Source of the DNA: Pseudobdellovibrionaceae bacterium
Lineage (GTDB): Bacteria; Bdellovibrionota; Bdellovibrionia; Bdellovibrionales; JAMPXM01
Reading direction: 5' to 3'
Length of the DNA: 37,444 nt
NCBI GenBank assembly: GCA_947462815.1
Contig: CANHQR010000035.1
Coordinates: forward strand, 1-37,444
Shown: positions 1 to 37,444 of the stretch, piece after piece
Position numbering within the stretch: the stretch's first letter is position 1
How the letters are laid out: every line of letters begins with the position of its first letter
The notes under the pieces: model-generated
Told to the model about the DNA's origin: nothing
Database searches by the model: none
Seen by the model: the letters and a program-made list of their open reading frames with translations, nothing else
Made by a program: the position numbers and the translations under genes

Positions 1-339
1 GAGGATCCCTTCTACCGAGCCAAGAGCTTTGAAGCTGAACTCAAAGAAGCACCGAATCACTATGAGTTTCGAGCCAAAGTTCCCGCTCATGAAAAAGAGA
101 GCGTCCAAGTGCGAGTTCAAGATGGCCAGCTGAGCATCTCGGCCACTCGACGATTTGATCAACGGGTCCAAAACGAGGATGGGTCGAAACTCAGCAATTC
201 AGCTTTTGAAAATTGGCGGCAGGATTTCGAGCTTCCCCACCCCATCGTACGCAATCACGTGAGCAAAAAGATCGACGAGAATGGGGAGATCACGGTGCTG
301 ATTCCTAAGAAGAATATGAAAAAGAATAGCCCGGCGTGA
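1..339 (+). CDS. Hsp20/alpha-crystallin-like protein, C-terminal part (cut by window edge)
   Basis: The frame is open from base 1 to a TGA at 337-339, giving 112 residues with no stop upstream, so the gene begins outside the window. The visible part reads like the second half of a small heat-shock protein. An F-x-A-K-V-P-x-H stretch leads into alternating hydrophobic beta strands (VQVRVQDGQLSISATRR), then a late strand pair with FELPHPI and ITVLIPKK. That matches the alpha-crystallin strand pattern in which small heat-shock proteins hold unfolding clients. The usual G-x-L motif of the family is replaced by DGQLSISA, and the tail is lysine-rich. No I-x-I/V tail motif is clear except possibly V-L-I. 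The family call is moderate; a diverged Hsp20-like domain in another protein is possible. Confidence 0.55.
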   Translation, partial: EDPFYRAKSFEAELKEAPNHYEFRAKVPAHEKESVQVRVQDGQLSISATRRFDQRVQNEDGSKLSNSAFENWRQDFELPHPIVRNHVSKKIDENGEITVLIPKKNMKKNSPA

Positions 340-413
340 GGCACCGATTTGAAGCATACCATTGTCTGCGGGCTTTCAGTCGGATTCGGCTTCAACTTTC
401 ACCGTAGACTGAA

Positions 414-674
414 TTAGCGGCGAGTGAGAGAGGTCAGTTCGCGCATCATGAAGCGCAAACGGCCTTGCAGGTCCTCGAGCGTTGCCAGATTCATCTGCAA
501 ACGCTGCAAACCATCGACTTCGATGTGCGGATTCTCAGCGAGCTCATGATAGGCGCGTGTCGCGTATTCAGAAAGCTCTTGCGAACGCAAAGACGCCGAA
601 TCCATCACCGCTGAAGCGGCCGAAGCACCTTTCACCGAAGTGATCGTCGGGCTGATCGTGGTGGTGTTCGACAT
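414..674 (-). CDS. Small hypothetical protein, 86 aa
   Basis: The ATG at 674 is preceded on the minus strand by an AAAGGCGG ribosome-binding site about 5 nt upstream, which supports this start. The protein has a Ser/Thr/Ala-rich N-terminal third (MSNTTTISPTITSVKGASAA), then an amphipathic helical part (about residues 28-84) with many Leu, Met and Glu/Arg residues, ending in TSLTRR. There is no signal peptide, no membrane segment and no cysteine. I do not recognise a family. It lies tail to tail with the Hsp20-like gene, 74 bp away. It could be a small structural or regulatory helical protein; the function is unknown. Confidence 0.6.
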   Translation of the reverse strand: MSNTTTISPTITSVKGASAASAVMDSASLRSQELSEYATRAYHELAENPHIEVDGLQRLQMNLATLEDLQGRLRFMMRELTSLTRR

Positions 675-1019
675 GGGTTCCGCCTTTCTCGTTGCGAGCT
701 GACCTGTTCATCGTCCGCCCAGCTTCGCAGTTTCGCCAACTGAAATTACCTTACAAAACTCACTTCGCTTCGCCGCAAAAAAACGTCGTTTTCCTAGCGA
801 AACACTCTTCTTCATGAGCTCCTGGCAAAGTTTCTGGTTCCGATTTGGAACTTTTTTCCTTCTCTGCCCACCTGAATGCAGCTCAGATGATTTCAATTTG
901 AGACCTTGATCCTTTTGCGCAAGTCCAACTCCTGTTGACGCACTCGCGCCGACCTCTCTCCTTACGCGTTCAAAAAACCGGCCAAGCTGTCAAATCCGCG
1001 AACTCGCCCGTGCGCCATC
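675..1019. other. Gene-poor stretch upstream of the 86-aa gene
   Basis: This 345-base stretch lies between the 86-aa gene and the 3' end of the metzincin gene; both are on the minus strand. It is more A+T-rich than its surroundings, especially about 735-870. It should hold the promoter of the 86-aa gene and the 3' end of the metzincin transcript. A 62-codon open frame on the minus strand (708-896) starts with TTG, lacks a ribosome-binding site and has odd composition, so I do not call it. I see no RNA gene or clear terminator. Confidence 0.4.
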
Positions 1020-1670
1020 TCAGTACTCACACTTCATGTTGGAGATGTCGGAAGGTGTCGGTGATCGGCGCAAATAGGCATTGGGAAGACTTTTGGCCAT
1101 CACGCTTCCACCACTGTCCGAATGCGCAAGCCCCAGTACATGCCCTAGCTCATGAAGAACCAAGCTCTGAAGGTCGACTTTGCCAGCCTCGGGCGTGCTG
1201 CCCGTGAAGTATTCGAAATCGCGACCATTGATACGCAAGTCGGCCTCAAAGATCTTCGAACCCGCCCAAAACACGGTGGTGCGCGCTTGCTCGTTGCTCC
1301 GATCCAACTCCCAATTGTTCATGAAATAGATGACGTTCGAACCGTCCTGGCCAGGGGAAGTGCGATTCGACCAGCCGCCGAGCCGCAAGACCTCACGTCC
1401 CAGGGATTGATTCCAATCACGGATCGCCGCCTGAATGGGACCCTGAAAATGGGAAGGTACCGAGCTATCTAAATAGAGAGTCACGGGGACGTCGATCTTC
1501 CACGAGACTCTCTGCTGTTCGGCACTCATGACGAAGTTGCAGGGTTCTTGCGGCGTAAGTTGCGGCGCACAGGCTTGCAAAGCCATCGCGACTACGAGCG
1601 TACCCATCATCGCCAACCAGGGCTTTCTCGAAAACCCTCGTACGAGTTTGCGCCACTTTAATCCCAACAC
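1020..1670 (-). CDS. Small matrixin-like zinc metalloprotease, predicted lipoprotein
   Basis: A 216-residue secreted metzincin. The GTG start at 1670 is chosen because GAGGAG lies 9 nt upstream. A basic N-terminus and a hydrophobic segment (about 18-33) end in L-Q-A-C34, a lipobox-like site, so the protein is probably lipid-anchored in the envelope. The zinc site is H173-E-L-G-H177-V-L-G-L-A-H183 with E174 as the catalytic base. The Met-turn is at S189-V-M191, only eight residues after the third histidine, as in compact matrixins. The segment before it (residues about 58-160) fits a matrixin-like N-terminal subdomain. Two further cysteines (C44, C214) could form a disulfide. No propeptide cysteine switch is visible. 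The substrate is unknown. A second, much larger metzincin lies at 3847-7494. Confidence 0.88.
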   Translation of the reverse strand: MLGLKWRKLVRGFSRKPWLAMMGTLVVAMALQACAPQLTPQEPCNFVMSAEQQRVSWKIDVPVTLYLDSSVPSHFQGPIQAAIRDWNQSLGREVLRLGGWSNRTSPGQDGSNVIYFMNNWELDRSNEQARTTVFWAGSKIFEADLRINGRDFEYFTGSTPEAGKVDLQSLVLHELGHVLGLAHSDSGGSVMAKSLPNAYLRRSPTPSDISNMKCEY

Positions 1671-1947
1671 CTAAACTCACTCCTCGGACCCCTCGGGCAT
1701 CCGGCTGTCTGTTCTCCCTTCTGTCAGGCAAAGCCAGTTCCCAGCCTTGCCAGTTTGATAGCGCAGACCCTAAACACCTGAATCAACGCTGTTTTTTGGA
1801 TCACCTGAGGCTTTTTCAAAGGCCAGGGACCAATCGCGGCAGCGACCTTCCAGGGCGCTCAAATTGAGACGTTTCAGCTCGAGACAGGCTTAAGTGATCG
1901 AAAATACGGCCCTATCCAAAGGTGTCTAGAGAACAAACAGTGCCGAC

Positions 1948-1979
1948 CCGACACGGGCTCCAAAAGAAAGCCGTGTTGG
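1948..1979. repeat. Strong inverted repeat (hairpin) in the gene-free stretch
   Basis: The left arm, 1948-1959 (CCGACACGGGCT), and right arm, 1969-1979 (AGCCGTGTTGG), pair over about 11 bp with one bulged G and one G-T wobble around a 9-nt A-rich loop. No T-run follows on either strand, so it is not a classical intrinsic terminator. It may be part of a structured RNA or a protein-binding palindrome. Confidence 0.4.
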
Positions 1980-2488
1980 CCTCGTAAAAGTGACAGGCTT
2001 GTCTGGTGTCAGGACAGGTCTTGGTGCCAGATCATCTCTGGGGCTGGCCCAAGAGGAAGAATAAGCATCGATTATACTTCGACAGTAACGCATCGCGCAT
2101 GTCGAGAGTGCCGCACTCAGCTCGAAATGGCCCCACAAATACCCTGCCCCGCTGTCAATTTCACGGTGCAAAAAGTCCCCGCAAGACGTTGGCACAGGCC
2201 ATGCTCTACTCCTTAGACAACTCGCTTCGGCGAGGTTGACTGGAATCTCGGAGCGCAAGCTCCTCTGAATTTCCTAGGAGAAATCAGAGTTCGGGATGAA
2301 CGGCACAAAGGCGCCGACAGCAACCAGAGCACCGAAACCGAGTGAACGCCAGCTCTCCCGCGATCGCGGATTCCAAAAGAGCTGCAACCAACTCCCCGCG
2401 CTGAAAGGCGCCACCTCAAACGGACCGGGTCGCAAGACCCGGCTCCTGTCCGTCTGCTTTTCCATAAGAATTTCTTAGGTCAGCTCCA

Positions 2489-2510
2489 GGCCGTCTGTTG
2501 GCCGTCTGTT
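2489..2510. repeat. 11-bp tandem duplication
   Basis: GGCCGTCTGTT occurs twice head to tail (2489-2499 and 2500-2510), and a third partial copy begins at 2511 (GGCC). It lies in the gene-free stretch, 12 bp before a second tandem duplication. Confidence 0.85.
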
Positions 2511-2521
2511 GGCCGCCTTTT

Positions 2522-2559
2522 GGCCAAGATGGGGCCAGATGGCCAAGATGGGGCCAGAT
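2522..2559. repeat. 19-bp perfect tandem duplication
   Basis: A 19-bp unit beginning GGCCAAGATG and ending GGGCCAGAT is present twice with no mismatch, at 2522-2540 and 2541-2559. Each unit itself contains two related GGCCA-GAT pieces. Perfect identity suggests recent slippage. No gene reads through it convincingly. Confidence 0.88.
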
Positions 2560-2741
2560 CCTGCTGAGGCTAAAATGCTGCATTGACCGAGTGGGCCAGT
2601 TGATTGGGCTGAACCCAAAGGTATTCCCAAAGCCCCAGACAGGCAGGCTCCCACTCAAATCCATCGCAAGTGGCTGAGGCGAACAAAATCATTCGCGATT
2701 CTGGCCTTTCGCGCACAATCAACGGGCCCAGCTTCCTTCGT

Positions 2742-3581
2742 TTAAGCTTTGGTCACCGCGCGGCCCATCCGGTAGCCCACGCCCCGCACGGTTTCGATGA
2801 GCTCGCCCGGCGCCCCCAGCTTTTTACGAAGCGAGGCCATATGAACGTCGATGGTGCGATCCGTGACATGCGCTCCCTCTAGGGCTCGATCGCGCAGTTG
2901 CTCACGCGTCAAAACGTCTTCGCTCTGACGGAGAAGCTCAAGGAGAATCTTGTATTCAGTCAGCGTCAGGTGCAGCTCCTGGTCGCCAACAAAGGCGCGA
3001 TAGCTTCGCAGCTCGACACGAATCGGACCCTGGCGAAGTTCGCCAACTTCCCCGGGTGAAGCCTCAGTCGTCGGCTCATGCTTTGGCAATACGTTTTGCC
3101 GAGCCATAGAACGACGGACCACCGCGTGAATGCGCGCACCCAGCTCACGCGCCTGAAAGGGTTTGGTGACATAGTCGTCCGCACCAAGATCCAGCGCGAA
3201 AACCTTCTCTTCCTCGCCGGTCAGGGCTGTCACCATGATGATCGGCAAATTCTGGAATCTCTCCTCGGCGCGAATCAGCTTAATCACTTCGGTGCCACTC
3301 AAGCCGGGCATCATTTGGTCAACGAGTAGCGCTTGCGGAGTGTGGGCATCAAGTTGATGGATGATCGCATTGCCCGAGGAAAGAGTTTCGACCGCAAAGC
3401 CTTGGGCCTCGAGGAGCTCCTTCAAAATTCGACGGATCTCGAGTTCATCTTCAACCACCAAGACTTTGATCTTCTGCTGGGACAAGTTCGACTCCTGAGA
3501 CGCCTTGGTGAGACTGCTTCTGACCGCCCTAATTAATGAGCGATCTGTGGACTGATTTTCTACCCCTGTTATGGTCGCCAT
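2742..3581 (-). CDS. Orphan OmpR/PhoB-type response regulator
   Basis: A DNA-binding two-component regulator of 279 residues. The receiver domain spans about 37-155, with the acidic pair E44/D45, phospho-acceptor D88 in LLVDQMMPG, T118 and K140 in VTKPF. A linker (about 156-184) leads to a winged-helix effector domain (about 185-274) with the family signature LTLTEYKILLELL, then R-T-I-D-V-H-M-A-S-L-R-K-K-L and V-R-G-V-G-Y. The frame is open further upstream to 3761, but that part crosses the G run and looks untranslated. The ATG at 3581 is the best start, although its ribosome-binding site is weak. About 30 residues precede the receiver domain, more than usual. No kinase gene is adjacent. It is divergent from the protease/lipoprotein operon, so control of that operon is an attractive inference. 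Confidence 0.9.
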   Translation of the reverse strand: MATITGVENQSTDRSLIRAVRSSLTKASQESNLSQQKIKVLVVEDELEIRRILKELLEAQGFAVETLSSGNAIIHQLDAHTPQALLVDQMMPGLSGTEVIKLIRAEERFQNLPIIMVTALTGEEEKVFALDLGADDYVTKPFQARELGARIHAVVRRSMARQNVLPKHEPTTEASPGEVGELRQGPIRVELRSYRAFVGDQELHLTLTEYKILLELLRQSEDVLTREQLRDRALEGAHVTDRTIDVHMASLRKKLGAPGELIETVRGVGYRMGRAVTKA

Positions 3582-3846
3582 AAACACTCTGCATTCTGCG
3601 CAATATCTGCCCCAAGTCGCAGTCATCCGGCGGGCGGGGGGGGGGGCGCAAAATTGTCTCAGCTCAAGCCGCAAACCGCGCAATTTTGAACAGTGACTTC
3701 GGACATTTGCCCCCGGTTTTCCAAAAATTTCAATTATTCTCGATGTCCAACTTCTAGACACGCCGCGCTAGCAAGAGGCCCGGCAATTGAACCCTGGACC
3801 CATAAGCCCGAGGGGCGCTCATGCCTTTTGGGGTCCGGGAGGACTG
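3582..3846. promoter_or_regulatory. Divergent regulatory region between the response regulator and the lipoprotein operon
   Basis: These 265 bases must hold promoters for the minus-strand regulator and the plus-strand operon. They contain a G11 run (3636-3646), an A/T-rich patch (about 3719-3739, with TTCCAAAAATTTCAATTATT) and an inverted pair GGACAT (3701-3706) / ATGTCC (3743-3748) flanking that patch. I cannot assign convincing -35/-10 boxes. The operon start at 3847 has GGGAGG 6 nt upstream. A regulator-binding role for the inverted pair is only a guess. Confidence 0.5.
3636..3646. repeat. Homopolymeric run of 11 G
   Basis: Eleven consecutive G (C on the minus strand) lie 55 bp upstream of the response-regulator start and 200 bp upstream of the operon start. 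Runs of this length are prone to slipped-strand length change in replication and to sequencing error. Position in a promoter region is the classic arrangement for transcriptional phase variation, but nothing here proves that use. Confidence 0.95.
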
Positions 3847-6800
3847 ATGCCGACGAACACTTCTCTTCGACGCTGGAATTCACGTCTGCAGATCATGCGA
3901 ACCGGCCTGGCGGCCGGATTAGTGGCCGCGGCGGCTGTCGTGGCAGGTCTAACGCAAAGTGGATGTACGATTCGCACTCCGTCGACGGAGACCCCAGTCC
4001 CCAACGACACGGGCGTCGAAAAATCCTTCTTTGTGAATGAGGTCACGGCGGCCAATGGTCAAAAGGCACAGGCGCCGAAGACCTTTCTCTGCGGCTGGGC
4101 GCCGATCACCGAATCGGGCGCGATCGCATCCTCCATGCTCACGCACGCCGTGCACATGGCCGGTCATTGCAACATGGAGTTTGAGGTCACCGAGCAGTAC
4201 TTGATTGGTCGACTGGTCAACCCCTCCTTCCCTCAGGATCGCACCCGCTGGAAGCAGGCGCTGCTGATTCCGATTCGTCAGCATTATTATTACGAGCGCT
4301 CACGCGACAGTTATGGCCGCGAAACCAACGCTTTCGTTGAGAACTCGCAGCGCTCTCACTGGTCGGCACGTCCCCAAATGCAATTGGATCTGAGTGGCGT
4401 ACGTATCCAGGATTGGGATCTTGCGATGTTCTATAACTCACGCGACGCGGTGATCACTTCGGTCACGGATATCGAGTGGGATCGCGAGAACAACTTCTTG
4501 GGCTTCACGGCGGTCGCACAGAACCCACATTGGGGCTCGACCGTTCAAGCACGCTTGCGATTCAATTTCCGCGCGTTCCAACATAACCCTCGCTTTGAGA
4601 AGACGCCTTGGACTCCAGCGAATGCGCGGCATCTGAATGCTCTGCATGTCATCGGTGAAAAAGTGGAAGGCCTGACCCAGGTTTGGTCGGCCGCGAAGTG
4701 GGATCTTTCGAAGACGCATGACGTTTATACTTATGGCTTTCCCGAAGATCTGTTGCCCATGGCGGAAGAGGTCGTGGCCTCATGGAATGAAGCCTTGGCC
4801 AAGATCGGCAAGCCCAAGGCATTTCGTCTCAATCGCGAACGCGTTCGCTATCCATTTGATTTGCGTAAACCCATGATGGTGTGGGTCGACGATCCGCAGA
4901 TCTCCGCGCACTCACCCCTCGGCGTCGGCATGGCTCAAGCTGATGTTCGCAATGGTGAAATTCTTTGGGGCCAAATCACCATGTACGGCGGCATGCTCGA
5001 GCGCTACATCAAATCGCATTTGACGCCGTTGGCGGGTGGACACTCGGGACCCACGTCGCGGTCTGCAGGTCTTCGCGCGAGCTCACGCCCCTCGATCTTC
5101 CCAACTTACTTTAATCCCACGCGCGCCTTCGAAGCTCCTGCGGGCACAGGACCGGTCGCGATGAATGGTCAGCTGCAAGTGGCTCAAGAGAGTCTGAATA
5201 CCTTGACGGCTCGACTCGCTGAGCGCGTCCAAGCGACGGGTGCTCAAGAGCAAGAGCGCCAGCGCCAAGAGCAAGCCCGACTTCGAGCCCAAGACATTCG
5301 CACGCGTTTGGTCGAATCGCTGACTGAAACAACTCAGGAAATTCAGGCTCGATTGCAACGGGATGATCGACGTACAGATCTCATGAATCTCTTTGCATTT
5401 CCCGATCGAAGCACAGAAGAGGCCCGACGCGCGGCCTTTGGTCCCGATGCAAGCTCCATCAGCGCGCGCGAGATGCTCCGGCGCTTGAACGCTCACGGTC
5501 ACGAACATGCTCAGGGCGCCTCGGGGCGCGTGGTCCACGACTTGGATCGACGACTGATGGATGTCGGTCCGCAAATTCTTGCGGCGATCGAAACCTCGCA
5601 AGTCGACTATGAGACCGCGATGAAGCGCATCACTCGCGAACTCATCATGCACGAATTCGGTCATATGATTGGACTCGGCCATCAGTTCAAAGAAAACATT
5701 CTTCCTGCCGAGGGCACGGTGCCTGAGAAATACCGCGCTCCGCTTGTGGCCGCAGCTCAGAAGAATTGGACCAATTCCACTTCGGTGATGGGTTACAAAC
5801 ATCCCTTCACAGAAATTGCGGAAGACGGCGGACACGAGCCGGGACCGCAAGACTTACTGGTCCTTCGCTACCTCTATAACGGTGAATATGCGACCTATAA
5901 GCGTGGCGACGAAGACTTCATCTTTCACAAACTTCCGCCGAACGGCGTGATCCCTGCACGACACCCCGAGCGTCAGGACTACGTCACGTCTTACTTCCCG
6001 CAGTGCAATGACTTCGATGCAAGCTTTGCCGCCGACCCGTATTGCAATCGTTTCGATCGCGGCTATAACGCCGAAAGCATCGTGAAGTCCTATTTCGAAG
6101 ACCTCAATGCCAACATGGTATCGAAAATCTACGCCTTCACAGACTCACGAGGCGGAGACACCGAGGGGGCCGAAGGCGCTCTCTGGTGGAGGGCGCTCAC
6201 GACTTTGGGTCGTGTTCGAATCTTCTACGACCATATGCGCTCACGGTACGACGCCCAAATTCGTGAGATCGCGGAGAGCGAATCGGATTTGTACGAGTTC
6301 TCGCGGGCCTGCGACGGTGAGAACATCGGTTCAGCAAAGCTTCGTCGAATCTTGAACGACAATCCCGGACTCGCCGAACTCTGCAAAGTGAATCGACTCG
6401 CCGTCAAAGAGATGATGAACCTTCTCGTGATGCCGGGGCCGGATCGTTCGCGAATGAATTGGGATGACGCTGTCGCTCCGGCAGCCATGACCGGCGGCGA
6501 TGCGGATATGGATTACTCGCGCGCCTTCGGAACGCACTCTGCGCTCTCCGTCCTGCCCCTGAAACTGAGCGCGATCAACGCTCTCACCACGCCTTACCCC
6601 TATGCGATGTTGGGTGGCTGGATGTTCCCGATTCCGCGCTACACTGGTCAGGATGGTTTGTTCTCTTACTCCAGCCTTTACCCGATCGAATTCACCGAAG
6701 CCTTGGCCGTCGCGACAGAGAAGAACCTCAAGTTTGTGGCTCCGGGCTCGCGAGAACAGGCAACCATGGGACTTCCCATCGTGTCGATGGGGTACTTTAT

Positions 6801-7494
6801 CGATTCACAGCGACTCTCGAACGACTCGACACGCTTCCCACGCGACTTCATCGAGAACATTCGCTCGCAAACTGAATTCCGCCTATCCCTGCAGGCCATC
6901 ATCCTGCACGTGAAGACCCGGGAAGACAAAACTCAGGTGACGCACTTCGAAGCCGAGCTCTATGATCCACGTACGGACAAGACGACGAGAGTCCCTGAGG
7001 CCTTCATGTTGCCAGGCGGCAAGCTCATCGTTCGCCCGCCAAGCCGAAACTTCGTCTATCCGCTCACCAAGCTCACCTTCTTGAGTGACGAAATGGCTTT
7101 CGCTTGGGGATACCGCGTCGAGTACGACGACAAACACGACGATGTTTTGGCCGCGCATAGTGTGAAAGCTTCCCTCGAGAAGCTCCACAATCAGGTCGTG
7201 GATCAGTGTTTACGCGGACCCAATAACAACGGTCTCGCGAGCCACTTCAATGCTCAACAAGACCGCGCCGTCTTCGCTGGCTTCCAGATGATGAGCGGAA
7301 TTGCAGCCGATAAGGAAAAACAGATTCGCTTCTTAGATTCCGTCAAGCGCGCATTCGATGCGTACGAGCAGCGAAATCCAGGTCAGCGAAATGCTTGTGA
7401 GCAAAGCTTACGAGGCGTTGGTCTGATCGTCAGCTCGTCAGCCGTTGTGAATGGTTACTGGTTACCCGAAGTTCTCGACTATTTGGTGAAATAA
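3847..7494 (+). CDS. Large met-zincin-type zinc metalloprotease with lipoprotein-like signal
   Basis: A 1215-residue protein. ATG 3847 is chosen over an in-frame TTG at 3787 because GGGAGG lies 6 nt upstream and a basic N-terminus plus Ala/Val-rich helix then precede QSGC, a lipobox-like site (glutamine at -3 is non-canonical). The region around residues 355-380 (PLGVGMAQADVRNGEILWG) resembles the segment before the active site in bacterial zinc-dependent metalloproteases of the DUF4953/met-zincin type. A Gln/Arg/Glu-rich predicted coiled coil (about 449-508) is inserted before the catalytic core. The zinc site is H602-E-F-G-H606-M-I-G-L-G-H612 with E603, and the Met-turn methionine is M648 in SVMGYKHP. 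About 560 residues follow with no recognised domain. It probably cleaves proteins at the cell surface or in the periplasm. It is first of four coupled genes; the next starts 13 nt after its stop. Confidence 0.85.
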   Translation: MPTNTSLRRWNSRLQIMRTGLAAGLVAAAAVVAGLTQSGCTIRTPSTETPVPNDTGVEKSFFVNEVTAANGQKAQAPKTFLCGWAPITESGAIASSMLTHAVHMAGHCNMEFEVTEQYLIGRLVNPSFPQDRTRWKQALLIPIRQHYYYERSRDSYGRETNAFVENSQRSHWSARPQMQLDLSGVRIQDWDLAMFYNSRDAVITSVTDIEWDRENNFLGFTAVAQNPHWGSTVQARLRFNFRAFQHNPRFEKTPWTPANARHLNALHVIGEKVEGLTQVWSAAKWDLSKTHDVYTYGFPEDLLPMAEEVVASWNEALAKIGKPKAFRLNRERVRYPFDLRKPMMVWVDDPQISAHSPLGVGMAQADVRNGEILWGQITMYGGMLERYIKSHLTPLAGGHSGPTSRSAGLRASSRPSIFPTYFNPTRAFEAPAGTGPVAMNGQLQVAQESLNTLTARLAERVQATGAQEQERQRQEQARLRAQDIRTRLVESLTETTQEIQARLQRDDRRTDLMNLFAFPDRSTEEARRAAFGPDASSISAREMLRRLNAHGHEHAQGASGRVVHDLDRRLMDVGPQILAAIETSQVDYETAMKRITRELIMHEFGHMIGLGHQFKENILPAEGTVPEKYRAPLVAAAQKNWTNSTSVMGYKHPFTEIAEDGGHEPGPQDLLVLRYLYNGEYATYKRGDEDFIFHKLPPNGVIPARHPERQDYVTSYFPQCNDFDASFAADPYCNRFDRGYNAESIVKSYFEDLNANMVSKIYAFTDSRGGDTEGAEGALWWRALTTLGRVRIFYDHMRSRYDAQIREIAESESDLYEFSRACDGENIGSAKLRRILNDNPGLAELCKVNRLAVKEMMNLLVMPGPDRSRMNWDDAVAPAAMTGGDADMDYSRAFGTHSALSVLPLKLSAINALTTPYPYAMLGGWMFPIPRYTGQDGLFSYSSLYPIEFTEALAVATEKNLKFVAPGSREQATMGLPIVSMGYFIDSQRLSNDSTRFPRDFIENIRSQTEFRLSLQAIILHVKTREDKTQVTHFEAELYDPRTDKTTRVPEAFMLPGGKLIVRPPSRNFVYPLTKLTFLSDEMAFAWGYRVEYDDKHDDVLAAHSVKASLEKLHNQVVDQCLRGPNNNGLASHFNAQQDRAVFAGFQMMSGIAADKEKQIRFLDSVKRAFDAYEQRNPGQRNACEQSLRGVGLIVSSSAVVNGYWLPEVLDYLVK

Positions 7495-7507
7495 GCGGAG
7501 GCCTGCG

Positions 7508-10500
7508 ATGAAAACGACAAAGACTTGGATCGCTCTAATAGCCTCTGCACCATTTTGGGTGGCTTGCGTAAACCGAGAGGTGACCCACACTCCCCACGCG
7601 GGGCCGATCGCCGGCGACGAGATCGTCCAAGCTCCGGTGACGGAGACCGCCGACGAGCAGAGACTTCGCGCTCTCTGGAATCAGCCCATTTTAGCTCGTC
7701 GAACAAGTGAAAGCTCTCGCCCTGCTGGGGACCTCGAGGAAAATTTGCGCCGCCTCGAGCCCTACATTTTGAACGCCGCTTACGTGGAAAATCCGCGCCT
7801 CGCGAATACGCGCGTGATGCGAGCCGCTCTTCAGGCCTTCAATGCAGATCTCTTGGCTCTGCATGCGAGCTCTCCGGAAAAGGCCGCTCCTTGGCTGGAA
7901 CGCGTGCGAGTCATGATGGAGTCGGGCTGCGATGGCGAACTTCGCGGCTGTAACAACATTGGTTTCTTCCGCGGCGACGCAGGCTCGCCTCGTTTACTCG
8001 AGCTCGCAACGGCACCTGTTGATCGCGAAATTCGATCGCTCCGCGACGCACTGAAAACGCGACCCGACACCGAGAAACAGCAGCGTCTCAACGACTTGGT
8101 GCGGGTGTACTACCGTCGATTGTCCATTGCATTTGAAATGCGAAATCGCGTCGCTGACCCGAACTTTGAGTTTTCCTACCTTGCCCACGCGCGCGAGTAC
8201 GCGACGGCGATGGCGGGAGCCGCGGAAGGTTCACGAGAGCGCCAGCTCCTAAGTCGCCACACCGAAATCTTTGAGATCATCTTGAACCGCTTTAATCCGG
8301 ATCTCTCTAACCCGGAAATGCGCACGCGTTTTTCAGAGTTCATTGATGCTTTCTCTCCGTGGACCTATTCACGTCGAGCCGCCAATCCATTTGGTCAGGC
8401 GTCGACTCGACTTTTGAGCCTCGCAGCGACCGGATTTTTGTATGACGGAGCTCGGGTCAACGCTTCATTGACTCGCGCCATTCAAGAGTCCCAACGCCCG
8501 TCAGACCCGCCCGCGGATCAGGGTCTAGACACGTCCTTTGCCTCACTCGTTGCCTACATAAAAGCCCAGTCGCCCGGTATTTGGCGAAACCTCAAACTCC
8601 GCGATGACTTCGAGCGCGACGAATACTTTTTCATGGTGGATCGTCTGTTCGGTGATCACTTGACGGTGGACGATGTCACAGGAATCTGGCGTGGATCGCG
8701 ACGCGACTCGCGACGCGTGCTGGAGACGGCCGAGGCCTATATCAAGGTTCAGATCGCCGCACAAATTCTTCGGACAAACAAGTACATGAGTGAGATCTAC
8801 TCGAAGAAGGAATGGTCGTCGGCGACCTTGTTCACCAAGGCCATCGAACTGTCCTATCCCATCTCCACGCAGTGGAATCAGTTGCTCTCACGTGTGGATC
8901 GTGTCCAACTCTTCCTCGATCGAAACCTCAAGCGCGCCGATGGCGCTGTCGGTGAAGATGTCGATCGTTATCTCGAAGTGGAACGTGGGTTGTCCTCACT
9001 GCGCCGAAACATCAAGTATCTTTCGGTCTACCCGAACATGATGCTCATGGCTTTCTTTTTGGCCGAAGTGAATTTTAAAGTCACGGTCTACACATTCTTT
9101 GGAGCCTTTGAGATCGACTCAGCTGTTATCATCAGCTGGTTCTTCAACGGGCAAATGCGACCTCTGTTCAATTTTGGAAATGACGGCGAATCCCTGAAGC
9201 GCCTTGAAACTCTGTACGCCTTCCTCTTCGCCCTCGACACCGAGACCTTTAAGGCCTTTCAGGTGAATGAAGCTCAGCGACTCGACACGCAGACTTTCTT
9301 CCGCGTCGTACTCGGTAAGTTCTTGGACGCGAATCGTCTGTCGATGCAGCAGTCGTTGGATCGCGTGCGGTCCAGAATGCAGCAGTCGACAACTTTAGGG
9401 ACATTCATGCAGGCCTGTCAGTCTCAGGATGCCAACCCGATCGCCTTGGAGTTTCGTCAAATCAACAGTGTCGTCTATATGGGTGGCAGCGGCTTCGGCG
9501 AAGACGCCTACAAGTTCCATGAAAACTTGATCGTCAACAACGTGCGTGAGATTCGGGAAGAATTGGGACCTAAGCTGCAGTTTGTGGAGATGATGATCGA
9601 CACGCTCAGGACTCAGCAGCTGCGTTCCGGCGAGTCGCAAGCGAACGTTGAGGCCGAAATCACGCGGATTCGCTCGTCCCTGCAAGACATCGAGCGCCTC
9701 CAGGCTGAGTTTTTAACTGAAACTCTTCGTCACCACACGCGTTTGAGTCCTTGTATTGATCGAGCCAATCGCATCGAACATGAGCGCCAGGCGCAATTAA
9801 TCTTCGACGAGAAGAAGCACCTGGAAGACGTTTGGACCGCAATGAATGAAGCTCGTGCGCTCAATGGCGGGACCCAAGCCCAGCGTCTCACCGCGGCCAA
9901 TGAAGCGCTGAAGCAGACACTCGCGCTACAAACCTTCAATACGGGCAATGATTATCGACCACTCTCGTCGATCAGCACAGATGTCTACGTGTACAGCGAG
10001 CTCGATGTGCTGCTGCGACTCCGCGCCAACATCGAAAGTCGCCGTGGCGAATGGAAAACACGTATCATTATGCCGTCGGATCTGACCGATACAGAGGCTT
10101 GGCGCAATCGTCGCCAAAGCGTCATTCCCTTCCGCGCGAGCAAAGAGGAGTTTGTTCGCGAGGGGCTCAAGAGCTGGAATGGCACGTACTCAGGATACAT
10201 TCGCTGGTTGGCATCAACTTCGGATGTGGACAACTTGAAGTATCGTTTGGCCCTCAACGCGGAACTCTACAAGTTGGGCCAAATGAAGCTCTTCAAGATC
10301 AATGATCCAAGCTGTGTCGACAAGCCGATGACCGATTGCCCATTGATGGACTTCCGTCTGACGGCTGAGACTCTCGTCCGCAGCTCCCTGGATGTCGCTC
10401 GCAATCTTTCGATGCTCGATGAGCAAGGTCGGCCGACTCGCGACACTCAGGCTCTCGCATTGACCGGCGCTAAGGCACGCTATGGACGAGACAAACTGAA

Positions 10501-10981
10501 GGACTTCTTGCTCGATAAGAACTTAGATCCTCAGTCGCTTATGGAATGGACCTACTCCCAGCTCACCAACGATGAGGTGGCTATGGAACAAGGTCGACAG
10601 TTTGCGACCCTCGCTCGCTCGGCCGGTCACTTCTTGTTCGCCCCTGGCCGTGAAATCGAAGATCAAGTTGCCGATCGGATTTCCGCAATCGTACGTACAC
10701 ATTTCGGTCAAGTCGCCGAGTTTGAGTCCGCTCTGCAAAAGCAGGAATTGGAAGACGCTCGGCAGAATCGCGTCGTTCGCTTCGCCTATGAGATTCGTGA
10801 CGATGGTCGTGGGTTTCTCGAAGTCGCTTCGCCCACTTCACGTCGGGAAGGTGTTGAGGCGCCGACCTATCTCGCGCGGCAGAAGATCGAAGACTTTGCA
10901 ACTCGGCGCTCGCTCTACAACCGAGAAACGAATGGCTTGCTCTTAGACCGCACGGCGCCAGCCGCTCGTCGAGGACAGTGA
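7508..10981 (+). CDS. Giant predicted lipoprotein A, unknown family (paralogue of 12344-15865)
   Basis: An 1157-residue protein with GGAGG 6 nt before the ATG. A short signal peptide ends at F-W-V-A-C20, so lipidation is likely though tryptophan at -3 is unusual. No known domain is recognised. The protein looks largely alpha-helical, with many Arg/Glu/Leu stretches and helical blocks around 690-780. It shares a colinear layout with the protein at 12344-15865. Both carry C-D-x-E-L-R-G-C (C141/C148 here). Both have a hydrophobic block starting near residue 499 (RRNIKYLSVYPNMMLMAFFL here) followed by an EID-x8-SWF-x-G pattern, and a later C-I-D-R. The paired cysteines suggest a disulfide, hence an envelope location. 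It sits in an operon between the met-zincin and a barrel-like protein. A structural or substrate-binding partner of that assembly is plausible; function unknown. Confidence 0.8.
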   Translation: MKTTKTWIALIASAPFWVACVNREVTHTPHAGPIAGDEIVQAPVTETADEQRLRALWNQPILARRTSESSRPAGDLEENLRRLEPYILNAAYVENPRLANTRVMRAALQAFNADLLALHASSPEKAAPWLERVRVMMESGCDGELRGCNNIGFFRGDAGSPRLLELATAPVDREIRSLRDALKTRPDTEKQQRLNDLVRVYYRRLSIAFEMRNRVADPNFEFSYLAHAREYATAMAGAAEGSRERQLLSRHTEIFEIILNRFNPDLSNPEMRTRFSEFIDAFSPWTYSRRAANPFGQASTRLLSLAATGFLYDGARVNASLTRAIQESQRPSDPPADQGLDTSFASLVAYIKAQSPGIWRNLKLRDDFERDEYFFMVDRLFGDHLTVDDVTGIWRGSRRDSRRVLETAEAYIKVQIAAQILRTNKYMSEIYSKKEWSSATLFTKAIELSYPISTQWNQLLSRVDRVQLFLDRNLKRADGAVGEDVDRYLEVERGLSSLRRNIKYLSVYPNMMLMAFFLAEVNFKVTVYTFFGAFEIDSAVIISWFFNGQMRPLFNFGNDGESLKRLETLYAFLFALDTETFKAFQVNEAQRLDTQTFFRVVLGKFLDANRLSMQQSLDRVRSRMQQSTTLGTFMQACQSQDANPIALEFRQINSVVYMGGSGFGEDAYKFHENLIVNNVREIREELGPKLQFVEMMIDTLRTQQLRSGESQANVEAEITRIRSSLQDIERLQAEFLTETLRHHTRLSPCIDRANRIEHERQAQLIFDEKKHLEDVWTAMNEARALNGGTQAQRLTAANEALKQTLALQTFNTGNDYRPLSSISTDVYVYSELDVLLRLRANIESRRGEWKTRIIMPSDLTDTEAWRNRRQSVIPFRASKEEFVREGLKSWNGTYSGYIRWLASTSDVDNLKYRLALNAELYKLGQMKLFKINDPSCVDKPMTDCPLMDFRLTAETLVRSSLDVARNLSMLDEQGRPTRDTQALALTGAKARYGRDKLKDFLLDKNLDPQSLMEWTYSQLTNDEVAMEQGRQFATLARSAGHFLFAPGREIEDQVADRISAIVRTHFGQVAEFESALQKQELEDARQNRVVRFAYEIRDDGRGFLEVASPTSRREGVEAPTYLARQKIEDFATRRSLYNRETNGLLLDRTAPAARRGQ

Positions 10982-10982
10982 T

Positions 10983-12344
10983 ATGAAACAGCCTGCCTTC
11001 AATGACAAACTGGGCGACAAATCGAAGCGTCAAAAAGGGCGCAAGATCGCTGTCGCGGCTTGGGGTCTATGCGCCTCATTGGTGATTGTTGGATTTCAAC
11101 CAAATATCGCTTTGGCAACAATCTCTCAGGCATCGAATGCCCAGGGCAGCAAAAAATCAGCAACAGCATCTCGCTCGACGAAACTTGCAAAGAGCCAATC
11201 CGTTCAGAAGTCGAACACGTCGCGGGCCTCCGCAATGAAGATCGCCCAGCCCAAGGTGAAGCGCACGTTCATCAGCTTTGATGAAGCCCCAACTCAAAGT
11301 ACAAGATCCGCTGTACAGGGGCCCGCACGACCACGCAAGCAGGCCAAGGCCCTGAAAGCACCCCAGCTCATGTTTGCTTCAGGCGCCGTCGCACCGACGA
11401 GTCTGTACCTGCCGGACACAGATGAAATGACCGTGACCCGCCAGCGCGAAGATCAACTCCGCGGCAAATCCGAAAGGACCAAGCGACGAATCCTCGTCGA
11501 TGAAGATCATGATGTTGGCAGTTCGCGGCTATCGACAGCGACTGAGGCGTCGGACGAGTCCAAGCAGCGCTTCAAGCTTCGCCCCTCGTTGAATTACTCG
11601 GTTCGTTCTGATCTGGCCGATGAACGCGACCCGAGAATCAGCACGCACCGCTTGGGCGCCGCGATGTCGGCGACGATTTTCAATCGCGCGATCACACCTG
11701 GCTTTGACGAAGAGATGGCCGATGAACTCCTCACCCTCTCCGCCTCGATTTCAGGACAGGCGCGCACCATTGGCCAAGAGCTCGATGGCCAGCAAGGTGG
11801 CTTCGATCTCGCCGATCTCGATATCGCCGCCAGCCGAAGCTTTGATCTCGGCGACTGGGCCACGGCCTCGCACAGCTTAGACGCCGCCTTAGGTACGAAT
11901 ATTCCGACCTCGGTGGACTCACAGTATGAGGGCGTCAAGGCAGTTCCCTACGCCAGCCTCGGTGTCGCCTCGAGCTTTCGAGGAGGGCGAGTCCAATTGC
12001 TGAATTCCGTCACCGGTGACTATGTGGTCAACACCTACACCTTTAGCCCCTCCTCCCGCCAAATCAATCCTGACGCGTCTGTGGGTTATACCCTCGGTGG
12101 ATCGGTTCTCATTGCCTCAGGATTTCGATTTGGCGTCTCGGCTACGGCACGACTTACGCATCATCTCGACGAGAGCGTATCGAACGGCTTTTCGAACCAA
12201 CAGACGCTGTCCTGGTCGAACAAAACTTGGACAGTGGCTTTGCGACATTCGAATGGATCACGACCTGAAGATCGAGAGAGCAACTTGTGGTTCTTTGATC
12301 AGGTTCGACGAATGGTCGCGCTCAGCGTAACCGCGAGGTTTTAA
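10983..12344 (+). CDS. Secreted protein with probable outer-membrane beta-barrel C-terminal domain
   Basis: A 453-residue protein with GAGGA 7 nt before the ATG and only 1 nt after the stop of lipoprotein A, so translation is probably coupled. The N-terminus has a long basic region, a hydrophobic stretch (about 22-40) and a signal-peptidase-I-like end at I-A-L-A45. Residues 46-190 form a Ser/Lys/Arg/Gln-rich, probably disordered linker. From about 197 to the end, short alternating hydrophobic strands with Gly/Ser/Asn-rich turns lead to a terminal phenylalanine (ALSVTARF), as in outer-membrane barrels recognised by the BAM machinery. The barrel call rests on strand pattern and the terminal Phe, not on a recognised family. 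Its place between two homologous lipoproteins suggests a membrane anchor or pore for them. Confidence 0.72.
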   Translation: MKQPAFNDKLGDKSKRQKGRKIAVAAWGLCASLVIVGFQPNIALATISQASNAQGSKKSATASRSTKLAKSQSVQKSNTSRASAMKIAQPKVKRTFISFDEAPTQSTRSAVQGPARPRKQAKALKAPQLMFASGAVAPTSLYLPDTDEMTVTRQREDQLRGKSERTKRRILVDEDHDVGSSRLSTATEASDESKQRFKLRPSLNYSVRSDLADERDPRISTHRLGAAMSATIFNRAITPGFDEEMADELLTLSASISGQARTIGQELDGQQGGFDLADLDIAASRSFDLGDWATASHSLDAALGTNIPTSVDSQYEGVKAVPYASLGVASSFRGGRVQLLNSVTGDYVVNTYTFSPSSRQINPDASVGYTLGGSVLIASGFRFGVSATARLTHHLDESVSNGFSNQQTLSWSNKTWTVALRHSNGSRPEDRESNLWFFDQVRRMVALSVTARF

Positions 12345-15300
12345 TGCAGCGATCGTGGCGGCAAATGACATCAGCTTCGAGCCGGGCCATGCTCAGCCTC
12401 GTGAGCACTTTGCTGCTCGCGCAGGCCGCTTGTACGCGCGACGCAAGCCTTCGCCGCCCGCATTCGCCCGATCGTCCAACCGAAGCCACAGCGCCGACTC
12501 CGGTTTCCCCGCAGGCACGCGCCGCTGTCGTTCCCGCAAGCCGCGATCAGCAAAGTCGAGCTCGAGAGTTTGAACAATTCTTCGAGCCCTCGCGCTTTGA
12601 ACAAAAAGCTGCGCGCCCCGATCAAGCCTTTCGCGACGAAGTTTCGCAGTGGCTCGTTCGCGGTGTTGAGTTACTCAGCACCACAGAGCGAAGAAGTGTT
12701 TTGCGCGCTTTCACGCGCGTCGCACTGCTGGGCTGCGACGCGGAATTGCGGGGATGCCGTGTGGCAAACCGCTTTCGCCGAACACCGGGGGCTGTCGAGC
12801 TCCTTTTGGCGGCAGCTGACGACGTGAGCTCGGAGAGCGAAAGCTCGGCCGATCAAATCTCAAATCGGCACCGTTTGCTGAGCTTGGCATTTGCCGCAGC
12901 CGGAGAGGCACATGATTCACGAATTGGCGAGGCCTGGATCCGCACCGCAAAGGCCTATGAGGATACTTTACGAACTGAGCTGACACGAACTGAGCGCGAA
13001 CGCCGATCAGAGATGGCCAATTCGATTCGTCGCCGATTGACCGAGAGCCAAGAAATTGTCGATGTGGTCCTCTCGCGTTTGAATCTCACCTCAGCGGACG
13101 CACAAACATTGCTGGATCGACTTGTTCAGGATTATGGCGCTTGGAATTTCGATGCACCCCGCGACCCGCGCTTGAGCGCTCGGCGCGAAGCACTTCTTCG
13201 CGCCGTTGCTCCAAGGCTCTTGACCCAGGAGTTTATTCGTCAAGATCTGCAACGCGTTCGCGATCGTCGCGAGTCGGTCGGGCCGCAATTGGCCGAACTT
13301 TTCCGGCTTCGGCCCTGGGCTGAGGAAACCTTGGGCTTGCAGCGCGAGCTACCTCAAGACTTCAATTTGTGGGTTTTCGAAAGCTTGTGGATGGATCGAC
13401 TCACAGCCGCAGAGGCCGTGCAGCTTCGCGAGGTCCACCTACAAAACCTCTCTCGGTCTTCAGGCGCGTCCGGCGTGTCGGCATTTAACCTTGATGCATA
13501 TCGAGAGTCAGAGCGCCACGCATTCCTCAACTACTTGCGCACACGCTTGCTCCTGACATCTCGCCAAGCCAACGCGATCATCGCCGAATTTTTCAGCGGT
13601 GATCATGGCCGAGTGAATTCCGCCAATGCCGTTCAAGAGGGCGTCAACGAATCTCATAAAGGTCAACAGATTTGGGCGGATGCCAAAAGACGCTTTGAGA
13701 GCTTGCGTGCCTATTCCGAGCGAACTCTGCGAGCTGGGTCTTCAGCTCCTGCGGCCACAAACCCTGGCGTGGGTGCCGACGCGCTCTCCCCGTTACTCTC
13801 TCCCCTACAAAAGGTCGACCTCTTCTTTGCGAGCCTCGATCGAAATATCAAGCTCACTTCGACATATCCGAGCATGTTGATCATGGCCTACCACTTGGCA
13901 CGCCTCAACTTTGTCATGCGCATTATGACTTGGGGTGGAGTGGTTGAGATCGACGGCGGACAAATCCTCAGTTGGTTCGTTCGTGGCGAAGTGAATCCCT
14001 GGTTTGCCTACGGCTCTGACTTTCAAAGCATCCCAAGCCCTGAGATCCCGATGGTGTTTCATTACGCTTTGGAATTGGGTACGCTGGAGCAGTCGAAGAT
14101 CGAGCTCCCCCACTTCTTTCAACTGCTCGCGGCGCAGACCATTGGTCCGCATCGCGTTTCGGCCGAGAAAGTTGAGCTCGCCTACCGCACGCGGTTTGAA
14201 GAGTCTGCGGATATGCATGAGTTTCGCTCTCGTTGCCGTGAGATTCAGTCTCCCCACGCCAAGACTTCGGTCCAATCACAGCTGCGAAGTCTTCGTTGGT
14301 TTACGAGCTTCGGCTTTCCGCAGTCGCTTCATCATAATCGATCCGTCAATTTCGAGCCACGCGCCTCCGAGCTCTTGATGGAAGCAGGCGGCTTCTACAG
14401 CACCGAACGCGACATCACGAAGGTTCGACTCGATGAGAATATCGAGACCCTGCGCCTCGATTTAGGAACGATTCTCGAAAAGGTGCAGATCTTTGAACGA
14501 ATGGCTCAGATGCACCTGCGTCGCAACCAACGTGACGAGATCGCTCGCGGCATCCGCGCTCATCTCGAACCCATCGAGCGTCTGCAAAAAACAGCTTATC
14601 GACAAATCGCGAAACTCAATGAAGAGATTGGCGGCTGCATCGACCGTATGGTTCGCCACGAAATGACGAGCCAAAGCTTTACGATAAACGCCTGGATTGA
14701 GCATCTCAAGCAGGTGCATGCTGCCATGACGATTCTCCGTCAGCGGCAAGTGACAGAGCGACAAACTGACTTGAATCTCCTAGGGCGCCTCCAACAAACT
14801 GGCGAATCCCTCCAAGGTTACGCGGAACACGAGCAAGCCCTTGGATACGATCATGAGTCCTACCGAAGCACAGGCTTACAGGTCGTGCTGCGTATGAAGC
14901 TGTTCTTGGAGCACGGCGCGAGCATCGGCGGCCAAGTTCGCCAGGGCCCTCGCCAAGCTCGAAGCATCTTGTTGCCTCAGCGCTTGCGAGACCTGCCGAC
15001 AGAATTGCGAGAGAAGGAAGTCCGAATTCCCTACACAAACGATGTCAACGAGTTTGTAGACTTCGGATTGCGGGCCACGATCGGCGGCGTAGCACAAGGC
15101 GTGGTCCACTGGGCCGATCAAAACTCGATTTCGCTCTCCTACAATCACCGCATGCGCGCTCTGATCGCCTTGCAGAAGGCCTTGGCTTCGACCCAAGTGA
15201 ACAAGTCCGAAACGGGCCCAGGAGCCCAGGAGTTTTGGCGTGCGGACGTTCAAGCCGTTCAACGAGCCGCCCTCGAAATGCAGCGCTGGTTTGAACCCGA

Positions 15301-15865
15301 TGAAGTTTGGACACGTGTGTTGCGCGCGACAGGCCGAGGCGTACGCCCCGATATCTCGTCCTTCCTTGATGAAATCGCATGGCGGAAAGGCGAAGACACC
15401 CCGCGAGGGCTTCTGGATCATGCCTTTGAGACCATGAGTTCAGATAAGCTGGGCGAAACGGATGGCGAGGCGGCTATGTCTCGACAGCGTGGACGTTCCT
15501 CACCAAAAACTGAGTTCATGTCATACCGACTGGCTCGCCAGAGCCGAGGTTTACCCGCTATTGAGCTTCCGGCTGAGGCTGAGGCCGAGATCAAAAATTT
15601 CTACGAAGACCGCCTGAACACCCAGCTCAAACTGACCGCTGGTTTCTTACGCGAAGCCCAACGCGTCGACGCCGACCGACGCCAACGCCCTGCCCAATAC
15701 CCCGCATGGCGCATGAATGTGCTGCGCCCGAGCCGCGACGCTTTGAGCATTCCAACTCTGAGCCCTGCCGTGATCACGGAGTTCCAATCGCAAATGGGTG
15801 AGCTCACTCGCGAAACGGGCTATCAGCTCCCTGAAGAACTGACCTCGGCCCTCCGGGGTCGCTAA
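12344..15865 (+). CDS. Giant predicted lipoprotein B, unknown family (paralogue of 7508-10981)
   Basis: An 1173-residue protein whose ATG overlaps the TAA of the barrel gene by one base (TAATG). GAGG lies 5 nt upstream, inside that gene. A signal peptide ends at L-A-Q-A-A-C30, lipoprotein-like. It is colinear with protein A: C131-D-A-E-L-R-G-C138, a hydrophobic block beginning at residue 499 (DRNIKLTSTYPSMLIMAYHL) followed by EIDGGQILSWFVRG, and a later GGCIDR. Overall identity looks low outside these blocks, so the duplication is old. A Pro/Ala/Ser-rich low-complexity stretch (about 467-485) is specific to this copy. No catalytic motif is seen. It is the last gene of the operon; a weak hairpin and a tRNA gene follow. 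Function unknown, probably in one complex with its neighbours. Confidence 0.8.
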   Translation: MQRSWRQMTSASSRAMLSLVSTLLLAQAACTRDASLRRPHSPDRPTEATAPTPVSPQARAAVVPASRDQQSRAREFEQFFEPSRFEQKAARPDQAFRDEVSQWLVRGVELLSTTERRSVLRAFTRVALLGCDAELRGCRVANRFRRTPGAVELLLAAADDVSSESESSADQISNRHRLLSLAFAAAGEAHDSRIGEAWIRTAKAYEDTLRTELTRTERERRSEMANSIRRRLTESQEIVDVVLSRLNLTSADAQTLLDRLVQDYGAWNFDAPRDPRLSARREALLRAVAPRLLTQEFIRQDLQRVRDRRESVGPQLAELFRLRPWAEETLGLQRELPQDFNLWVFESLWMDRLTAAEAVQLREVHLQNLSRSSGASGVSAFNLDAYRESERHAFLNYLRTRLLLTSRQANAIIAEFFSGDHGRVNSANAVQEGVNESHKGQQIWADAKRRFESLRAYSERTLRAGSSAPAATNPGVGADALSPLLSPLQKVDLFFASLDRNIKLTSTYPSMLIMAYHLARLNFVMRIMTWGGVVEIDGGQILSWFVRGEVNPWFAYGSDFQSIPSPEIPMVFHYALELGTLEQSKIELPHFFQLLAAQTIGPHRVSAEKVELAYRTRFEESADMHEFRSRCREIQSPHAKTSVQSQLRSLRWFTSFGFPQSLHHNRSVNFEPRASELLMEAGGFYSTERDITKVRLDENIETLRLDLGTILEKVQIFERMAQMHLRRNQRDEIARGIRAHLEPIERLQKTAYRQIAKLNEEIGGCIDRMVRHEMTSQSFTINAWIEHLKQVHAAMTILRQRQVTERQTDLNLLGRLQQTGESLQGYAEHEQALGYDHESYRSTGLQVVLRMKLFLEHGASIGGQVRQGPRQARSILLPQRLRDLPTELREKEVRIPYTNDVNEFVDFGLRATIGGVAQGVVHWADQNSISLSYNHRMRALIALQKALASTQVNKSETGPGAQEFWRADVQAVQRAALEMQRWFEPDEVWTRVLRATGRGVRPDISSFLDEIAWRKGEDTPRGLLDHAFETMSSDKLGETDGEAAMSRQRGRSSPKTEFMSYRLARQSRGLPAIELPAEAEAEIKNFYEDRLNTQLKLTAGFLREAQRVDADRRQRPAQYPAWRMNVLRPSRDALSIPTLSPAVITEFQSQMGELTRETGYQLPEELTSALRGR

Positions 15866-15889
15866 GGTCAGGTCGCAAAGAAGTCGAAG

Positions 15890-15922
15890 GTTCGAGAACT
15901 CGATCCCTTGAGAGAGTTCTGG
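15890..15922 (+). terminator. Weak hairpin after the lipoprotein operon
   Basis: AGAACTC and GAGTTCT form a perfect 7-bp stem around a 12-nt loop, about 30 nt after the stop of lipoprotein B. No T-run follows, so intrinsic termination is uncertain. It is the only obvious hairpin between the operon and the tRNA promoter. Confidence 0.3.
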
Positions 15923-15946
15923 AAGGGAACGCGCAGGGGCAACACG

Positions 15947-15976
15947 TTGCCAACTCCCCTCAAGTTTCACTAAGCT
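15947..15976 (+). promoter_or_regulatory. Possible sigma-70 promoter of the tRNA gene
   Basis: TTGCCA (15947-15952) and TAAGCT (15971-15976) are spaced by 18 bp and end about 30 bp before the mature tRNA 5' end. A GC-rich stretch (CGACGGGCCC) follows the -10-like box, as is common at stable-RNA promoters. This is a match by eye only. Confidence 0.35.
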
Positions 15977-16006
15977 ACGACGGGCCCTTCACACCCAAGA
16001 GGCTTT

Positions 16007-16083
16007 GACCGCGTAGCTCAGACGGATAGAGCAACGGTTTCCTAAACTGTAGGTCGGCAGTTCGACTCTGCCCGCGGTCACCA
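16007..16083 (+). tRNA. tRNA-Arg (anticodon CCT)
   Basis: A full cloverleaf can be folded by eye. The 7-bp acceptor stem is GACCGCG/CGCGGTC. The D arm is GCTC/GAGC. The anticodon stem is ACGGT/ACTGT with loop TTCCTAA, giving anticodon CCT, which reads the arginine codon AGG. The T arm is GGCAG/CTGCC with loop TTCGACT. Discriminator A is followed by an encoded CCA (16081-16083). The gene is single, between the lipoprotein operon and murJ. I saw no duplicated 3' end that would mark an integrated element. Confidence 0.96.
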
Positions 16084-16427
16084 ACTCACTTGCCCCACCC
16101 CATCGAGTCCAAGGTCGCGAGCTGAAGGATCTCCCAGGCGTTGGGCTTGAGAGTTTTCGAAGGCTCGTTCGTTGGGACTCCCAGGTGTAAAACTCGTGGT
16201 CCACCGAATTCGGCGCTGCGGGTCTCGCACACAGTTTTCGCTTCGCTGTGATTCTCAATTCAAATTTTATGGCAATTCTTTACGCGGGCTTGACGTCGCG
16301 GAGGTTCCGAAAATTACAGCGTTCGGCTGCATCGAATCGCAGAATCGGCGTGCCCAACTTCACACTTTCGGCTGATCGAGTAAATGAGAGCTTGCCCGAA
16401 CCCAGCATGCCCCAACAAACTTGAAAC
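16084..16427. other. Intergenic stretch between tRNA-Arg and murJ
   Basis: No gene is supported in these 344 bases. The minus-strand frame crossing the tRNA is an antisense artefact. A possible promoter for murJ is TTGACG (16290-16295) with TTACAG (16314-16319) at 18-bp spacing, which would leave a leader of about 100 nt; this is tentative. Just upstream is an A/T-rich patch (about 16255-16280). No clear tRNA terminator is visible. Confidence 0.3.
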
Positions 16428-18068
16428 ATGTCTGACCTTAACGATTCCGCTCAATTCACTGGCCCCGGAGAGCCGAGGCGCCTGGCGAACAGATTGAGCG
16501 GCGCCTTAGCCGTCGCGAGCGGAATTTTTCTGAGCCGTATCGTCGGCCTGGTTCGACAAAAGTTCCTGGCACACTATTTCGGCGCCAGCGATTACGCCGA
16601 TGTCTTTCAAGCGGCGCTCAAAATTCCAAATTTTCTGCAGACTCTTCTTGGCGACGGTGTCATGTCGGGAAGTTTGATTCCTGTGTACGCTCGGCTTCGC
16701 GCCGAGGGCCGCCACGAAGAAGCTAACCAAGTCGCGTCGGCAACCGCCCAGTGGATGGCCCTCATCAACACCGTGATCGTGGGCGTGAGCATACTCCTCG
16801 CGCCTTGGGTTATTCCGTTGTTGCTGCCAGGATTTTCTGCTGAGAAGCAAGCTCTCACCGTGCAGCTGGCGCAGATGTTGTTTCCCGGAATCGGCGCCCT
16901 TGCCCTGTCTGCTTGGTGCCTGGGTGTTCTCAATTCCCACGGACGATTCTTTCTTTCTTACGCAGCTCCCGTCATTTGGAATGTGAGCATCATCACCGCT
17001 CTCGTTTATTACGGGACAGATTGGTTTGGCCAGTCACTCCCCCCTGAAGAATTGGTTGTGCAAACCACCTGGGGCGTTGTGATTGGCTCCTTCCTCCAAC
17101 TCCTCGTGCAGGTCCCCGCCGTTCTCGGACATATCAATTGGAAGTGGGGACTCGCCTCTGGGTCATCCCATGTGAGGCAGGTGGCGAAAAGTTTTTTTCC
17201 TATCGTTTCCGGTCGAGGTGTTGTCCAACTGAGTGCTTATGCCGATAACCTCATCGCCTCGCTTCTCCCGAGTGGCGCACTCGCCACTTTGGCGTACGCG
17301 CAGACACTTTACATGCTGCCCATCTCATTGTTCGGTATGTCGATCTCCGCTTCGGAGCTTCCTGCGATGTCGAGCGCACTCGGCACACGCGAGCAAATCT
17401 CTCTGCAGTTACGCGATCGGCTACAAGCCAGCAGCGCTCGCGTGGCCTTCTTCATTATCCCGACCTGTGGAGTGTTCTTGTTCTTTGGAGCCGATGTCTT
17501 GAGCGCATTGTTTGGCGGCGGACGATTCGACGCACAAGCGATACGGGCTTCGCAGTGGGCTTTAATCGGATACAGTCTGGCCTTGTTTCCGACGACACAG
17601 TCTCGACTCCTGGTCTCCGCCTTTTATGCTCTGAAAGATGCGCGCACGCCATTTCGCGCATCAGCCGCCCGCGTGCTCGCCGCGTCTCTGATCGGCGCAG
17701 CCCTCGCACTCTACTTCGAAGAGTCGTCTCAAGGCGCCCTCCCCGCTTCTGTTCTCGGCCTTACGTTGGGGACAGGGCTCACCAGCTGGCTGGAGTGGCT
17801 TTGGCTGCGAAAGAAATTGCAACTTGAAATTCCTGATCTCAGTGTAGAGTCGCGACTTATCGTGAAGCTTCTGTTGATCTCGCTTCTCGCTTTGCTCATA
17901 GGTTTTGTCCTCGGACACTATCTGACGGATTTGCCGAGACTCGCCCGAAGTGGAGCCGTTCTGTGCACGATCGGTACGATCTACATCGTCTGCACCTACC
18001 TGGCGCAGGTCTCCACCGCACGTGAGATCGTTCGGCGAGTGCGCCGCCGCTCAACTCAACGCCCCTAA
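16428..18068 (+). CDS. murJ: Lipid II flippase MurJ (MviN)
   Basis: MurJ moves the peptidoglycan precursor lipid II across the inner membrane. The 546-residue length and the many hydrophobic helices (about 14) fit the MOP-superfamily MurJ group. The N-terminal signature is clear: SGIFLSRIVGLVRQKFLAHYFG, then ADVFQAALKIPNFLQTLLGDGVMSGSLIPVY, then a cytoplasmic-loop-like RAEGRHEEA. A later stretch (VVQLSAYADNLIASLLPSGALATLAYAQTLYMLPISLFGMSI) is also typical. The ATG at 16428 is the family-like start; its ribosome-binding site is weak. It stands alone, downstream of the tRNA and convergent with the serine protease gene, with only 54 bp between the two stops. Confidence 0.96.
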   Translation: MSDLNDSAQFTGPGEPRRLANRLSGALAVASGIFLSRIVGLVRQKFLAHYFGASDYADVFQAALKIPNFLQTLLGDGVMSGSLIPVYARLRAEGRHEEANQVASATAQWMALINTVIVGVSILLAPWVIPLLLPGFSAEKQALTVQLAQMLFPGIGALALSAWCLGVLNSHGRFFLSYAAPVIWNVSIITALVYYGTDWFGQSLPPEELVVQTTWGVVIGSFLQLLVQVPAVLGHINWKWGLASGSSHVRQVAKSFFPIVSGRGVVQLSAYADNLIASLLPSGALATLAYAQTLYMLPISLFGMSISASELPAMSSALGTREQISLQLRDRLQASSARVAFFIIPTCGVFLFFGADVLSALFGGGRFDAQAIRASQWALIGYSLALFPTTQSRLLVSAFYALKDARTPFRASAARVLAASLIGAALALYFEESSQGALPASVLGLTLGTGLTSWLEWLWLRKKLQLEIPDLSVESRLIVKLLLISLLALLIGFVLGHYLTDLPRLARSGAVLCTIGTIYIVCTYLAQVSTAREIVRRVRRRSTQRP

Positions 18069-18122
18069 ACTCTATGACTGAACTCATCTCCTGAAGCCAA
18101 ATTGATTCTCGTGCGCCTCACG

Positions 18123-19097
18123 TCAGCGCGAGCGGCAGGCCGCCGACTTACAGGGAAGATTCTGAATAGCGCGAATGAAAGCCGAAGAACTGATCGCGAT
18201 GTTGGCATGGCGAACGTTCCAAGCTGGGATCACGCGATCTTCGGGACGGAATTCACGCGACGCCATGCCCACGACAAACCACTCTTCGATATTCTGCGTA
18301 TTCTTGATAGGCATCAACAGCGGCCCACCAGACGCTCCCACTTCGAGAGCGCAGTCAATCGGCAAAAGGCTCGGCACCGGCTTGGGAGGCTGCATGCTGG
18401 CATCGCCATTGAGCGCTCTGGCCGAGCAGTCTCGCTCTACGGAAATTCCGGGCTGATCATAGCGTGAAGCAGGAAATCCCAACATCGCCAAACGTTGTAC
18501 GCCTGCGCGGTTTTGGAGAACCTCTTGAGCTGTTTTCGTCGCCACATCGAGAAAGCCAAACTCCGCCCCGACACAAGTCTCAAGCTCAAGAATCGCCCAG
18601 TCTTGCCCGAGCCCATCCCAAGTCACATCATAGGAGCCCCAAGCCACCGGCGTGGCCTTCACTCGACGCGTGAAACGAAGGGGATCGTTCTCGGTGAGTC
18701 CAATTTGAAATTCAGAAACATGCTGGCGCGGGTGGGTCGGCGGCGTCACTCGCTGCGAATTGCTCTCCGCGGGAAAGGCCACATGATAAGCCGTCGCGAT
18801 ATGACATTCGGTGACCAAGAAGGCCGTGCCCCATCCTCCATCATCCGGCACACGAGTGAGGATCCCGACGGAACGCAAGATCGGCCGAGCGGGATTTTCC
18901 TGCACTCTCGCGTCGCGAACAAAAACATTACCCCACGCGGTCGAGTCCCAGCCCCCCGAGACGAGAACGAGAAAAACCCGCAAGGCGTAGGAACGGAGGT
19001 TGGCTTCCTTGCCAAGCAAGCTGCCGAGGAACCTGCCTAGGAGTTTGTTACGGAGTTCGCCACACAGGCGATCGCGAAGGCATATGTTCGACTTCAT
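18123..19097 (-). CDS. Secreted trypsin-like (S1 fold) serine protease
   Basis: A 324-residue protein with GAGGAG 6 nt before the ATG at 19097, which fixes the start. The catalytic triad is easy to see: H105 in ATAYHVAF, D166 in GQDWAIL and S257 in GASGGPL. The fold and length fit the chymotrypsin-like/V8-like peptidases. The N-terminal 36 residues are basic and precede a short hydrophobic stretch (RVFLVLVSGGW, about 40-50), so the signal peptide has an unusually long n-region. Eight cysteines (5, 12, 98, 175, 224, 249, 316, 321) suggest disulfides; C224 and C249 flank the segment before the active serine. Specificity cannot be read. It is the last gene of the minus-strand run, 261 bp from the upstream gene. 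Confidence 0.88.
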   Translation of the reverse strand: MKSNICLRDRLCGELRNKLLGRFLGSLLGKEANLRSYALRVFLVLVSGGWDSTAWGNVFVRDARVQENPARPILRSVGILTRVPDDGGWGTAFLVTECHIATAYHVAFPAESNSQRVTPPTHPRQHVSEFQIGLTENDPLRFTRRVKATPVAWGSYDVTWDGLGQDWAILELETCVGAEFGFLDVATKTAQEVLQNRAGVQRLAMLGFPASRYDQPGISVERDCSARALNGDASMQPPKPVPSLLPIDCALEVGASGGPLLMPIKNTQNIEEWFVVGMASREFRPEDRVIPAWNVRHANIAISSSAFIRAIQNLPCKSAACRSR

Positions 19098-19358
19098 CAG
19101 TTTCTCCTCAGAAGCGCCTTAAGTGGTCTCGAGCTGCGGAAAGACGATATGGGTGACATTCAATTCAAGGGCACAGCCAAGGGAGGCCGAATTGCATTGA
19201 GTTCGCATTCAGGGCGCTGGCCTCGCGGGAAGTGACGATCTACGGCACCTGGCGCCCGCGATGGCCGCTCGGAGCCTACGGAGCGCTGATCTCATGTTGA
19301 GGTCTTCGCGTGAGTTGGTCGGTTTCGTCTCGAGCCGCCATGTTGCGGTCGAGAAAGA

Positions 19359-21383
19359 TCAACCGCGGCGTGCGACATCCGCGCGTAGACGACGGCGAGC
19401 CAATCGCTCTACCTCAAAGCCAAGAGGCAAGCGCGCCGCCAAGAGTTTCCAAAACTCATCGCGTGTGAGCTCCATAACCAAGAGCTCCGAATCCGCAACG
19501 ACCGTGGCCGTGCGAGTTTGACCTACGGTCATCAATGCGATTTCACCGAAGGCCTCGCCCGTTCCCATTTCATTGATCTTGCGACCACCTTGCAGAACAC
19601 TCACACGCCCCTGAACAATGAAATACATCGATTCGCCCGGGGCACCCTCCGTAAAAACTGTTTCACCGGCGCGGTAGCCACGCCGGTGACCTGCGAACAC
19701 CAGAGCATCCATCGCCTCGGCGGGCAGTTCGCTGAGCCATGAAGAGCTCGAAAGAGCCTGCAAAAACCAAACACGGAAACGGAACTCATCGCTTTGCGAA
19801 GTATCGAGGCTCTGCATACCGGGCACATAGGGAATCTCAAGTAAGCGCGAAGTCTCCATGGCGACCACATCCGCTGTTCGTGGCGAAGCAAAAAAGAATG
19901 CCGTTTCACCAAAGGCCGCACCGGATTCGAGAAACGCGACGACTTTACGACGCCGCCCCTCAAAGGACTTCACAACGGCGAGTCGCCCCGAGAGAACGAC
20001 AAAGAGCGAGCGATCCACACCGCCTTGATGACAAGCCGCTTGTCCCGCGTGCAACTCAATCACTCGAGCCTTCGCGACCAGCTGGTCTCGCACCTGTGCT
20101 GTCAATTGACGAAGCATAGGCAAGTCTCGCCAAGCCTGACGGTCTTCACCTAAGACATCAAAGCCGCGAAGGCGAGAAGCCCAGAGTCGCCGGCGCTGAT
20201 TGCGCTGATTGCGGCCCGGGAGCCAGTGCGCCCACCATGGCTCCGCGAGGCAAATCCCAGCCATGACCGCTAGTCCCAGTGCCGCCATCGCCGGAAGCTT
20301 GGCTCCGGTCTTCCAAGCCAAACCAGCCCATTGCACCCCACCGGCCAACACGAGCGCGATCCCGACGAGGGTCAAGAGAACCGAGAGGGCATGAAAGCTT
20401 TCGATCTCGTCGAGCTCATCACTCTCACGCCAATCGATGGGCACGCGCTTCCAGACCTTCAAGCTCTGCACGACATCACTCATCGACGCCGCATGTGTTG
20501 CCGCGACAAGTCCTACCATGGCGCCCCACATGGCCGATAAAAGTCCCATCTCGCCTCCGAGCATTGAGCTCAAAAGACCGACAGCCAACACCCCTACCCC
20601 GATTCCGAAGTGGCTGATGTAATCAAAGGCGCGCCGAGCACCACCCGAAATCGTCTCCGGCTGAAAAGCGAGACGTAACCCCAAAAGGTCGAACACGACA
20701 GCCAAACGTCCCGCATCCCCATTCATATAGGCCGCCGAGGCGCGAAGTCCGTGCAAGAAAGATCGTAAAACAGGGACGATCAACCACAAGGCCACTGCAA
20801 ATCCAGAAAACTGTAGCCAACCGACTTCGAACCCGTTCTCAGAATGAGGCGTCAACTTCCAACCCAGAAACATCCAAGCTCCGCCGAAGACAAAGCCGAC
20901 GAGAATGCCCGAGAGTCCGAGGAGAGCCGCCATCGTATCGAGACCGCGGGCCGCCCAAAGCGGCCAACGTGGGCCGTGTCGACCTCGACGGCCCCAAACA
21001 CCCAAGGGGTGCTCCCAAAGTCGAACGGACAGAATCAACTCGGGCCACATGAACTCGCCACGAAGCGCGTCGGCCAAGCTCAGAAGTCGGATCTCTTCAA
21101 TCAAATCTTGGTCGGCCAAGAAACAGAGAAAGCCGGCCATGTCGAGAAATGTGCGCGGACCTGATTCGACGGTACGTCCAGCGTTCGCCGGACCGATCTG
21201 GCGCATTCGCAAACTCAATTCATAGATTGAGGCCCCTCGTCGAACACTTTCCCAATGAGCGGAATAAATCGTCGGAACCAAAACTCGGCGGCCTCGAACC
21301 GTCTCGACGGCCCAACCCTGCGGCGTGAGGACTTCAGATCGAATTTCGACGAGTCGAATGGGCTCCTGCTCGACGGCTAGCAT
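19359..21383 (-). CDS. Membrane protein with two cyclic-nucleotide-binding domains and a possible degenerate M50-protease core
   Basis: A 674-residue protein. The C-terminal third holds two tandem cNMP-binding domains, about 430-540 and 555-655. The second has an intact phosphate-binding cassette (F612-G-E-I-A-L...R-T-A-T-V); the first has FGETAFFFASPRTADVV. The middle has at least four membrane segments (about 150-175, 190-208, 258-300, 332-380). The N-terminal about 100 residues (LVEIRSEVLTPQG...FLCFLADQDLIEE) resemble the PqqD-like domain found in front of M50-type peptidases. Where such enzymes have HExxH, this protein has L-H211-G-L-R-A, followed by a GLRLAFQP-type stretch, so it may be a dead relative. 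That link is inference. It lies downstream of pilR in the same direction, 203 bp away. It may sense a cyclic nucleotide at the inner membrane. Confidence 0.75.
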   Translation of the reverse strand: MLAVEQEPIRLVEIRSEVLTPQGWAVETVRGRRVLVPTIYSAHWESVRRGASIYELSLRMRQIGPANAGRTVESGPRTFLDMAGFLCFLADQDLIEEIRLLSLADALRGEFMWPELILSVRLWEHPLGVWGRRGRHGPRWPLWAARGLDTMAALLGLSGILVGFVFGGAWMFLGWKLTPHSENGFEVGWLQFSGFAVALWLIVPVLRSFLHGLRASAAYMNGDAGRLAVVFDLLGLRLAFQPETISGGARRAFDYISHFGIGVGVLAVGLLSSMLGGEMGLLSAMWGAMVGLVAATHAASMSDVVQSLKVWKRVPIDWRESDELDEIESFHALSVLLTLVGIALVLAGGVQWAGLAWKTGAKLPAMAALGLAVMAGICLAEPWWAHWLPGRNQRNQRRRLWASRLRGFDVLGEDRQAWRDLPMLRQLTAQVRDQLVAKARVIELHAGQAACHQGGVDRSLFVVLSGRLAVVKSFEGRRRKVVAFLESGAAFGETAFFFASPRTADVVAMETSRLLEIPYVPGMQSLDTSQSDEFRFRVWFLQALSSSSWLSELPAEAMDALVFAGHRRGYRAGETVFTEGAPGESMYFIVQGRVSVLQGGRKINEMGTGEAFGEIALMTVGQTRTATVVADSELLVMELTRDEFWKLLAARLPLGFEVERLARRRLRADVARRG

Positions 21384-21586
21384 GAAGAGGCGTCCTCACC
21401 GCATAAATACGACCAGAAACCTACGACTCTCAACGTGCCACCCGAACAGAACCCTACGGGATGAATAGATCACCAGCTCCAAGCGCACAGGTCACCCAAA
21501 TGCGAGCGCGAGTTGAGATGACAAGCCCAGCTCATGAACTCAACCCCAAGAGCTCCCCGTCAAATCGAGTCGCGCCTCAAGACAAT
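21384..21586. other. Spacer between pilR and the cNMP-binding membrane protein gene
   Basis: This 203-base spacer contains an imperfect inverted repeat at 21512-21544 (GTTGAG/CTCAAC plus inner ATGA/TCAT with a 3-nt bulge), downstream of pilR on the minus strand. No T-run follows. It may end the pil transcript, or the next gene may have its own promoter here. Confidence 0.3.
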
Positions 21587-22996
21587 TCACTCCTCGTCCG
21601 GGAGTTCGTCGTCGTCGACTTTTCCTAGATTGTACTTCTCGACGCGATAGCGCATTGAGCGGAACGTGATTCCCAAGAGCTTCGCCGCGCGCTTCTTGAC
21701 ACCGTTGGCTTGATGAATCGCTTTCACCAACAGCTCTTTTTCGAGTTGGTCGATCACCTTCTGGAGATCGATCCCCTCATCGGTGATCTCGATTCCATCG
21801 CTTGAGACCATCTTGCGACCACTTGGCGTGTTCACAAATTGTGGTAAGGACTCAGGCAACACGGTTGCACCTGACTCGAGGGCCACGGTGCGCTCGATGA
21901 TATTTTCGAGCTCTCGGACGTTGCCCGGGAAATCGTACTTCTTGAGTAGATCCATCGCTTCTTTGGAGATACTCTGGATGGCCTTACCGAACCGATCGTT
22001 ATACTTCTGCAAGAAGTGATTGGCGAGTAGCGGAATATCATCGCGACGTTCTCGCAGAGCCGGAGTTTTGATGTTGATGACGTTCAAACGATAAAACAAA
22101 TCTTGGCGGAAAGTCCCGTGCTTGGTCATGTCCTCGAGGTCGCGGTTCGTGGCCGCGATGATTCGAACATCGACTTTAATATCTTCTGTCGCACCCACGC
22201 GACGGATCACACGCTCTTGAATCGCGCGCAGAATTCGCACTTGCGACTGCAGAGGCAATTCGCCAATCTCGTCAAGAAAGAGAGTTCCACCATCAGCGAT
22301 CTCAAACAGACCCGGCTTATCCGCGACCGCCCCCGTAAACGAACCCTTCTTGTGACCAAATAATTCCGATTCCACCAGGTTCTCAGGGATCGCTCCGCAG
22401 TTGACAGAAACAAAGGGCTTATCCTTCAGCGGCGAGTTGAAGTGAATGGCTTTCGCCACCATCTCCTTACCCGTACCAGATTCACCTGTGACCAACACGT
22501 TCGTTGGAGCATCGGAAACTTTGCGAATCAATTCGAAGATCTTATGCATCGCCTCGCTGTTGCCGACGAGGTTCTGGAAGGAGTACTCCTTTTGGAGCTC
22601 CTTGCGCATAACGCGGTTTTCGACTTCCAAGTTTTTGGATCGAAGCGCGTTGGCAATGTTGATGCGAACTTCATCGATGCGGAAAGGCTTGGTGATGTAG
22701 TCGTACGCGCCCATCTTCATGGCTTCCACGGCGCTCTCCGCCGTACCGAAGGCCGTGATCATCATGAACAGGACGTCCGGATAGTTTTCTCGCGAGTGCT
22801 TGAGCAGCTCTAAACCCGTGACGTTCGGCATCTGCAAGTCAGAGATCACCAAATCAAAAGTTTTCTTCTTGAGTGTATCGATCGCCTTTTGGCCATCCTC
22901 TACGCAAGTGACTTCATAGCCCTCTTTGCGAAGCATGATGTCCAGAAATTCGCGGATTGATTCTTCGTCATCGACGACCAAGATGCGTGGCTTCAT
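21587..22996 (-). CDS. pilR: PilR-type sigma-54-dependent response regulator
   Basis: A 469-residue NtrC-family activator that, when phosphorylated by its partner kinase, drives RNA polymerase with sigma-54; in type IV pilus systems the target is usually the pilin gene. The receiver domain is at 1-120 with D9/D10, phospho-site D53 and K103. The AAA+ domain spans about 140-375, with Walker A GESGTGKE (171-178) and Walker B GGTLFLDEIGEL (236-247). The C-terminal Fis-type helix-turn-helix lies at about 420-462. The sigma-54 contact loop reads G218-S-F-T-G-A instead of GAFTGA. The tail is acidic (DDDELPDEE). The PilR assignment rests on its place after pilC and a PilS-like kinase. No pilin gene is in the window. 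Confidence 0.92.
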   Translation of the reverse strand: MKPRILVVDDEESIREFLDIMLRKEGYEVTCVEDGQKAIDTLKKKTFDLVISDLQMPNVTGLELLKHSRENYPDVLFMMITAFGTAESAVEAMKMGAYDYITKPFRIDEVRINIANALRSKNLEVENRVMRKELQKEYSFQNLVGNSEAMHKIFELIRKVSDAPTNVLVTGESGTGKEMVAKAIHFNSPLKDKPFVSVNCGAIPENLVESELFGHKKGSFTGAVADKPGLFEIADGGTLFLDEIGELPLQSQVRILRAIQERVIRRVGATEDIKVDVRIIAATNRDLEDMTKHGTFRQDLFYRLNVINIKTPALRERRDDIPLLANHFLQKYNDRFGKAIQSISKEAMDLLKKYDFPGNVRELENIIERTVALESGATVLPESLPQFVNTPSGRKMVSSDGIEITDEGIDLQKVIDQLEKELLVKAIHQANGVKKRAAKLLGITFRSMRYRVEKYNLGKVDDDELPDEE

Positions 22997-23115
22997 GTTG
23001 CTCCGTCCTCACTCAAGACCTCATCGAATCCGCCGATCAGGGGGCAAGAATATCTTCTCACCCTCGACGCGGCTTCGATTTGTCTCCAGTCTTTCTGCGC
23101 CCTTTGAGCGTCTCA

Positions 23116-24918
23116 TTAACCGTTGCCGCTTCGCTTTTGTCCGCGGAAGGCCTTAGAAAAATCTTCGTTTGCCCTCTGAGAATCGGCAAGGCTTAATTTG
23201 TCGACGCCTTGCTCGCGAAGCGGAAATTCCAAGGTAAACGTCGTCCCGACACCCTTGCTGCTCTCGACGGAAATTCGCCCCATGTGACTTTCGATGATCT
23301 TGTGCGTGATCGCCAAACCTAGACCCGTACCTTTTTCCTTCGTGGTATGAAATGGCTCGAAGATCCGTCGCAATCCCACTTCATCCATCCCACAACCATG
23401 ATCCTGAATTTCGACAACGACATAAGCACGTCCGCCATCGGCCTTGTCCAAAGTCCTGATCTCAAGCTTGGGATTCGCAATGCTCTGCATGGCCTGTAAC
23501 GCATTGATCACGATGTTTAGGAAAGCTTGTTTCAGTTTATCGCGATTGCCCGGAATGATTTGCTGGCTCTTCAATTCCACCACCAGCTCGACATCTTGAC
23601 GCAAGTTCTTGTTCATCTTGGTCATTTCTAAAACATCACGCAGCACCTGATTGATCTCGACAGGATCAGCCTTCACCACATCCGGGCGTGCGAAGTCGAG
23701 GAAGTCGGTGACCAAGTTGTTCAAGCGATCGATTTCACGAAGTACGATGCGCATCAGGCGCTGATCTTCCTCTTGAGCGGACTTGAAAGTTTGATCCAAT
23801 AGTTGCAGAGAGCCACTCATGGAAGCCAAGGGATTTCGAATCTCATGCGCAATACCTGCAGCGAGCTGTCCAACGGCCGCCATCTTTTCACTTTGTCGCA
23901 TGGCGAACTCAAGACGGCGGACACGCGTCAGATCTTGAAAGGTGAGAATCAGCCCGCCGCGGCGATCATGTGGGAGCGGCAAGGCGGAGCCCACAACTTC
24001 CAGAATGAGCTTACCTTGCATCGGGCTCTGATAGCTCAAATCAAAGCGCACCGTGCGCTCCTCGCTCTTTTGTTTGGCAGCGTCATCCCTCGCTTCACTC
24101 AAACCCGCGCTCACACCCGGCAAAACCTCTTCCAACGTTCGTCCCGTCAACTCGCGAGGAATGGGATCCAAGATCTCAAATGCGGCGCGATTCGCCGTCA
24201 CGACTTTTTCTTCGGCATCGATGAGCAGAAGACCCGTCGACATGTTTTCGACGATCAGGGATTGCAAATTGCGAAGCGCACGCAAGTCTTTACCTTGCGC
24301 TTCGAGCGAACGCCCCATGAAGTCGAGTTGCTCGCTCAAGTATCCCGCAAGTCCCGCAACCGCAAAGAAGGCGATATTATTGAGTCCCACGGCGAAAAAC
24401 AGTGCCTGACCTTTGATCTCCGGCCCTGTGATCATCAACAGCGAGAACAAGGTCGACGTCCACATCGCGAGGATGTTGGCTCCTCGTCGCTGAAAGACGA
24501 AACCGCATAGAATGATATTCACAAGGTACAAGAACAGGAAGATCGACTGGTTGACGCCCGTATAATGAATCAATCCCGTGATGAACGCGGCTTCGAAGAA
24601 GAACAGAAAAGCCGTCACTGACCAGGAGTAGAGGGCTCGCTCAAAGAAAACCAGATAGGCCGAGTTGATCGTGAAAGCCACGAACATCAACAGATAGACC
24701 GGAAGCAAGACTTCAATATTGACGAACTCGGGCTGCAAAGCCTGAAAGCCGAGAATGATGGCGAGAATCGCCAGATGAAAGCCAACGCGGATCGCGGCAA
24801 TAATGAGCATCTGACTTCGACTTTGTGAAAAGTCGAAGCCGATCCTCGTCCGCGTGGGTCGCGGAGTCTGGCGTCGTTCAGGACCTACCTGGTCCGCTTT
24901 CGCCTGAGGGTCCAGCAT
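23116..24918 (-). CDS. pilS: PilS-type sensor histidine kinase
   Basis: A 600-residue inner-membrane kinase, presumed partner of the regulator 119 bp downstream. The start at 24918 is supported by AAAGGTGG 10 nt upstream. After a charged N-terminus come six predicted membrane helices (about 38-60, 68-92, 98-118, 124-142, 148-165, 172-194). A PAS domain (about 215-335) follows, then the dimerisation/phospho-acceptor domain with H358 in AAGIAHEIRNPLASMSG, and an ATPase domain with NIVINALQAM, DHGCGM, FEPFHTTKEKGTGLGLAI. Six helices followed by PAS is the layout of PilS, which senses pilin in the membrane in Pseudomonas. The last about 30 residues after the ATPase domain are polar and probably unstructured. 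Confidence 0.92.
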   Translation of the reverse strand: MLDPQAKADQVGPERRQTPRPTRTRIGFDFSQSRSQMLIIAAIRVGFHLAILAIILGFQALQPEFVNIEVLLPVYLLMFVAFTINSAYLVFFERALYSWSVTAFLFFFEAAFITGLIHYTGVNQSIFLFLYLVNIILCGFVFQRRGANILAMWTSTLFSLLMITGPEIKGQALFFAVGLNNIAFFAVAGLAGYLSEQLDFMGRSLEAQGKDLRALRNLQSLIVENMSTGLLLIDAEEKVVTANRAAFEILDPIPRELTGRTLEEVLPGVSAGLSEARDDAAKQKSEERTVRFDLSYQSPMQGKLILEVVGSALPLPHDRRGGLILTFQDLTRVRRLEFAMRQSEKMAAVGQLAAGIAHEIRNPLASMSGSLQLLDQTFKSAQEEDQRLMRIVLREIDRLNNLVTDFLDFARPDVVKADPVEINQVLRDVLEMTKMNKNLRQDVELVVELKSQQIIPGNRDKLKQAFLNIVINALQAMQSIANPKLEIRTLDKADGGRAYVVVEIQDHGCGMDEVGLRRIFEPFHTTKEKGTGLGLAITHKIIESHMGRISVESSKGVGTTFTLEFPLREQGVDKLSLADSQRANEDFSKAFRGQKRSGNG

Positions 24919-24981
24919 CCTGCCAGATCCACCTTTCTCACCAAACGCGCGGCTGTCCCGCCGCTCACGCTCAGCTCATGT

Positions 24982-26190
24982 TTAGCTCACCGCACCTGCC
25001 AAGTTGAAGATCGGCAAGTACATCGCCACGACCAAAAATGCGATGATGCCACCCAGCACGACCATCAACATAGGTTCCAAGATCGCGGTCAACGCGCCAA
25101 CGGCGACGTCAACTTCGTCTTCGTAGAAATCCGCGACTTTATTCAGCATGGTGTCCATGTTACCCGTCTGCTCGCCGACGCCGATCATTTGCGTCACCAT
25201 CTGCGGGATGTACTTTTCTTTAGTCAGAGGAACCGTCAACGACTTACCTTCGGTCAAACTCTCGCGGGCGCGGACCAGGGCTTGTTCGATCACGCTGTTG
25301 CCCGCGGTCTTGGAGGCAATATCCAAAGCTTCCATGATGGACACGCCTGAACCCAACAATGTCGCCAATGTTCGGGTAAAGCGAGCCACCGCCGACTTCT
25401 GGATGAGGTCACCAAAGTAAGGTGTATCGATGAAGATCCGATCACAAGCCTCACGGCCCGCCGGAGTTCGATAGTAATTGATCGCGGCAAACACGGCTCC
25501 ACCGATCGCGGCGAAGATCGCCCACCAATAAGACACAAAGAACTTCGACATACCGACAACCATCTGCGTGATCATCGGAAGTTCTTGGTTGCCAGACTTG
25601 AAAAGGGTTTCAAACTTGGGGATGACGAAAATCAACAGAGCCGCAACGACCACGCCGGCCACAACCATGATCACCGCGGGATAGATCAAAGCTCCTTTGA
25701 CCTTGCCTTGAATCTTGACGCTTTTTTCGATGTATTGCGCGAGTCGCGTGAGAATGGTGTCAATGTTACCCGACTCTTCCCCCGCTCGAACCATGTTCAC
25801 GTAGAAGCGGTCAAAGATCATCGGGTGTTCAGCCATCGCGTCACCGAAGCGTTTACCTTGGGTGATATCGCGGATGATCTCTTTCAATGCGATATTAAGC
25901 CCAGGAGCTCGAGCCGATTGCGCCAAAGTCTCAATCGATTGAAGGATGGGAATGCCTGATCCCAACAAGGTCGCCAGCTGCCGAGTGAAGATCTGTAGGT
26001 CCTTTGACTTGATGCCCTTGCCACCAATAGCTTTCACCGCCGAGACTTTTTTCTCCGCTTGATTCACTTTGGTCGGAAACATGCGCTGAGCTCGGAGCTT
26101 AATCCGAACTTCATTCTCGCTGCCAGCTTCCATTTCCCCTTTGAAGACTCGGCCACCTGGGCCTTTGGCTTCAAAAGCGTACTTTGGCAT
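24982..26190 (-). CDS. pilC: Type IV pilus inner-membrane platform protein PilC
   Basis: A 402-residue polytopic protein that couples the cytoplasmic motors PilB and PilT to pilin addition and removal. The N-terminal signature M-P-K-Y-A-F-E-A-K and two repeats of the T2SSF domain (about 70-193 and 272-395) are present. Each repeat opens with an FTRQLATLLGSGIPI-like motif (residues about 68-82, and FTRTLATLLGSGVSI in the second copy). Hydrophobic helices lie at about 168-190, 217-237 and 370-392. GGGGTG lies just before the ATG at 26190. It is 44 bp downstream of pilT and upstream of pilS. Confidence 0.95.
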   Translation of the reverse strand: MPKYAFEAKGPGGRVFKGEMEAGSENEVRIKLRAQRMFPTKVNQAEKKVSAVKAIGGKGIKSKDLQIFTRQLATLLGSGIPILQSIETLAQSARAPGLNIALKEIIRDITQGKRFGDAMAEHPMIFDRFYVNMVRAGEESGNIDTILTRLAQYIEKSVKIQGKVKGALIYPAVIMVVAGVVVAALLIFVIPKFETLFKSGNQELPMITQMVVGMSKFFVSYWWAIFAAIGGAVFAAINYYRTPAGREACDRIFIDTPYFGDLIQKSAVARFTRTLATLLGSGVSIMEALDIASKTAGNSVIEQALVRARESLTEGKSLTVPLTKEKYIPQMVTQMIGVGEQTGNMDTMLNKVADFYEDEVDVAVGALTAILEPMLMVVLGGIIAFLVVAMYLPIFNLAGAVS

Positions 26191-26234
26191 CCCTCACCCC
26201 ATATGGCGCTCGCACCGCACCGTTTGGCCAGCCC

Positions 26235-27302
26235 TTAGAGACCGGCGTTCTTCATCATCTTCTCAAGCTGTTCGGCCGAGGCCGACGTCTCAAAAGCCGT
26301 TTCCAACGATATTTTACGCTTGAGGAGCAACTGGACCAAGCTTTGATTCATTGTAATCATGCCGGACTTGTCCTGCCCCACCTGCATCATCGACTCGATC
26401 TGATGAAGCTTACCCTCTCGAATCAGGTTTCGAATACCTGGCGTCATGAGGAGAAACTCGCAGGCCACCACACGGCCGCCCCCAATGGCGGGCAACAACC
26501 GCTGCGACAAGACCGCCTGGAGCGTGAACGAGAGCTGCACGCGAACTCGCTCTTGCTGGTCCGACGGGAAGACGCTCACCAAGCGGTTAATCGTCGCAAT
26601 CGCCGAGTTCGTATGCAAAGTCGCAAATACCAAGTGACCGGTCTCGGCGGTGACGAGGGCCGCTTCGATGGTTTCCAAATCCCGCAACTCACCAAGCAAC
26701 GCGACATCTGGATCCTGGCGAAGCAGGTACTTCATCGCATCCGTGTAAGATCCAGTGTCCGCACCCACTTCGCGTTGGTTGACGATACAGTTCTTGTGGC
26801 TATGCACAAATTCGATTGGATCTTCGAGCGTGATGATGTGACCAAATTGCTCTTGGTTGATTTTGTCGACCAAACTGGCCAGTGTGGTCGACTTTCCCGA
26901 TCCGGTCGGACCGGTAACCAGCACCAGTCCGTGGGGCAAACGAGTCAGCTCACCCACCGCCTGAGGCAGCGTGAGGTCTGCAAAGCGCGGCATAACTACT
27001 GGAACTTTTCGAAACACGCCGGAGACAGCGCCCCGCTGGAAAAACAAGTTGGCCCGAAAACGCGCCATATTCTTAACTTCAAAAGAGAAGTCTAACTCTT
27101 TTTCCTCTTCGAACTTCGCTTTTTGAGAGTCACTCAAAACCGAGTAGCAAAGCTTTCGGGTTCCCTCTTTGGTCATAGTTTCAGTTTTGACGCGTACAAT
27201 ACGGCCATTGACCCGAAGAGAGGGCTGCGAGCCTGCCACGATGTGCAAGTCCGAAGCACCCTGATCCGTTGCAAATTTCAAAAGCTGCAGGAGCGAGACC
27301 AC
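26235..27302 (-). CDS. pilT: Type IV pilus retraction ATPase PilT
   Basis: A 355-residue hexameric ATPase that powers pilus retraction and twitching. The N-terminal PAS-like domain contains GASDLHIVAGSQPSLRVNG. Walker A is G131-P-T-G-S-G-K-S-T. The Asp box is ITLEDPIEF (157-165), Walker B is DPDVALLGELRD (about 197-208), and the His box is TGHLVFATLHTNSA. The retraction motif G-I-R-N-L-I-R-E-G-K (AIRNLIREGK in well-studied PilT) distinguishes it from PilB. Walker B has L-G-E-L where many PilT proteins have V-G-E-M. The start is a GTG at 27302 with AGGGA 6 nt upstream; no ATG fits. It lies between pilB and pilC. Confidence 0.96.
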   Translation of the reverse strand: MVSLLQLLKFATDQGASDLHIVAGSQPSLRVNGRIVRVKTETMTKEGTRKLCYSVLSDSQKAKFEEEKELDFSFEVKNMARFRANLFFQRGAVSGVFRKVPVVMPRFADLTLPQAVGELTRLPHGLVLVTGPTGSGKSTTLASLVDKINQEQFGHIITLEDPIEFVHSHKNCIVNQREVGADTGSYTDAMKYLLRQDPDVALLGELRDLETIEAALVTAETGHLVFATLHTNSAIATINRLVSVFPSDQQERVRVQLSFTLQAVLSQRLLPAIGGGRVVACEFLLMTPGIRNLIREGKLHQIESMMQVGQDKSGMITMNQSLVQLLLKRKISLETAFETSASAEQLEKMMKNAGL

Positions 27303-27395
27303 GTTACATCCCTAGCGCTGAAAGCCCACAAACTTTACGAACTCAGTACCCCAAAAAATCACGACTTTGAGACGAACCCAACTCCGACCTGCCCG

Positions 27396-29138
27396 TCAGT
27401 GCTCGTCATCTCCCACCGTCGATGCCATCAACTCTTCAACTGAAATCTCTCCGCGCTCAAGCTTCACCAAGCCCGCTGCACGCAAGCTGCGCATGCCGCC
27501 GCGAATCGCAGCGCGTTTAATCTCCACCGGCGAGTTTCCGGCCAGAATCGCCTCGCGAAGCGCGTCGCTCATCACCATGATTTCATAAAGAGCCACGCGG
27601 CCCTTCACGCCTGAGCCGTTACAAAATGCGCAGCCGGTACCCCGGAAGAGCTCTAAGAACTCCGGGGGATTTTCCATACCCAGTTTTTTCAGAGTCAATC
27701 GATCCACTCGAACAGGCTCTTTGCAACGCTCACAAATTCGACCGGCGAGTCGCTGCGCGACCACCAGAGTGACCGTCGACGTGATCAAATAAGGCGCGAT
27801 TCCCATATCGAGAAGGCGAGAAACCGTAGCGGGAGCATCATTGGTGTGCAAAGTGGAGAGAACCATGTGACCTGTCGACGCGGCTTTGAAGCCAATCTCT
27901 GCGGTCTCCAAGTCTCGAATCTCACCGACGAGAATGACATCGGGGTCCTGACGCAAGAAAGAGCGCAGCGCTTCCGCGAATCCAAAACCGATGTCCGCGT
28001 TGACTTGAACCTGATTGATGCCATCGAGGTTGAATTCGACGGGATCTTCCGCTGTCGAAATATTGACCTGTGGATCATTCAAAGACGCCAGAGCAGAATA
28101 CAGGGTCGTCGTTTTACCGGAGCCCGTTGGTCCGGTCACCAGGACCATGCCCTGAGGTTTGCTGATCGCCTCACGAAACACGAGCAGATCACCTTCTTCA
28201 AAGCCAAGCTTCGTCATGTCGAGCTTCAAGTTCGACTTGTCGAGCAATCGCATCACGACCTTTTCACCAAACAGTGTCGGCAAGACGCTCACACGGAAGT
28301 CGATCTCTTGGCCGCCCGCCGTGCGGACTTTCAATCGTCCATCTTGAGGCTTGCGGCGCTCGGCAATGTCCAGCCGGGACATGATTTTAATCCGCGACAC
28401 CAGACCTGCGGCCACTCCCGCTGGCGGCTGAATCTTTTCATGCAACAAACCGTCAATACGAAAGCGTACGCGCAAGCGTCGCTCGTAAGGCTCAATGTGA
28501 ATATCGGATGCCTTGAGCTTGATCCCATCGACCAACATGCTGTTCACGAACTTAACGATGGGCGCGCTCTCGGCATCTTTAGAGAGATCCAAGGCCTCAA
28601 GCGACTGCATGAAGTTCAGTGCTTCGTCTGAATTCTCCATCTCATCGACGAGTTTGCCGAAGTCGCCACCCTTTTTGTAATAGCGATCGATAGCCCGCGC
28701 AATCGAGGTCTCGGGAGCCACGACAACCTCGATTTTACACTTCGTGATAAAGCGCAAATCGTCGCGGAAATAGAGGTTGGACGGGTCAGCAAAAGCGACC
28801 ACCAACATATCGCCCGCGAGAGAAACTGGAATCACCATATGCTTTTCGCACTGCTCACGCGTGAGCTTTTTGAGAGCCTCATCGTCGATCTCAAAAGTAT
28901 CTAAATCGACAGCGCCAACTCCGTACTGAGTTGCCAAAAATCCGCACAACTCTTCGTCCTTCATGTGCCCAAGACGAACCAGGGCCGAGGTCAATCGGCC
29001 ACCATTTTTCTTTTGATCTTCTTTGGCCTCAGCCAACTGAATCGCATTCACTTTGCGCTCAATGACGAGAAGCTCACCGATCGACTTCTTGGGGCCTCCG
29101 CCGCCCGATGCACCACCTGAACCCGCGGGTTGTGCCAT
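27396..29138 (-). CDS. pilB: Type IV pilus extension ATPase PilB
   Basis: A 580-residue motor for pilus assembly. An excellent ribosome-binding site (AAGGAGGGG, 5 nt spacer) fixes the ATG at 29138. After a Gly/Ser-rich tail (residues 2-15) comes a GspE-II/MshEN-type N-terminal domain (about 18-155). Next is the N2 domain with S211-D-I-H-I-E-P. The ATPase core has Walker A G336-P-T-G-S-G-K-T, STAEDPVEF and Walker B DPDVILVGEIRD. The tetracysteine zinc site is C469-x2-C472 and C503-x2-C506, typical of PilB/GspE and absent from PilT. MshEN-type domains in some PilB proteins bind cyclic di-GMP; whether this one does cannot be decided by eye. It is first of the pil run, 194 bp after the SDH-like gene. 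Confidence 0.96.
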   Translation of the reverse strand: MAQPAGSGGASGGGGPKKSIGELLVIERKVNAIQLAEAKEDQKKNGGRLTSALVRLGHMKDEELCGFLATQYGVGAVDLDTFEIDDEALKKLTREQCEKHMVIPVSLAGDMLVVAFADPSNLYFRDDLRFITKCKIEVVVAPETSIARAIDRYYKKGGDFGKLVDEMENSDEALNFMQSLEALDLSKDAESAPIVKFVNSMLVDGIKLKASDIHIEPYERRLRVRFRIDGLLHEKIQPPAGVAAGLVSRIKIMSRLDIAERRKPQDGRLKVRTAGGQEIDFRVSVLPTLFGEKVVMRLLDKSNLKLDMTKLGFEEGDLLVFREAISKPQGMVLVTGPTGSGKTTTLYSALASLNDPQVNISTAEDPVEFNLDGINQVQVNADIGFGFAEALRSFLRQDPDVILVGEIRDLETAEIGFKAASTGHMVLSTLHTNDAPATVSRLLDMGIAPYLITSTVTLVVAQRLAGRICERCKEPVRVDRLTLKKLGMENPPEFLELFRGTGCAFCNGSGVKGRVALYEIMVMSDALREAILAGNSPVEIKRAAIRGGMRSLRAAGLVKLERGEISVEELMASTVGDDEH

Positions 29139-29216
29139 GCTCTTCCCCTCCTTGGGAAAATTTCACTGATCGCGCGCCACAGGATTTAAGATCCAGCAAG
29201 ATTGAATGCGCGCGTT

Positions 29217-29230
29217 CGGCAATTTTGCCG
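29217..29230. repeat. Short perfect inverted repeat upstream of pilB
   Basis: CGGCAA and TTGCCG form a 6-bp palindromic stem with a 2-nt centre, 79 bp upstream of the pilB start. It could be an operator or be chance. No sigma-54-type GG/GC promoter pair was evident around it. Confidence 0.3.
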
Positions 29231-29313
29231 ACTCGTTCTCAGTCTTTAGATTAGACGGCTCGCTGGGAGAACGGCACTGCTGAGTCGTCCGACCCGACCA
29301 TGGGCCAGAGGAA

Positions 29314-29333
29314 ACTCCGATCGCTCTCGGAGT
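29314..29333 (-). terminator. Possible terminator after the ribF/SDH-like pair
   Basis: On the minus strand ACTCCGA and TCGGAGT form a perfect 7-bp stem with a 6-nt loop, followed by TTCCTCT. The stem begins at the first base of the TGA stop of the SDH-like gene. The T-run is poor, so termination may be partial. It separates the ribF pair from pilB, which would then need its own promoter in 29139-29313. Confidence 0.4.
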
Positions 29334-30325
29334 CATAAACCTTCGATCGGCCAAGCCAGTTCGATCACCTGGTTTGCAATCTCACGGACGAAAGTCGAAG
29401 ATCGCTGTACCCCATACATTTGCGTGAGCAAAATGTAATCGGCAATTGTCGCGACATGCGCCGCCGGCAACGCTTGAGCGCCAACGGCCTGAATCTCAAC
29501 ATCAAAAACATTCTCGGAGACGACGCCCTCGGCAGCGTTCGGATCGGTCTTGATCCCTCGGCCAGCATAGGTCCAGTCCAACCAAACCGAGCCCGATGTC
29601 AAAAAGTTCAAATAAGAAACATCTTCGAGCATCGTGGCATGAGTTGGATCCACGCAGCAGATCGCGATCGAACACTCAGCTGGCAGTTGCGTGAGTTGAT
29701 TGCGATCGATGGCTTCGACTTCGACACCTAATAATCGGGGCTTCAAATCTTCAACCGCACGCTCGGCCGAGCGCAATTCGGCGTCCGCAAGGTAAATGCG
29801 CCGAATGCCAAACTTTGTGATCGCCATGGCCAAGCCGCGAAAATCCGGATGCGCGCCGATGACCAGTCCCGAGTCGCGCGAATCAACACGCCAGTCTTTT
29901 TGTCCCGTTCTGAGCAAACCATGCGTCGCCACCGCCCCAAGCAAAGCTTCAGGCAAGGCGAGACCGGCGAGCCAACGTCCAACTTTGCCCTGACGATCAG
30001 CCTGAAGCCAAAGCGCGTCAAGATGCCCCGAAGCCGACATACTCATTGAACGCAGGATCTGCTGTCCCAACTTCCCGCGCCAGCTCGCCAGCGACTCACC
30101 CAAAACACGCAACATCACATCACCTTCGATGCGCGAGTCGACGGCTTTGAAGTCCTGCCCAAACTGCAAGTCGAGGGGCAATTGATGATGTTCTACGGCC
30201 TTTTTTAAGAAAGCTTCACGCCCCCTCCACTCAGTAGCTCGGCCGTCGAGCCAGTACCACCACAATGGCCTCTTGCCGCTGGACGCGATCTTGAGAGATG
30301 GCGCTACGCCGGAGCTGACGCTCAT
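29333..30325 (-). CDS. Shikimate-dehydrogenase-like protein of unknown role
   Basis: A 330-residue protein whose ATG overlaps the ribF stop by 4 nt (ATGA), so the two are co-translated. The C-terminal half looks like a Rossmann domain: SGLVIGAHPDFRGLAMAITKFGIRRIYLAD (about 152-181) followed by AERAVEDLKPRL and a strand-helix pattern, as in the NADP-binding domain of shikimate dehydrogenases. The glycine loop is altered (G-A-H-P-D-F-R-G instead of GxGGxx), and the shikimate-binding Ser/Lys/Asp set of AroE is not evident in the N-terminal half. It may therefore bind a different ligand or none. The segment WLAGLALPEALLGAVATHG (118-136) is hydrophobic but probably a buried helix. It is not a normal aroE; function unknown. 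Fold call moderate. Confidence 0.6.
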   Translation of the reverse strand: MSVSSGVAPSLKIASSGKRPLWWYWLDGRATEWRGREAFLKKAVEHHQLPLDLQFGQDFKAVDSRIEGDVMLRVLGESLASWRGKLGQQILRSMSMSASGHLDALWLQADRQGKVGRWLAGLALPEALLGAVATHGLLRTGQKDWRVDSRDSGLVIGAHPDFRGLAMAITKFGIRRIYLADAELRSAERAVEDLKPRLLGVEVEAIDRNQLTQLPAECSIAICCVDPTHATMLEDVSYLNFLTSGSVWLDWTYAGRGIKTDPNAAEGVVSENVFDVEIQAVGAQALPAAHVATIADYILLTQMYGVQRSSTFVREIANQVIELAWPIEGL

Positions 30326-31329
30326 AACTTGGATCCGTGTTGTTGCCGTAAACGCTGAAGGCCTATATCAATATCTTGGCGAATTTGACCGACCAAAGCC
30401 TCAACACCGGAGAATTTTTTTTCATCGCGCAGTCGAGCGATGAACTCGATCTCCAAACGCTCACCATACAAATCTTGAGCGCGAGGGTCTGGATCAACAC
30501 TTACCTTGAACTCTGGCAAATGCGCCTCAACATGTAACGCAGGTCCATCGTTAAAAGTGGGGTTCTGGCCGATGTTGACCAATGCTGCTTCCTTGCGCCC
30601 ACGAAGTTTCGCCCATGCCACATAAACGCCACCGCGCAACGGACACTCGACCGTCAGATCCAAATTGGCCGTTGGAATGCCGATGGCGCGGCCGCGTCCT
30701 GCGCCTTTTTTTACGATTCCCCTCAAGCTATAGGGGCGTCCGAGCATAGCTTGTGCCGCCTCGGCGTCACCCTCACTCAAGGCTTGGCGAATGCGCGTGG
30801 AGCTGACCACCCCCGAACCGACATGCACGGGAGGGACGACCGCGAACTCAAGTCCGGCGGCCTGACAACGCTCGCGCAAGAAATCCGTGCCACCACTGCG
30901 GTTGGCGCCAAAGCTAAAGTCATAACCGACCACAAGCGCACGCGGTGAGAATGCACGTAGAATGACCTCTGCGAAAAAACGATCGGGTGCCAGCTGTGAA
31001 AATTCTCGCGAGAATGGCTCGACAACCAATAAATCTACGCCCAGAGCCTGCATTTGCTCAGCTCGATCATCGGGATCATAAAGTCGCTTTAGACCTAAAT
31101 CGGGCCGCAAGGCCATCAGCGGATGCGGTTCAAAGGTGAGCACAGCTGTCTCGGCTTGATGGCGCTGAGCCATCTCGACCGTGCGCCGAATGAGCTCGCG
31201 ATGCCCCAGGTGAACGCCATCAAAATTGCCTATGGTGAGAACTGTGCCTGAGCCCAACCGCCCCAGGCTCGAAAGGGGCTTTGCTGAGGCCTCGGCCAAC
31301 AATCGGCTTGTACCTTCGTACACACGCAT
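30322..31329 (-). CDS. ribF: Bifunctional riboflavin kinase / FAD synthetase RibF
   Basis: RibF converts riboflavin to FMN and then FAD. The N-terminal nucleotidyltransferase domain shows T-I-G-N-F-D-G-V-H-L-G-H and, later, VVGYDFSFGANRSGG and S-S-T-R-I-R-Q-A-L. The C-terminal kinase domain shows G-R-A-I-G-I-P-T-A-N-L, then GVYVAWA, NIGQNPTF and the last segment IEFIARLRDEKKF. I chose the ATG at 31329 (335 residues, M-R-V-Y-E-G), the usual family start. The frame continues to 31377, but that would overlap the divergent kinase promoter and adds a Ser/Arg-rich tail unlike RibF. Neither start has a strong ribosome-binding site. Its stop overlaps the start of the SDH-like gene. Its own promoter must lie in the 75 bp shared with the kinase gene. 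Confidence 0.95.
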   Translation of the reverse strand: MRVYEGTSRLLAEASAKPLSSLGRLGSGTVLTIGNFDGVHLGHRELIRRTVEMAQRHQAETAVLTFEPHPLMALRPDLGLKRLYDPDDRAEQMQALGVDLLVVEPFSREFSQLAPDRFFAEVILRAFSPRALVVGYDFSFGANRSGGTDFLRERCQAAGLEFAVVPPVHVGSGVVSSTRIRQALSEGDAEAAQAMLGRPYSLRGIVKKGAGRGRAIGIPTANLDLTVECPLRGGVYVAWAKLRGRKEAALVNIGQNPTFNDGPALHVEAHLPEFKVSVDPDPRAQDLYGERLEIEFIARLRDEKKFSGVEALVGQIRQDIDIGLQRLRQQHGSKL

Positions 31330-31404
31330 GTTGTTCAATTTACGACTCCCGCGCCATTGGGTCGAGGCCATAGACAATTCGTCTGCCCCTTGCTACATGG
31401 CGTT
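31330..31404. promoter_or_regulatory. Short divergent promoter region of ribF and the CHASE2 kinase
   Basis: Only 75 bases separate the chosen starts of ribF (minus) and the kinase gene (plus), so both promoters must lie here or reach into the coding regions. No clear -35/-10 pair was found by eye on either strand. Confidence 0.4.
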
Positions 31405-33360
31405 ATGAGCTGGGGTAGATTGGTCCAAACTTCGAGGAGCCTCAAGGCCCTCGGGCTGCGCCTCTGGCGACATCGCGAAATCTTTTTTCGCGCATTCGTC
31501 GGCTGGGGTGCCGCCGCCATTTTGCTCCTCTTGGACTCCAGCGGCACTCATGATTGGCGATATCGACTTCGCGGCCCACGACCCGCCATGGTGGATTCGC
31601 GGATCGTGATCATCGACGTCAACGAACGCGATTGGACATCGCTGAATCCCAACTCGCGCAATCTTCTCCGGCCTCTGAAGGAACTCGGCCTCACCACCGA
31701 CGCCTTTTTTTGGAATACGCGGCTCTGGGAAGACATGTTATCGCGAGTTCTCGCCGATCTTCCGCTCGCTGTGGGTGTGACCTTGCATTTCGGCGACGGG
31801 GTTCGCGTCGGCAGCCTCGGGCCCGCCACACGAAGCCTCTTTGAAGACCCGCGGGTGTTGTGGGGAGCCGATCTCGATAGCGGTGGCCGCGCCCTGATCC
31901 CTGTTTTCGCGACAACCTACAACCGCAACGTCGCCGTACGATCGCTTCGCTCAGATGACGACGGCACGCTCCGGCGCTACTCCAACTCTCTGGTGCAAAT
32001 CCCCCACATGGGCGTTCGTTTGGCCGAGCTCGCAGAGCGCAACACGGTCGCCCTGGAAGCTGCACTCGACTCATCATCTGAAGAAGGCCGCTCGACCAAC
32101 AATTCGGACTCTCGCGGCCAAATTCAGCCGCTCAACAGCTTCGAAGGATCAGACGATGACTTGGGACTCGAGCGCACATCGGATGTGAATTTCGTTGCGG
32201 GCACAGGCAACTTTCCGATCGTTTCGATGCGCGATCTTCTCGAAGGGCGTGTCCCACCTGAGGCTTTTCACCGCAAAGTCGTGCTGATCGGGCACCGCTC
32301 ACAAGCCACGGAGATTTTTACGACGGCCCTTGGGCGAATGAGCCGTGCGGAAGTTATCGCCAACATCGTCGACAACCACCTGCAGCGTCGTATTCCTCAG
32401 CGCCTGCCCGCTTGGGTGTACCTGGGCTTGATGGCCACACTCGCGATATTCAGCGTGCGCTTTATCATGCTTTACCCTCAAGCTGTCGTGCTGGTGGGCT
32501 TGGGACTTGGCGTACTCGCATGGATCAGCATCAGCGCCTGGGTATTTGATCGTTTTGCGATCTGGCTTCCCGCCCTCGCGCCGATCGCCCAACTGATCAT
32601 AACCTACGTGCTCTTCTTGAGCTGGCAGGTTGGCACCAACGAGGCGAGAGCATGGCAGCTGGAGCAAGACCGACGTGCCGCCGAGCAACTGGAGCAGCTG
32701 AAAACCAACTTTGTGTCGATGATGTCTCACGACCTAAAGACTCCAATCGCGAAAATTCAGTCCATTTGCGATCGCCTCATGTCTCAAGCCGAAAGCGATC
32801 GTATGGCCGAGGACCTTCGCAACCTTCGCCGCTCCTCCGACGAACTTCATCGCTACATTCGCTCAATTCTCCAGGTTTCGAAAATTGAAGCGCGAGAAAT
32901 GGCGATTCTGCGTGAGCCCGTGGATCTCAATGAGGTGCTTTTCCGAGTCATCGGTCGTCTTAAGCCCCTCGCTCAAGAAAAGGGTCTCACTTTGGATTCG
33001 GATTTCGAGCCTCTATTCAGCATTGAAGCCGATTCCACATTGCTCGAAGAGATCGCGCATAACCTCGTGGAGAACGCGATTAAGTACACACCTGCCGGCG
33101 GCACCGTCACGGTCGCCAGTTCCGAAATCGGCAATGATGTCGTCGTGACCGTAAAGGACACCGGACCCGGAATTCCCCCCGAGGAACAGCCTGATATCTG
33201 GGCGAAGTTCACCCGAGGTAGCGGTGCGTCGACCTCGCCCGGAACTGGCTTGGGTCTATATCTCGTGAAATATTTTGTCGAACTTCATGGCGGCGAGGTG
33301 TTCTTGCGTAGCCAAATGGGTCAGGGGACAGAGATTGGCTTCAAACTGCCGATGTCCTAG
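31405..33360 (+). CDS. CHASE2-domain sensor histidine kinase
   Basis: A 651-residue membrane kinase. ATG 31405 is preferred to an in-frame TTG at 31357 because it puts the basic N-terminus directly before the first membrane helix (about 27-44). The sensor domain that follows (about 45-330) looks like an extracytoplasmic CHASE2 domain: T-H-D-W-R-Y-R-L-R-G-P-R-P then SRIVIIDVNERDW, and late RKVVLIGHRSQAT. A long acidic, Ser-rich insert lies at about 216-260. Three helices (about 335-355, 358-380, 385-408) lead to a short coiled coil, the phospho-acceptor helix with H442 in MMSHDLKTPIAK, and an ATPase domain with N-L-V-E-N-A-I-K-Y-T-P, DTGPGI and GTGLGLYLV. The ligand is unknown. The NtrC-type regulator 123 bp downstream is the likely partner. 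Confidence 0.9.
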   Translation: MSWGRLVQTSRSLKALGLRLWRHREIFFRAFVGWGAAAILLLLDSSGTHDWRYRLRGPRPAMVDSRIVIIDVNERDWTSLNPNSRNLLRPLKELGLTTDAFFWNTRLWEDMLSRVLADLPLAVGVTLHFGDGVRVGSLGPATRSLFEDPRVLWGADLDSGGRALIPVFATTYNRNVAVRSLRSDDDGTLRRYSNSLVQIPHMGVRLAELAERNTVALEAALDSSSEEGRSTNNSDSRGQIQPLNSFEGSDDDLGLERTSDVNFVAGTGNFPIVSMRDLLEGRVPPEAFHRKVVLIGHRSQATEIFTTALGRMSRAEVIANIVDNHLQRRIPQRLPAWVYLGLMATLAIFSVRFIMLYPQAVVLVGLGLGVLAWISISAWVFDRFAIWLPALAPIAQLIITYVLFLSWQVGTNEARAWQLEQDRRAAEQLEQLKTNFVSMMSHDLKTPIAKIQSICDRLMSQAESDRMAEDLRNLRRSSDELHRYIRSILQVSKIEAREMAILREPVDLNEVLFRVIGRLKPLAQEKGLTLDSDFEPLFSIEADSTLLEEIAHNLVENAIKYTPAGGTVTVASSEIGNDVVVTVKDTGPGIPPEEQPDIWAKFTRGSGASTSPGTGLGLYLVKYFVELHGGEVFLRSQMGQGTEIGFKLPMS

Positions 33361-33423
33361 CCGATACCCCTCGGAGAATGTGTTAAAGGACAAGCGCAGA
33401 CGCGCGATATGAGTTAGCTTAGG

Positions 33424-33470
33424 GCACGTGCAAAACTGTGCTCTGCAGTGAGCGGGAATTCGAGTCCCGC
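33424..33470 (+). other. Two small hairpins in the leader of the NtrC-type regulator gene
   Basis: Between the kinase stop and the regulator ATG (33484), GCAC/GTGC can pair at about 33424-33441, and GCGGGA (33452-33457) pairs perfectly with TCCCGC (33465-33470) around a 7-nt loop. The second hairpin ends 3 nt before the AGGACGG ribosome-binding site (33474-33480), so it could influence translation. A regulatory role is not shown. Confidence 0.35.
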
Positions 33471-33483
33471 AAAAGGACGGAAG

Positions 33484-34902
33484 ATGAATCCGAACAAAAG
33501 ACTCTCGGCTCTGATCGTGGATGACGAAGCCGAACTTCGCAAAACCGTGATTAGCATTTTGCGCGGCTCGATTCCCGGCTTCGAGTTCGACATTGAAGAA
33601 GCGAGCAATGGCCAAGAAGCCGTTCAGAAATTCAAAAGCGGCGATTGGGATTTGGTTTTGATGGACGTTCGCATGCCTGAGCTCACGGGACTTGAAGCCC
33701 TCAAATTGATCAAGGCTCATGACCCGAAGACCTTTGTCGTTCTGATGACCGCGCACTCCAACATCCAAGATGCCATCGCGGCGATCCGTGAAGGCGCTTA
33801 TGACTACATGGAAAAGCCGGTTCAGCCCCAGCGCTTGATTGAACTCGTGACTCGCGCCCACGAAGCCAGCGAAATGGTGTCTCGACTCGCACTCTCGAAT
33901 CCCATTTTCGACGACGATATCGATTCGGAGTTCGTCGGTTCTTCAAAGAAAATGCGCGATGTCTTTGAACTCATTCACCGGCTTTGCAAAGTGGACACGA
34001 CCGTTCTCATCCGTGGAGAGAACGGCACAGGCAAAGAACTGGTAGCCAAGGCGATTCACTACAACTCGCCTCGTAAAACCGGCGCGATGATTGCCATCAA
34101 TTGCGGCGCGATTCCGGAATCGCTGATGGAGAGCGAACTCTTTGGCCATGAAAAAGGCGCCTTCACCGGAGCCCACGAAAGAAAGATCGGCAAGTTTCAG
34201 CTGGCCAACAACGGGACGATCTTTTTAGACGAGGTCGCCGAGCTTCGACCCGAGATGCAGGTCCGCCTCCTACGTGTTCTGCAAGAAAAGAAGTTTATGC
34301 CCGTCGGCTCAGCCCGCGAGATTAAGACCGATGCGCGCATCATTGCGGCGACGAATCGCAACTTAGAAAAGATGATCGAAGAAGGCAGCTTTCGCGAAGA
34401 TCTCTTCTATCGGCTCAACGTTATGCCGATCTTCTTGCCGCCGCTGCGCGATCGCATCGATGATCTGCCGAACCTGTGCCAGTACTTCATTAAGCGCTTC
34501 GCCAAGCAGCACGGCCGCTCGATCTCGGGACTCGCTGACGAGGCCATGGATGTACTTCGCAAGTACCGATGGCCCGGGAATATTCGCGAGCTGGAAAACG
34601 TCATCGAGCGGGCCTTCATTGTGGAAAACACCGACCGAATCGGCGTGACCTCTTTGCCGGAGCATTTGATTCAAAAGGCCAAGGAAAATATGGCGCCCCT
34701 CCAGGCGGCGACGGTGAGCGCTCAAGGGCCACTCGATTTCGAGGCTTTCAAAGAACATGCGGAGAAAGAGTTCATCATCTCCGCTCTTCGCGCGAACAAG
34801 GGTCGCATCAACAAAACTGTGGCGGAAGCCAATATTCCGAAAAATACTTTACTTCGAAAGATCAAGCGCTACGGGATCAACGTCGAAGAGTACAAAGACT
34901 AA
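33484..34902 (+). CDS. NtrC-type sigma-54-dependent response regulator
   Basis: A 472-residue activator. The ATG at 33484 is favoured by AGGACGG 3 nt upstream. The receiver domain (about 1-125) has D13/D14, phospho-site D61 in LVLMDVRMPE and K111. The AAA+ domain (about 148-385) has Walker A G178-E-N-G-T-G-K-E, an intact sigma-54 loop G225-A-F-T-G-A, Walker B GTIFLDEVAEL (244-254) and R-fingers near FREDLFYRLNV. The C-terminal helix-turn-helix (about 430-466, NKGRINKTVAEANIPKNTLLRKIKRYG) is Fis-like. It differs from PilR in linker and HTH sequence, so it is not a recent copy. Its position straight after the CHASE2 kinase suggests a cognate pair. Target genes are not evident; the following secreted propeller gene is one candidate. 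Confidence 0.93.
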   Translation: MNPNKRLSALIVDDEAELRKTVISILRGSIPGFEFDIEEASNGQEAVQKFKSGDWDLVLMDVRMPELTGLEALKLIKAHDPKTFVVLMTAHSNIQDAIAAIREGAYDYMEKPVQPQRLIELVTRAHEASEMVSRLALSNPIFDDDIDSEFVGSSKKMRDVFELIHRLCKVDTTVLIRGENGTGKELVAKAIHYNSPRKTGAMIAINCGAIPESLMESELFGHEKGAFTGAHERKIGKFQLANNGTIFLDEVAELRPEMQVRLLRVLQEKKFMPVGSAREIKTDARIIAATNRNLEKMIEEGSFREDLFYRLNVMPIFLPPLRDRIDDLPNLCQYFIKRFAKQHGRSISGLADEAMDVLRKYRWPGNIRELENVIERAFIVENTDRIGVTSLPEHLIQKAKENMAPLQAATVSAQGPLDFEAFKEHAEKEFIISALRANKGRINKTVAEANIPKNTLLRKIKRYGINVEEYKD

Positions 34903-35283
34903 CTCGGTCTTCACAGGGGCCGAAAGCGGCCCTGCTCGGTGACCATTTTGGGCCGAGGCACCGTAGATTTTCTCTACTCGAAGCTCGGAAATTCGCTCTA
35001 TTCCATTGGAAAGCGTTCGACCACTTGACCCATCGCCTATGGATTGCGTTCCGCGCCCGGGTCTCGCTCCTCCCCTACCGACATCGAATTTGCAGCCACT
35101 TTGAGGCGGATTTGCATATTGAGAGCGTCGACGTCGTTGAACAGCGACCGAACCGCCTGCTCCCCACATGTAAAGGTAGGCTGCATGCGATTTGCGAAGA
35201 TCACTTCAATTCAGCTCCCTCAGGCCTCGAAACAGACCGCGATCGGGGTCCTTACCGCTCAACTGGGAGGGGCTTCGATCCGA
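34903..35283. other. Intergenic stretch before the beta-propeller gene, with a GC-rich hairpin
   Basis: At 34914-34934 CAGGGGCCG and CGGCCCTG pair over 8 bp with one bulged G and an AAAG loop, 12 nt after the regulator stop. It looks like a terminator stem but only a weak TTTT occurs 13 nt later. The rest, to 35283, should contain the promoter of the propeller gene; an in-frame ATG at 35185 with AAAGGTAGG upstream is an alternative start. I see no other gene here. Confidence 0.4.
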
Positions 35284-36648
35284 ATGTTGAGAGCGAGCAC
35301 GATATTCATCACAGGCGTTATGACCCTCGCCCATTCTTTTATTCTCTCTTCGGCTCAGCCAGCCAGCGCTCAAGCGAACTCCAATGACTACCTCACGATG
35401 GAGAGCATCGCCCGAATTCGCAACTTTGCGATTTCGGAAAACAACGGCACAGCCCAACCTTTGCCGATCGATATCGTGGATCGCGAGATTTATAGCCCCA
35501 AAAGTGCGCGCTTTTCCGCGGATGGCTCCAAACTTTATATCAACTCACTCGAAGGCGGAATCACAGTGGTGTACTCTTGGCCGAACCTTCGCAAACTGAG
35601 ATCGATTTCTCATCGTTTCACGGAGCGCCACCAAGATCTATTTCGCAATGAAACGGAAATCTTCGACAACCCTTACTTCACACAATCGCAGAGTGGAAAC
35701 CCGAACCACTTTCTCGGTAAACCCGTCGAGAGCGAACTCTCGCACTCCGGCCGCTGGCTATGGGTTCCTTACTATCGAAGAAGCTTCGACGCTTCTGCGC
35801 AGTCACCCTCGGCCGTCGCAATCATCGACACACAAAATGATCGCATCGTGCGCGTGATGCCAACGGGGCCGATTCCTAAGTACGTCGCCGCCTCACCCGA
35901 CGGTCGCTACGTCGCGATCACTCATTGGGGGAACAACACCATCGGCTTGATCGATACGTCTTCAGGAGACCCTTCGAAGTTCACCTACGTTGAAGAACTC
36001 GTCGTGGAACAAAAGCTCGACCAGAGCGATCTCGGCGGCACGGATCGAGACCGAACCTGCGGATTTTGCTTACGCGGAACCGTGTTCACCGAAGACTCCA
36101 AGCATCTGCTTGTCGCTCGTATGGGCGGCGGTGGTGTGGCCGGCTTTGACGTCGACGCGCGAAAATACCTCGGCACGGTCACAAACATCGCTTCGACGCC
36201 CCGTCACCTCGAGATCTCGCCTGACGGCTCGACCGTTTTCGCTTCGTCCAACGTCTCGGGAACCGTCAGCAAAGTGAGCACGCAACCCTTACTCCGCGCA
36301 TTGATCGAAGCCAATGGACGCCGGGTCGCCGGGCCTCGTTGGGCAAGCCTGCGACTGGGACGCGGGGCTCGCACAATCGGCCTTGATCCCACAGGCCAAG
36401 TGGTGTTCGCCGCCATGAACGGTGACTCGGAGTTAGTCGCTGTCGACACACAAAGCCTTCGTGAAATTTCCCGCATCGCGGTTGATCCCTACGCTGTTGG
36501 ACTCGCGATCGCGCCCGACGGTTCAGCCGCAGTTGTGACATCACAAGGCGCCGGAGGCCGCGGCGGTAACGCCGTCAACATCATTATGCTCCGCTGGGGA
36601 GATGCCTTCTTCAATCGCGGTGGACCGCTGCCGAGCGCGCCTCGCTGA
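35284..36648 (+). CDS. Secreted YVTN-type beta-propeller protein
   Basis: A 454-residue protein if it starts at ATG 35284, which has GGGAGGGG 11 nt upstream and gives a clean signal peptide (hydrophobic 5-22, cleavage near A-S-A-Q-A31). An ATG at 35185 would add 33 residues that bury this signal. The mature part shows repeated blades of the YVTN/lactonase-like family: KSARFSADGSKLYINSLEG, AIIDTQNDRIVRVMPTGPIP, YVAASPDGRYVAITHWGNNTIGLID, HLEISPDGSTVFASSNVSGTVSKV, TIGLDPTGQVVFAAMNGDSELVAVD. Seven blades are plausible. A C-G-F-C motif (TCGFCLRG) lies in the middle with no histidine after it, so it is not a haem site. These propellers are periplasmic or surface binding scaffolds; a ligand cannot be named. 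Confidence 0.85.
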   Translation: MLRASTIFITGVMTLAHSFILSSAQPASAQANSNDYLTMESIARIRNFAISENNGTAQPLPIDIVDREIYSPKSARFSADGSKLYINSLEGGITVVYSWPNLRKLRSISHRFTERHQDLFRNETEIFDNPYFTQSQSGNPNHFLGKPVESELSHSGRWLWVPYYRRSFDASAQSPSAVAIIDTQNDRIVRVMPTGPIPKYVAASPDGRYVAITHWGNNTIGLIDTSSGDPSKFTYVEELVVEQKLDQSDLGGTDRDRTCGFCLRGTVFTEDSKHLLVARMGGGGVAGFDVDARKYLGTVTNIASTPRHLEISPDGSTVFASSNVSGTVSKVSTQPLLRALIEANGRRVAGPRWASLRLGRGARTIGLDPTGQVVFAAMNGDSELVAVDTQSLREISRIAVDPYAVGLAIAPDGSAAVVTSQGAGGRGGNAVNIIMLRWGDAFFNRGGPLPSAPR

Positions 36649-36658
36649 GGCGTGCTCT

Positions 36659-37444
36659 CTAATCTCGAGCTTTCCCGATGAGAGATCGCGCGGCCTCAAA
36701 GACCGCGAGGGGCCTCACGTTCTTCATGCAGGCATGCGTACGAATCGGGCATTGTTGCGAACCATGTTTTCCGCAGGGACGACAAGCCATGCGCTGTGGT
36801 CCACGACCTTCCTCCACAACACGAGCGCGATTCGACCAGGGCCGATAACCGAATTCCAATACGGTTGGTCCAAATATGCTGACGACAGGCGTGTCCGACA
36901 GACAAGCCAAGTGCTGTGCACCCGAGTCGTTTCCCACCACAACTTTGGACTCCGCCATCAGCTCTGCTGTTTGCCATATGCTGAGCTGACCGGCGACCAC
37001 GCGTCCGCCAGCGCGTGCCGCCAAGCTCGAGCAAAGTTCGGCCTCATCTCGCGCGCCCGACCAGACGATTTCGTCCACAAGTTTGTTTTCACGAAGCGAA
37101 CGTGCCAACTCGACGAATCCCTCTTCGGTCCAGCGTTTGGTCGCCCAGACACTTCCAGGTGCGATCACGGCCCGCGAGCTACGAGTCCGATTCGACAATT
37201 CCGCCACGCGAAGAGAAGCCCATTCAGGCACCTTCGCAAGCTCGCCATTCGCCAACACCCCGCCGTTCGCCGTCGCCATCTCGCGGTGCCAATGCTTCAA
37301 ACGGTCCTTCCAAATCGGAGAACCACTCCTGAGTGCAAGCGCACGCAGCGCCTCAGGCCATTCGGTAGGTCGATCAAAAGACTCATCCCAAAACAAGGAA
37401 CTCCACCACTTTCGGTAACCGACCTTTTTGTCGGCTTGGAGCGA
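36659..37444 (-). CDS. GT9 family LPS heptosyltransferase (WaaF-like), C-terminal part
   Basis: The frame runs open from the stop at 36659-36661 to the window edge (about 261 residues; the ADKKVGYRKW segment is visible at the edge), so the N-terminal domain lies outside. The C-terminal GT9 domain is clear. A-P-G-S-V-W-A-T-K-R-W is followed by GFVELARSL, then V-V-G-N-D-S-G-A-Q-H-L-A (the nucleotide-sugar-binding signature), TPVVSIFGPT and a cysteine cluster CRPCGKHGSQQCP...CM as in heptosyltransferase II. The enzyme adds heptose from ADP-heptose to the LPS inner core at the cytoplasmic face of the inner membrane. WaaF is the most likely type, but the missing half prevents certainty. Convergent with the propeller gene, 10 bp between the stops. 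Confidence 0.88.
   Translation of the reverse strand, partial: SLQADKKVGYRKWWSSLFWDESFDRPTEWPEALRALALRSGSPIWKDRLKHWHREMATANGGVLANGELAKVPEWASLRVAELSNRTRSSRAVIAPGSVWATKRWTEEGFVELARSLRENKLVDEIVWSGARDEAELCSSLAARAGGRVVAGQLSIWQTAELMAESKVVVGNDSGAQHLACLSDTPVVSIFGPTVLEFGYRPWSNRARVVEEGRGPQRMACRPCGKHGSQQCPIRTHACMKNVRPLAVFEAARSLIGKARD

Follow-up and report, generated by a model that had tools for sequence, protein, structure and literature searches.

What task would call for a zinc protease, two giant lipoproteins and an outer-membrane barrel to be encoded back to back in a member of the phylum known above all for its predators of other bacteria? The window, that is the whole 37,444-nucleotide stretch analysed here from a Pseudobdellovibrionaceae contig (CANHQR010000035.1), carries such an arrangement on its plus strand from 3847 to 15865, as an operon of four genes spaced by 13, 1 and -1 nt (Table 1). 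These spacings, the coordinates and the protein lengths (1215, 1157, 453 and 1173 aa) had been given in a preliminary description made from the sequence alone and are exact; its view that only exported products are encoded is supported for all four proteins. A strong ribosome-binding site, GGGAGGA, supports the protease start at 3847, and promoter- or terminator-like sites are no commoner in the operon region than in shuffled sequence. A cytoplasmic or metabolic assignment was rejected, as no such family was found for any of the four proteins.

Table 1. Features of the four-gene operon and of its upstream neighbours (positions counted from the first nucleotide of the window).
Feature	Position	Strand	Basis or conservation
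Secreted matrixin-type protease, a conserved operon neighbour in three further family genomes	1020-1670	-	
Divergent OmpR-type response regulator, outside the operon core	2742..3761	-	60-63% identity to counterparts in three other family genomes
Shine-Dalgarno-like GGGAGGA ahead of the protease start	3837..3843	+	Sequence
Gene 1: predicted metzincin lipoprotein protease, 1215 aa	3847..7494	+	
Cys40 of the protease, candidate lipidation site, after a hydrophobic stretch	3964..3966	+	Invariant in 20 homologues
Zinc-binding motif HEFGHMIGLGH, residues 602-612	5650..5682	+	Sequence, homologue alignment
Met-turn SVMGY, residues 646-650	5782..5796	+	Sequence, homologue alignment
Gene 2: predicted giant lipoprotein A, 1157 aa	7508..10981	+	
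Cys20 of A, candidate lipidation site, after the signal peptide	7565..7567	+	Invariant in 18 sequences
Gene 3: predicted outer-membrane barrel protein (P0003), 453 aa	10983..12344	+	
Basic, Ser/Lys-rich N-terminal stretch of the barrel protein, disordered in the model	11118..11552	+	Sequence, AlphaFold2
Predicted 12-stranded barrel domain, residues 197-453, C-terminal Phe	11571..12341	+	AlphaFold2 model
Gene 4: predicted giant lipoprotein B, 1173 aa, paralogue of A	12344..15865	+	
Cys30 of B, candidate lipidation site	12431..12433	+	Sequence

The product of the first gene, announced as a zinc protease, has the catalytic residues expected of one. The HExxHxxGxxH zinc motif and the Met-turn, which together form the signature of PF16313 (DUF4953 'Met-zincin'), are present in 20 of 20 homologues, among which H602, E603, H606, G609, H612, M648 and Y650 do not vary, and the zinc motif is kept in all 26 four-gene proteases. 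Pfam ranks Met-zincin, matrixin and M43 highest for the protein, with no M48 peptidase domain among the matches, and sequence searches for solved relatives returned short zincin-motif matches only. Against PF16313 the window protease scores 19.9 bits, below the gathering cut-off of 24.2. Since the profile matches 20 of 20 four-gene members weakly, at E-values up to 1 (best 1.4e-11), and homologous proteases of a two-gene module exceed the cut-off (25-52 bits), we assign gene 1 to the PF16313 superfamily as a metzincin lipoprotein. It shares the catalytic signature of that family and differs from it by a long, poorly conserved insert of variable length (approximately residues 390-580) ahead of the active site, as well as by its operon with A, B and a barrel. 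The sequence of gene 1 thus shows a metzincin destined for export, its zinc site intact and its lipobox-type Cys invariant. In one relative (L110:4555-8390, minus strand), the protease gene is read as two overlapping frames, reflecting a frameshift or an assembly error.

Genes 2 and 4 had been described as twin lipoproteins and are indeed homologous over about 1000 residues (23% identity, E 1e-38). A tree of 50 sequences separates all A from all B as two sister clades divided by a single branch (SH-aLRT 96), which traces the pair to one duplication that predates the operon's spread; the quick method and the long branches leave the inner topology of this tree unsure. Sequence relationships identify A and B as true, ancient paralogues. 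Conserved residues of A include Cys141, 148, 637 and 749, the pairs 141/148 and 637/749 being invariant or nearly so, and Cys20, 637 and 749 are invariant across A and B combined; the two pairs of A would suit an oxidising compartment. The AlphaFold2 model of A is almost wholly helical (mean pLDDT 85.9, pTM 0.75). Compared with solved structures in a whole-chain search, in which a familiar sub-domain may escape notice, and with viral folds, it reached at best Z 7.7, with Foldseek TM-scores below 0.2, and these best matches were rejected as homologues, being generic helical repeats only. Similarly, sequence search for solved relatives of A gave one chance-level match only, and Pfam holds no credible family for A or B; SusD was matched by Pfam in none of 35 A/B proteins and was not listed in the structure search of A. 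A large family without a Pfam match, with a confident model of A that lacks a clear solved-structure match, represents new protein space.

The product of gene 3, previously called barrel-like, is modelled by AlphaFold2 with 12 strands and a C-terminal Phe (pLDDT mostly 83-93 except in two loops), which identifies it as a predicted 12-stranded outer-membrane barrel. Pfam has no family for it. Among solved structures it comes closest to the 12-stranded COG4313 channel (4rl8, Z 18.2) and to FapF (5o65/5o68, Z 17.6), at about 10% identity; barrel size and the 12-strand fold are alike, a likeness that points to a common fold and does not establish that these proteins belong to one family. The FapF system differs from the operon, which has no conserved Fap-like genes beside it and in which the N-terminal stretch of the gene 3 product is disordered in the model. 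This low-confidence stretch is far longer in the window than in most relatives. A solitary barrel homologue with a lysine-rich N-terminal tail was also seen (L132:8171-9385, minus strand), in a genome that has four barrel-less operon copies.

Scattering of the genes in relatives had been named as evidence against a functional unit. Loci were located by searching genome contigs with a protease profile, a scan with A alone giving no match. About 25 loci, spread over several families and over more than one class, keep the genes as neighbours, and where the locus is intact the order is protease-A-barrel-B or, if the barrel is missing, protease-A-B; the one exception (L123) has the barrel gene ahead of the protease. 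Small gaps or short overlaps separate the genes across these loci, larger overlaps being probably start-codon artefacts of ORF calling. Such recurrence exceeds chance. All 29 loci in the named genome collection lie in metagenome-assembled Bdellovibrionota genomes. In this phylum the A profile gave matches in 23 of 369 genomes; setting aside two weak fragments, the 21 remaining genomes all also carry the four-gene protease clade. Within the window's order the carriers represent four families (f1, f3, f6, f9), and beyond the window's class they represent two (f12, f21). In the genus-level group g11, neither of the twin lipoproteins was found. A phage or mobile origin was rejected, viral contigs giving no match, and an anti-phage defence system was set aside, as PADLOC models gave no match.

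Barrel-less copies were found in four genomes (four copies in G076, others in G110, G268 and G304), which have a related barrel gene elsewhere; this suggests that the latter may be shared with the barrel-less operons, although some genomes are incomplete. As several copies do without it, the barrel is not an obligatory subunit encoded with each operon. The preliminary description had deduced a defined stoichiometry, hence a complex, from the tight coupling of the genes. Coupling by itself proves neither, and the barrel, which several paralogous operons do without, does not have to be present in equimolar amounts.

Other evidence bears on association. Patristic distances of the trees correlate at 0.85 for protease and A, 0.76 for protease and B and 0.85 for A and B, values reached in none of 1000 shuffles and inflated by shared species history. 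These mirror trees and the strict co-occurrence favour a physical complex, and sequence comparison indicates that the four genes are inherited together as a unit. Relative to the protease, A diverges 1.27 times and B 1.56 times as fast, and the proteases of the four operon copies of G076 are only 32-37% identical to one another. Expansion into copies so distant, together with the faster divergence of A and B, fits substrate diversification rather than housekeeping; the fast divergence of A and B could alternatively reflect relaxed constraint. Strict conservation and repeated multiplication of the operon imply a real function.

A wider module helps to place this unit. Relatives detected with the protease profile are present in 291 of the 369 Bdellovibrionota genomes. 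At six loci of the first set, a metzincin lipoprotein gene adjoins that of a small exported barrel-like protein in the absence of A and B, and the same adjacency recurs without A or B in about 17-18 of 20 further, more distant loci. In L201 and L218 the metzincin has no neighbouring barrel gene, and in a few loci the barrel gene is convergent or downstream; in L203 (5111-9896), for instance, the two genes are convergent rather than co-directional. Profile comparison relates the two-gene barrels to P0003 (97.4% probability, E 1e-11). Like the four-gene operon, this pair, which was absent from the preliminary description, places a metzincin lipoprotein beside a related small barrel gene, usually adjacent and often co-oriented; unlike it, it lacks A and B and has proteases of a separate clade, the four-gene proteases forming one clade against 25 two-gene relatives (SH-aLRT 100). 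The active sites differ as well, being of the HELGHNLGLRHNF type in the two-gene proteases and of the HExGHxxGLGHQFKEN type in the four-gene ones. Related barrel-metzincin pairs without A and B elsewhere in the phylum tie the barrel functionally to the protease. From these comparisons, the two-gene pair is the nearest relative of the operon and likely its ancestral part, and the operon is best understood as an elaboration of the pair to which the twin giant lipoproteins were added. The pair also occurs in g11, the most densely sampled genus-level group of the order and probably Bdellovibrio, which would make the idea that the barrel binds and positions the lipoprotein protease, and the targets of the latter, approachable in a tractable predator. 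The preliminary description recognised no described system of this make-up, and the open-access literature indeed yielded no published description of either the pair or the operon. No known system shares the composition of the operon, half of which belongs to a family that lacks known relatives.

Taken together, we tentatively propose, with a probability of roughly 0.4, that the operon encodes an outer-membrane-anchored proteolytic complex that captures and cleaves proteins and acts outward. The three lipoproteins would sit on the outer membrane, grouped round the barrel or close to it. The most rapidly evolving components, A and B, would form a helical cradle catching protein substrates and handing them to the metzincin for cleavage, and the barrel would anchor the assembly or let peptides or protein segments pass. 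Directed at proteins of prey, of a host or of the environment, the unit would serve as an accessory module, multiplied and diversified in some genomes for different substrates.

A somewhat unlikely alternative turns the complex inward, to envelope maturation or quality control: the metzincin would trim or degrade outer-membrane or surface proteins of the cell itself, much as BepA acts at LptD or BAM. A and B would then serve as chaperone-like adaptors, and the barrel would be either a client or a platform. Lipoproteins of most diderms face the periplasm by default, the conserved Cys pairs of A suit that oxidising compartment, and relatives of the protease domain occur almost throughout the phylum, mostly with a barrel gene as neighbour, as for a core function. 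The four-gene form is on the contrary patchy (about 21 of 369 genomes) and occurs in several diverged copies in some genomes, unlike a housekeeping system, and the protease is a metzincin; a BepA-type M48 assignment fails on its Met-zincin, matrixin and M43 families.

It is distinctly unlikely that the barrel exports a protein or peptide that the metzincin processes, A and B being export or assembly factors in a secretion or surface-maturation system. The amyloid-subunit exporter FapF, a polypeptide transporter, is indeed among the best structural neighbours of the barrel; its top match is however a general channel, so that the likeness is generic, no conserved small secreted substrate gene lies in or beside the operon across families, and operons without a barrel exist. 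More doubtful still is a complex for predation or inter-cell adhesion, in which A and B would bind the prey surface and the metzincin open or remodel the prey envelope. The carriers belong to the predator phylum and secreted proteases are known to act in Bdellovibrio predation, the 2025 predation proteome reporting secreted serine proteases and one uncharacterised zinc-metalloprotease homologue, Bd3137 (PMC12546842). That the twin lipoproteins were not found in g11, probably Bdellovibrio itself, argues against such a role.

The outward-acting capture-and-cleave complex can be set beside two known designs. SusC-SusD nutrient systems combine an outer-membrane barrel with a surface helical lipoprotein and are multiplied within genomes, as the operon is. 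Their barrel is a 22-stranded TonB-dependent receptor with a plug, whereas 12 strands are predicted here and a protease is built into the operon; a SusCD assignment fails on the barrel (12 strands, no Pfam match). In MIB-MIP of mycoplasmas, one protein captures and one protease cuts, a logic like that proposed here; the protein families differ, the host is wall-less, and the comparison is by description only. An unlikely, bolder version sees a new class of outer-membrane protein-degrading machine, in which paired giant helical lipoproteins of new fold would capture whole proteins at the surface, a lipid-anchored metzincin cut them and the 12-stranded channel take in or release the pieces, the whole having evolved from an older barrel-metzincin pair across the predator phylum. 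If true, it would do for proteins what SusCD systems do in capturing glycans, with copies multiplied within a genome to suit different targets.

The operon has the same neighbours in four genomes of the window's family: a divergent OmpR-type regulator (60-63% identity), which is a candidate for controlling it, and a secreted matrixin (51-56%). Histidine-kinase-related proteins adjoin the operon in L190 and L191, and regulation by environmental signals is plausible. Also encoded in the window (31357-34902, plus strand) are a CHASE2 histidine kinase and, next in order, a sigma-54 activator carrying a receiver domain; relatives of these adjoin the operon in L190 and L191. Downstream of the operon lie tRNA-Arg (16007-16083), then murJ (16428-18068) and, further on (21587-29138, minus strand), a type IV pilus-type cluster comprising a sigma-54 response regulator, a PilS-like kinase, a T2SSF protein and two T2SSE-type ATPases. 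Upstream of the window's protease no counterpart was found of a small single-span membrane protein gene that immediately precedes the protease in L107 (16285-16653, minus strand) and L108 (16688-17077, minus strand); the two small proteins are 68% alike over 41 aa.

What the first reader, a model, noticed from the sequence alone, without database searches (positions are those of the whole stretch)
7508..15865. Two giant lipoproteins in one operon are ancient colinear paralogues
Proteins A and B share C-D-x-E-L-R-G-C near residues 131-148. Each also has a hydrophobic Y-P-x-M block whose first residue is number 499 in both, then an EID-x8-SWF-x-G pattern and a later C-I-D-R motif, although overall similarity looks low. 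They flank the barrel gene, as if one gene was duplicated around it. A heterodimer built from old paralogues is a testable idea.
Basis: partly seen in the sequence, partly recalled or inferred. Interest (0 to 1): 0.65.

Follow-up and report, generated by a model that had tools for sequence, protein, structure and literature searches.

The report
Ancient paired lipoproteins beside a protease
Two very large lipid-anchored proteins, encoded close together in an uncultured relative of the predatory bacterium Bdellovibrio, descend from one ancient gene duplication and have been inherited together next to a zinc protease, which suggests an unstudied two-part envelope machine.

Summary
The finding is right. 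Proteins A (7508-10981) and B (12344-15865) align end to end: BLASTP E=1e-38; profile against profile, 100% probability, E=4.6e-99, 1052 columns. Five cysteines (lipobox plus four more) fall in the same columns, and predicted secondary structure agrees at 87.5% of aligned positions against a control mean of 52%. The genome's relatives are Bdellovibrionota MAGs. The pair belongs to a cassette of fixed order, metzincin lipoprotein - A - (barrel) - B: B follows A in 29 of 29 cassettes with intact downstream context, and the metzincin lies directly upstream in 32 of 32. Trees separate A from B apart from one long-branched row, and holding A as one clade raised the likelihood. A, B and metzincin trees agree far beyond chance. 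The barrel between A and B is optional (17 of 29). No Pfam, NCBIfam or PADLOC family and no convincing PDB match was found for A or B. The heterodimer is plausible but not shown; my best reading is a paralogous helical scaffold for an outer-membrane metzincin.

The parts
3787..7494 (+). Metzincin-like lipoprotein (MZ), 1235 aa as read from the first TTG; the true start is probably internal. HExxHxxGxxH at residues 622-632, lipobox Cys at residue 60
   Evidence: Weak PF16313 Met-zincin hit, below cut-off, but 10 of 13 family members match that model, best E 1.4e-11; catalytic residues and C60 invariant in 13 of 13; directly upstream of A in 32 of 32 cassettes with A's start in view
7508..10981 (+). 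Protein A, 1157-aa mainly helical lipoprotein, lipobox Cys20
   Evidence: conserved C20, C141, C148, C637, C749
7928..7951 (+). A motif CDGELRGC, residues 141-148 (conserved Cys pair)
9008..9208 (+). A core block, residues 501-567 (NIK..YPNM, beta hairpin, EID..SWF..G), same residue numbers as in B
9416..9418 (+). A Cys637
   Evidence: 21 of 22 family members Cys, 1 gap
9752..9763 (+). A CIDR motif, Cys749
   Evidence: 20 of 22 Cys, 2 gaps
10983..12344 (+). Predicted outer-membrane beta-barrel gene (453 aa) between A and B
   Evidence: Ends ...SVTARF; homologous to barrels near metzincins in other genomes of the order, hhalign 97.9%, E 6.3e-13; present between A and B in 17 of 29 cassettes
12344..15865 (+). 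Protein B, 1173-aa mainly helical lipoprotein, lipobox Cys30, paralogue of A
12734..12757 (+). B motif CDAELRGC, residues 131-138
13844..14044 (+). B core block, residues 501-567
14234..14236 (+). B Cys631 (equivalent of A Cys637)
   Evidence: 19 of 19 Cys; aligned to A637
14636..14647 (+). B CIDR motif, Cys765 (equivalent of A Cys749)
   Evidence: 19 of 19 Cys; aligned to A749

Best explanation
A and B are the two products of one ancient tandem duplication inside an envelope cassette of Bdellovibrionota (metzincin lipoprotein - A - optional barrel - B). Shown here: end-to-end homology, equivalent cysteines and lipobox, fixed order, pairing without exception and co-inheritance with the metzincin. 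Inferred: all three large proteins are lipid-anchored at the outer membrane; A and B pair as a pseudo-symmetric helical heteromer that holds, presents or restrains the metzincin; the small barrel, where present, is an accessory outer-membrane partner. My probabilities: paralogy 0.98; obligate co-inherited pair 0.9; direct A-B contact 0.5; scaffold or regulator of the metzincin 0.4.
For: Homology: with negative controls. Order: 29 of 29 intact cassettes have B downstream of A on the same strand, 32 of 32 have the metzincin directly upstream, with many start/stop overlaps of 1-4 bases suggesting coupled translation. Trees: A and B are two blocks except for one row; the tree with A held together was 1.27 and 14.03 log units better than the free search (p-AU 0.53, 0.80). 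A and B trees share 10 of 18 splits, permutation mean 0.29, maximum 3 in 1000; A-MZ and B-MZ also share 10 of 18. Lipobox Cys in 45 of 46 A/B rows, the 46th cut by a contig end; Asp at +2 in only 3 of 22 A and 3 of 23 B, which by the E. coli sorting rule (recalled) favours the outer membrane.
Against: No contact data and no complex model. 12 of 29 cassettes have no barrel between A and B, so the barrel cannot be essential to an A-B pair. Co-inheritance within one operon needs no physical contact. PDB fold matches are only generic helical-repeat resemblances (TM about 0.1) and say nothing about function. Metzincin relatives without A and B are common: 117 of 140 genomes of the order have an MZ match, many only over part of the profile, against 18 of 140 with A (three signal-region matches dropped), so A/B are not needed by this protease family in general.
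Confidence: 0.5

Rival explanations
1. A and B are true paralogues but act separately, for example as two independent substrate- or prey-binding lipoproteins that share an operon with the protease.
For: B changes faster than A (A more identical in 198 of 210 cassette pairs; mean identity 19.5% against 15.7%), as if their roles had separated; the order may reflect co-regulation only.
Against: B present beside A in 29 of 29 intact cassettes, across several families and beyond the order; tree congruence between A and B.
Confidence: 0.3
2. A and B are parts of a secretion or surface-display route for the metzincin: periplasmic or surface chaperones working with the barrel as an exit port.
For: A barrel near a metzincin recurs in genomes without A/B, and the barrels are homologous; 17 of 29 A/B cassettes hold the barrel between A and B.
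Against: 12 of 29 cassettes have no barrel between A and B, and in 11 of them none was detected in the locus; the barrel is short in relatives (273-347 aa) and matches no known export family.
Confidence: 0.15
3. The similarity is convergent or compositional (two helical lipoproteins with similar short motifs).
For: Identity is low (23%) and both models are mainly helical.
Against: End-to-end hhalign E=4.6e-99 with near-zero probability for controls, five equivalent cysteines and a coincident beta hairpin.
Confidence: 0.01

Closest known systems
Pfam PF16313 (DUF4953, Met-zincin)
   Same: The upstream lipoprotein carries the metzincin zinc motif; 10 of 13 family members match the model at E<=0.01, best 1.4e-11
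   Different: The window copy is below the curated cut-off (19.8 against 24.2 bits); the protein is much longer than the matched part, has a lipobox, and is tied to A and B
Metzincin and barrel neighbours in other genomes of the order (ten loci)
   Same: Homologous barrel (hhalign 97.9%, E 6.3e-13) near a distant metzincin lipoprotein of about 1100-1700 aa
   Different: No A or B family protein found in these loci; the 436-461-aa lipoprotein that follows the metzincin in three of them matches A/B over the signal peptide and linker only
Eukaryotic helical-repeat scaffolds (FANCD2, exportins, separase)
   Same: Large helical superstructures rank first in PDB searches
   Different: TM about 0.1, Z at most 8.6 over partial ranges: generic helical arrangement, no kinship shown

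Membership tests
Paralogue pair (A and B homologous over their length) | End-to-end alignment with significant score | tested here: met
   controls
Paralogue pair (A and B homologous over their length) | Shared motifs in equivalent positions | tested here: met
   Five Cys and the 501-567 block align
Paralogue pair (A and B homologous over their length) | Same fold by superposition of models | tested here: inconclusive
   Only predicted secondary structure could be compared: 87.5% agreement, control mean 52.0%, maximum 60.6% over 1113 shifts; coordinates not available
Paralogue pair (A and B homologous over their length) | A and B each on one side of a branch (one old duplication) | tested here: inconclusive
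   Two blocks apart from one long-branched row; the tree with A held together is better than the free one but not significantly (p-AU 0.53, 0.80). Root not inferred
Lipoproteins (A, B) | Signal peptide and lipobox Cys | tested here: met
   Cys in the lipobox column in 45 of 46 rows; the window boxes (WVAC, QAAC) are atypical at -3; lipidation itself not tested
PF16313 Met-zincin (upstream gene) | Score above curated cut-off | tested here: not met
   19.8 bits against 24.2 for the window copy; so it is called metzincin-like
Metzincin clan (upstream gene) | HExxHxxGxxH plus downstream Met | tested here: met
   H622, E623, H626, G629, H632 and M668 invariant in 13 of 13
Any Pfam, NCBIfam or PADLOC family (A, B) | Hit above cut-off | tested here: not met
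Known PDB fold (A, B) | Convincing fold match | tested here: inconclusive
   no sequence match in the PDB
Heterodimer | Physical A-B contact | not testable with these tools
   No complex prediction on hand

The most novel reading that the evidence does not exclude
A and B found a new fold family: an obligate paralogous lipoprotein heteromer that, with its own metzincin and often a barrel, forms a modular outer-membrane protease machine of Bdellovibrionota, kept in several ancient, mutually insulated subtypes within one cell.
Probability: 0.3. Interest if true: 0.75.

Novelty: new variant of a known kind. Interest (0 to 1): 0.5.

Why it matters
It turns two anonymous 130-kDa ORFs into a defined, conserved, testable set: a metzincin with two paralogous giant lipoproteins, found in 21 of 368 Bdellovibrionota genomes searched (after dropping three signal-region-only matches), with no family in Pfam or NCBIfam. 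Several old subtypes side by side in one genome, each with its own A, B and protease, make partner specificity directly testable, and the clade is related to bacterial predators whose envelope proteases are of practical interest.

Tried and rejected
Close-relative scan with B alone found no relative; the MZ profile then gave 26 named loci, all MAGs labelled Bdellovibrionota, Bdellovibrionales, Bdellovibrionia, Bdellovibrionaceae, Bdellovibrio sp. or Oligoflexia.

I suspected that the 436-461-aa lipoprotein after the metzincin in three Bdellovibrio-like loci was a short A/B relative (best E 0.0004); the match is only the signal peptide and low-complexity linker: rejected.

Internal duplication inside A (N half against C half): none detected, hhalign 0.1%. 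Kinship of A or B with the metzincin, or of A with the barrel: none. Defence system: no PADLOC hit.

PDB fold searches gave no family with a convincing match; that absence is not evidence of a new fold, as only whole models of more than 1100 residues were searched.

Rows dropped: three raw A-family genome hits (G100, G105, G014) match only profile positions 1-99 and were not counted. In the cassette count L041, L042/L100, L060, L053 and L055 were treated as other pieces of cassettes already listed, judged from contig length and complementary truncation; L066 (metzincin fragment only) and L081 (metzincin on its own contig) were not counted as cassettes; L021 (its B, L022, is on another contig), L039, L078 and L102 were left out of the 29 because the contig ends before B. 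Of 12 loci with a distant metzincin read (L067-L075, L082-L084), ten gave a barrel; L072 gave none and the neighbour in L075 (339 aa, E 0.03) was not used. Several loci were fetched through the metzincin, so 'metzincin always upstream' is partly by selection; loci fetched through A show the same.

The trees place G031_B (the same protein as L049_B) beside its own A; it is a long branch and the tests do not favour that placing.

Papers: searches listed nothing on this cassette. I saw search listings for all, and passages only of PMC12546842 and PMC12228718. PMC12546842 mentions Bd3137 with homology to zinc metalloproteases and proteases Bd2269 and Bd2692; I could not test kinship with the metzincin here.

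Full report
What was claimed and checked. The window lies in a 3.43-Mb genome (G000, contig 35) whose named relatives are all uncultured Bdellovibrionota. ORFs A (7508-10981, 1157 aa) and B (12344-15865, 1173 aa) are as stated, with a 453-aa barrel gene between. The motifs exist with small corrections: YPxM at 508 and EID-x5-SWF-x2-G at 535 in both proteins, CIDR at 749 and 765, CD.ELRGC at 141 and 131. The equal numbers at 501-567 arise because earlier indels cancel.

Homology. BLASTP of the two window proteins gives 144 bits, E=1e-38. Profiles of 22 A and 19 B sequences align with 100% probability, E=4.6e-99, over 1052 columns from the signal peptide to near the C-terminus. With the same program A or B against the metzincin gives 1.4% and 1.3%, A against the barrel 0.1%, and the N half of A against the C half 0.1%. 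In a joint alignment of 34 proteins, the lipobox Cys and four further Cys of A (20, 141, 148, 637, 749) pair with those of B (30, 131, 138, 631, 765); three of these columns are Cys in 34 of 34 rows and two in 33 of 34. Two disulphides are a natural inference, untested.

Structure. AlphaFold2 models: A pLDDT 83.1, pTM 0.72; B 75.7, 0.68. Both are mainly helical, with the same beta hairpin at 524-529/532-537 in the most conserved block. Over 1028 aligned residues the three-state assignments agree at 87.5%; 1113 shifted controls average 52.0% with a maximum of 60.6%. Both models come from alignments of one superfamily, so the agreement is not fully independent of the homology. Foldseek and VIA-align found only generic helical-repeat matches (best Z 8.2 for A, 8.6 for B).

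Cassette. Immediately upstream of A is a 1235-aa protein with an invariant HExxHxxGxxH and an invariant lipobox Cys in 13 of 13 family members; 10 of 13 match Pfam Met-zincin, although the window copy itself is below the cut-off. I read 33 distinct cassettes (after merging duplicate records as told under Tried and rejected). In 29 of 29 whose downstream side is intact, B follows A on the same strand; the other four are cut by contig ends. In 32 of 32 with A's start in view, the metzincin is directly upstream. The barrel lies between A and B in 17 of 29, is not there in 12, and in one of those 12 lies upstream of the metzincin. Many neighbouring genes overlap by 1-4 bases.

Distribution. A-family matches at E<=0.001 occur in 21 of 140 genomes of the order and 24 of 368 of the phylum; three of each are matches to profile positions 1-99 only, leaving 18 and 21. 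Three genomes outside the order carry the same cassette (L095-L099). Metzincin matches occur in 117 of 140 genomes of the order, many over part of the profile only. In ten loci from ten other genomes (L067-L071, L073, L074, L082-L084) a homologous barrel sits near a distant metzincin without A or B (hhalign 97.9%, E 6.3e-13). The barrel-metzincin association is thus wider than the A/B pair.

History. In trees of 34 and 46 proteins, A and B fall into two blocks with one exception, a long-branched B that joins its own A. Forcing all A together gives a better likelihood than the free quick search found (by 1.27 and 14.03; p-AU 0.53 and 0.80); this does not prove the clade but removes the objection. 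The branch between the blocks is short compared with the depth inside them, so the duplication lies near the base of the cassette's radiation; the root is not inferred. Separate trees of A, B and metzincin from 21 cassettes share 10 of 18 splits in each pairing (permutation means 0.26-0.29, maximum 3 in 1000) with distance correlations of 0.75-0.84. One genome (G028) has four cassettes, of which one groups with cassettes of G023, G015 and G034 and another with one of G270, outside the order: the subtypes are old rather than recent copies. Shared splits partly reflect species descent, but the subtypes cross genomes, so cassettes have been kept as sets. B changes faster than A in 198 of 210 cassette comparisons.

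Mechanism. Shown: the pair, its order and co-inheritance. From sequence: lipobox Cys in 45 of 46 A/B proteins, Asp at +2 in only 6 of 45, which by the E. coli sorting rule (recalled) favours the outer membrane; low-confidence linkers follow the lipobox in both models. Inferred: A and B pair as a pseudo-symmetric heteromer that scaffolds or restrains the lipid-anchored metzincin at the outer membrane, with the barrel an optional partner. Rivals are independent binding lipoproteins and an export or display route. No experiment or complex model is on hand, and nothing here shows contact or any link to predation.

Known or new. No A or B relative is in Pfam, NCBIfam, PADLOC or, by sequence, the PDB, and the paper searches listed under Tried and rejected found no description. 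A co-inherited tandem paralogue pair is a known kind of arrangement; this family and cassette are undescribed as far as these searches reach.

Noticed in passing
window 1020-1670 (-): A second, small metzincin-like protein (216 aa, Peptidase_M10, E 1e-8) about 2 kb upstream of the cassette.
   Followed up: no
window 18123-19097 (-): Trypsin-like peptidase just under the Pfam cut-off, beyond a MurJ gene (16428-18068).
   Followed up: no
window 21587-29138 (-): Row of genes with sigma-54 response regulator, PAS histidine kinase with a weak PilS-like membrane part, T2SSF and two T2SSE proteins: looks like a type IV pilus cluster.
   Followed up: no
L028, L029, L032, L036 (genome G028): Four cassettes of different old subtypes in one genome, each with its own metzincin, A and B.
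   Followed up: partly
L098, N-termini of A and B: The first residues after the lipobox Cys are nearly the same in A and B of this one cassette (CSKEVQKI.HK), hinting at local gene conversion or a shared docking stretch.
   Followed up: no
L067-L071, L073, L074, L082-L084: Homologous barrel gene near a distant metzincin lipoprotein in loci that lack A and B.
   Followed up: partly
L021 4558-8390: Metzincin read in two adjoining ORFs (692 and 586 aa) in genome G012: frameshift or assembly error.
   Followed up: no
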